39,519 nt of DNA. It comes from Herbiconiux sp. (GTDB taxonomy: Bacteria; Actinomycetota; Actinomycetes; Actinomycetales; Microbacteriaceae). Numbering within the stretch: the stretch's first letter is position 1; each line of letters starts with the position of its first letter. The stretch is taken from contig NZ_JAHFUY010000030.1 of assembly GCF_023264895.1 (NCBI RefSeq), positions 1-39,519 of the forward strand, read 5' to 3'. Shown here in pieces: positions 1 to 39,519 of this stretch. Both the position numbers and the translations under genes were made by a program. Under the pieces are notes generated by a model, which saw nothing but the letters and a program-made list of their open reading frames with translations, did no database searches and had not been told where the DNA came from.

Positions 1-1
1 C

Positions 2-1699
2 ACCCCGTCGGCCACCGACCTCGCCCTCCTGGTGCGGCACGACGTGGTGCGCCGCTACGGGCTCTTCGACGAGTCGTTCGCCACCACGGCCGGGGCCGCC
101 GCCGATCTCGTGGCCCGCCTCGCCCGCCTCGGCCACTCCACCGTCGTCGCCCACCACGCCTTCGTGGCCGGTGCCGGTGCGTCGTCCGCCGATCCGGGGG
201 CTCAGGCATCCGATCGGGAGCTCCTGCTCGCACGCTACCCGTACCTGCCCGAGCTCGATCGCCGGTTCGCCGAGCTCGAGATCGACGCCCTCGACCACTT
301 CGCCGAGCTGCTCGTGGAGCGGCCAGGCGCACGCCGCAGCCTCCTGATCGACGTCGACCACCTCACGCTGCAGTACGACGGCACCGCGCGGAACGCGGTC
401 TCGTTCCTCGCCGCCCTGGCCGGCAGCGGCATCGCCGGCACCGTCGACGTCAGCGTGCAGGCCTCCGAGCGGATCGCGGAGTTCTTCGACCTCGCCCGCT
501 ACGGCTTCCCCGTCGTGCGCTCCGAGCAGACGGGGATCGTGTACGACCTCGCCCTCTCGCTCAGCCCGCTGGCGCACTCCGACGCCATCCTCACCCTCAA
601 CCGCAAGGCCGCTCAGTGGGTGCTGCTGCACCTCGACGTGATCGCGCTGCGGTCGCTCGAGCTGCGCGCGGCCTCCTGGGCCCGGCGCCGCGTCGTGCAG
701 GACTCGTTCTCCTTCGCCGACCGCATCGTCTCCATCAGCCGATCCTCGATCGCGGATGCCGGTGCCTTCTTCCCCGGCCGCGACCTCGAGGCGGAGCGCG
801 CCGTGATCGTTCCCCAGGGGGCGACCGTCGCACCGTTCCCGACCGGCGATCAGGATGTCGAGTGGAGCGATCTCGACGAATCGACGCGACGCGTCGTCAA
901 GCTGGGCGGCTATCTCCTGGTGATGGGCAACTGGTACCCGCACAAGCAGGTCGGCCCCGCCCTCGCCGCCCTGGCGCCCGGCCGGCACCCGATCGTCACC
1001 CTCGGGTTGAGCTCGCACGACACCGTCGACTCCGAGCGGGTGCACGGTCTCCCCTCTGGCCGGCTCTCCGACTCCCTGCTCAACCGGCTCATCCGCGACT
1101 GCTCGGTGATGATCTATCCGTCGGCCTACGAGGGGTTCGGGCTGCCCCTGGTCGAAGGCGTCGCCGCGGGCAAGCGCGTGGTCGCGTTCCGGAGCGACGC
1201 GGTCGTCGAGACCGTGCACGAGCTGGGGCTCGACGAGTACGTGGACTTCTTCGACGCCTTCGACGACCTTCCCGAGGTGGTGGAGCGCTCCCTCAGGGGC
1301 GATCGGCCCACCGCGTCGCTCCGTGCCGGCATCCGGAGCTCGGAGCCCTTCAACCAGGGGATCATCGACGTGGTGCTCGACCAGATCGGCAAGCCGGTCG
1401 ACCGGGAGCGGCTCCGCCGGCGGTGGAACCACTTCCTCGCCGTGACGGAGTACCTCGGCGATGCGGAGAACGCCCGCACCGAGCTCCGGGAGCGGCGCGA
1501 CGAGGTGGAGCGCCTGCAGGAGCTCAACCGGCGGCACGACGAGCTGAGCCGCGACCACGCCGACCTGTCGAGCCGCCACTCGGAGCTCGACATCCTGCTC
1601 GGGCGCATCCAGGCCCGCCGGAGCTACCGGCTCACGGAGCGGCTGGTGGCCCTGCCGCCCGTGCGCTCCGTGATCGCGCGCTTCCGCCGCCTGCGCTGA
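2..1699 (+). CDS. Glycosyltransferase, GT2 remnant plus GT4 domain (5' partial)
   Basis: The frame is open to the left edge, so the gene begins outside the window; the GTG at 32 is not a credible start. The first ~60 visible residues (YGLFDESF, then DLVARLARLGHSTVVAHHAF) look like the end of a GT2 domain. From about residue 115 (LLIDVDHLTL) a GT-B fold GT4 domain follows, with the MGNWYPHKQ segment and the nucleotide-sugar motif YEGFGLPLVEG near residues 376-386 (two Glu seven apart, the EX7E pattern). The last ~75 residues are charged and helical (repeated HDELSRDHADLSSRHSEL) and end in a basic tail, suggesting a coiled coil and membrane or complex association. It is probably a cytoplasmic bifunctional enzyme of surface-glycan assembly. 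It converges with the next gene across a 23-bp gap with no visible terminator. The sugar specificity cannot be read. Confidence 0.85.
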   Translation, partial: TPSATDLALLVRHDVVRRYGLFDESFATTAGAAADLVARLARLGHSTVVAHHAFVAGAGASSADPGAQASDRELLLARYPYLPELDRRFAELEIDALDHFAELLVERPGARRSLLIDVDHLTLQYDGTARNAVSFLAALAGSGIAGTVDVSVQASERIAEFFDLARYGFPVVRSEQTGIVYDLALSLSPLAHSDAILTLNRKAAQWVLLHLDVIALRSLELRAASWARRRVVQDSFSFADRIVSISRSSIADAGAFFPGRDLEAERAVIVPQGATVAPFPTGDQDVEWSDLDESTRRVVKLGGYLLVMGNWYPHKQVGPALAALAPGRHPIVTLGLSSHDTVDSERVHGLPSGRLSDSLLNRLIRDCSVMIYPSAYEGFGLPLVEGVAAGKRVVAFRSDAVVETVHELGLDEYVDFFDAFDDLPEVVERSLRGDRPTASLRAGIRSSEPFNQGIIDVVLDQIGKPVDRERLRRRWNHFLAVTEYLGDAENARTELRERRDEVERLQELNRRHDELSRDHADLSSRHSELDILLGRIQARRSYRLTERLVALPPVRSVIARFRRLR

Positions 1700-1722
1700 C
1701 GCTCAGCGGCGCTCGCCCTCTC

Positions 1723-2580
1723 TCAGCTGCGCTCGCGGAAGCCCAGCGGGAGGCTGGTCTCGCCGAACCGCGTGCGCTCGGCGATGCCCTCGAGCCGTGA
1801 GGCGAAGATCTTCGATCCGCGCGTCTCGAGCACGGTGCAGCACCTCGACGTGCGCAGGCGCATCGAGTTGATCGACAGGATGCGTCGCGTGACCCCGCGG
1901 TCGCGGCCTTCGACGTAGTCGAATCCCTCCCTGGCCTCGATGGCCTCGAGGTGGGCGCGCTTGTTGGTCTCGGCCAGCCGTGTGGGCAGGCCACCGTAGA
2001 AGTACGCGTCGAACGCGCGCCCGTAGGCCTCGTGGGCGTCGCCGGACTGGTGCGTGGTGATGACGGAGCGGAGCACGCGGGTGGGCTCGCCGAACCGCGG
2101 ATAGCCGGGGCTGAAGTACGAGTCGTCGACTCCGACGGCCCTCGACCAGCGCCCGAACGAGACGGTGACCGCCTCGGCCGGCGGCTCGGAATCGGGCGTG
2201 TCGCGGAGTCCCAGCACGTCGACCAGTCGGGCGCGGAGGAGGAACCGGTCGCTGACCGGGCCGGGGGTGGCCACCAGCGCGTCGCCGTTCAGCTGCAGTG
2301 CGACGTCGGCGAAGCCGTCCTCCTCGAGGCAGCCGCAGCGCCAGGACTCCGCGGGCCACTCGAACTCGGCCTCGAACACCGACCAGGGGCTGACCGTCCG
2401 CACCGACTCGTCCTGCAGCTGCGCGACGAAGTCGAGGAAGCCGGCCGGGAGCGGCTCGTCGGCCACTCCCTCGGGCGCCACGGCCACCCAGCCGGAGAGG
2501 CCGGGCTCGGAGAGCGGGCGCCAGTCGAAGATCGCGCCACCGAGGCGGAAGGAACCGCCCGTGCGCTTCGTGCGTGCCAT
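1723..2580 (-). CDS. Hypothetical protein in polysaccharide operon
   Basis: 285 residues. The ATG at 2580 overlaps the stop of the upstream methyltransferase gene (ATGA), so it is the last gene of a leftward operon. I do not recognise a family. The protein is acidic, with no signal peptide or membrane segment. The first half is rich in hydrophobic-polar alternation typical of beta structure (FRLGGAIFDWRPL, AEFEWPAESWRCGCLEEDGF). The second half contains DSYFSPGYPRFGEPTRVLRS and a basic stretch (RRILSINSMRLRTSRCC) with three Cys in total nearby. Its position after glycosyltransferase and FkbM methyltransferase genes suggests a role in glycan modification or its control, but that is inference from context only. 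Confidence 0.75.
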   Translation of the reverse strand: MARTKRTGGSFRLGGAIFDWRPLSEPGLSGWVAVAPEGVADEPLPAGFLDFVAQLQDESVRTVSPWSVFEAEFEWPAESWRCGCLEEDGFADVALQLNGDALVATPGPVSDRFLLRARLVDVLGLRDTPDSEPPAEAVTVSFGRWSRAVGVDDSYFSPGYPRFGEPTRVLRSVITTHQSGDAHEAYGRAFDAYFYGGLPTRLAETNKRAHLEAIEAREGFDYVEGRDRGVTRRILSINSMRLRTSRCCTVLETRGSKIFASRLEGIAERTRFGETSLPLGFRERS

Positions 2581-3428
2581 CAGGACCGCCCTCGGATCGT
2601 GGTCGCGTAGCGGCCTCTCGTGAGCATGAGCTCGAAATGGTCGGCCCAGCGGGAGCTGACCTCCACGCGCCGGGAGAGACGGCTGGGGCTCACCGCCGAG
2701 AACGCGTTCGCCTCGGTGAGGAAGTAGGCGTCGAACCCGGCCGCGCGGAAGCGGGCGACCGTGGCGAGGATCTCCGCCTCGCCCGCCCACATCTCGGGGG
2801 TGATCTCGCAGAAGAGCGTCAGGTCGTCCGGCAGCCCGGCCTCGAAGTCGATGCTGTCGAGCACGTCCTTCTCCATGCCCTGCACGTCGATCTTCACCAC
2901 GTCGCAGCCGTAGTGGCGGATGATCGAACCGAGGGTGCAGGTCTGCACCGTGAGCGTCGTCGACGCGCCCACCTCGACCCGGGTGTTGCCGCGGTTGGTG
3001 CCGTCGGCGACCACCTCCCAGCTGAGCTCGGGCGAGTTCGAGATGGCGCCCTCGAGCACGAGGGTGTTGCCGAATCCGCCCAGATTGAGCGAAGCCAGCT
3101 CGAGGCTCGGGCGCGAGGGCTCGACCGCGATGACGGTGCCGTTCGGGATGCGCTTGGCGACGGCGGCGGAGATGTACCCCACGAACGCCCCCACGTCGAG
3201 GAACACGCTCCGCGGGCTCAGGCTGTCGAGCGCGGCCGACAAGAGCGACGCGTCCCAGTCGCGCTTCTGCAGCATGTACGGCGTGACCACCTTGTCCTCG
3301 GCGGGCACGAGCACCTCGATGCCCTGTGCGCGCACCCAGGTCACGGGCTCCTGCGGCCCCTCGGGCACGAAGACCGGAAGGGGCGGGGCCTCGACCTCGC
3401 TCTCGGTCGTCTCGGCGGAGGTGCTCAC
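2580..3428 (-). CDS. FkbM family SAM-dependent methyltransferase
   Basis: 282 residues from a GTG at 3428 that overlaps the stop of the upstream glycosyltransferase gene (GTGA). A longer open frame to 3680 exists but lies entirely inside that gene. The core shows the class I methyltransferase SAM-binding start (VFLDVGAFVGYISAAVAKR, about residues 75-93), then an acidic motif 2 (TVIAVEPSRPSLELASLNL) and the FkbM-typical VVKIDVQGMEKDVLDSI around residue 180. FkbM enzymes O-methylate sugars or related hydroxyl groups. In this operon the likely substrate is a sugar of the surface polymer (inference). The stop overlaps the next start, so translation is coupled. The first ~30 residues (TSAETTESEVEAPPLP) are acidic and probably disordered. 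Confidence 0.85.
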   Translation of the reverse strand: MSTSAETTESEVEAPPLPVFVPEGPQEPVTWVRAQGIEVLVPAEDKVVTPYMLQKRDWDASLLSAALDSLSPRSVFLDVGAFVGYISAAVAKRIPNGTVIAVEPSRPSLELASLNLGGFGNTLVLEGAISNSPELSWEVVADGTNRGNTRVEVGASTTLTVQTCTLGSIIRHYGCDVVKIDVQGMEKDVLDSIDFEAGLPDDLTLFCEITPEMWAGEAEILATVARFRAAGFDAYFLTEANAFSAVSPSRLSRRVEVSSRWADHFELMLTRGRYATTIRGRS

Positions 3429-5590
3429 CGGAGCACCCACAGGGCGACCTTCTTCAGCGCGCGCCGGGGTGCGCTGCCCACGGGGAGCACGACGACCGAG
3501 CGGTCGAGGATGCGGCGCCGGAGCCGGGGCTGGGCCGCGATCGCGACCGGCTCGGGGGCGGCGGCCACCGCGACGGCGGCGGGCACGAACGCACGGCGGG
3601 TGAGGAAGGTGCCGAAGAACGCCTCGACCAGCGTCTGTGCGGAGGCCGACCACTGGTGGTCCTTGACCCTGGCCTCCCACTCGTCGCGCTGCTGCTGCCG
3701 CGCGGTGAGGTCGGTCATGAGCTCGAACAGGGTGCGGGCGTCCTCCTCGTCGTCACGGAGACCGAGGAAGCGCGCCCCTTCGGGCGCAATGTCGCCGAGT
3801 CCGCCACCGCGCGTGGTGATCGGGGTGGAGCCGAACTTCACCGTCTCGGCCGGGATCATGCCCCAGCCCTCGGTGATGGAGGGCGAGATCACGACGGTCG
3901 CGCCGTTGATCAGGCGCTCCTTGTCGGCCTCCGAGACGCGGCCGAGGAAGTGGAAGCAGTCGGCGCCGGTGAGCTCGACCAGATCCTGCTGCAGCCGCTC
4001 GCTGTGGCCTCCGTCGGGGGTCGGCCCGGCGAACACGAACTCGCCCGCCCAGCCCATCGACTTGACCATGAGGCCCACGCGCATGATCCACGGGATGTTC
4101 TTGTAGAGGAAGTTGGTGCCGAGCACGAGGGCGTAGGCGGTGTCGCCGAGCTCCTCGATGCCGGGGTTCTCGAGGCTCCACGGGCGGCCCTTGCTGCCGC
4201 CCTCGGGTGAGCCGTTCGGGAGCACGAAGACCTTCTCGTCGCCCGTGCCGCCCGTGTAGTAGGAGGTGAGGGTCTTGGCCACGTGCGGGGTGAGCACGCC
4301 GATCGCGTCGGCGTTCCGCCAGCTGGCCTTCGACGAGTCGTTGCGGCGCGCGAAGTCGTCGTAGTCGGCGGAGTAGTGGGGGGTGAGGACCGCGATGAGA
4401 TCCAGGGTCCAGATGACATTGCGGTGGGCGTAAGCCGAGATGGCCGGCCAAGTGGCGCCCGTGAAGTCCTGATAGGGGCGGAAGGCGACGTCGACGAAGG
4501 TGCCGCTCGCGACGATCTCGTCGAGCGTCGCGACCTCGATGGTGTCGACCTGCGCGGCACCCAGGAGGGTGCGGAGCGGCTCCACGCGATCCGGTGACGC
4601 CACCCAGATCACGCGCTGCACATCCGGGTGGAGGGCCAGCAGACGGGAGATGGTGAAGCTGCCCTCGAAGGTTCCGGTGAGGGCCTCGTGGATGAGCTCG
4701 GCGTCGACGGCCACGGTGATTCCGTGGATGACGGCGGAGGTGTGGTGCTTGACCCGCTCGAGCGGGCTGTCGGCCTCGTTGATGAAGTCGGTGATCCAGC
4801 GGTCCCAGTAGGAGAACCGGCGCGAGACGAGCTCGTCGTTGTCGATCTTCCGCTGGTTGCGGAACACCGCGCCGAACGACTCCCCTGTGGCGTGGTAGAC
4901 GTAGACGTCGTCGACGGCGATGTGGTTGAAGCCGTATGACACGCAACGGAGCGAGTAGTCGACCTCCTCGCCGTAGCCCGGGCTGAACTCCTCGTCGAGC
5001 GGCCCCACGATGTTGAGGGCGTGCCGGGCGAAGAACGTGCAGAAGCTCGTGGCCACCGGCACGAAGGGGTAGATCTTCTGCGAGGTACGGGCGACCTTGG
5101 TGGCGACCTGGGCGAACTCCTCCACGCTCGGCGGCTGGAGCTGCCACGACTCGGGGCCCTCGACCGTGAAGATCGTCGCGTTGGCGCTCAGGGCGGTGGC
5201 GGTGGCGATGTCGGTGCGCGAGCGCGCTCCCGCGATCAGCCGGGTGTCCCACTCGGGGCCCACGATGATGTCGCTGTTCAGCACGATCACGTCGGCCGGC
5301 GCGAGGCGCTCGAAGGCTGTGTTGAGGTTGCCCACCACGCCGCGGTTGACCGGCTGGCGGTAGTAGAACATCTGCCGGCCCATCCGCTCCTCCACGGCGG
5401 CCAGCTGCTCCACGGCGAGCTCGCTCGGCCCGGCATCGTCGAAGACCACGATGGGGGTCTCGGGGCTCGTGTGCTCGAGGAGGCTGACGACGCAGCTCTC
5501 CCAGGTCAGTCCGCCCGAGAAGAGGGTGAGAGCGGCGACGACGTCGCCACTCCGGACGGGTCGGCCGAAGAGGGCGTCGGTATCGGTCAA
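3425..5590 (-). CDS. Bifunctional GT2-GT4 glycosyltransferase
   Basis: 721 residues. The N-terminal GT2 domain (about 15-270) has VVFDDAGPSE, a donor/metal motif VIVLNSDIIVGPEWD (an N-S-D in place of DXD) and the GPLDEEFSPGYGEEVDYSLR acceptor region. The C-terminal GT4 domain (about 290-650) has FVLPNGS, VLGTNFLYKNIPW, FHFLGRVSEADK and the EX7E-like SITEGWGMIPAET. The tail is Ala/Val-rich then basic. The start is assigned as TTG at 5590: it is the only usual start codon between an in-frame stop upstream and the first conserved residues, and a GGAAGG lies rather far (about 18 nt) upstream. It follows the acyltransferase gene after 42 bp. Two fused transferases in one chain would add two consecutive sugars; which sugars is unknown. 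Confidence 0.85.
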   Translation of the reverse strand: MTDTDALFGRPVRSGDVVAALTLFSGGLTWESCVVSLLEHTSPETPIVVFDDAGPSELAVEQLAAVEERMGRQMFYYRQPVNRGVVGNLNTAFERLAPADVIVLNSDIIVGPEWDTRLIAGARSRTDIATATALSANATIFTVEGPESWQLQPPSVEEFAQVATKVARTSQKIYPFVPVATSFCTFFARHALNIVGPLDEEFSPGYGEEVDYSLRCVSYGFNHIAVDDVYVYHATGESFGAVFRNQRKIDNDELVSRRFSYWDRWITDFINEADSPLERVKHHTSAVIHGITVAVDAELIHEALTGTFEGSFTISRLLALHPDVQRVIWVASPDRVEPLRTLLGAAQVDTIEVATLDEIVASGTFVDVAFRPYQDFTGATWPAISAYAHRNVIWTLDLIAVLTPHYSADYDDFARRNDSSKASWRNADAIGVLTPHVAKTLTSYYTGGTGDEKVFVLPNGSPEGGSKGRPWSLENPGIEELGDTAYALVLGTNFLYKNIPWIMRVGLMVKSMGWAGEFVFAGPTPDGGHSERLQQDLVELTGADCFHFLGRVSEADKERLINGATVVISPSITEGWGMIPAETVKFGSTPITTRGGGLGDIAPEGARFLGLRDDEEDARTLFELMTDLTARQQQRDEWEARVKDHQWSASAQTLVEAFFGTFLTRRAFVPAAVAVAAAPEPVAIAAQPRLRRRILDRSVVVLPVGSAPRRALKKVALWVLR

Positions 5591-5632
5591 GACGTGGATG
5601 AGATCATCCCTTCCTCGGTACGGTCACGATAT

Positions 5633-6652
5633 TCAACCACGTCGGTCGCCCTGCCCTGACACGTGTCGATCACCGGAAGGGTCCACGCTGCGCCGGGGAA
5701 GTGGGATGAGTCCGAGGAGCGGTGCCTGGAACAGCCAGCGGAACGGGATGATGTTCCGGAGCCACGCCAGGGCGGTGCAGCCCACCAGCGCGCTGAGGAG
5801 CAGGATGCCCACGAGGGTCACCGCGTCGACCTGCTGCTCGAAGAGCTTCAGCGCCACGATCATGATCGGGAAGTGCGCCACGTAGTAGACGATCGAGGCG
5901 CGCCCGACGAAGCGCAGTGGCCTCAGCAGCGGCGAACCGCCGATCACGCGGGTCGCTGCGATCGCCGCGACGATGCCGGCGAGGCTGAGCAGAGCCAGCA
6001 CGGGCATCCGGTTCACGTCGACCTGGGTGGAGACGACCCCGAACACGATCGCCACCACGGCGAGCACGGCCACCAGCCAGTGGCGACGGAGGATCGCGTC
6101 GAGAAGCCCCGGTTGCCGCGCCACGAGGTTTCCGGCGAAGAAGAATCCGCCGTAGAAGAAGAAGTCGGTGAGCTGCCCGGTCGGCACGAGCTGCGCGACG
6201 ATCCAGAAGGCGACCGGCACCACCCACGGCGGGAGCCGTGTGAACAAGGGCGCGACCGCGTAGTAGAGGGCGATGAAGAAGATGAACCAGAGGTACCCCG
6301 TGGCGATCCACGCACGGGGATCCTCGATCGGGTAGCCGACACCGAACTGCTCGATGTGGATGGCCGACCAGATGATGTAGGGCCACACGATGAACTGCAC
6401 CTTGCCCAGGTAGTACCGCGGCAGGCCCTTGGCGAGCGATCGCGGCAGCAGGAGCCCCGAGAGCAGCATGAGCGCCGGCATCCGGAACGGCAGGAAGAAC
6501 TCCCCCACCGTGAGAAACGAGGGAGGCACCGCGAAGCCGAGGAACGAGGGGATCGAGGGCGCGTGCCACAGGATCACGAGCAGGATGGCGATTCCTCGAA
6601 GGGCATCCATCCAGGGCATGCGAGCGCTGCGATCGAGTTGTAGGGCACTCAT
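5633..6652 (-). CDS. Acyltransferase 3 family membrane protein
   Basis: 339 residues, start ATG at 6652 with GAAGG five bases upstream; an in-frame GTG-type extension to 6694 has no ribosome site. The protein opens with the AT3 signature (MDALRGIAILLVILWH: Arg and His ten apart, the presumed catalytic pair) and has about ten hydrophobic segments such as WPYIIWSAIHI, YLWFIFFIALYYAV, FFFYGGFFFAGNLV and IVYYVAHFPIMIVAL. Family members move acyl groups (often acetyl) across or at the membrane onto carbohydrates. It is the first gene of the leftward operon 6652-1723, so it probably O-acylates the polymer built by the neighbouring glycosyltransferases (inference). Confidence 0.88.
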   Translation of the reverse strand: MSALQLDRSARMPWMDALRGIAILLVILWHAPSIPSFLGFAVPPSFLTVGEFFLPFRMPALMLLSGLLLPRSLAKGLPRYYLGKVQFIVWPYIIWSAIHIEQFGVGYPIEDPRAWIATGYLWFIFFIALYYAVAPLFTRLPPWVVPVAFWIVAQLVPTGQLTDFFFYGGFFFAGNLVARQPGLLDAILRRHWLVAVLAVVAIVFGVVSTQVDVNRMPVLALLSLAGIVAAIAATRVIGGSPLLRPLRFVGRASIVYYVAHFPIMIVALKLFEQQVDAVTLVGILLLSALVGCTALAWLRNIIPFRWLFQAPLLGLIPLPRRSVDPSGDRHVSGQGDRRG

Positions 6653-6747
6653 CGCCTTCAACGGTATCCCAGTCGCTGTTACGCTGAACCGCACCGCAGT
6701 CGAATGCCGCCAGGGGGGTGCGCGTCTTCCACTGAAGGAGAGAGACC
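6653..6747. promoter_or_regulatory. Divergent intergenic region between two acyltransferase genes
   Basis: 95 bp separate two divergent acyltransferase genes. On the minus strand GAAGG precedes the ATG at 6652. On the plus strand a strong ribosome site AAGGAG (6735-6740) sits seven bases before ATC at 6748. I see no convincing -10/-35 pair; promoters for both operons must lie here or inside the opposing coding regions. Confidence 0.45.
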
Positions 6748-7941
6748 ATCGATACTCGGACGAGCACCGCAGCCGGTGCCGGCACGACCCTCAGCTCGTC
6801 GCTGGTCGGCCGCGACAACGCCCTCGGTTTCATCCGGCTGGTCCTGGCCGCGATGGTCATCCTCTCCCACTCGTTCCCGACCGCCGGCTACGGCTCCGAC
6901 CCGTTCGGCACCTGGGCCCGCGGCCAGCAGAACCTCGGCGGAGTCGCCGTGGTCGGATTCTTCGCGCTGAGCGGCTACCTGGTCACGAAATCCGGTCGCA
7001 ACAGCGATGTCGTGCAGTTCATGTGGCACCGTTTCATCCGCATCTTCCCGGCCTTCTGGGTGGTGCTCCTCGTGGGCGCCTTCGTGATCGGACCGGCGGC
7101 CTGGGTGATCAGCGGCAACCGACTCGACGACTACTTCACCCTCGCCCCCGGTGGCCCGGTGGGGTACATCACCCAGAACTGGACGCTGACGATCCACCAG
7201 CTCGGGATCTACGACATCTACGTGGGCACCACGCCCTACGGCGACTCGACGGGTTTCAGCATCCTCAACGGATCGCTGTGGACCCTCGCCTACGAGTGGA
7301 GCTGCTACCTCATCATCGCCGTCCTCGTGCTGTTCGGGGTGCTCACCCGCGCCCGAGCCGTCCTTCTGGGCATCACTGCGCTCTACTTCGCCCTGGAGGT
7401 CGTGCGGCTCTCGAGCCCCGAGACCCTGGCCCAGGTCATCCCGTTCATCTCCGACCCCGTGGCGGTCGATCTCACGTTCGCGTTCCTGGTGGGCGGATGC
7501 TTCGCGCTCTACGCCGACAAGGTCGTCTTCGACTACCGGCTGGCCCTGCTCAGCGCAGCGGTCGTCGTGGGCACGTTGCACTACGGCGGTTTCGCCGTGA
7601 TCGGCTACCCCGCCATGTGCTACCTGCTGCTGTGGCTGGCCACGCGGCTGCCGGCGAGGCTCCGCAGGATCGGGCGTGTCAATGACTACTCCTACGGCAT
7701 CTACCTCTACGGTTTCCTGCTGCAGCAGTTCTACGCGCTGATCGGTCTCGACCGGTGGGGCTACATCCCCTTCACCGTCATCGTCATGGTCTCCGCGTTC
7801 GCGTGCGCCTGGCTCAGCTGGCACCTGATCGAGAAGCAGGCGCTCAAGCTCAAGGGCTGGGGGCCGGGCCGCGGGTACCGCGGCGTGCTGAAGAGGCTCC
7901 GCACACGCCTACGGCCCGAACCGGCCGAGGCTAAGGGCTGA
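6748..7941 (+). CDS. Acyltransferase 3 family membrane protein with probable ATC start
   Basis: AT3 family integral membrane acyltransferase, 397 residues if started at ATC 6748. The first ATG in frame (6853) would remove GRDNALGFIRLVLAA, which contains the Arg of the AT3 Arg-x10-His signature (FIRLVLAAMVILSHSFP). No ATG, GTG or TTG lies between the in-frame TGA at 6733 and 6853, but ATC 6748 has AAGGAG at ideal spacing; a CTG at 6802 has none. Later motifs fit the family: WHRFIRIFPAFW, LNGSLWTLAYEWSCYL, DYSYGIYLYGFLLQQ. There are about ten membrane segments. It is a lone plus-strand gene, and its 3' end overlaps the convergent aminotransferase gene by 11 bp. Probable role: O-acylation of a surface glycan. 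Confidence 0.85.
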   Translation: MDTRTSTAAGAGTTLSSSLVGRDNALGFIRLVLAAMVILSHSFPTAGYGSDPFGTWARGQQNLGGVAVVGFFALSGYLVTKSGRNSDVVQFMWHRFIRIFPAFWVVLLVGAFVIGPAAWVISGNRLDDYFTLAPGGPVGYITQNWTLTIHQLGIYDIYVGTTPYGDSTGFSILNGSLWTLAYEWSCYLIIAVLVLFGVLTRARAVLLGITALYFALEVVRLSSPETLAQVIPFISDPVAVDLTFAFLVGGCFALYADKVVFDYRLALLSAAVVVGTLHYGGFAVIGYPAMCYLLLWLATRLPARLRRIGRVNDYSYGIYLYGFLLQQFYALIGLDRWGYIPFTVIVMVSAFACAWLSWHLIEKQALKLKGWGPGRGYRGVLKRLRTRLRPEPAEAKG

Positions 7942-9103
7942 CGCGGTAGGAGCGGACTCCGTCGACGACGCGCTCGACCTGGGCGTCGGTGAGGCCCGCC
8001 CAGAGCGGGAGGCGCACTAGGTGGGAGGCGAAGCGGTCGGTGCGTTCGAGTGCGGGAGCGGCATCGTCGGTGCCCGATCCGGTGCCCGCCGTGCGGCCGA
8101 GGCGGCGGCCGGCGGGGCTCGAGTGCAGGGGCACGTAGTGGAAGGCGGCGCGGATGCCGAGGGCGCGGAGGTGCGCCAGCAGCCCGTCGCGGGCGGCCTC
8201 GGTGGGCAGCTGCAGCCAGAACAGGTGCGAGGTGTGGCGGAGCGACGGGTCGTCGGACATGAGGCGCACACCCTGCGAAGCGGCCCACGACGCAAGCCCC
8301 TCCGCGTAGCCCGCCCAGACCCGGAGGCGGTTCGCCTGGATCTCGTCGAACGCCGCGAGCTGCGCCTCCAGCACGGCCGCGTTGAGCTCGCTCGGCAGGT
8401 AGCTGGAACCTGCGTCCTGCCAGGTGTACTTGTCGATCTCGCCGCGCAGGAACCGGGCCCGGTTGGTGCCCTTCTCCCGCAGGATCTCGGCCCGCTCGAG
8501 GTAGCGGACCTCGTTCACGAGCAGGGCACCGCCCTCCCCGCAGTGCACGTTCTTGGTGTCGTGGAAGCTCTGCGTGCCGAACGCGCCCACCGTGCCGAGC
8601 CGGCGCCCGTCGAGCGTCAGCCCGCCGAGACCGTGCGCGTTGTCCTCCACGATCGGGATGCCCGCAGGGCCCGTGACGGCCTCCACCGCCTCGAGATCCA
8701 CCGGCACACCGCCGTAGTGCATCACCGTCACCGCGCGCGTGCGCGGCGTGATGGCGGCCGCGAGGCTCTCGGGATCGATGTTGCCCGTCGACTCGTCGAG
8801 ATCGGCGAACACCGGCACCGCACCGCGCGCCACCACGGCGATCGCCGCCGACGAGAACGTGAACGAGGGCAGCACGACCTCGTCGCCCGGCTCGATCTCG
8901 AGCAGCAGCGCCGTGAGCTCGAGGGCGTGGGTGCACGACGTGGTGAGGAGCGCGGGCGAGCCCGTGAGCTCCCGCAGCCGCGCCGAGGCCGCCTCCGTGA
9001 ACGCGCCGTCGCCGTGCGCGTGGTCGGAGCTCAGGACCGCGTCGAGGTTGGCGAGCTCCCCCGGCGCCCGGAACGGGCGGCTGAAGAGGATGTCATCGTT
9101 CAC
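7931..9103 (-). CDS. wecE: DegT/DnrJ/EryC1 aminotransferase, WecE/RffA type
   Basis: 390 residues from GTG 9103, which overlaps the end of the upstream glycosyltransferase gene by 11 bp; the frame continues to 9157 but only as low-complexity shadow. A PLP-dependent sugar aminotransferase: VVLPSFTFSSAAIAV, PIVEDNAHGLGG (PLP-binding Asp), and FHDTKNVHCGEGGALLV with the Schiff-base Lys at 184. The F-H-x-T-K-N context is close to that of E. coli WecE/RffA, which makes dTDP-4-amino-4,6-dideoxygalactose from dTDP-4-keto-6-deoxyglucose; length also fits (~376 usual). Its substrate would be supplied by RmlB encoded at 14301. A Gly/Ala-rich insertion (GRTAGTGSGTDDAAP) near the C-terminus is unusual. 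It is the last gene of the operon starting at 13265. Confidence 0.87.
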   Translation of the reverse strand: MNDDILFSRPFRAPGELANLDAVLSSDHAHGDGAFTEAASARLRELTGSPALLTTSCTHALELTALLLEIEPGDEVVLPSFTFSSAAIAVVARGAVPVFADLDESTGNIDPESLAAAITPRTRAVTVMHYGGVPVDLEAVEAVTGPAGIPIVEDNAHGLGGLTLDGRRLGTVGAFGTQSFHDTKNVHCGEGGALLVNEVRYLERAEILREKGTNRARFLRGEIDKYTWQDAGSSYLPSELNAAVLEAQLAAFDEIQANRLRVWAGYAEGLASWAASQGVRLMSDDPSLRHTSHLFWLQLPTEAARDGLLAHLRALGIRAAFHYVPLHSSPAGRRLGRTAGTGSGTDDAAPALERTDRFASHLVRLPLWAGLTDAQVERVVDGVRSYRVSP

Positions 9104-10178
9104 CGGGCTGCGTGTCCGTCCGCTCGTCGTGCGCGCCGTCGTGCGAGTCGTGGTCATACGAGTCGTCGTCGGGCATGATCGTCTCCGGATCGTCGACGAC
9201 CAGATAGAGCGGACGCCCCATGGCCACGTTGAGCGACACCCCGATGTACTCGGCGATCACGCCGAGCGAGACCAGGATCGCGCCCGAGCAGAGCAGCAGC
9301 GTGACGATCAGCGACGCCCAGCCGGCGGCCTCCGGATCGGACCCCACGTTGGGGTTCACCACCACGTACACGACCACGGCGAGCCCCAGCAGCGCGATCA
9401 CGCCGCCGAGCACGCTCACCGCGCGGAGGCCGGAGGTGCCGCTCGTGAGCACCATGCGCCAGAAGTAGGCGAAGAGAGCGGGCAGCGAGTAGCCCGAGAC
9501 CCGACCGTCGGCGGAGCGCAGCACCGTGGGCGCGGTCGCCACCCGGTTCGTCACCCACGAGAGCGCCACGTCGAGGTACACCCCGGTGGCGGCGAACGAG
9601 GCGAGCTTCCTGCCCACATCGCCGCGCACGAGCCGATAGCTCTGGAACTGGCTCGCATCCGGGAGGTTGAAGGCCGTGCGCATCATGCGCTTCGAGCCCT
9701 TCGATGCGGCGCTCCGCAGCAGGCCGTGGGGCCGCTCGTTGGTGAAGCGCGCGTAGACCACACCGGCGCGCTCCCGTGTGGCGGTGTCGAGGAACTCCCC
9801 GATAGAGGCGGGATCGTGCTGGCCGTCCTCGTCCATCGTGAGGATCCAGCGCCCCCGCGAGGCGGCCATCCCGGCGATCGTGGCGGCGTGCTGACCGAAG
9901 TTGCGGCTCAGCCAGATGATGCTCACGAAGGGATGCTCGGCCTCCAGCCGCCGCATGACGGTGTCGGAGTGGTCGGGCCCGTTGTCGTGCACGAGGATGA
10001 CCTCGGAGATGCGGTACGCCATGCCCTCCGGCGTCACGGCACCGCGGGTGTAGGGCACGAGCTCGGCGACGACGGCCTCGAGGGTGCGCTCGCCCTGGTA
10101 CACGGGCACGACCACGCTGATCGAGTACACCGTGGAATCGACCGGATCGCTGGAGCCCACGAGATGAGAAGTTATCAC
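9093..10178 (-). CDS. GtrB/ArnC-like polyprenyl-phosphate glycosyltransferase
   Basis: 361 residues from GTG 10178, overlapping the previous stop (GTGA). The GT2 domain occupies about residues 18-240: SISVVVPVYQGE, ILVHDNGPDHSD, WLSRNFGQHAAT, and the metal/donor motif ILTMDEDGQHDP at 113-123, as in DPM1/ArnC/GtrB enzymes. Two membrane segments follow (about 255-275 and 287-310) and the GVIAEYIG motif typical of the GtrB group. Such enzymes load one sugar from a nucleotide donor onto undecaprenyl phosphate at the inner face. The last ~25 residues are Asp/His-rich and poorly conserved-looking. Together with the GtrA-like and GT-C-like genes upstream it completes a three-part side-chain transfer set. 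Confidence 0.87.
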   Translation of the reverse strand: MITSHLVGSSDPVDSTVYSISVVVPVYQGERTLEAVVAELVPYTRGAVTPEGMAYRISEVILVHDNGPDHSDTVMRRLEAEHPFVSIIWLSRNFGQHAATIAGMAASRGRWILTMDEDGQHDPASIGEFLDTATRERAGVVYARFTNERPHGLLRSAASKGSKRMMRTAFNLPDASQFQSYRLVRGDVGRKLASFAATGVYLDVALSWVTNRVATAPTVLRSADGRVSGYSLPALFAYFWRMVLTSGTSGLRAVSVLGGVIALLGLAVVVYVVVNPNVGSDPEAAGWASLIVTLLLCSGAILVSLGVIAEYIGVSLNVAMGRPLYLVVDDPETIMPDDDSYDHDSHDGAHDERTDTQPGER

Positions 10179-11956
10179 GCGGGCAGCCGAACGTAGACGA
10201 AGCGCTCGTCGTCGGACGAGAACGCGTCGCGGCCCGCCGTGGCGTCGATGCCCGTGATCGCCACGAGCTGCTCGAGGAGGCCCGATCCGCCGTCGGCGAA
10301 GGCCGCCCGATCGAGCACGACGCCGCACACGCCGAGGTCGCGGAAGGCGCTCAGCATCGAGGGCACGGGGAGCGACGCGAGGGCACCCACGTCGTCGACC
10401 GGCGCCCGCCCCTTGATGCCGCCCGCCGACCAGCGGAGCGCATCCGAGTGCAGGAACATGCGGAGCTGATCGGCGTCGGTGACACCGTTCACAGGCGGCG
10501 ACTCGGGGAACGCGATGTAGGGCAGCTGGTAGATCAGGCAGCCGGGCTCCGAGGTGGCCTCGATGCGCTCGACGAAGTCGCGATCCGAGTCGAACGTCGC
10601 CACGGTCGCCGCGCGCGCCGCGGGGTCGACGGGCGGGATCTGGTCCCACACCGCGAGCGCCACCAGGAGCACCGCGACCGCCGCCGTGAGCACGGCGGCG
10701 AGCATCCGGCGCCCCGGCCAACGCTCGAGGAGCCGTTCGAGCAGGCGCCCGAGGAGCAGCCCCACGGCGGCGAGGGCGAGCAGCGCGAGCAGGATGGCAA
10801 TGCGGTTCCACGAGCGGATGGGGAAGTTCACGAACGACAGCAGCGTCGAGAGCCCGCCCACCGTGCCGAAGAGGAAGGTCACGAGCGCGAGCCCGGACAG
10901 CACCGCGAGCCTGTGCGTCTGCGACTCGGGAGCACGCCATCCGGTGCGCCCCGCCGTGAGCAGGAAGTAGACCGCGACGACCACGAGGGCCACGAACCCG
11001 GCCGCCGCGATCAGCCCGAGCGCCGGAGCTTCCGAGGGCAGCGGGTACGACTCGTCGTAGAGCTGCCGCAGGGTGGCGAACGGCCCGAAGCGGTGCCCCG
11101 GCACGGGCAGCAGCAGCGACGAGAGCTTGAACGAGTAGAGCTCGGCCTCGGGCGGGCTCCGCACGAGCACCGCCTCGTTCACGCCGTTCGCCAGGCGGAA
11201 CAGGATGCTCGGCAGCAGGTTCACGGCCATCGTGCCGGCGATCACGAGCCCGGCCGCCGCGGCCCCGAAAAACGCCCGCCACGCCTTCGTCTGCCACAGC
11301 TTGGCGATGCCCACGATCGCGAGCACGAGCGCCACGAACACGGAGTAGTAGCTCGACGCCGTGCTGAGCAGCACGAGCGTGCCGACCGTGGCGAGGTTGC
11401 GGCCGCTCAGGATGCGACGCGACCACAGGGGCTGCCCCACCGCCACCTTGTAGATCACGCCGAGGGCCAGCGGCACCACGAAGTAGGTGGCGAGGAAGAG
11501 GTGGCCCTCGCCCTTGATGAAGTGGTACGGCGCGATGGCGAAGGCCACGGCGAGCGCCACACCGAGCACGCGGCCGACCCCCACGAGCCGGAGGAACCAC
11601 AGCGCGGTGACGGCGGCGAGCGGGAAGCCGATCACGAAGTAGACGTTCATGAGCACGCCGAAGTCGCCCGAGAACACCCGGAGCAGGTTCGCCGCGATGA
11701 AGTGCAGGTTGTCGGCCTGCGGGTAGTCGCCGTAGAACTGGCCGTAGGGGGCGCCGAGCGCGGACTGGTGGGTGAACCAGCCCGTCTCGATCACGGTCTT
11801 GAAGTGCGAGGCCACGGCGAGGGCGTCGCCGGAGTAGTAGAGCGGCACCCGCCAGTCGAGGTTCCAGAGGTCGAGGCCGTACCAGGTGGCCAGTAGCGCC
11901 AGGAGGGCGGCGACGGCGTAGGGCAGCCAGCGGGCGTGGAGGATGCTCACGGTCAC
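10175..11956 (-). CDS. Polytopic membrane glycosyltransferase, GT-C-like
   Basis: 593 residues, GTG start at 11956 overlapping the upstream stop. About 11-13 hydrophobic segments fill residues 10-430. The first extracellular loop carries YYSGDALAVASHFK and APYGQFYGDYPQADN; an acidic loop-1 residue is what GT-C enzymes use as catalytic base. A soluble C-terminal part of about 150 residues follows (DSDRDFVERIEATSEPGCLIY onward). No closer family name is certain from sequence alone. GT-C proteins take a sugar from polyprenyl phosphate and transfer it on the outer face. Position between GtrA-like/GT2 and GtrB-like genes supports the role of the polymer-specific transferase in a Gtr-type system (inference). 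Confidence 0.75.
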   Translation of the reverse strand: MTVSILHARWLPYAVAALLALLATWYGLDLWNLDWRVPLYYSGDALAVASHFKTVIETGWFTHQSALGAPYGQFYGDYPQADNLHFIAANLLRVFSGDFGVLMNVYFVIGFPLAAVTALWFLRLVGVGRVLGVALAVAFAIAPYHFIKGEGHLFLATYFVVPLALGVIYKVAVGQPLWSRRILSGRNLATVGTLVLLSTASSYYSVFVALVLAIVGIAKLWQTKAWRAFFGAAAAGLVIAGTMAVNLLPSILFRLANGVNEAVLVRSPPEAELYSFKLSSLLLPVPGHRFGPFATLRQLYDESYPLPSEAPALGLIAAAGFVALVVVAVYFLLTAGRTGWRAPESQTHRLAVLSGLALVTFLFGTVGGLSTLLSFVNFPIRSWNRIAILLALLALAAVGLLLGRLLERLLERWPGRRMLAAVLTAAVAVLLVALAVWDQIPPVDPAARAATVATFDSDRDFVERIEATSEPGCLIYQLPYIAFPESPPVNGVTDADQLRMFLHSDALRWSAGGIKGRAPVDDVGALASLPVPSMLSAFRDLGVCGVVLDRAAFADGGSGLLEQLVAITGIDATAGRDAFSSDDERFVYVRLPA

Positions 11957-12789
11957 TCGGCCTTCATGCCACGGCTGTTGAGCGCGTAGTAGGCGCGGCG
12001 GGCGAGGGCCATGACGGAGGCGCGCCGGTCACCGATCCGCACGTCGGCCTCGGTGATCGTCTCGGGCGCCTCGTCGTGGCACCAGCGGTGGTAGGCCCTC
12101 GCCTGGGCCGCCTGGTCGTCCATGAGCGCCACGCTCCACTGGGTGTCGTTCACCCGGAAGGCCGCGAGCGTGCGGTCGACGGGCAGGTAGTCGCCGCGGA
12201 GCAGCACCTTCGTGTAGCCGGTCTGGTCGATCAGGTACGGGAACCGCGCGTCCCAGCCGCCGGCCTCCTCGAGCACGGCGCGGCGCATCGTGACGCAGCC
12301 GGGCTCGCCGAACACGTTCGTGCCCTTCCGCACCGTCGTGCGCACGGCCTCGACGCCCGGCTGCACCCGCCGCGCCACGCCCTGGAGGCCGCGGTCGCGG
12401 ATGGTGACCCGGCCCCTGGCATCCACGATGTCGCGCGGGCTCGAGACGAGCACGACAGCCGGATGCGCGTCGAGCGCCTCGGAGTGCGCGCGGAGGGCAC
12501 CCGGGTAGAGCACGTCGTCGCCGGGCAGGAGCTTGAGGTACTCCCCCGTGGCCGCCTCCGAGACGCGGCGCCAGTTGGCCTCGGCGCCTCCGCCGGTGGG
12601 GGTCGTGAGCAGCCGCACCCGCGGGTCGGCCGCATACTTCTCGAGCAGCTGCGGCGTGGCATCCGTCGACGAGTGGTCGGCGACCACGAGCTCGAAGTCG
12701 TCGTGGTCCTGGCTGAGCACGGATCGCATGGTGGCGTCGATGTAGGCGGCGTTCTGGAACGCGGGGATCACGACGGAGAGCTGGGGCAT
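11953..12789 (-). CDS. GT2 family glycosyltransferase
   Basis: 278 residues, ATG at 12789 overlapping the stop of the GtrA-like gene (ATGA). Typical GT2 start QLSVVIPAFQNAAYIDATM, then ELVVADHSSTDAT and the DXD-like YLKLLPGDDVLYPGAL near residue 95. GCVTMRRAVLEEAGGWD matches the GT2 acceptor-side motif. No membrane segments, so it is a cytosolic or peripheral enzyme. It is second in the leftward operon from 13265 and ends overlapping the GT-C-like gene. The donor sugar is not predictable. Confidence 0.88.
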   Translation of the reverse strand: MPQLSVVIPAFQNAAYIDATMRSVLSQDHDDFELVVADHSSTDATPQLLEKYAADPRVRLLTTPTGGGAEANWRRVSEAATGEYLKLLPGDDVLYPGALRAHSEALDAHPAVVLVSSPRDIVDARGRVTIRDRGLQGVARRVQPGVEAVRTTVRKGTNVFGEPGCVTMRRAVLEEAGGWDARFPYLIDQTGYTKVLLRGDYLPVDRTLAAFRVNDTQWSVALMDDQAAQARAYHRWCHDEAPETITEADVRIGDRRASVMALARRAYYALNSRGMKAE

Positions 12790-13265
12790 CAGGACTGCTC
12801 CTCCTTCTCGGTGCGGCGGAAGGAGAACCGCTTGTGCCCGAAGTAGCTGATGGCCACCGTGACCACGAGGATCGACAGCTGGGCGAGGATCCGGTTCCAG
12901 CCGATGTTCACGAGCACGGGCAGCACGACCGCGTTGATGCTGATCGAGACGAGGTAGACGCTCCAGAAGCGGGCGAGGTCGCGGAGCACGTGGCCGTGCA
13001 CCACGAACACGAAGCGGCGGTAGAGCACGAAGGCGATCAGCACACCGATGACGTGGGCGCAGAAGAGGGTGCCGAGCGATCCGATCGTCTCGTTGACCGT
13101 GGCGTCGAGCCACTGCCCGACCGTGAGATCGAAGGCCACGAAGAGCACGAAGCCGAAGGCCGTGTTGAAGCCGCCGACCAGCAGGAACGCGACCCGCTGG
13201 TCCTTGACGAGCCTCAGCAGGAGGCCGGGCCGGGAGTCGCTGTCCTCCTCGCCGGCCTGTGTCAC
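12789..13265 (-). CDS. GtrA family membrane protein (putative polyprenyl-sugar flippase)
   Basis: 158 residues with four membrane segments: FLLVGGFNTAFGFVLFVAF (around 28-46), LFCAHVIGVLIAFVLYRRFVF, FWSVYLVSISINAVVLPVLV, LSILVVTVAISYFGHKRFSF. The final SYFGHKRFSF is the GtrA family hallmark. GtrA proteins are thought to flip undecaprenyl-phosphate-sugars across the membrane. First gene of a five-gene operon; GTG start at 13265 lies six bases after TAGAGT with no Shine-Dalgarno, suggesting a leaderless message. Confidence 0.88.
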   Translation of the reverse strand: MTQAGEEDSDSRPGLLLRLVKDQRVAFLLVGGFNTAFGFVLFVAFDLTVGQWLDATVNETIGSLGTLFCAHVIGVLIAFVLYRRFVFVVHGHVLRDLARFWSVYLVSISINAVVLPVLVNIGWNRILAQLSILVVTVAISYFGHKRFSFRRTEKEEQS

Positions 13266-13277
13266 GTGGTCACTCTA
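13266..13277 (-). promoter_or_regulatory. Probable leaderless promoter of the gtrA-like operon
   Basis: On the minus strand TAGAGT (13277-13272) is followed by six bases and the GTG at 13265. No ribosome-binding sequence lies between. This matches the TANNNT-N6/7-start arrangement of actinobacterial leaderless genes. A -35 element is not evident in the GC-rich upstream stretch. Confidence 0.45.
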
Positions 13278-13330
13278 GGGGCTGGCGCGGCGGGCGAGCC
13301 GTGCACACGCTCGGAGGATCCCACCCCCAC

Positions 13331-13379
13331 TTCGGGACATAGCAGGCGTGCGCTATACCAGGAGTGCGATACTGGAGGC
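13331..13379 (+). promoter_or_regulatory. Promoter and repeat-containing operator upstream of the XRE gene
   Basis: A possible promoter is TTCGGG (13331-13336), a 17-bp spacer and TATACC (13354-13359). ATAGC (13339-13343) and GCTAT (13352-13356) form an inverted repeat, and two related direct copies, GTGCGCTATACCAG and GTGCGATACTGG, lie in 13349-13374, covering the -10 and the start of the message. GGAGG (13374-13378 region) serves the ATG at 13380. Repeats over a promoter in front of an XRE gene suggest autorepression (inference). Confidence 0.4.
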
Positions 13380-13709
13380 ATGAACGGTATGGGCAACGAC
13401 CTCATCCGAGAGGGGCGCCTCCGCCGTGGAATGACGCAGACGGAGCTCGCGCGCCTGATCGGGACGACCCAGTCGGCCGTCGCCCGGCTCGAGTCAGGGC
13501 GCACGTCGCCGAGCTTCGACGACGTGATCCGGATCCTGCGGGCCATGGACCTCGACCTCGACTTCGCTCTCGTGCCGAGAGACGAGCAGGACTGGGCGCA
13601 GGCCGCGGCACTCCTGGAGTTGAACCCGGCGGAGCGCCACGAACGCCTGGTGGCCTGGAACCGTCGAGTGGCCGAGATGAAGGCGCAGTTCGATGTGCCC
13701 GCCCTCTGA
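13380..13709 (+). CDS. XRE-type helix-turn-helix protein
   Basis: 109 residues from ATG 13380 with a close GGAGG. Residues 8-62 form a classic XRE domain: LIREGRLRRGMTQTELARLIGTTQSAVARLESGRTSP in two steps (MTQTELARLIG as helix 2, TQSAVARLESG as recognition helix). The rest is a short acidic/helical tail (LNPAERHERLVAWNRRVAEM), perhaps a dimer or partner contact. Its stop lies 17 bp inside the downstream nucleotidyltransferase gene, so the pair is co-translated. It probably represses its own promoter and may neutralise or control its partner; the function is inferred from the arrangement. Confidence 0.85.
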   Translation: MNGMGNDLIREGRLRRGMTQTELARLIGTTQSAVARLESGRTSPSFDDVIRILRAMDLDLDFALVPRDEQDWAQAAALLELNPAERHERLVAWNRRVAEMKAQFDVPAL

Positions 13710-14214
13710 CCTCGTCGCGTTCGACCCGATCCCGATCCTCGAGGTGCTCTCCCGCCACGGCGTGCGCTTCGTCGTGATCGGAGGCTATGCGGCCGTCCTC
13801 CACGCGTCGCCGTTCCTGACGAGCGACGTCGACATCACGCCCGAGCAGTCGCAGGAGAACCTGGAGCGCCTCTCGCGGGCGCTGACCGCGTTGCACGCGC
13901 GGGTGTTCACCCCGGCGGAACCGGAGGGGATCCCGTTCAGCCACACCGGCAGCGCGATCGGCGAGAGCGCCGTCTGGAACCTGGTGACCGACTTCGGTCG
14001 TCTCGACATCTCGTTCCTACCCGATGGCACCAAGGGCTTTCCGGATCTCGACCGAGGTGCCAGTCGCGGCACGATCGACGGCGTCGAACTGCGGGTCGCC
14101 TCGCTGGCCGACGTCATCCGCTCGAAGCAGGCGGCCAACCGTCCGAAGGATCAGCGCGTGCTCCCCACGCTCCGCGAGATACTGGCCGCGAGGAACGCCC
14201 GCAACCGTCCCTGA
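13693..14214 (+). CDS. Predicted nucleotidyltransferase paired with XRE protein
   Basis: 173 residues, ATG 13693 overlapping the XRE gene by 17 bp. The N-terminal VRFVVIGGYAAVLHASPFLTSDVDITPE carries the Pol-beta-type nucleotidyltransferase pattern: a GG, a Ser about ten residues later and a D-x-D (SDVDI), with a third acidic candidate in GRLDISFLPDG. ELRVASLADVIRSKQAANRPKD at the end is the helix-Lys motif common in these small enzymes. Proteins of this class occur as toxins of toxin-antitoxin pairs (AbiEii, MenT, MNT groups) and as antibiotic-modifying or orphan enzymes; which applies here cannot be told. It lies between two divergent polysaccharide operons and looks like an inserted two-gene cassette. 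Confidence 0.8.
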   Translation: MCPPSDLVAFDPIPILEVLSRHGVRFVVIGGYAAVLHASPFLTSDVDITPEQSQENLERLSRALTALHARVFTPAEPEGIPFSHTGSAIGESAVWNLVTDFGRLDISFLPDGTKGFPDLDRGASRGTIDGVELRVASLADVIRSKQAANRPKDQRVLPTLREILAARNARNRP

Positions 14215-14259
14215 CGCGAGCGGGCGGCCCCGGATCGAGGCACGCGGAGGGGCTGCGGC

Positions 14260-14288
14260 TACAATCGGGTGCGACCACACTCGAGGAG
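14260..14288 (+). promoter_or_regulatory. Promoter -10 and ribosome site for the rml operon
   Basis: TACAAT (14260-14265) is a good -10; GAGGAG (14283-14288) is the ribosome site ahead of ATG 14301. No clear -35 hexamer is seen 16-18 bp upstream. Confidence 0.5.
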
Positions 14289-14300
14289 AACTCCCCCACC

Positions 14301-15287
14301 ATGAAGATTCTTGTCACCGGCGGAGCCGGTTTCATCGGCTCCAACTTCGTCCGCCGCACGCTCGAAGACGCCTATCCGGGCCTCGAGGGAGCCGAGGTGG
14401 TCGTTCTCGACGCCCTGACCTACTCGGGCAACCTCGACAACCTGCTGCCCGTCAAGGACAGCCCTCGTCTCACCTTCGTGCACGGCGACATCCGCAACGG
14501 CCAGCTGCTCGACGACCTGTTCCCCGGCCTCGACGCCGTGGTGCACTTCGCCGCCGAGTCGCACGTCGACCGCTCCGTCCGCGACGCCTCGATCTTCGTG
14601 GAGTCGAACGTGCTCGGCACGCAGCAGCTGCTCGACGCAGCCCTCCGCAACAACCTGCCGCGCTTCGTGCACGTCTCCACCGACGAGGTCTACGGCTCCA
14701 TCGCCGAGGGCTCGTGGGCCGAGGACCGCCCGCTCGAGCCGAACTCGCCTTACTCGGCCTCGAAGGCCGGCAGCGACCTGCTCGCGCGCTCCTACCACCG
14801 CACGCACGGCATGAACGTGTCGATCACGCGCTGCTCGAACAACTACGGGCCCTACCACTTCCCCGAGAAGGTCATCCCGCTGTTCGTCACCAACCTGATC
14901 GACGACAAGCACGTGCCGCTCTACGGCGAGGGCAACAACATCCGCGACTGGCTGCACGTCGACGACCACACCCGCGGCATCGCCATGGTGCTCGTGGGCG
15001 GCCGCGCCGGTGAGATCTACAACATCGGCGGCGGCACCGAGCTCACCAACAAGGAGCTCACCCAGCTGCTGCTGGATGCCACCGGCAAGGACTGGGACTA
15101 CGTCGACCGCGTGGCCGACCGTCTCGGCCACGACCTCCGCTACTCGGTCGACATCTCGAAGATCAAGGCCGAGCTCGGCTACGAGCCGCTCGTGCCGTTC
15201 GAGCAGGGTCTCGCCGACGTGGTGCAGTGGTACCGCGACAACCGGCAGTGGTGGGAGCCCCTCAAGGCCCGCGCCGCGCTGGTCTGA
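14301..15287 (+). CDS. rmlB: dTDP-glucose 4,6-dehydratase
   Basis: 328 residues, normal length for RmlB. Converts dTDP-glucose to dTDP-4-keto-6-deoxyglucose using bound NAD. NAD-binding GGAGFIGS (7-14), HFAAESHVDRS (83-92), the catalytic STDEVYG (T127, D128, E129) and the YSASK pair (Y151, K155) are all intact, followed by SNNYGPYHFPEKVIPL and the dTDP-binding GEGNNIRDWLHVDDH. It heads the operon with rmlD eight bases downstream. Its product feeds rhamnose synthesis (via RmlC, not in the window, and RmlD) and could also feed the WecE-like aminotransferase at 7931-9103. Confidence 0.96.
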   Translation: MKILVTGGAGFIGSNFVRRTLEDAYPGLEGAEVVVLDALTYSGNLDNLLPVKDSPRLTFVHGDIRNGQLLDDLFPGLDAVVHFAAESHVDRSVRDASIFVESNVLGTQQLLDAALRNNLPRFVHVSTDEVYGSIAEGSWAEDRPLEPNSPYSASKAGSDLLARSYHRTHGMNVSITRCSNNYGPYHFPEKVIPLFVTNLIDDKHVPLYGEGNNIRDWLHVDDHTRGIAMVLVGGRAGEIYNIGGGTELTNKELTQLLLDATGKDWDYVDRVADRLGHDLRYSVDISKIKAELGYEPLVPFEQGLADVVQWYRDNRQWWEPLKARAALV

Positions 15288-15295
15288 GCCCGCCG

Positions 15296-16147
15296 ATGAC
15301 CCGCTACCTCATCACCGGCGCCGCCGGCATGCTCGGCCGTGACCTGCAGGAGGCCCTCGCCGGCCGCGACGTCGTGGCGCTCACCCGCGCCGAGCTCGAC
15401 ATCACCGACGCCTCGGCGGTCGCCGCGGCCGTCGCCGGCGTCGACGTGGTCTTCAACTGCGCCGCCTACACCGCGGTGGATGCGGCGGAGACCGACGAGG
15501 AGACCGCCCAGCTCGTGAACGGGGTCGGCCCCGCCACGCTCGCCGCGGCGACGGCGGCGACCGGTGCGGCCCTCCTCCAGATCTCCACCGACTACGTCTT
15601 CCAGGGCTCGGCCACCACGCCCTACCCCGAGGACGAGCCGCGCGATCCGCTCAACGCCTACGGCCGCACGAAGGCCTTCGGCGAGGAGGCCGTGCTGCGG
15701 CTGAACCCCGCGCGGGGCTACGTGGTGCGGACGGCGTGGCTCTACGGCCGGCACGGCAACAACTTCCCCGCCACCATGCTCCGGCTCGGCCGCGAGCGCG
15801 ACTCCGTCACGGTGGTCGCCGACCAGGTCGGGCAGCCCACCTGGACAGCCGATCTGGCCCGTCAGCTCGTGCTGCTGGCCGATTCGGAAGCGCCGGCCGG
15901 GGTCTACCACGGCACCAATTCGGGCCAGGGATCCTGGTTCGATTTCGCCCAGGCAACCTTTCAGGAAGCCGGACTCGACCCTGCTAAAGTCGAGCCGACA
16001 GACAGTTCGCAGTTCGTCCGTCCTGCCCCGCGTCCCGCGTACTCCGTGCTCGGACACGACGCGTGGTCCCGAGCAGGCCTGGATCCCATGCGCGACTGGC
16101 GTGCCGCCCTCCATGAGGCGGCTTCCTCGGGAGTATTTGGAGATTGA
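15296..16147 (+). CDS. rmlD: dTDP-4-dehydrorhamnose reductase
   Basis: 283 residues from ATG 15296, eight bases after rmlB. NADPH-dependent reduction of dTDP-4-keto-rhamnose to dTDP-L-rhamnose. Rossmann motif YLITGAAGMLGRDL (4-17), ELDITDASAV, FNCAAYTAVDAAE, the catalytic STDYVFQG Thr and YGRTKAFGE (Tyr-x3-Lys), and VRTAWLYGRHGNNF are present. The stop TGA overlaps the next ATG. rmlA and rmlC are not in this window, so the pathway must be completed elsewhere. Confidence 0.95.
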   Translation: MTRYLITGAAGMLGRDLQEALAGRDVVALTRAELDITDASAVAAAVAGVDVVFNCAAYTAVDAAETDEETAQLVNGVGPATLAAATAATGAALLQISTDYVFQGSATTPYPEDEPRDPLNAYGRTKAFGEEAVLRLNPARGYVVRTAWLYGRHGNNFPATMLRLGRERDSVTVVADQVGQPTWTADLARQLVLLADSEAPAGVYHGTNSGQGSWFDFAQATFQEAGLDPAKVEPTDSSQFVRPAPRPAYSVLGHDAWSRAGLDPMRDWRAALHEAASSGVFGD

Positions 16148-17286
16148 TGGCCACGCTGCGGGTGATCATCGACCAGCTGGTCGCCCCCGTACCAGGCGGA
16201 ATCGGTCGCTACACGCTCGAACTCACGCGTCAGCTGATCGCCACGGCGCCGCGCAACTGCGACGTCGAGGGCATCATCTCGGCGGTGCCGCAGGAGAAGG
16301 CCGACGAGGTGTCGGCCAAGCTCCCAGGGCTCGCAGACCTGCACCGCGCGACCCTGCCGCGGCGTGAGCTGTCGGCTGCCTGGCAGCACGGCATCATCGG
16401 CGGATCGGGCGGCGGCATGGTGCACGCCACGAGCCTCCTCGCGCCCATGCGCAAGCATGACCGGCGGGCCGAACTCGGCACGCAGACGGCCGTGACGATC
16501 CACGACGTGGTGCCGTGGACGCATCCGCAGACCCTCACGCCCCGCGGCGTCACCTGGCACAAAGCGATGGCCAAGCGGGCGTCGAAGCACGCCGACGCCA
16601 TCGTGGTGCCCACGCACGCCGTGGCCGAGGAGCTCTCGCACTACTTCGACTTCGGCGACCGGATCCGCGTGATCGGCGGGGCCGTGAGCGACGAGCTGCG
16701 GCTGCCGACCGATCCGGAGGCCCGCATCGAGGCTCTCGGGCTGCCGGAGAAGTACATCCTCGCCGTGGGCACCCTCGAGCCCCGGAAGGGCCTCGCCGCC
16801 CTCATCAAGGCGCTCTCGCTGCCCGGCACGGGCGACCTGCCGCTCGTGATCGCCGGGCCGGAGGGCTGGGGCGAGGTCGACGTGGCCTCGGTCGCCGCCG
16901 CCGCCGGCGTCGATGCCTCGCGCGTCAAGGTGCTGGGCTTCGTGAGCGACAGCGACCTCGCCCTCGCCCTCGAGCGCGCCACCGTCTTCGTCTACCCCTC
17001 CCTCGCCGAGGGCTTCGGCCTCCCGCTGATCGAGGCCTTCAACTTTGGCACCCCCGTCATCCACGCCGACGTCCCCGCCCTCCTCGAGGTCGCCGCAGGC
17101 TCGACGTTCGTCGTCGACCGCACCACCCCGGATGCGTATGCGGGGCAGCTCGCGTCGGCGATCGAGGCGGTCACGGGCGACGCCGCACTGCGACGGCGCC
17201 TGTCGATCTCGGGACTCGATCGCGCGCGGGCGTTCTCGTGGCGGGACTCGGCCGACAAGGTGTGGCAGCTTCACGCTGACCTCTAG
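16147..17286 (+). CDS. GT4 family glycosyltransferase
   Basis: 379 residues; ATG 16147 overlaps the rmlD stop (TGATG). GT-B fold: N-terminal APVPGGIGRYTLEL glycine loop, TAVTIHDVVPWTHP, AIVVPTHAVAEEL, then ILAVGTLEPRKGLAALIKAL and the donor-site VYPSLAEGFGLPLIEAF with the EX7E pair. Adjacent to rmlBD, it is a good candidate rhamnosyltransferase (context only); in mycobacteria the rhamnosyltransferase wbbL sits beside rmlD. The TAG stop at 17284-17286 abuts repeat element A. Confidence 0.9.
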   Translation: MATLRVIIDQLVAPVPGGIGRYTLELTRQLIATAPRNCDVEGIISAVPQEKADEVSAKLPGLADLHRATLPRRELSAAWQHGIIGGSGGGMVHATSLLAPMRKHDRRAELGTQTAVTIHDVVPWTHPQTLTPRGVTWHKAMAKRASKHADAIVVPTHAVAEELSHYFDFGDRIRVIGGAVSDELRLPTDPEARIEALGLPEKYILAVGTLEPRKGLAALIKALSLPGTGDLPLVIAGPEGWGEVDVASVAAAAGVDASRVKVLGFVSDSDLALALERATVFVYPSLAEGFGLPLIEAFNFGTPVIHADVPALLEVAAGSTFVVDRTTPDAYAGQLASAIEAVTGDAALRRRLSISGLDRARAFSWRDSADKVWQLHADL

Positions 17287-17371
17287 CCGCGCCGCCGCCT
17301 CTGCGGCGCGGGCGACATGCGGTGCCGGTGTCTGGCCGCGTCGCTTCGCGGCGCGTCCAGGCACCGGTACC
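17287..17371 (+). repeat. Structured repeat element, copy A
   Basis: Begins at the base after the upstream stop codon. Hairpin 1: CCGCGCCGC (17287-17295), 7-base loop, GCGGCGCGG (17303-17311), nine perfect pairs. Linker GCGACATGC (17312-17320). Hairpin 2: GGTGCCGGTGTCTGG (17321-17335) with CCAGGCACCGGTACC (17357-17371), fifteen pairs of which two are G-U, capped by CGTCGC-TTC-GCGGCG (17339-17353). The 3' tail shared by copies B-E is not recognisable in A. Confidence 0.85.
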
Positions 17372-17391
17372 GCCCCGGGCTGAGAAACAAT

Positions 17392-17447
17392 GGCCCGCGG
17401 CTTTCAAACCCGCTCCTACCTCATGGGAGATACGAACGTAGCGGGCC
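17392..17447. repeat. Inverted repeat between elements A and B
   Basis: GGCCCGC (17392-17398) and GCGGGCC (17441-17447) are perfect inverted arms with 42 bp between. They link the ends of the two oppositely oriented elements, so the whole 17287-17551 region can fold on itself. The right arm is also part of the tail of element B. Confidence 0.5.
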
Positions 17448-17551
17448 GTACTCGACGACCCGGAGCGTTACACCTGCCGGGGCGCGCCGCGAAGCGACGT
17501 GACCCGACAGGTGCAACGCATGTCGCCCGCGCCGCAGAGGCGGCGGCGCGG
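17430..17551 (-). repeat. Structured repeat element, copy B
   Basis: Minus-strand copy facing A. Hairpin 1 arms at 17551-17543 and 17535-17527, linker complement at 17526-17518, hairpin 2 arms 17517-17503 (GTTGCACCTGTCGGG) and 17481-17467 (CCCGGCAGGTGTAAC). The stem differs from A at many bases yet pairs fully with two G-U positions. A tail resembling GGGTCGGCGAGTAGGGCC follows to about 17430. Hairpin 1 starts 25 bases after the stop of the LCP gene, on the same strand. Confidence 0.85.
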
Positions 17552-17576
17552 AAAGAATCCTGCCGGCGCGATGGAA

Positions 17577-18998
17577 CTAGCCCGCTGGCGCTTCCGTCGC
17601 CGTAGACAGCACCAGCGCATCCGCGACTGTCTGCTGCACCAGGGCCCAGTCGGGGTACTCCGGGTCGATCAGCGGGGGCGTGAGCTCCACGTGGTCGATG
17701 GGGAGGTCCTTGGTCTTCAGGGCGAGGTCGATGAAGTAGCTGAGGGTCGACTGGGGGATGTCGGTCTGCACCACCTGGGTACCGGCCTGCACGATGCCCT
17801 CGAACTTGGTGAGCACGTTGACCGGCTCGAACTGGTTGAGGATGGCCGTCTGCAGTTCGCGCTGGCGCTCCATCCGGTCGTAGTCGCTCGTGGTGTGGCG
17901 CGAGCGGGCGTACCAGAGGGCCGTGTAGCCGTCCATGTGCTGCACCCCGGGCCAGATCCAGCCCTCGACCTCGTTGAGGTTCTCGTCGCCGCCCATGGGC
18001 AGCTCCTCCTTGACGTCGATCGTCACGCCGCCGAGGGCGTCGATGAGGTCCGAGAAGCCCTGCATGTCGATCATCACGTAGTACTGGATGGTGAGCCCGA
18101 GAGCGCCCTCGATGGCATCCTTCGTGGCCTCGACGCCGGGGTTGGAGCCCTCGGCCTCGGCGTTCGGGTACAGGTCCTGGTTGAACGCCATCACGCGGGG
18201 GTAGAGGAAGCTCACCTGGCAATCGCTGCCGCAGTCATAGACGCCGTCGGGCGCGTACTCCGAGCCGACGAGGGGCGAGTCCGCGGCGATCGGCACCTGC
18301 TGCAGGTCGCGCGGGATGCCGATCATGGTGGCACGTCCGGTGTCGGCCTCGATCGAGACCACGGTCATGCTGTCGGGGCGCATGCCGTCCCGATCCGGGC
18401 CCGCGTCGCCGCCGAGCAGCAGGATGTTGTAGCGGCCGTTCACGGGCGGCTCCGCGGCCGCCTGCACGTTGAAGACCGAGGCGAGGCCCGACTGGGCGAC
18501 GTTGGCGATGTACGCCGCCGCTCCGGCACCACCGGCGGTGACCACCATGAGCAGCACCGAGAAGATCGCGATGGCGGGACGTGCCCGCGGACCCACCCGC
18601 ACCAGACGCACGAGCCGCAGCGCATCCAGGGTCAGCACGACCCAGAGCACGGCGTAGGCCACGAGGAGAACCTGCACGATCACGAGCGGCACGAGGTTGG
18701 TGGCGATCGAGAAGATGACCTGCGGCCAGATGAAGTAGATGACGCCGGCGATGATCGCGAGCGCCCACAGCACGAGCGTGCAGCCCAGGCCGAAGCGCCC
18801 GAGCCGGCGGTTGCCCGCGAGCACCTGGGCCGAGCCCGGGATGAGCACGTTGAGCACCACGAGCCACCAGCCGCGCACCGTCATCGCCTTGGGCGAGGAG
18901 GTGTCGGGATAGCGGATCGGGCTCGCGGTGGCGTTGGCCGACGGCGAACCGGTCTGGTATCGGCTCCGAGTGGCGGGGCCTGCGGTCATGCTGGTCAT
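17577..18998 (-). CDS. LytR-CpsA-Psr (LCP) family protein
   Basis: 473 residues, ATG 18998 overlapping the purE stop (ATGA). N-terminal ~40 residues cytoplasmic, then about four membrane segments (e.g. [68 protein letters not shown]). The extracellular LCP domain starts near 185: [30 protein letters not shown], and later [20 protein letters not shown], which hold the conserved Asp/Arg residues that bind polyprenyl pyrophosphate. LCP enzymes attach polysaccharides or teichoic-type polymers from lipid carriers to peptidoglycan. Extra membrane helices before the domain are more than the single helix of classical members. It probably anchors the polymer made by the genes to the left. Confidence 0.92.
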
Positions 18999-19504
18999 AG
19001 GCGGGTCTGAAGGTCTTCGTTCTTCTGGGCGACGAGGGCGGCGAGCCCGCTGCGGTAGCGGTCGAGGGCAGCGGCAAGCTCATCATCACCGGTCGAGAGA
19101 ATGCTGACAGCGATGAGGCCGGCGTTCTTCGCGCCGCCGATGGAGACGGTCGCGACAGGGATGCCGGCGGGCATCTGCACGATCGACAGCAGCGAGTCGA
19201 GGCCGTCGAGCTTGGCCAGCGGCACCGGCACGCCGACCACGGGAAGGGTGGTGACACTTGCCAGCATTCCCGGCAGGTGCGCGGCCCCGCCCGCGCCTGC
19301 GATGACGACCTTGAGGCCGCGCTCGCGCGCGGACTTGCCGTAGTCGATCATCTTCTCGGGGGTGCGGTGCGCCGAGACGACCTGCACCTCGTGGGGCACG
19401 CCGAAGTCCTTCAGCACCTGCACGGCGTCGCTCATGACGGAGAAGTCGGAATCCGACCCCATGACGACGCCCACGACGGGGTTGTTCTCGGGCATGGTGC
19501 CCAT
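18995..19504 (-). CDS. purE: N5-carboxyaminoimidazole ribonucleotide mutase
   Basis: 169 residues. Class I PurE: moves the carboxylate of N5-CAIR to C4 giving CAIR in de novo purine synthesis. GSDSDFSVM (16-24), [11 protein letters not shown] (43-53, catalytic His), [11 protein letters not shown] and VGVPVPL are all present. Two in-frame ATGs (19504 and 19495) are possible; GGAG lies 14 bases before the first, which I therefore prefer. It overlaps the LCP gene downstream and is separated from purK by 246 bp. Confidence 0.95.
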
Positions 19505-19750
19505 GGTAGGTGCTGGGTCTCCGGGGGCCCGGTAGCGCGTCGGGCGTGCCGGGAGTGGGTGTGCGGCCGACCGCCCGCCCGGGATGACGACGGAGTTCGA
19601 GGGGCGAAGGCGGGAACGACGGGGCCTCGAGCCCCGCAGCGCCCGAGACTCCGTCGTTTCGGCGTGCCGGAGGGGCTGCTGGGCACGAGGAAAGGCCCGA
19701 GGCCGGACGTGGGCGGGCGGGAGCCGGCCGGGTCGGGACCGGGAGCCGGC
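19505..19750. other. purK-purE spacer with nested inverted repeats
   Basis: 246 bp without a supported gene. Outer arms ACGACGGAGT (19587-19596) and ACTCCGTCGT (19648-19657) are perfect; inside lies CGGGGC-CTCGA-GCCCCG (19620-19636). Further GC-rich palindromes occur near the purK stop, for example GAGCCGGCTC. No T-run follows, so it is not a standard terminator. It could be a processing or attenuation structure in the purK-purE message. Confidence 0.45.
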
Positions 19751-20887
19751 TCAGTACTCGAAGAACGCGGCGGCGGCCCTCGCCCGGAACACGACGTCGT
19801 CGAGCTCCTCGCCCGAGACCGTCACGTGCCCGATCTTGCGGCCGGGGCGGGGCTCCTTGCCGTAGAGGTGGATCTTGGCGGTCGGCTGGTCGGCGGCCGC
19901 CTGCTGCAGCGGAGTGTCGAGATCGCCATCCGTCGGTCCGCCCAGGATGTTGATCATCACCGACCACGGTTCGCGGTGCCCCGTGGCGCCGAAGGGCAGG
20001 TCGAGCACGGCCCGGAGGTGCTGTTCGAACTGGCTCGTGGTGGAGCCGTCGATCGTCCAGTGGCCGGTGTTGTGCGGGCGCATGGCGAGCTCGTTGACGA
20101 GAATGCGCTCATCCGTCGTCTCGAAGAGCTCCACGGCCAGCACGCCGGTGACGCCGAGCTCCTCGGCGATCGTGGTGCCGATGCGGGCGGCCATCTCGGC
20201 GACCTTCCCGGCGGATCCGGGGGCGGGGGCGATGACCTCGGCGCAGACGCCGTTCTTCTGCACCGACTCGACGACGGGCCAGAGGGTCACGTCGCCGCTC
20301 GGCCGCCGGGCCACGAGCTGGGCGAGCTCCCGGCGGAAGTCGACGAGCTCCTCCACGAGCAGCGCTCCCCCGCGGCCGTCCTCGGCGAGGGCGGCGAACC
20401 AGTCCTCGGCCTGATCGGCGGCGGTCACGACGCGCACGCCCTTGCCGTCGTAGCCGCCGCGGGCGGTCTTCACGACGCCGCGGCCGCCGTGGTCGTCGAG
20501 GAAGGCCGCCAGCTCCTCGGGCGTCTCGACCCGCGCCCAGTCGGGCATCGGGATGCCGAGCTCGCGGAGGCGCTCGCGCATCGCGAGCTTGTCCTGGGCG
20601 AACTGCAGGGCGTCGGGGCCCGGATGCACGGCCACACCCTCGGCGACGAGGGCGCGGAGCACGGCCTGGGGCACGTGCTCATGGTCGAAGGTCACGACGT
20701 CGACGGTCTTGGTGAACGCTCGGACGGTCTCGAGGTCGGTGTAGTCGCCGACGCCGGTGGCGGCGATTGCGGCCGACATCCCCTCGCTCTCGGCGAGCAC
20801 GCGGATGTCGATCCCCAGCTCGATCGCGGGCGGCACCATCATGCGCGCCAGTTGTCCGCCACCGATGACGCCTAGTCGATATGTCAC
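19751..20887 (-). CDS. purK: 5-(carboxyamino)imidazole ribonucleotide synthase
   Basis: 378 residues, GTG 20887. ATP-grasp enzyme making N5-CAIR from AIR, bicarbonate and ATP, the step before PurE. N-terminal LGVIGGGQLARMM (4-16), DVVTFDHEHVP, then ATP-grasp elements VVKTARGGYDGKGV, LLVEELVDF (carboxylate), GVLAVELFET and LVNELAMRPHNTGHWTID. The usual PurK E-x-N-E metal site is seen as VELF...VNELA. The frame runs on to 20983 but only across repeat element C. Its start follows TAAACT by seven bases, a leaderless arrangement. Confidence 0.95.
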   Translation of the reverse strand: MTYRLGVIGGGQLARMMVPPAIELGIDIRVLAESEGMSAAIAATGVGDYTDLETVRAFTKTVDVVTFDHEHVPQAVLRALVAEGVAVHPGPDALQFAQDKLAMRERLRELGIPMPDWARVETPEELAAFLDDHGGRGVVKTARGGYDGKGVRVVTAADQAEDWFAALAEDGRGGALLVEELVDFRRELAQLVARRPSGDVTLWPVVESVQKNGVCAEVIAPAPGSAGKVAEMAARIGTTIAEELGVTGVLAVELFETTDERILVNELAMRPHNTGHWTIDGSTTSQFEQHLRAVLDLPFGATGHREPWSVMINILGGPTDGDLDTPLQQAAADQPTAKIHLYGKEPRPGRKIGHVTVSGEELDDVVFRARAAAAFFEY

Positions 20888-20900
20888 GGGGAGGAGTTTA
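20888..20900 (-). promoter_or_regulatory. Probable leaderless promoter of purK
   Basis: TAAACT (20900-20895, minus strand) then seven bases CCTCCCC and GTG at 20887. No Shine-Dalgarno of normal sense is present. The -35 is unclear. Repeat element C begins 30 bp further upstream. Confidence 0.45.
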
Positions 20901-20930
20901 TCTTGTGCGGGTTCCGCCGCTGTGCTGCTT

Positions 20931-21045
20931 CCGCGCCGCCGCTTCTGCGGCGCGGGCGACATGCGGTGCCGCCGTCGTTCCACGTCGCTTCGCGGCGCGG
21001 AACGGCGACGGTACCGCGCTGGGTCGGCGAGTAGGGCCCGTTGCG
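20931..21045 (+). repeat. Structured repeat element, copy C
   Basis: Hairpin 1: CCGCGCCGC (20931-20939) and GCGGCGCGG (20947-20955). Linker GCGACATGC (20956-20964). Hairpin 2: arms 20965-20981 and 20999-21015, seventeen pairs with two G-U and one C-A, capped by CGTCGC-TTC-GCGGCG (20983-20997). Tail GGGTCGGCGAGTAGGGCC follows at about 21020-21037. Unlike the others it does not follow a stop codon on its own strand: it lies between the purK promoter and the 3' end of a leftward gene. Confidence 0.85.
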
Positions 21046-21073
21046 TTCGGTGCCGTGGGGGGCACTCGTGGGG

Positions 21074-23023
21074 TCACTGGGGGAGGTAGGTCTCGAGTTG
21101 GGATTGGACTGCTTCGGAGAGAGTGTTGGGGCCGCCTAGGACGACTATGCGGTAGGGGTTGAGGCGGTCTAGTTGGGCGGCGACCGGGGCCGGGATGGCG
21201 TCCTTCTGGATGAGGAGGACGGGGGCGTCCTCGGCGATTGCTGCCGCTGAGCCGGAGAGGGCGTCGGGGAAGACCGCGCCCGACGCCACGTAGAGCGTGT
21301 AGACGCTTTGCGGGAACGCCCTCGCCGCGACGGCCGCCGAGACTGTGTAGCGGTCGGGGCCGTCTATGCGAACCACGCCGTAGGTGGATTGCAGGGCGGT
21401 GACCACGGACTCGTCGACGGTGTTGGTGCCGCCGAGGACGAAGATCACGCTCGGCTTCAGGCGAGTGATCTCGGCGAGCACGGCGCCCGGCACCTCGTTC
21501 TTCTTGGTGAGGAGCACGGGGCTGCCCTCGAGACCGGCTGCTGCGGATGTGGAGAGCGCGTCGGAGAAGACCGCTCCGGAGGCGAGGTAGACGGTCTGTG
21601 CGCCGTCGGGGAAGGCCGACTCCGATACCGCGGCAGACACCTCGTAGCGGTCCGCCCCGGCCAAGCGCGAGAGCGATCGGGTGTAGTCTCCGAGCGCCTT
21701 CTCCACGGCCTCGCTGACGCTTGCCGTGCCGCCGAGGATGACGATGCGCTGCGGACGCAAAGACTTCAGCCGAGCCGCGACCGCTGCCGGCACGGAGTCC
21801 TTCGACACCAGCAGCACCGGGCCGTGCTGTGCCCCAGCCGCCGCCGACCCCGACAGCGCATCCGCGAACCCACCCCCGGCTGCCACGTAGACCACGGGCA
21901 CGCCGGACGCGAACGTCTCCCCGGCCACATTCGCCGAGACCTCGAACCGATCCGCACCGCTGACCCGGTCGACGGAGGGCAGCGGCCTCGGATTCGGCTG
22001 GAACATGACGACCTCGGAGGGGCGCCATGATCGAGGTGTCTCACCCACGAGGATCCGGTGCGTCTTCGGGTCGACGATGACCGAGTTGAAGTAGTCATTG
22101 GGCCCCGCATCCTCGATCGACAAGTCGGTGGAACGCAGAGTGCTCACTCCACCGATCCCTTCTCCTGAGTCGGTGGCGTAGACAGTGTGGAATGCCGAAT
22201 CCACTGCGATCCCGTTCGGCATACTGCCTAGAGGACGGGAGGTCGCCGTGAGCGACATGGTCTGGAGCGAGAACTTCTCGACGTGCTCCGCAGACGGCCT
22301 ATCGGTCGTGATGAAAAGCGAACCGCCGCCGATCGCGAGAAGATCAGGCCTGTTCTCGAGGGGCCACAGGGTGGTCGAACCGTCCGTGTTCAAGACAGTG
22401 ATCGAGGAGTCGGGCTGGCTCGGCACGTAGGCCTTCCCCGAGTCAGGATCGACGACGACGCCATTCGGCTGAACCCCCACGGCGACCATGCGAGGTGCAG
22501 CAACGCCGGAACCGTCGAGGACACTGACGTTGCCGCTCGTCCGATTCGCCACGAAGACCCGGTTGTTCTTCTCGTCGACGGCGACAGCCCCGGCGAAGGT
22601 CCCGCCAGACGCGACCCGGCTGGTCACTCGGTTCGCGGTGGCGGACTGCGGGTCCACATCCGCCGTGACGATGGTGTCGTTGCCCGCATCCGCAACGTAG
22701 AGCTTGTGCGTGACCTGGTTGACTGCGGCGGCCACAGGGTACGTGAATGCGCCGTCGCTGATGGTCGTCACGAACTCGAAGCTCGATTCGCTGATGTCGT
22801 AGACCTGGACAGCCTTGTTCTTCTGGTCGAGCACGAAGGCGCGCTGGGTGGTGCTGTCGATGGCGATGTCGCTGACGCCATCGCCGAAGGTGTTCGGGGC
22901 GACCGAAGCCAGGCGCTCCAGCCCGAAGTCGCGAGGGGCGGCCTGGGCGGTGGCCCCCAGCCATCCTGCGACGACGAGCACCACGGCACCGGCGGCGAGA
23001 ACGGAGAGTGAGCGGAGGTGCAT
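21074..23023 (-). CDS. Secreted protein with beta-propeller and three cell-wall-binding-2 repeats (copy 1)
   Basis: 649 residues. Signal peptide 1-28 (SVLAAGAVVLVVAG, cleavage after ATAQA). Residues ~35-345 contain repeated YVTN-like blades (KAVQVYDI, HKLYVADAGNDTIV, NRVFVANRTSGNVSVLD, GKAYVPSQPDSSITVL), a probable beta-propeller. Residues 351-450, 451-549 and 550-649 are three cell-wall-binding-2 (PF04122-type) repeats, each with a GADRY/F start, ASGAVFPDALSGSAAA-like centre and IVVLGG end. In other Gram-positives this triple module binds anionic wall polymers, so the protein is probably held on the surface. It is one of a tandem pair; ~70% identical to copy 2 in the propeller and nearly identical in the first ~60 residues and first binding repeat. 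Codon use in the propeller looks less GC-rich than neighbours. Confidence 0.9.
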   Translation of the reverse strand: MHLRSLSVLAAGAVVLVVAGWLGATAQAAPRDFGLERLASVAPNTFGDGVSDIAIDSTTQRAFVLDQKNKAVQVYDISESSFEFVTTISDGAFTYPVAAAVNQVTHKLYVADAGNDTIVTADVDPQSATANRVTSRVASGGTFAGAVAVDEKNNRVFVANRTSGNVSVLDGSGVAAPRMVAVGVQPNGVVVDPDSGKAYVPSQPDSSITVLNTDGSTTLWPLENRPDLLAIGGGSLFITTDRPSAEHVEKFSLQTMSLTATSRPLGSMPNGIAVDSAFHTVYATDSGEGIGGVSTLRSTDLSIEDAGPNDYFNSVIVDPKTHRILVGETPRSWRPSEVVMFQPNPRPLPSVDRVSGADRFEVSANVAGETFASGVPVVYVAAGGGFADALSGSAAAGAQHGPVLLVSKDSVPAAVAARLKSLRPQRIVILGGTASVSEAVEKALGDYTRSLSRLAGADRYEVSAAVSESAFPDGAQTVYLASGAVFSDALSTSAAAGLEGSPVLLTKKNEVPGAVLAEITRLKPSVIFVLGGTNTVDESVVTALQSTYGVVRIDGPDRYTVSAAVAARAFPQSVYTLYVASGAVFPDALSGSAAAIAEDAPVLLIQKDAIPAPVAAQLDRLNPYRIVVLGGPNTLSEAVQSQLETYLPQ

Positions 23024-23059
23024 GGAGATGAGATTATCTCATCAGCACGTCGGTGTCAG
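23024..23059 (-). promoter_or_regulatory. Leaderless promoter overlapping a palindrome (copy 1)
   Basis: Minus strand: -35 CTGACA (23059-23054), 17-bp spacer, -10 TAATCT (23036-23031), seven bases, ATG 23023. The palindrome ATGAGATTATCTCAT (23028-23042) covers the -10. The same arrangement is conserved at 25247-25282. A regulator bound to the palindrome would block transcription. Confidence 0.6.
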
Positions 23060-23229
23060 CCTCGGGTGGGGATCGGGTGCTCGGTGAGGGCGCCCAGGAG
23101 GTCGGCCGTGAGGCGGGCCGAGGGGATGTCGTGGAGGACGACGGTGAGGTCGGGGCCCGCGGTGACGCGGATGTCGCCGGAGGCGGCCGCCGCCTGGAAG
23201 GGGGTGCGGCGGAGGCGGACGTCGGTGAC
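23056..23229 (-). pseudogene. 3' remnant of the PH-domain gene
   Basis: 58 codons including the stop, nearly identical to the end of the intact gene at 25279-26088 (offset 2223 bp), encoding TDVRLRRTPFQAAAASGD through EHPIPTRG. Similarity ends abruptly at 23229. There is no start, so it is a by-product of the tandem duplication. The next 70 bp (23230-23299) match nothing else I see here. Confidence 0.85.
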
Positions 23230-23299
23230 GAGTGCGGCATGGGTGTCGAGGTGGATCGACGAAGAGGGTCTGTCGCCGGTGATGCGGTCATTCAGTGAA

Positions 23300-25246
23300 T
23301 CAGTCGGGGAGGTAGGACTCCAGTTGCGATTGGACCGCGCCTGAGAGTGTCTTGGCTCCGCCGAGGACGACTATGCGGTAGGGGTCGAGGCGGTCGAGTT
23401 CGGCGGCGACCGGAGCCGGGATGGCGTCCTTCTGCACGAGCAGGATCGGGGCATCTTCTGCGATGGCGGCAGCCGAACCCGAGAGGGCGTCCGGGAACAC
23501 CGCGCCCGACGCCACGTAGACCGTGTAGACGCTCTCCCGGAACGATCTCGCCGCCACACCCGCCGACACCTCGTAGCGGTCGGCGCCGTCGATCCTCACG
23601 ACCGGCCAGCGTTGCTGCAGCATGGCGATCACCGACTCGTCGATCGTGCTCGTGCCGCCGAGCACGACGATCAGGCTCGGCCGCAACCCGCCGAGCTCCG
23701 TGAGGACGTCGGGCGGCACCTCGTTCTTCTTCGTCAGCAGCACGGGGCTCCCTTCGAGGCCGGCGGCAGCGGATGCCGAGAGAGCATCGGAGAAGACTTC
23801 CCCGGATGCCAGATAGGCGACCTCAGCCCCGTCGCGGAAGGCCGCCGCCGAGACCGCTACCGAGACGGAGTAGCGGTCTGCGCCGGCCAACCGCGAGACC
23901 GAGTCGCTGTAGTCGCTGAGCGCTCTCTCGACGCCCGCACTGATGCTCGCGGTGCCCCCCAGGATGACGATCCGCTGTGGACGCAACGACTTCAGGCGGG
24001 TTGCGACCGCTGCAGGCACCGAGTCCTTCGAGACCAGCAGCACCGGGCCGTGCTGGGCGCCAGCCGCCGCCGACCCCGACAGCGCGTCTGCGAACCCACC
24101 GCCGGCCGCCACATAGACCACGGGCACGCCGGACGCGAAAGTCTCCCCGGCGATATTCGCCGACACCTCGAATCGATCCCCGCCGTCGATTCGGTCGACG
24201 GACGGGAGCGGCCGGGGATTCGGCCGGAACATGACGACCTGTGAAGGGCTTCCGAAGCGCGGGGTCTCACCGACCAGGATCCGGTGCGTCGTCGGCTCGA
24301 CGACGACGGAGTTGAAGTAGTCCTCAGAGCCTGTGCCCTCTGGCGACAGGTCCGTGACTCTCAGAGCAGTGATGCCACCGATCCCTCCTGCGGCATGAGC
24401 CGCGTACACGACGTGAAGAGCTTCGTCGACGTCGATGTCGTTGGGCAGACTGCCGAGAGGTGGCGACGCCGCCACCAGGGTTCCACTCTCCAGCGAGAAT
24501 CTCTCGAGGTGCGCCGCATATGGTCTGTCCGTCGCAGTGACCAGCGATCCGGCGCTGACCGCCAGCTGATCCGGGCGGTGGTCAAGAGGCCAGAGTGTGG
24601 TGGAACCATCCGGGTTCAAGACGGTGATCGTCGAGTCGAGTTGGCTCGAGACGTAAGCTTTCGCGGTCTCCGGGTCGACGACGACGTCCCTCGGCTCCAG
24701 CCCGACGGGCACCAAGCGAGGCAGGACGGTGCCGGCCCCGTCCATGACGCTCACGTTCTGACTGGATCGGTTGACGACGAAGACCCGATCGTGGGTTTCA
24801 TCGACTGCGACTGCTCCGACGGATGTTCCGCCTGAGGGTATCCTGCTCGTCACGGTATCCGCCGTGGCCGACTCGGGATCGACGTCCACCGTGGCGATGG
24901 TGTCGCTGATCGCATCCGCGACGTAGAGCGTGTGGGTGACCTCGTTCACTGCGGCGGCGATCGGGTAGGTGAAGCCGCCGTAGATGGTGACCACGAACTC
25001 GAAGCTGGGTCCGCTGATGTCGTAGACCTGGACCGCCTTGTTCTTCTGGTCCAGGACGAAGGCGCGCTGGGTGGTGCTGTCGATGGCGATGTCGCTCACG
25101 CCATCACCGAAGGTGTTCGGGGCGACCGAAGCCAGGCGCTCCAGCCCGAAGGCGCGAGGGGCCGCCTGGGCCGTGGCCCCCATCCCTCCGGCGACGACGA
25201 GCACCACGACACCGGCGGCGAGAATGGAGAGCGAGCGAAGCTGCAT
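23300..25246 (-). CDS. Secreted protein with beta-propeller and three cell-wall-binding-2 repeats (copy 2)
   Basis: 648 residues, paralogue of the gene at 21074-23023 with the same layout: signal peptide (SILAAGVVVLVVAGGMGATAQA), propeller-like blades (KAVQVYDISGPSFEF, HTLYVADAISDTIATVDV, DRVFVVNRSSQNVSVMD) and three cell-wall-binding-2 repeats from ~350. Substitutions cluster in the propeller and in the second and third repeats; the first ~65 residues and the first binding repeat are almost unchanged. That mosaic suggests gene conversion between copies or selection for divergence of the exposed part. Placed between PH and PH remnant by the tandem duplication. Confidence 0.9.
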   Translation of the reverse strand: MQLRSLSILAAGVVVLVVAGGMGATAQAAPRAFGLERLASVAPNTFGDGVSDIAIDSTTQRAFVLDQKNKAVQVYDISGPSFEFVVTIYGGFTYPIAAAVNEVTHTLYVADAISDTIATVDVDPESATADTVTSRIPSGGTSVGAVAVDETHDRVFVVNRSSQNVSVMDGAGTVLPRLVPVGLEPRDVVVDPETAKAYVSSQLDSTITVLNPDGSTTLWPLDHRPDQLAVSAGSLVTATDRPYAAHLERFSLESGTLVAASPPLGSLPNDIDVDEALHVVYAAHAAGGIGGITALRVTDLSPEGTGSEDYFNSVVVEPTTHRILVGETPRFGSPSQVVMFRPNPRPLPSVDRIDGGDRFEVSANIAGETFASGVPVVYVAAGGGFADALSGSAAAGAQHGPVLLVSKDSVPAAVATRLKSLRPQRIVILGGTASISAGVERALSDYSDSVSRLAGADRYSVSVAVSAAAFRDGAEVAYLASGEVFSDALSASAAAGLEGSPVLLTKKNEVPPDVLTELGGLRPSLIVVLGGTSTIDESVIAMLQQRWPVVRIDGADRYEVSAGVAARSFRESVYTVYVASGAVFPDALSGSAAAIAEDAPILLVQKDAIPAPVAAELDRLDPYRIVVLGGAKTLSGAVQSQLESYLPD

Positions 25247-25282
25247 GGAGATGAGATTATCTCATCAGCATGCCGATGTCAG
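25247..25282 (-). promoter_or_regulatory. Leaderless promoter overlapping a palindrome (copy 2)
   Basis: Minus strand: CTGACA (25282-25277), 17-bp spacer, TAATCT (25259-25254), seven bases, ATG 25246. Palindrome ATGAGATTATCTCAT at 25251-25265. The -35 overlaps the stop codon of the PH gene. Confidence 0.6.
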
Positions 25283-26088
25283 CCTAGGGTGGGGATCGGG
25301 TGCTCGGTGAGGGCGCCGAGGAGGTCGGCCGTGAGGCGGGCCGAGGGGATGTCGTGGAGGACGACGGTGAGGTCGGGGCCCGCCGTGACGCGGATGTCGC
25401 CGGAGGCGGCCGCCGCCTGGAAGGGGGTGCGGCGGAGGCGGACGTCGGTGACTCGAGCGAGGTAGAGGTCCTGGCGGTCGCGCACGAAGAGGCCTCGGCG
25501 GGCGATGATGCGGCGGGTGGTGACCGTGTAGCGGTGGCCGAGCCAGGCGAAGAAGGGCAGCAGCGTTCCGAAGAAGACGAGCGCACCGGCCGCGGCGAGC
25601 GCCGCCCAGTTCTGCCATTCCTCGACGAAGCGTCCGCCGAACCAGCCGTAGGCCGCCGCCGTGGCGAAGAGGATCAGCACCGGGAACGTGAGGCGGCGGG
25701 CATGCGGTCGCACGCGCACGAGGATGGCCTCGGGCGTCGGCTCGACCGCGGTGGTGTAGCCGCCGTAGCCCGGGTGGCCGGAAGACGGGTCGCCCCTGCC
25801 GTCGTCGCCGTGGGTGCCCGGATCGGTGTCGCCGAAGCCTAGGTCGGCGAATCCGGGCTCAGCCAAACCAGGCTCAGCGAACCCGGGCTCAGCAAATCCG
25901 GGCTCAGCGAACCCAGGCCCACCACCGGCCCCCGGCCCCCCGGGGTAAGGAGGCGGCACCGGATACGGCACCCGCTCGGGCTGCGGCGGCACAGGATACC
26001 GCGTGGTGCGCTGGTCGGCGTCGGACGGGGATCCGGCCGCACCCCACCCGAACCGCTCGGTGGCGTCGGAGGAGGGGCGCGGGGTCAT
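25279..26088 (-). CDS. PH-domain (bPH2-type) membrane protein
   Basis: 269 residues, ATG 26088, 11 bp after birA. Residues 1-115 are Pro/Gly-rich and disordered, with a PGFAE tandem repeat at about 58-82. Two membrane segments follow (134-150, 162-182), then a bacterial PH domain (186-265: RYTVTTRRIIARRGLFVRDRQDLYLARVTDVRL). The equivalent position in mycobacteria, next to birA, is also held by a PH-domain membrane protein, so the partner relation is old. Function unknown; the domain may bind lipid or protein at the inner membrane face. Its last 58 codons were copied into 23056-23229. Confidence 0.85.
   Translation of the reverse strand: MTPRPSSDATERFGWGAAGSPSDADQRTTRYPVPPQPERVPYPVPPPYPGGPGAGGGPGFAEPGFAEPGFAEPGLAEPGFADLGFGDTDPGTHGDDGRGDPSSGHPGYGGYTTAVEPTPEAILVRVRPHARRLTFPVLILFATAAAYGWFGGRFVEEWQNWAALAAAGALVFFGTLLPFFAWLGHRYTVTTRRIIARRGLFVRDRQDLYLARVTDVRLRRTPFQAAAASGDIRVTAGPDLTVVLHDIPSARLTADLLGALTEHPIPTLG
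25840..25917 (-). repeat. 15-bp tandem repeat encoding PGFAE
   Basis: About five imperfect 15-bp units inside the PH gene encode PGFAE, PGFAE, PGFAE, PGLAE and PGFAD. The units differ mainly at third codon positions. Such a coding minisatellite is prone to copy-number change without frameshift. Confidence 0.8.
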
Positions 26089-26099
26089 GCCCTCATTCT

Positions 26100-26960
26100 T
26101 TACCGGGAATCTCCGATTCCGCTGTCGTCGTGCCGGAGGTGCGTCACATCGCCCGCCGAGACCACGAGCGGCGCCTGGCCGTCCGGCAGCTCCACGACGA
26201 GCCGCCCGCCCTCGTCGAGCGACCGCGCGACACCCCGCCGCACGACCCCGCCCGGAAGCTCCACCTTCACCGCGCGGCCGAGCGTGACCGACATCCGCAC
26301 CGCGTCGTCGAGCACCCCGCTCGCCACCGCATCGCCCCCGGATGCCCGCCAACGGTCGTAGAGCACGGTCAGGTCGTGCAGGTAGCCGGCGAGCACCGCA
26401 TCCGGATCGATCTCCTGCACACCGGCGAGCAGCAGCGACGTGGCGGTCGGCACCGGCAGCTGCTCCTCGGTGAGCGTGAGGTTGACGCCCGCCCCGATCA
26501 CGAGACCCGACGCATCCGGAAGCAGCTCGCCCAGGATGCCGGACACCTTGCGGCTGCCGATGAGCACGTCGTTTGGCCACTTGAGCCCCACGGGGACGGC
26601 GCTCCGGTGCGCGAGCCCGTGCACCACCTGCGCCATGGCGATGCCCGCCAGGAGCGGCAGCACCCCCCAGCGCTCGACCGGCACGGCGCGCCCCTCGTCG
26701 TCGTGCGGGCGCAGCAGCACCGAGATGGCGAGCGACGAACCGGCCGGAGCGCTCCAAGTGCGACCGAGCCTGCCCTTGCCGGCGGTCTGGTCGTCGGTGG
26801 CGACCACGGCGAGATCCGGCCACTCCGCCGCCGACGGACCGGCCGCCGCCTGCGCGAGCACCTCGTTCGTCGACCCGGCCCTGGCCATCCACTCGAACCG
26901 CGACGCCGTCGCCGACGACAGCGGGAAACGGGGATGCGGAGCTCGATGAGGCAGATGCAT
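26100..26960 (-). CDS. birA: Biotin-[acetyl-CoA-carboxylase] ligase
   Basis: 286 residues, ATG 26960. Attaches biotin to the carrier domain of acyl-CoA carboxylases in two steps through biotinyl-AMP. Biotin/ATP loop [18 protein letters not shown] (around 60-77), [19 protein letters not shown] (about 128-146) and GAGVNLTL are intact. There is no N-terminal DNA-binding domain, so it is a group I, non-repressor enzyme. It is divergent from accD, whose complex is its substrate, and is followed closely by the PH gene. Confidence 0.94.
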
Positions 26961-27043
26961 GCCGCCAAGCTACCCGACCGCGCCCGGCTGTTGGAGGTTT
27001 CGGCAACGAAGGGGCGGGAGGGGTGGCCGGTAGAGTGAACGGC
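26961..27043. promoter_or_regulatory. Divergent leaderless promoters birA / accD
   Basis: On the minus strand TAGCTT (26972-26967) is six bases before the birA ATG. On the plus strand TAGAGT (27031-27036) is seven bases before the accD GTG at 27044. Neither start has a ribosome-binding sequence at useful distance. The -35 elements are not clear. Confidence 0.5.
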
Positions 27044-28648
27044 GTGAGTGAAGACGCGACGACCGACCAGCCCGACATGTACACGACGGCGGGCAAGCTG
27101 GCCGACCTGAAGAACCGTTACCACGAGGCGGTGACGGCCTCCGGGGCCGCCGCCATCGAGAAGCAGCACAAGCGCGGCAAGAAGACCGCCCGCGAGCGCA
27201 TCGAGCAGCTGCTCGACCACGGCAGCTTCGTGGAGATCGACGAGTTCGTGCGCCACCGCACCCACGCCTTCGGCATGGAGAAGTCGCGGCCCTACGGCGA
27301 CGCCGTCGTCACGGGCACCGGCACCATCCACGGCCGCCAAGTGGCCGTCTACGCCCAGGACTTCACGATCTTCGGCGGATCGCTCGGCGAGGTCGCCGGC
27401 GAGAAGATCATCAAGGTCATGGACCTCGCGCTGAAGACGGGCGTTCCGATCATCGGCATGCTCGACTCGGGCGGCGCACGCATCCAGGAGGGTGTCGTGG
27501 CGCTCGGCAAGTACGGCGAGATCTTCCGCCGCAACACGGCCGCGTCGGGGGTCATCCCGCAGATCTCCATCATCATGGGCCCGGCGGCCGGCGGTGCCGT
27601 CTACTCCCCCGCCCTCACCGACTTCGTGATCATGGTCGACAAGACCAGCCAGATGTTCGTCACGGGTCCGGATGTCATCAAGACCGTCACCGGCGAAGAC
27701 GTCGGCATGGAGGAGCTCGGCGGCGCGCTCACCCACAACAGCGTCTCGGGCGTCTCCCACTACCTCGCGAGCGACGAGGACGACGCGCTCGACTACGCCC
27801 GCGCCCTGCTCAGCTTCCTGCCGCAGAACAACCTGGCCGAGCTCCCCTCCTACGACAGCGAGGTCGAGCTCGAGATCACGGATGCGGACCGCAAGCTCAA
27901 CACGATCATCCCGGATTCGCCCAACCAGCCCTACGACGTGCACACCGTCATCGAGCACCTCGTCGACGGCGGCGAGTTCCTCGAGACCCAGCCGCTGTAC
28001 GCCCCCAACATCGTGGTGGGCTTCGCGCGGATCGAGGGCCGGAGCGTCGGCATCGTCGCCAACCAGCCGAGCCAGATGGCAGGCACGCTCAACATCGAGG
28101 CCGGCGAGAAGGCCTCCCGCTTCGTGCGGTTCTGCGACGCGTTCTCGATCCCGATCCTCACCCTCGTCGACGTGCCCGGCTACCTGCCCGGCACCGACCA
28201 GGAATGGACGGGCGTCATCCGGCGCGGCGCGAAGCTGCTCTACGCCTACGCCGAGGCGACCGTGCCGCTCGTGACCGTCATCCTCCGGAAGGCCTACGGC
28301 GGCGCGTACATCGTGATGGGCTCAAAGCAGCTCGGTGCCGACATCAACCTCGCCTGGCCCACGGCCGAGATCGCGGTGATGGGCGGTCAGGGCGCCGTCA
28401 ACATCCTCTACCGCGGCGAGATCAAGCGCGCCGAGGAGGCGGGCGAAGACGTCGCGGCCGTGCGCACCCGCCTCGCCAACGAGTACACCTACAACGTGGC
28501 GAGCCCCTTCCTCGCGGCCGAACGAGGCGAACTCGACGGCGTCATCGAGCCGGCGGCCACCCGCGTAGCCATCACGAAGGCCCTCCGAGCCCTCAAAACC
28601 AAGCGCGCATCACTCCCCCCGAAGAAGCACGGCAACATCCCGCTGTAG
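27044..28648 (+). CDS. accD: Acyl-CoA carboxylase, carboxyltransferase beta chain
   Basis: 534 residues from GTG 27044. Carboxyltransferase subunit that moves CO2 from carboxybiotin to acetyl- or propionyl-CoA, giving malonyl- or methylmalonyl-CoA. The two crotonase-like halves are complete: [67 protein letters not shown]-like [15 protein letters not shown], and [15 protein letters not shown]. Residue 423 (Ile in GAYIVMG) is the site that in Streptomyces separates broad (Ile) from propionyl-selective (Asp) enzymes, as I recall it. The epsilon subunit gene normally next door is 5.2 kb away at 33878. Repeat element D follows 20 bp after the stop. Confidence 0.95.
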
Positions 28649-28668
28649 CCCACCCCCAGGGCCCACAC

Positions 28669-28785
28669 CACGCAACAGGCCCTACCCGCCGACCCAGAGC
28701 GATACCGTCGCCGGATGACGCCGCGCAGCGACGTCATCCGACGCCGGCATCGCATGTCGCCTGCGCCGCACGAGGGGCGGCGCAG
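28669..28785 (-). repeat. Structured repeat element, copy D
   Basis: Minus strand. Hairpin 1 arms CTGCGCCGC/GCGGCGCAG (28785-28777 and 28769-28761): relative to A-C one C-G pair has become T-A on both arms. Linker complement 28760-28752. Hairpin 2 spans 28751-28701, about twenty pairs with one mismatch, capped by CGTCGC-TGC-GCGGCG. Tail to 28669. Only about six differences from copy E over ~117 bp. It starts 37 bp after the stop of the flavin-monooxygenase gene, same strand, between two convergent genes. Confidence 0.85.
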
Positions 28786-28822
28786 CAAAAACACCCTCAC
28801 ACCCCGCGCACACCTCCGCCGA

Positions 28823-30025
28823 TCACAGGAACGGCGTCCCCGCCTCCTGCCCCGCCAGCACCCGCCCGTGCACCTCGAAGTTCGTGTTGATCGCCAGTGC
28901 CGCATGCAACGACAGTGCATCCAGATCCCGATGGATGCGCTGGATCGGCACCGAGCGCTGGATCGCCGACGCGCTCGAGATGTCGAACAGGGTGCGCACC
29001 GCCCGGCGCGCGAGCCGCACCACCTGGGAGCACTGCCCGCGGATCTCGGCGCGCTCGAACACGCTCAGGTCGCGGCCTGTCTCCGCGGCCTCCGTGAGGC
29101 GGCGGGCGAGATCGTCGCGCAGCAGCTCGGCGGCCTTGATGTCGGTCGCGGCCGAGGCGAGCTCGACGTGGGTGATCTGCGCCTCGGCCTGCACCCACGA
29201 GGTGTAGGTGATCTTCCGGCCCGGCAGCCGATCGAGGAACGCGTCGAGCGCACCCTGGGCGGCACCCACCGGTGCGCCCATGCTGTTCACGAGCACCGTG
29301 GGGAAGAACGCCGCCTTGTAGAGCGAGGAGTCCTTCGTGGCTTCGGAGAGATTGAGGCCACCGAGCGCCTCCATGAGCGGCAGCGTGCGGTGCTCGGGCA
29401 CGAAGACGTCGTCGGCCACGACGGCGTTGCTTCCGGTGCCGGCGAGACCCGAGGGATCCCAGTCGTCCTCGATCCTGAGCTCCTCCATCCGCACGAGCGG
29501 CAGGAGCATGCGGGGCGGCCCGCCCGCGGTGGCGCCCTCGTCGACGGCCGCGGCGAGCGCATCCCACGCCGCAGAACGGCATCCGGTGTTGAAGGGCCAT
29601 CGGCCGCTCAGCCGGTACCCGCCCTCGACCGGGGTGAGCGTTCCGCCCGGGCTGAAGATGGCGGCCACGCGGGTGTCGGGGCTCGTGAAGACCTCGCGCT
29701 GCGCCTCGTCCGGGTAGTGGCCCACGAAGTAGGTGCCGACGGTGTGCAGCGAGCAGACCCAGGCGGTCGAGAGGTCGGCGCGGCCGATGGCCGAGAGGAT
29801 GCGCACCTGGTCGGTGAGCGGCGCCTCGAGGCCGCCGTAGCCCACGGGAGCGGTGAGGCGGAAGACGCCGGCCCGCTCGAGCAGCCCGATCGACTCCTCG
29901 GGCACGCGGTGCTCGGCCTCGGCGCGCGCCGCGTTCTCGCGGAGCGCCCCCTGGATGCGCTCGACGGCGCGCAGCACGTCGTCTCCCGACGCGATCGTGG
30001 TGGTGGCGGGTGCGGTGATGGTCAT
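28823..30025 (-). CDS. Acyl-CoA dehydrogenase-fold flavin monooxygenase
   Basis: 400 residues, ATG 30025 with GGAGGAG upstream. The fold is that of acyl-CoA dehydrogenases, but it resembles the group D flavin-dependent monooxygenases (HsaA/HpaB/DszC type): an N-terminal helical part (ERAGVFRLTAPVGYGGLEAPL), a middle beta part (GGYRLSGRWPFNTGCRSAAWDAL, GTGSNAVVADDVFVPEHRT) and a C-terminal four-helix bundle ending in QRIHRDLDALSLHAALAIN, where the H-R-D near the end fits this group. Such enzymes use FMNH2 or FADH2 from a separate reductase, which is not in the window. The divergent AraC regulator suggests induction by an unknown substrate. A plain acyl-CoA dehydrogenase is less likely. Confidence 0.8.
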   Translation of the reverse strand: MTITAPATTTIASGDDVLRAVERIQGALRENAARAEAEHRVPEESIGLLERAGVFRLTAPVGYGGLEAPLTDQVRILSAIGRADLSTAWVCSLHTVGTYFVGHYPDEAQREVFTSPDTRVAAIFSPGGTLTPVEGGYRLSGRWPFNTGCRSAAWDALAAAVDEGATAGGPPRMLLPLVRMEELRIEDDWDPSGLAGTGSNAVVADDVFVPEHRTLPLMEALGGLNLSEATKDSSLYKAAFFPTVLVNSMGAPVGAAQGALDAFLDRLPGRKITYTSWVQAEAQITHVELASAATDIKAAELLRDDLARRLTEAAETGRDLSVFERAEIRGQCSQVVRLARRAVRTLFDISSASAIQRSVPIQRIHRDLDALSLHAALAINTNFEVHGRVLAGQEAGTPFL

Positions 30026-30203
30026 GGCGGTCTCCTCCGTTGCAGTGCCGGTGCCGCGACGCTAGTCGCACGCACCGCGTCGACTCGATCCGATTCCGGC
30101 AGGCGGCATCCGGATCCGGCAGCCGATCCGGTTGAGATCGCGCCCACCGCGTGCGCATAATGCTGGGACACCAGCCCGTCCGACGATGCACGACGAGGTG
30201 CCG
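30026..30203. promoter_or_regulatory. Divergent promoter region with AraC-type operator repeats
   Basis: For the rightward regulator: TTGAGA (30132-30137), 18-bp spacer, CATAAT (30156-30161). Two direct repeats, TCCGGCAGGCG (30095-30105) and TCCGGCAGCCG (30115-30125), lie 20 bp apart, just upstream of that promoter and facing both genes; AraC proteins typically bind such two-turn repeats. The ribosome sites GGAGGAG (leftward gene) and GAGG (ahead of ATG 30204) are clear. Confidence 0.55.
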
Positions 30204-31166
30204 ATGGAATCGATCCGGCCGCTCCGCGCCTTCCCGGTCGTCGCCGCCTCCGACCCCGACGACGTGTACCGGGCCGCCGCGAAGCTGATGAGCAGGCACC
30301 GGATGCACCTGCCCCAGCGCACGACCACCATGCGGGCCCGCATCCAGGCGGCTCAGCTCGAGACCTCGGCGCTGCTGTGGTTCGAGTACTGCACGCCCAC
30401 CGAGATCTTCTCCGATCCGCTCGAGGGCTACTCCACGGTCCACGTGCCGATGGCCGGGCACCTCGAGGTCGAGCACGACGGCGACTGGCACCCCGTGAGC
30501 ACGGGCACGGGCGCGGTCTTCTCCGAGGGCAGCCCCGTGCGGATGCGCTGGAGCGGCGACCTGAGACTCCTGGTGGCCCGCATCGACCAGACGGCCCTCC
30601 TCGAGCGCCTCGGCCGCCTCACCCGGGTCGACTCCCGCCCGCTCGTCTTCTCCCCCTTCCTCGACCGCCAGGGCGCGGGCGGTGCCGTCACCGGAGCCGT
30701 CATCGCCGCGAGCCGGGCCGTCGAATCGGCGGGCGGCTCCGGTCTCGATCCTCGGATCGCACGGCACTTCGACGATGCCCTCGTCAGCGCCCTCCTGCTG
30801 GGCCACGGCCACACCTATACCGACGACCTCCTCGCCCCGGTCGCCCTTCCCTCACCACGCGTCATCCGCACGGTCGTCGACCACCTCGAGGCCCACTACG
30901 CCTCCGACCTCACCGCGGCCGACCTCGCCCGAGTCGCCGGAGTCTCCCAGCGCTCCCTGCACGACGCCTTCCACCGCCGCTTCGGCATGAGCCCCCTCCG
31001 CTACCTCCGCGACCTGCGCCTCGACCGAGCCCGAGCGGCCCTCCAGTCAGACCCCACCGCCACGGTGGCATCCGTAGCCCCCGCAGTCGGCTTCCCCCAT
31101 CTCAGCCGCTTCGCCGCAGCCTACAGAGCCCGCTTCGGCGAACCCCCGCACCGAACCTCTCGCTGA
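30204..31166 (+). CDS. AraC/XylS family transcription regulator
   Basis: 320 residues from ATG 30204, which has GAGG at proper distance; the ATG at 30186 lacks one. Residues ~1-190 form an AraC ligand-binding-like domain (STVHVPMAGHLEVEHDGDWHPV, VFSEGSPVRMRWSGDLRLLVARID). The C-terminal ~100 residues are the double helix-turn-helix: LTAADLARVAGVSQRSLHDAFHRRFGMSPLRYLRDLRLDRAR, then VASVAPAVGFPHLSRFAAAYRARFGEPP. The domain pair is typical of activators of aromatic or alkane catabolic genes, so it probably activates the divergent flavin monooxygenase gene (inference). Confidence 0.9.
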   Translation: MESIRPLRAFPVVAASDPDDVYRAAAKLMSRHRMHLPQRTTTMRARIQAAQLETSALLWFEYCTPTEIFSDPLEGYSTVHVPMAGHLEVEHDGDWHPVSTGTGAVFSEGSPVRMRWSGDLRLLVARIDQTALLERLGRLTRVDSRPLVFSPFLDRQGAGGAVTGAVIAASRAVESAGGSGLDPRIARHFDDALVSALLLGHGHTYTDDLLAPVALPSPRVIRTVVDHLEAHYASDLTAADLARVAGVSQRSLHDAFHRRFGMSPLRYLRDLRLDRARAALQSDPTATVASVAPAVGFPHLSRFAAAYRARFGEPPHRTSR

Positions 31167-31186
31167 CCCCACCCCCGCGGCACCAC

Positions 31187-31303
31187 CACGTAACAGGCCC
31201 TACTCGCCGACCCAGAGCGATACCGTCGTCGGATGACGCCGCGCAGCGACGCCATCCGACGCCGGCATCGCATGTCGCCTGCGCCGCACAGGGGGCGGCG
31301 CAG
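31187..31303 (-). repeat. Structured repeat element, copy E
   Basis: Minus strand, beginning at the base after the stop codon of the gene at 31304. Hairpin 1 arms 31303-31295 and 31287-31279, linker complement 31278-31270, hairpin 2 31269-31219, tail to about 31187. Against copy D one stem T-G pair is T-A and one A-T pair is G-T, so pairing is kept. D and E are direct repeats bracketing the flavin-monooxygenase and AraC genes. Confidence 0.85.
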
Positions 31304-33829
31304 CTATTTACCAGCCAGCGTGCGCACCAGCGCCACCGTCTCCTTCGCCGACATCGACGGGAGGTACGCTCGGCCGATCGCCGCACCGATCGCCGGGAGG
31401 CCGAGCGGATCCGGGTACGCCATGTGGATCGTCGAGTAGGTGGGGTTGAACTTGGCCTTGAACTTGAACAGCGACGAGAAGCCGTAGGCCGGCTCGAGCG
31501 TCTTGGCCAGGAAGTCGGCGAGCTCCGTCATCACGGTCGGCGCGGGCGCCTCCGAGCCCTTCGGCACGGGCGCGGTGGCGAGCGGGGCCCCCGAGAGCGA
31601 GAGCACCTCCACGCCGAGCTCCTTCATGTGCAGCGCGGAGGAGGCGATGAGGTACTCCATGACGCCGGGCATCGATCCGTCGCCCCGGCGCATGAAGTCG
31701 AGCGTGTAGCCCACGACGACACCGTCGCGGTACATCGGCAGCCAGCTCGTCACGGCGGCGATCCGGCCGTCGGCGTCGAGCGCGAGCATGAGCGCGACAT
31801 CCGGATCCTTGATCTCCTCGAGTGCGCCGAGCGTGAACCCCATCTCGGGCAGCTCCTTCTCCGAGACCCAGGCCTCCGAGATGGCGTTGATCTGCGAGAT
31901 CATCGACCGCGACAGCTCGTCGTAGGTCGTCCAGACCGTCGTCATGCCCTCGCGCACGCCCTTGTTGAGCGACGAGCGCACGTTCTGCCACGACTTGCCC
32001 GCCATCTCGAGCGTCTGCGGGTGCATGAGCGTCTCCTCGCCCACCGACATGTGCGACCAGCCCATCTCCTCGAAGAACGGCAGGTACTGCGAGTGCACGC
32101 TGTAGAACACGGGGATCCAGCTGTGGCTGTCGCAGAAGCGCGCGAAGTCGCGCACGGTCTGCCGCTCGTCGCCGGTGGCGCAGACGGGGTCGGACATCGT
32201 GATGGCGACGTCGTTGATCACGCGGTAGGCCACCGCCGCATCGCCGGCCTCGTTGAACCAGTACACGTTGCCGGGCCAGGTGGTCATCCAGCCGAGGGTG
32301 CCGCCGCCACCACGGCGGAGCAGGGCGCGGATGCGCTGGTGGTCGCCCACCTGCACGCGCTGCTCCATCGAGGCGATGAGCTGGAAGGCGGCGATCGTGA
32401 ACACGACCCAGAACAGCGGCCCCACCCAGTGGAAGACGAACAGCGCGGGGCTCGGCGGCGGGATGATGACGTCTCCGGTCACCCCCACCAGGGTGATGGG
32501 GAGGAACCGGCGCGGCACGTCGAAGACGACCTCGACCACCGTGGTGCCGGCGGGCGTCAGCGAGCTGAGGGTCAGGATGCTGGCCACGATATAGATGAGC
32601 GAGAGCACCGCGAAGGCCCCCGCCACGATCACGGCGAAGCGGATGAACGCCTCCCGCGGCGCCTTGAGCGCGAACCGGCGCCGGTTCACGAACAGCAGGA
32701 CGGCGACGGCCAGCGGCACGAGCACCGTGGAGCCGAGCCACACCGCGTACTCGCCGATGTCGATCGCCTGCAGCGCCGGCAGGTCGTCGGTGGTGGCCGT
32801 GTCGCCGAGCACGAAGCTGCCGACGAGGCCGAGGAACACCAGCGCGAGCGCGATCATGGCGAGGTTGGTGACGATGCCGAGCCAGAGCGCGAACCGGCGG
32901 CCCTTGCGGAGACCCCACGCGGCCACGAGCAGCAGGGCGAGCGGCACGAAGGTCTGCACGATCGGGCCTATGCCGCCGAGGGCGGAGAGCTTCTTGACGT
33001 CGTCGCAGACCTGGGAGGTGGCGGTGGAGCAGAGCGACGAGATGTCGGATGCGCTCGGGAAGATGTCGCCGTAGAAGCTCCCGGCGAGCCCGAACGCGCC
33101 GCTGCCGGACGGGTCGAGCCACGACACCAGCGGGCCGACCGCGGTGATGAGCACGATCGTGGCGATGAGCACGCGCACCTCGCCGAACGAGCTCTTCAGC
33201 CAGAGCATCCTCTGCCCGCGCCGACCCGAGAGCAGGTAGCCGATGACGAGCCCGGCGATGCCCGCGATCAGGCGGTAGACGGTGGAGGTGTCGCCCACGT
33301 AGAGGGCGAACATGATGAGGAAGCCGAACGCCACGAGCCGCACCCGGCGCCGCCAGAGCGGGCCCATCATGCCGCTCGCCACGAGCAGCGAGCCGATGAT
33401 GGGGGTGAGCGGGTCGACCGTGAGGTCGATGCTCGTGCCGTCGGCCCACCACTCGCCGGCGAGCGAGCCGAGCCACTGCAGCAGCACACCGAGCCCCACG
33501 CCCAGGATGCCGGTGGCGAAGAACGCGAGCACGAGGCGTCGCCGGCCGAGCAGCCGCTCCGCCACGCCGAGGAGCACGAGGGAGAAGACGACGCCGGCGA
33601 CGAGCTGGAACGGGTCCCAGGGGATGAACATCGCGGTGAGGATGGTCCACCAGTGGCCCGCATCGACCGTGGTCGTGACCCCGGCCGCCCAGGTCTTCTG
33701 CGTGATCTCGGAGGCGGGGCCGAAGAAGGTGCCGGCGGCGAGGGAGGTGGCGACGATGAGCACGGCGAAGCCGATGCTGAGCGGAACCGTCGCGAGGTAC
33801 CGCCCCACGAATGCGATGGTCTTCTGCAT
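31304..33829 (-). CDS. MprF-like protein (DUF2156 lysyltransferase-type domain)
   Basis: 841 residues from ATG 33829; AAGGGG lies ten bases upstream. N-terminal ~520 residues contain about 12 membrane segments, the first part rhomboid-like (HWWTILTAMFIPWDPFQLVAGVVFSLVLLG). The C-terminal ~300 residues are the GNAT-like DUF2156 domain of phosphatidylglycerol lysyltransferases: VYWFNEAGDAAVAYRVIN, FARFCDSHSWIPVFYSVHSQYL, GWSHMSVGEETLMHPQTLEM, SLFKFKAKFNPTYSTIHMAYPD. MprF enzymes transfer an aminoacyl group to phosphatidylglycerol and flip it, lowering surface charge and raising tolerance of cationic peptides. The amino acid used is unknown. It sits between the AraC gene and accE, divergent from accE. 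Confidence 0.85.
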   Translation of the reverse strand: MQKTIAFVGRYLATVPLSIGFAVLIVATSLAAGTFFGPASEITQKTWAAGVTTTVDAGHWWTILTAMFIPWDPFQLVAGVVFSLVLLGVAERLLGRRRLVLAFFATGILGVGLGVLLQWLGSLAGEWWADGTSIDLTVDPLTPIIGSLLVASGMMGPLWRRRVRLVAFGFLIMFALYVGDTSTVYRLIAGIAGLVIGYLLSGRRGQRMLWLKSSFGEVRVLIATIVLITAVGPLVSWLDPSGSGAFGLAGSFYGDIFPSASDISSLCSTATSQVCDDVKKLSALGGIGPIVQTFVPLALLLVAAWGLRKGRRFALWLGIVTNLAMIALALVFLGLVGSFVLGDTATTDDLPALQAIDIGEYAVWLGSTVLVPLAVAVLLFVNRRRFALKAPREAFIRFAVIVAGAFAVLSLIYIVASILTLSSLTPAGTTVVEVVFDVPRRFLPITLVGVTGDVIIPPPSPALFVFHWVGPLFWVVFTIAAFQLIASMEQRVQVGDHQRIRALLRRGGGGTLGWMTTWPGNVYWFNEAGDAAVAYRVINDVAITMSDPVCATGDERQTVRDFARFCDSHSWIPVFYSVHSQYLPFFEEMGWSHMSVGEETLMHPQTLEMAGKSWQNVRSSLNKGVREGMTTVWTTYDELSRSMISQINAISEAWVSEKELPEMGFTLGALEEIKDPDVALMLALDADGRIAAVTSWLPMYRDGVVVGYTLDFMRRGDGSMPGVMEYLIASSALHMKELGVEVLSLSGAPLATAPVPKGSEAPAPTVMTELADFLAKTLEPAYGFSSLFKFKAKFNPTYSTIHMAYPDPLGLPAIGAAIGRAYLPSMSAKETVALVRTLAGK

Positions 33830-33877
33830 GCCCGCGATTCCCCTTTGGTTGCTGGGTTCTAATGTAGCCTCGTCGAT
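33830..33877. promoter_or_regulatory. Overlapping divergent -10 elements, MprF-like gene / accE
   Basis: On the plus strand TAGCCT (33865-33870) is seven bases before the accE GTG. On the minus strand TACATT (33866-33861) lies about 31 bases before the ATG at 33829 with AAGGGG between. The two boxes share two base pairs, so the promoters probably exclude each other. Confidence 0.45.
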
Positions 33878-34105
33878 GTGAACGAATCGAACCTCCCGGA
33901 CACCCCCCTTCAGGTGGTGTCGTCCGGCATCACCGCCGAAGAGCTCGCCGCGGTGACCGCGGTTCTCGAGGCCGCGATCGAGGAGGAGCTCGACGAGCTC
34001 CACTCCGAGGTGATCATCGAGCCCTCGGCCTGGGAACGGAGCCAGCGGGCCCTTCGCAGCCCCCTGCATCCGGGACCAGGGGTCTGGCGCGCGTTCTCCG
34101 GCTGA
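33878..34105 (+). CDS. accE: Acyl-CoA carboxylase epsilon subunit
   Basis: 75 residues from GTG 33878. The pattern TPLQVVSSGITAEELAAVTAVL, an acidic middle (EEELDELHSE) and the C-terminal SAWERSQRALRSPLHPGPGVWRA is that of the small actinobacterial epsilon subunit, which stabilises the alpha-beta carboxylase complex. In most relatives it directly follows accD and precedes maf; here accD ends at 28648 and maf begins at 38861. No alpha subunit gene is in the window. Confidence 0.88.
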   Translation: MNESNLPDTPLQVVSSGITAEELAAVTAVLEAAIEEELDELHSEVIIEPSAWERSQRALRSPLHPGPGVWRAFSG

Positions 34106-34299
34106 TCCGCCGTCCGCCGACCGCCGTCAACCTGGACGCCGACTGGGTGATCTCTGTGCCGGGTCGCGAAAATGTCCTCCGAACAACCGACTGTGCACGC
34201 GCATCCGGGACCGCAGGATAGGTAGTGCTAGGTGCGTCTCTCCGGAGCTGCACTGCCGGATACGGGTCGACTAGGGTAAGCGGGCTCGTATTCCGGGGG
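34106..34299. other. Gene-free stretch after accE
   Basis: About 195 bp with no supported gene, ending at a strong terminator. Short open frames lack ribosome sites. A TAGGGT at 34272-34277 could be a -10, but the transcript would be little more than the terminator. Confidence 0.4.
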
Positions 34300-34336
34300 C
34301 GAGTCAGGGCGGCATTCGGGTTGCCGCCCTGACTCG
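34300..34336. terminator. Bidirectional intrinsic terminator
   Basis: CGAGTCAGGGCGGCA (34300-34314) and TGCCGCCCTGACTCG (34322-34336) pair perfectly over 15 bp with a 7-base loop, followed on the plus strand by a pyrimidine-rich ATATTCTCTTCTCC. It lies between the convergent accE and 34366-35391 genes and can serve both. Confidence 0.85.
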
Positions 34337-34365
34337 ATATTCTCTTCTCCGCCTCGGCGCCGGGC

Positions 34366-35391
34366 TCAGACCTCGTCGCCCTGGCGCGGCACCTCGAGCC
34401 AGAGATCGAGCTCCGGCTCCTCCTCCAGCCCTTCGCTCGCACGCGCCGGATCGGCGTCGCGGAGGCCCACGATGGTCACGGCCACCTCGTCGTCGTCGTG
34501 CGCCGTGCGCACCACCACCCGATCCGCCGTCGTGCCGCCGATCTCGCGCGCGATCACCGCGGTGACCCGGGAGTGGGCGGTGCAGTCGAGGTCGTCGATC
34601 CCCCCGTCGTCGAGCAGCGTGACCTCCACCCCTCGCCGCCTGGCGTCGCGCACCGCGTTCCGCACCCGGTCGTCGAGCAGCCGACGGCCCCGGATCTCGT
34701 CGCGCATCGCCGCCTCGAGGTGCAGGCACTCGCGCCGCTCGTCGGCCGTCAGCTCGCCGTCGGCCGTCACGATGCGCCGGAGCATGGGCGCCACCTCGGA
34801 GTCCATCTGGCCGAGCCGCAGGCGGCGCTCGAAGAACTCCGCCTCCTCCTGCGCCTGCCATTCCGCGGCCCGCTGCTCGGCGAGCTCGAGCAGGCGCGCA
34901 TCGCGCGAGGCCCGCACGATGGTGAGGGTCGTGGCGTGCGCGACCCCCACCCACACCGGCCCGCCGATGGCGCCGAGCGCGGGGAGCTGGAGCGGGTCGC
35001 CCGTCCAGACGAGCACCGCCACGACCATCACCCCGATGCCCGCCCAGGCGAACCACGGCCGCTGACGCACGGCCGTGATGGTCATGAGGGTGCCGACCGC
35101 CCCGACGATCCAGGTGGCGTAGCCATTCTCGTCGGCGGCGTCGAGCTGGCTGAGCACGAGGATGAGCCCGACGGCGGTGACCCCGATGTTGCCCGCGGCG
35201 ACCCCCATGGGCAGCCGGAGCGTGGGCCACGGCGCGAGGCTCAGCACGGTCGCTGCCGCGTAGAGCGCCATCGCGACGAGTGCGGGCACCGCCGAGTCCG
35301 GCATCCGGATCGTGTAGACGCCGAGCACCACGTGGAAGGCGGAGAAGGCGGCGGCGAGGCCGACGAGCAGGTGCCGCGGGAGCGAGATCAT
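34366..35391 (-). CDS. Membrane protein of two-component operon, possible degenerate sensor
   Basis: 341 residues, ATG 35391 overlapping the kinase stop (ATGA). Residues ~5-170 hold about six membrane segments (LLVGLAAAFSAFHVVLGVYTI, PALVAMALYAAATVLSLAPW, GNIGVTAVGLILVL, FAWAGIGVMVVAVLVW). A charged helix follows (ELAEQRAAEWQAQEEAEFFERRLRLGQ), then a cytoplasmic domain with an acidic end (EGLEEEPELDLWLEVPRQG). The layout mirrors the neighbouring kinase, but I see no phospho-acceptor His region nor an N/G1 ATP box, so it may be a non-catalytic partner or modulator. No named family recognised. Confidence 0.75.
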   Translation of the reverse strand: MISLPRHLLVGLAAAFSAFHVVLGVYTIRMPDSAVPALVAMALYAAATVLSLAPWPTLRLPMGVAAGNIGVTAVGLILVLSQLDAADENGYATWIVGAVGTLMTITAVRQRPWFAWAGIGVMVVAVLVWTGDPLQLPALGAIGGPVWVGVAHATTLTIVRASRDARLLELAEQRAAEWQAQEEAEFFERRLRLGQMDSEVAPMLRRIVTADGELTADERRECLHLEAAMRDEIRGRRLLDDRVRNAVRDARRRGVEVTLLDDGGIDDLDCTAHSRVTAVIAREIGGTTADRVVVRTAHDDDEVAVTIVGLRDADPARASEGLEEEPELDLWLEVPRQGDEV

Positions 35392-36623
35392 GCGAACGCC
35401 TCCTGCTGCCGGCCCGCGTGCCACTCGATGATCACCGAGGTGCCGGACCCCGGGACGGAGCGCACCTGCACCGAGCCGCCGATCGAGTTCACGCGCTCGC
35501 GGATCGAGATGCGCATGCCGAGGCGGTCGGCGGGGACCGCGTCGGGGTCGAATCCGGATCCCGTGTCCGACACCACCAGGGTGAAGCCCTCCCGGGCGTC
35601 ACCGAGCAGGGAGATGTGGCGGGCGACCGGCCGGCCCTCCGCATCCGTGCTGCCGGCGTGCTGGATGCTGTTGACGATGGCCTGCACGACCGCCGAGTAG
35701 ACGCCCTCGAGCACCCGCGCCGGCAGGGTGCCCTCGAACGAGCCCGCGACCGCGAAGCCCACGTCGGCGGCGAGGGCCTCGGCGAGCGCCCGACAGCGCT
35801 CGACGAGCACGGTGCGGGGCAGGTCGGGAGAGGCCTCGGTCTCGGCGTCGGCGCTCTGCAGCGCCACCAGCGCTCGCTCGGCCATCTGCACGGCGATGCG
35901 GCGATCCTCGGGCGTGGTGCTGCGGGCGGCCGCGAGCAGGGAGGAGAGCACGCGATCGTGGATGACGGTGTCGACCCTCGTGCGCTCCTGCTCGGTGGCG
36001 GCCCGCTTGGCCGCAGCCGCGTACCGTGCCACGGCGGTGGCCTGCGCCTGGTCGACCCGCGAGGCGGCCTGCCGGAGCGAGGCGATCACGATCACGAGGA
36101 ACGAGCCGAGGAGGAGCGTGTAGGTGGCGTCGAGCAGGGCGAGCGGGACGGAGGCTCCACCCCCGGCGGGCAGGATGCGCAGGACCGTGTAGACGATCGG
36201 CACGAGCACCGTGTAGACGCCCGCCCAGGTCGGCGTGAACGAGATGGCGGCCGCGCCGACCGACACGATGACGACGTACCAGAGCCAGGGCTGGGTGCCG
36301 AGGGCCGCCTCAGGACTCCGCACGGCGAACGGCCAGAGGGCGAGCGCCAGCACGAACACGCACGCCACGACGGCCATCGACACCCGCACGCCGCGGCCGA
36401 GGAACGAGCACACGCACGCGACCACGAGGCTGCCGAACAGGGCGATCAGGATCCCGACGGCCCAGTCGGGCTTGAGCGTGTCGATGGAGTCGCGCAGCAC
36501 CGGCAGGGAGAGCAGGGCGAAGCCGAGCCCGAAGATGCCCACCAGGCGGGCGAGCGCTCGGTCGATCTTGGCGCGGCTGAGGGGCACCACCCCGCGGGCG
36601 GAGAGGCCGCTGCTAGTGGACAT
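35388..36623 (-). CDS. Sensor histidine kinase, NarL/DesK type
   Basis: 411 residues, ATG 36623, overlapping the response-regulator gene by 11 bp. Five to six membrane segments (25-180), a linker helix, then the dimerisation helix with ERTRVDTVIHDRVLSSLL (phospho-acceptor His222 followed by Asp, as in HisKA_3). The HATPase domain has an N box AIVNSIQHAG (Asn318), G1 VVSDTGSGFDP (Asp353) and LGMRISIRERVNSIGGSV. It phosphorylates the regulator encoded just upstream. The membrane-embedded sensor without a large outer domain suggests it senses an envelope or membrane cue (inference). Confidence 0.9.
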   Translation of the reverse strand: MSTSSGLSARGVVPLSRAKIDRALARLVGIFGLGFALLSLPVLRDSIDTLKPDWAVGILIALFGSLVVACVCSFLGRGVRVSMAVVACVFVLALALWPFAVRSPEAALGTQPWLWYVVIVSVGAAAISFTPTWAGVYTVLVPIVYTVLRILPAGGGASVPLALLDATYTLLLGSFLVIVIASLRQAASRVDQAQATAVARYAAAAKRAATEQERTRVDTVIHDRVLSSLLAAARSTTPEDRRIAVQMAERALVALQSADAETEASPDLPRTVLVERCRALAEALAADVGFAVAGSFEGTLPARVLEGVYSAVVQAIVNSIQHAGSTDAEGRPVARHISLLGDAREGFTLVVSDTGSGFDPDAVPADRLGMRISIRERVNSIGGSVQVRSVPGSGTSVIIEWHAGRQQEAFA

Positions 36624-37317
36624 GCCCGTTGTCGTCGAAGGCGAGGATGCCGTCCTCCACGGCCCGGCGAAGGAGCTCCACCTTGCTGCGGGCGGGGCGG
36701 CCGACCTCCACGTACTTCGCGCGGATGCGGTCGAGGTACTCCTTGGCGGTCGACACCTTGATGTTGAGCTTGAGCGCCACCTGCGAGAGCGGCAGGCCCG
36801 AGGCGTAGAGGTGCAGCACGTCGCGCTCGCGCTGGGCGAGCTGGGCCTTGCCGAACTCGCGGTCGGCGTCGATGGCGCTCGCCCACTCCAGGTTGTTGAG
36901 CACGTCGCCGCGCGCCACGGCGGCGATTGCCGCGATCACGGCGCTCGTGGCGGCCGACTTCGGGATGACGCCCGCGGCGCCCGCGGCGAGGGCCTCGCGC
37001 ACGAGCCCCACGCGGTCGGCGATGCTGTGCACGAGCACGGCGGCCCCCATGGAACGGGCGTGCTGCACGTTCTCGGTCACCGTGAAGCCGTCGCCGAGGC
37101 TGAGGTCGAGCACCACGACATCGCACCGGATGCCGGCGAGCGCCACCCAGAGCTCGCTCACCGAGGCGCTGGCGGCCACCACCTCGAAGCCCGCCTCCTG
37201 GCAGGCGGCGCGGACGCCGAGGCGCACCGACTCGTGGTCGTCGACGATCGCCACGCGCACCGGGGAGGGGGTGGCGTCGGGGGCGCGGTCGTCAGCGCGG
37301 TCGGGGTTCGGGTCCAC
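36613..37317 (-). CDS. Response regulator, NarL/LuxR type
   Basis: 234 residues, GTG 37317. Receiver domain 20-135: VAIVDDHESVRLGV (acidic pair 26-27), phospho-acceptor Asp71 in VVLDLSLGDG, Ser in VHSIADR and Lys in VIPKSAAT. The C-terminal LuxR-type helix-turn-helix is LAQRERDVLHLYASGLPLSQVALKLNIKVSTAKEYLDRIRAKY; the usual T-V-K of the recognition helix reads S-T-A-K-E-Y here, slightly divergent. First gene of the operon RR-kinase-membrane protein. Targets unknown; flanking MprF-like and envelope genes make a cell-envelope role plausible. Confidence 0.92.
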   Translation of the reverse strand: MDPNPDRADDRAPDATPSPVRVAIVDDHESVRLGVRAACQEAGFEVVAASASVSELWVALAGIRCDVVVLDLSLGDGFTVTENVQHARSMGAAVLVHSIADRVGLVREALAAGAAGVIPKSAATSAVIAAIAAVARGDVLNNLEWASAIDADREFGKAQLAQRERDVLHLYASGLPLSQVALKLNIKVSTAKEYLDRIRAKYVEVGRPARSKVELLRRAVEDGILAFDDNGHVH

Positions 37318-37353
37318 CGCCCCATCCTACGGGTGGAGGTGTCGGCGGGTCAG
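37318..37353 (-). promoter_or_regulatory. Probable leaderless promoter of the two-component operon
   Basis: Minus strand: CTGACC (37353-37348), 18-bp spacer, TAGGAT (37329-37324), six bases, GTG 37317. The -35 overlaps the stop of the methyltransferase gene. Confidence 0.5.
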
Positions 37354-38819
37354 GCCCGCACGAGCACGCCGACGGTCTCCACGTGGTGGGTGTGCGGGAA
37401 GAGGTCGTAGGCGCGGGCGGCGTCGAGCTCGTAGCCGGACTCGCGGAAGAGGGCGACGTCGCGGGCGAACGCCACCGGATCGCAGGCCACGTAGGCCACC
37501 TGCGCCACGCCGAGCCGCGTGAGCGAGCCGACGACCTGCTTGCCCGCACCGGAGCGAGGCGGGTCGATCACCATCGTGGCGGCCTCGAGCCGGCGGCGCT
37601 CCTCGGCGGAGGCCTGCTTCTCGAGATCTGTGAGGTAGCGGTCGACCCGGGCCGTGACGGCCCCGGCGCCGATCCACTCGGCGAGGTTGTCGCCTGCGTG
37701 ATCGGTGGCCGTCTCGTCGCTCTCGACGCTCGTGATGCGGGTGGCGGGGCCGAACTCGTCGGCCATAGCCGCGGCGAGGAGGCCGACGCCGCCGTAGAGG
37801 TCGTGGTTGGCCGCGCGCGGATCGAAGAGGTCGTGCCGGGTGAGGGAGCGCACGGCGTCGGAGAGGGTGGCCGCGGCGTCGCGGTGCACCTGCCAGAAGC
37901 CGTTCTCGGCGAGGCGGAACTCGCGGTCGCCGACCCGCTCCACGATCGTGGCGGGGCGGTCGGCCCGGGCGGAGGAGGAGTCGGGGAGGCGGCGGTCTGT
38001 GCCGCCGGTTCCGCTGGTCTTGCCTGCGGCACCGCGGCCGCGGCCCTTCTGCCCCCTGGCTCCGCCCCGGCCGCTGCCGTTGCCGCGACCGCCTGCGCCG
38101 CCGCCGGTCTTCGACTGCTCCTCGGCCACGAGCGACACGCGCACCTCGCCCTCGGAGGTCTCGACGAACTCGACCGCCGCGGCACCCTGGCGGTCGTGGC
38201 GCAGCGCCTCGGCCACCTGCAGAGCCTCGGCCTCGATGGCCTCGGTGGCGAGCGGGAGCGACTCGATCGGCACGACGGTGTGGCTGCGCGCGGCGTAGGG
38301 GCCGATGCGGCCGCCGGGGCCGATGTGCAGGCGCATGCGGGTGCGCCAGCGGGTGCCGGGGGCGCGGTCCGCCGGCGTGCCCGTTCCTGACTGCGCGGTG
38401 GCTCCGGCCTGCTCGGCGGCACCTTCGGCATCCGCTCCAATCGCCTCCACCTCGATCCGGCGGTCGACGCCGCCGAACCGGCGGAGCGCATCCTGGAGCA
38501 CGTCGGCCTTGAGCTCGCGCTGGCGGGGCAGCGAGATGTGCCCGAACTCGGCACCGCCCGCCCGCTGCTCGGGAGCCCGGTCGAGGGCCGCCTCGGGCCA
38601 GACGTGCGGCACGCGATCGGCGGAGGCCTCGACGACCTCGACGGTGTCGGCGCGCCAGAACGACGACTTGGAGTCGTCGGCGATGCGGGCCAGCACGCGC
38701 TCGCCCGGAATGGCGTCGGCCACGAACACCACGCGGCCCTCGAGTCGCGCCACGGCCACGCCGCCGTGGGCTACATTGTCGATGTTCAGCTCGACGAGGT
38801 CGTTCCGGTTCTCAGGCAT
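37350..38819 (-). CDS. TrmA/RlmD-family RNA m5U methyltransferase-like protein
   Basis: 489 residues, ATG 38819. TRAM domain at 8-48 (LVELNIDNVAHGGVAVARLEG), then the class I methyltransferase part: DLYGGVGLLAAAMADEFG (340-357, SAM site), VIDPPRSGAG (418-426), catalytic Cys446 in YVACDPVAFARD and Glu481 in FPHTHHVETV. Family members methylate C5 of a uridine in tRNA or rRNA through a covalent Cys adduct. Odd: Cys446 is the only cysteine, so the iron-sulfur cluster of classical RumA/RlmD is absent. A Gly/Arg-rich insertion at 238-273 (RGNGSGRGGARGQKGRGRG) interrupts the domain between the TRAM and SAM parts. The RNA target is unknown. Confidence 0.88.
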   Translation of the reverse strand: MPENRNDLVELNIDNVAHGGVAVARLEGRVVFVADAIPGERVLARIADDSKSSFWRADTVEVVEASADRVPHVWPEAALDRAPEQRAGGAEFGHISLPRQRELKADVLQDALRRFGGVDRRIEVEAIGADAEGAAEQAGATAQSGTGTPADRAPGTRWRTRMRLHIGPGGRIGPYAARSHTVVPIESLPLATEAIEAEALQVAEALRHDRQGAAAVEFVETSEGEVRVSLVAEEQSKTGGGAGGRGNGSGRGGARGQKGRGRGAAGKTSGTGGTDRRLPDSSSARADRPATIVERVGDREFRLAENGFWQVHRDAAATLSDAVRSLTRHDLFDPRAANHDLYGGVGLLAAAMADEFGPATRITSVESDETATDHAGDNLAEWIGAGAVTARVDRYLTDLEKQASAEERRRLEAATMVIDPPRSGAGKQVVGSLTRLGVAQVAYVACDPVAFARDVALFRESGYELDAARAYDLFPHTHHVETVGVLVRA

Positions 38820-38860
38820 CCTCCGAGCATCCCACACCCCGCTCCACGAAGGCCGACACC

Positions 38861-39519
38861 GTGCGTCTCTACCTCGCCTCCACCTCCCCCGCCCGTCTCG
38901 CGCTGCTGCGGCAGATCGGCATCGAGCCGATCGTGCTGCCCTCGGAGGTCGACGAAGATGGGGCTGTCGCGGCCTCGGCCGCCGCGCGGGAGGCCACCGG
39001 CCGGCCGGCCATGACGACCGCCGAGATGGTGCAGCTGCTCGCCGAGGCGAAGGCCGAGGCCGTGGTGGCCGCTGCCGCGGCAGGGCTCCTCGACGAGACG
39101 CTCGCGGCGCAGGGGGCACCAGGTCCGCTCGACGGGTTCGTGCTGGGCGGCGACTCGGCGTTCGAGATCGGCGGGGTCGCCTACGGCAAGCCGCACCGGC
39201 CCGAGGTCGCGCGCTCGCGCTGGCTCGCGCAGCGCGGCGGCACGGGGGTGCTGCACTCGGGGCACTGGCTGGTCGACCACCGCGGCGGGGTGCGTCACGG
39301 CGGCTCCGGCCGCACGGACCACGCCGAGCTCACCTTCGCCGACGACATCACCGACGCCGAGATCGACGCCTACGTCGCATCCGGCGAGCCGCTGCTCGTG
39401 GCGGGCGCCTTCACGATCGACGGCCTCGCGGCCCCCTTCATCCGCTCCATCACGGGCGCGCCCTCCGCCGTCATCGGCATGTCCCTCCCGGTCGTCCGCG
39501 ACCTCCTCGCGTCGGCCGG
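38861..39519 (+). CDS. maf: Maf-like nucleotide pyrophosphatase (3' partial)
   Basis: 219 codons from GTG 38861 to the right edge with no stop. Maf proteins hydrolyse non-canonical or canonical NTPs to NMPs. Start LYLASTSPARLALLRQIGI is the Maf signature; GGDSAFEIGGVAYGKPHRPEVA holds the catalytic Asp and the Gly-Lys-Pro loop; SGEPLLVAGAFTIDGLAAPFI and GAPSAVIGMSL are the C-terminal motifs. It is divergent from the methyltransferase gene across 41 bp with no clear promoter. maf follows accE in many actinobacteria, so this marks the resumed backbone. Confidence 0.92.
   Translation, partial: MRLYLASTSPARLALLRQIGIEPIVLPSEVDEDGAVAASAAAREATGRPAMTTAEMVQLLAEAKAEAVVAAAAAGLLDETLAAQGAPGPLDGFVLGGDSAFEIGGVAYGKPHRPEVARSRWLAQRGGTGVLHSGHWLVDHRGGVRHGGSGRTDHAELTFADDITDAEIDAYVASGEPLLVAGAFTIDGLAAPFIRSITGAPSAVIGMSLPVVRDLLASA

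Follow-up and report, generated by a model that had tools for sequence, protein, structure and literature searches.

Bacteria of the genus Herbiconiux carry a dispersed family of structured repeats that is specific to this genus and drifts in sequence while its fold is kept. Five copies (A to E, Table 1) lie in the window, that is, the whole stretch of 39,519 nt of Herbiconiux sp. DNA that was analyzed, and all were found where the first-pass annotation had placed them; a sixth lies beyond the window on the same contig (C146:44092-44212). Two arms in inverted orientation probably make up the complete unit, a pairing that the annotation had overlooked. In our judgment, the chances are about even that the family is a Herbiconiux REPIN-like, non-autonomous dyad element, retained at the 3′ ends of genes in the role of a putative terminator or 3′-UTR structure.

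A covariance-model search gave 42 matches to the family in its own genome and detected it in 15 of 16 Herbiconiux genomes (own genome included) and in none of 44 other genomes, with copy numbers per Herbiconiux genome ranging from 0 to at least 60. H. solani is among the carriers, whereas G001, G009, and G013 are poor in the element. Blastn matches are far above chance: with copy C as the query against its own genome, the best 14 of 47 matches ran from 1.2e-60 (copy C itself) to 5.2e-22. The sequence GCGACATGC occurs five times in the window, each time inside one of copies A-E, while 100 shuffled windows contained it 0.97 times on average and at most three times. The statement that no named family has these features agrees with the Rfam search, which returned no match in the window at gathering scores; a permissive Rfam scan of four loci gave three sub-threshold matches (E up to 1), all to miRNA families. 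A plasmid search with the element found no match, and a single 29-nt phage match (E 8e-3) was taken as chance and rejected.

Each arm is built, in order, of an optional HP0, HP1, the octamer GCGACATG, HP2 and a tail, with a length of about 100-125 nt without HP0. In all five window copies, HP1 (9 bp with a 7-nt loop; copy D folds one extra inner pair) and HP2 form as originally described. HP2 is a single 55-nt hairpin in these copies and exceeds the 15-20 bp first assigned to it, with a maximum of 24 aligned pairs, of which 15 are outer and 9 inner; a short class of HP2 without the inner extension is found in 18 of 32 aligned own-genome copies. The linker had been called invariant, which does not extend beyond the window: 94 of 117 copies carry GCGACATG unchanged, and its variants include GGGACATG, GCGGCATG, and GCTACATG. 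Copy A, to which no tail had been assigned, has a diverged one at about 17374-17409, so that the element extends past 17371. HP3, located in the tail, is paired in 95.2% of cells, yet it has no significant pair in a tree-aware covariation test. A helix of linker and tail enclosing HP2 and HP3 was attractive in single folds and was dropped; it is broken in many copies, with 80.5% of its cells paired and none of its pairs significant in the same test.

Table 1. Copies of the repeat and their parts in the window
Feature	Position	Strand	Parts
Copy A	17287..17409	+	HP1 17287-17311; linker GCGACAT 17312-17318; HP2 17319-17373; diverged tail 17374-17409
Copy A, covariance-model match	C146:17284-17405		
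Copy B	17430..17551	-	HP1 17551-17527; linker 17526-17520; HP2 17519-17465; tail 17464-17441 and onward
A/B dyad center	17392..17447		tail arms GGCCCGC 17392-17398 and GCGGGCC 17441-17447, able to pair
Copy C (single)	20931..21046	+	HP1 20931-20955; linker 20956-20962; HP2 20963-21017; tail 21018-21046
Copy D (single)	28669..28785	-	HP1 28785-28761; linker 28760-28754; HP2 28753-28699; tail 28698-28669
Copy E (single)	31187..31303	-	HP1 31303-31279; linker 31278-31272; HP2 31271-31217; tail 31216-31187

Neighboring copies no more than 450 nt apart are arranged tail-to-tail in 23 of 23 cases, never head-to-head or in tandem, although some of these pairs are orthologs and the 23 are not independent events. 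Copies A and B form one such dyad, while 71 of the 117 copies lie outside tail-to-tail pairs. The tails of partners are more complementary than those of random copies from the same genome (8, 5, and 2 of 500 draws reach the observed values), and strong central-stem folds are possible, for example in dyads L078 and L013. Tails with an A-run of at least 4 occur in 11 of 46 paired copies versus 1 of 71 single ones. The likeness of partner arms that is expected for a REPIN is not clear: of 1000 draws, 150 reached the observed similarity for HP1, 37 for HP2, 15 for the tail, and 103 for the outer tail alone. The idea that two arms enclose an autonomous element was set aside, as no transposase was recognized by eye in the longest spacer between arms (825 nt, L083).

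The copies avoid divergent gaps and sit at gene 3′ ends. Among 81 copies sorted by gap, 43 are in convergent, 20 in sense-codirectional, 18 in antisense-codirectional, and none in divergent gaps, compared with 89 convergent, 171 codirectional, and 108 divergent among background gaps of at least 100 nt in part of the H. oxytropis genome (G004; n=368). The first-pass suggestion of a 3′-UTR RNA element is only partly supported: it is favored by the avoidance of divergent gaps, but not by the presence of both orientations in codirectional ones. In the window, copy A starts right after the TAG stop of a glycosyltransferase gene, and copy C is antisense to both of its flanking genes (the purK start on the left, the stop of a CWB2 gene on the right). 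Convergent genes flank copy D (carboxyltransferase and acyl-CoA dehydrogenase) and copy E (AraC-type regulator and LPG-synthase-like), the latter being also present at the orthologous place in H. oxytropis.

Judged by their sequence, a few dyad centers look like bidirectional intrinsic terminators, but only 5 of 23 have a T-run of at least 5 on the plus strand and only 4 of 23 an A-run of at least 5, which counts against this role for the family. A simple scan of 15000-32000 gave five terminator-like sites versus 2.9 in shuffles, one of them a weak site within the A/B center (17410-17392, minus strand), and none at copies C, D, or E. In the same region, a promoter scan found a single promoter-like site, against 0.8 expected, and it does not lie near the copies.

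Species were compared using one genome for each. For thirteen own loci, the two flanks could be mapped in the portion of the H. oxytropis genome that was compared; seven have the same arrangement there, three another (at one of these, a lost arm has left no more than its tail in our genome), two are deletion-scar-like in H. oxytropis, and one is without the element. At locus L057 the dyad is complete, HP0 included on each side, and its H. oxytropis counterpart retains HP0 and part of HP0′. Such differences look like deletions from dyads; a search of the 13 loci for an empty site or target duplication, as would be expected of a MITE of a DDE transposon, revealed no clean insertion, the differences being deletion-like or unalignable, which counts against the REPIN-like reading. 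When the four window loci were set against syntenic regions in 15 congeners (two ending at a contig edge), insertion borders were unplaceable outside H. oxytropis, as the regions were too diverged.

In the reading we prefer, the complete form would be a dyad of two arms, inverted tail-to-tail, located downstream of a gene or between convergent genes. The tails of both arms would pair into a central stem, to which a few dyads may add A and T runs that would make it terminator-like in both directions. We infer that the dyad was spread by some enzyme as a non-autonomous, REPIN-like element; its copies would persist at harmless sites, namely gene 3′ ends, single copies would be decayed dyads, and many copies may have been retained because the hairpin stack ends or protects transcripts.

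Covariation in HP1 and HP2 is strong, as the first-pass annotation had claimed: 326 cells changed on both sides versus 96 in the shuffled control, and 9 of 14 significant pairs in the tree-aware test fall in the proposed helices. The replacement of C-G by T-A in HP1 of D and E was seen as reported, and so were the HP2 arms that differ between A and B, each self-complementary. Selection on structure, which the annotation had concluded, fits these data but is unproved, since quasi-palindrome copying could also yield paired changes. Template switching in hairpins during replication or repair would keep the arms matched, and covariation would then reflect a DNA process rather than selection, with neutral repeats tolerated at gene ends. 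We consider this unlikely, though several observations favor it: HP2 arms switch wholesale yet stay matched, the whole HP1 type is swapped in orthologous copy B between G000 and G004, both orientations occur in codirectional gaps, and the 12 orthologous copies compared between our genome and H. oxytropis show 3 compensatory double changes against 10 broken pairs in 360 stem cells. A strand-blind process would not favor G.U, so the excess of G.U over A.C cells on the sense strand (173 versus 35 in HP1 and HP2, 86 rows) counts against it, but four columns account for 163 of the 173 G.U cells and a single column for 23 of the 35 A.C cells, and among changes between orthologs A.C is commoner than G.U. 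Also against copying are one U.G pair close to the HP2 tip, kept in 83 of 86 rows, and the octamer, conserved though mostly unpaired. A linker this exact between varying stems would suit a protein-binding RNA (or DNA) module, in which the octamer binds a regulator or RNase and the copies constitute a regulon of 3′ ends. That role is rather improbable, as copy number differs so widely between congeners and 3 of 13 loci are arranged differently in two close species, both unlike a regulon, and 18 of the 81 copies sorted by gap run antisense to codirectional neighbors.

The proposal of the annotation that a Y1 (RAYT) transposase mobilizes the repeat is weakened by the profile search for PF01797 (Y1), which is absent from our genome and from all 15 element-bearing genomes; the one match among the 16 Herbiconiux genomes is in the copy-free G001, and therefore the element is no REPIN by membership. 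Five of 14 control genomes, E. coli among them, gave a Y1 match in the same search, and PF07282 (TnpB) was found in 0 of 16 Herbiconiux genomes. We rejected both a RAYT/IS200 and a TnpB/omega-RNA driver on these grounds, and regard a true REP/REPIN family moved by Y1, or an IS200/IS605-type or TnpB-guide element, as very improbable, even though the inverted doublets and remnant-like singlets resemble REPINs, which PMC3116915 describes as extragenic, with the inverted doublet as the apparent unit and singlets as remnants. A structured RNA that spreads through reverse transcription would suit a structured and strand-asymmetric repeat but is hardly credible: RVT_1 occurs in 3 of 16 genomes (G001 with 0 copies, G009 with 1 to 2, and G008 with 23) and not in our own, and this driver was likewise rejected. 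It is doubtful, too, that the family represents a new class of mobile element with dyad symmetry and selection on its structure. The enzyme of such an element would be neither Y1 nor reverse transcriptase nor TnpB; the element would insert at gene 3′ ends and bring a ready-made bidirectional terminator there, and HP1-octamer-HP2 would serve as a module to be recognized in single-stranded RNA or DNA.

The copy number of REPINs and BIMEs is lineage-limited, as it is here, a REP measures about 20-35 nt, and BOX elements are not known to have a driver. The Herbiconiux element differs from REPINs in its long arm, which contains a conserved octamer as well as two or three hairpins, in stems that vary with covariation, and in the absence of a Y1/RAYT match from the genomes that bear it. 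It shares with REPINs and BIMEs the extragenic position, an inverted doublet as the probable unit, singlets that look like remnants, and the placement between convergent genes, where REP/BIME sequences are often found (PMC1525189). BOX of streptococci is a modular, structured, interspersed repeat with a varying number of modules (PMC3049150), and the Herbiconiux element is of this kind as well; compared by description, boxA-boxB(n)-boxC contrasts with HP0, HP1, linker, HP2, and tail in an inverted dyad. SPRITE and inverted uptake-signal pairs are described as interspersed repeats resembling or pairing into intrinsic terminators (PMC3049150, PMC2267715); Herbiconiux repeats may likewise pair into a terminator-like structure, but its stem would come from the tails only, the rest being GC hairpins without a T tract. 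ERIC is a repeat of about 127 bp with a predicted fold, one long stem-loop, said to act in Yersinia via RNA hairpins (PMC2267715); the Herbiconiux repeat is of similar length and is predicted to fold, but has several hairpins and conserved spacers and is confined to one actinobacterial genus.

With tens of paralogs in more than 10 species, this set is unusually clear for separating structural selection from hairpin-templated repair. If the preferred reading is right, an actinobacterial genus would have REPIN-like dyads but no RAYT, and convergent genes could obtain their terminators from a repeat family.

Direct reading of the window (contig C146, 1-39519, from a 92% complete Herbiconiux sp. 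genome with 168 contigs totaling 3,953,348 bases) confirmed five copies, A to E, where the first-pass annotation had placed them. Folding yielded a first hairpin (HP1) of 9 bp with a 7-nt loop in all five, each followed by the linker GCGACAT, and a second hairpin (HP2) of 55 nt in every copy. The tail thought to be absent from copy A is there, in diverged form. Copy C as a blastn query against this genome returned 47 matches (E up to 10), and a regular-expression pass over loci fetched from it gave 36 copies. Of these, 32 were aligned (A1), the four truncated, tandem or otherwise odd copies being left out; HP2 is long in 14 and short in 18. The same 32 with shorter flanks (A2) supplied the covariance model, which the first-pass annotation had proposed as a check; of the 150 candidates that it scored, 42 matched at E up to 0.01. 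Neighboring and variant features are collected in the table.

Coordinates of variant copies and of other repeats in the window and in fetched loci
Location	Coordinates	Strand	Feature
Window	21074-23023	-	CWB2 (PF04122) cell-wall-binding gene, 76-91% like the adjacent one in three 300-nt blocks
Window	23300-25246	-	Adjacent CWB2 gene
Window	25833-25921		15-nt short tandem repeats within an open reading frame
L005	1661-1755	-	Copy retaining HP1 and GGGGACATG; HP2 wholly different from the family, like that of L024
L024	1323-1423	-	As L005
L213 (genome G009)	2124-2297		Tandem array where the own genome has copy A; 63-nt unit of HP1, linker and half HP2, repeated 2.8 times with 97% matches

Judged by sequence, the two CWB2 genes are a duplication. 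The genes adjoining the variant copies of L005 and L024 resemble each other at their ends, and at L020, L107, L129 and L009 HP1 is duplicated in tandem, with or without the linker, 42-53 nt apart.

The family is genuine and genus-specific. In a set of 60 genomes (E up to 1e-4), the model matched 15 of the 16 genus genomes, own included, and none of the 44 others, with 0 (G001), 1, 1, 7, 15, 16, 16, 19, 23, 28, 38, 41 (own), 43, 45, 54 and at least 60 matches per genus genome, 60 candidates being scored in each; G013 has one match, a weak one (E 9.4e-5). When 398 genomes were drawn across the family (E up to 1e-3), with nine candidates scored in each so that weak relatives could drop out, 11 genomes matched: ten from the genus and, weakly, one from outside it (G253, E 5.5e-4). 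Genome G009 had one match in the former search and two in the latter. An exact 31-base pattern, which covers only the commoner HP1 type, occurred in 29 stretches of the GTDB contig set, every one in Herbiconiux.

The claim of covarying stems was upheld. In A1, 141 cells had changed on both sides with pairing retained, against 45.9 (sd 7.3) after shuffling, a value reached in none of 500 shuffles. A3 brings together 87 matches of the own genome and its congeners, 86 of them distinct; here the figures were 326 and 95.9 (sd 7.2), with a bias toward the model structure, as A3 had been fitted to the covariance model. Since shuffling ignores descent, a tree-aware G-test was made (FastTree tree, parsimony substitutions reassigned to random columns, 60 null alignments), which differs from R-scape itself. 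Fourteen pairs came out at E below 0.05, nine of them inside the 34-pair structure (three in HP1, six in HP2), three next to HP1 pairs and two elsewhere; no pair was significant in the linker/tail helix or the tail hairpin. In HP1 and HP2 of A3, G.U cells outnumber A.C cells by 173 to 35, which suggests that the folding strand is the one carrying GCGACATG, but 163 of the 173 G.U cells are confined to four columns.

The further claim of selection on structure stood in part: covariation exceeds the shuffles, but a comparison with G004 (H. oxytropis) is evidence against its strict reading. Across 12 orthologous copies, 342 cells were unchanged, three compensatory, two one-sided but paired, ten broken, one restored, one unpaired in both and one not aligned, the commonest single change being C-G to C.A. 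L002 accounts for five of the ten broken cells; at this locus G004 seems to have the other HP1 type, and the copies may be misaligned.

The copies lie at gene ends. A simple gene caller based on codon position put 81 copies in gaps as follows: 43 convergent, 20 codirectional sense, 18 codirectional antisense and none divergent; of the 87 matches, a duplicate and five whose loci were too short had been dropped. Applied to some 1.17 Mb of G004, a similar caller counted, among gaps of at least 100 nt, 89 convergent, 171 codirectional and 108 divergent. The probability of no divergent gap in 81 is 6e-13 if copies count as independent, which does not fully hold for paired copies and orthologs. In 18 of the 63 copies with an upstream sense gene, HP1 starts -1 to 7 nt past the stop codon of that gene. 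In congeners that lack the repeat directly there, or beside it, a different long palindrome lies downstream of the carboxyltransferase gene (L142, L144 and L139, with a related one at L134); its core, around CTCCCGCCTAAGGGTTGAGCGGAGCTCAAAGGCGGCGGGAG, is common to these loci, and its outer arms vary. This may be another family of repeats that sits at gene ends.

Among 117 copies (128 pooled matches, four odd or duplicate rows omitted and seven identical merged), all 23 pairs within 450 nt, own/G004 orthologs included, stand tail-to-tail. Two more tail-to-tail cases stand outside this count: L083, with a spacer of 825 nt, and L005, where the HP2 of the partner is unusual. Partner tails hybridize better than random tails of the same genome, the observed mean being reached in 8, 5 and 2 of 500 draws by extension length; tested by sequence similarity, the difference is weaker (tail 15, outer tail 103, HP2 37 and HP1 150 of 1000 draws). 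Of the 46 paired copies, 11 have a run of at least four A ahead of the tail stem, against one of the 71 single copies. The centers of L007, L078 and L096, with 5-A and 5-T runs, look like textbook bidirectional terminators, and terminator function is possible; T-runs of at least five occur in 5 of the 23 dyad centers, and several centers have neither run.

Of 31 own loci mapped onto the fetched part of G004, 14 were found with a flank and 13 with both. The arrangement is common to both species at L002, L004, L006, L007, L010, L028 and L055. At L014, a dyad in G004 corresponds to a single arm and the other arm's tail in the own genome; at L018 and copy D the arms of the two genomes point in opposite directions, which is what reciprocal loss would leave. 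L022 and L057 resemble sites of deletion in G004, L057 being the clear case, and unrelated DNA stands at the counterpart of copy C. No gain was seen at the 13 loci with both flanks mapped. From this comparison, loss seems to dominate between the two species, and the dyad is likely ancestral. An element also lies behind the glycosyltransferase gene at the place of copy A in G002, G004, G005, G014 and G009.

The first-pass annotation had suggested looking for a Y1 (RAYT-type) transposase, and none was found in the own genome (92% complete), nor was a match to reverse transcriptase or the TnpB domain PF07282. The other element-bearing genomes likewise gave no match to Y1 or PF07282, but G008 and G009 do have one to reverse transcriptase. 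All three were rejected as drivers, their distribution in the genus being unlike that of a driver. Among the titles and abstract openings listed in a literature search, none described this repeat, which is weak evidence as subscription literature lay mostly outside the search, and the consulted passages of PMC12306157 do not mention Herbiconiux. Unlike REPIN/BIME elements, which have a defining transposase, the Herbiconiux repeat is without one on search, and it is therefore not filed as a member of that class. The fullest form seen, at L057, mirrors HP0 (an optional outer hairpin), HP1, linker, HP2 and tail between two gene ends, and the complete form of the repeat is probably the dyad. This genuine, structure-conserved repeat is best filed as working like REPIN/BIME.
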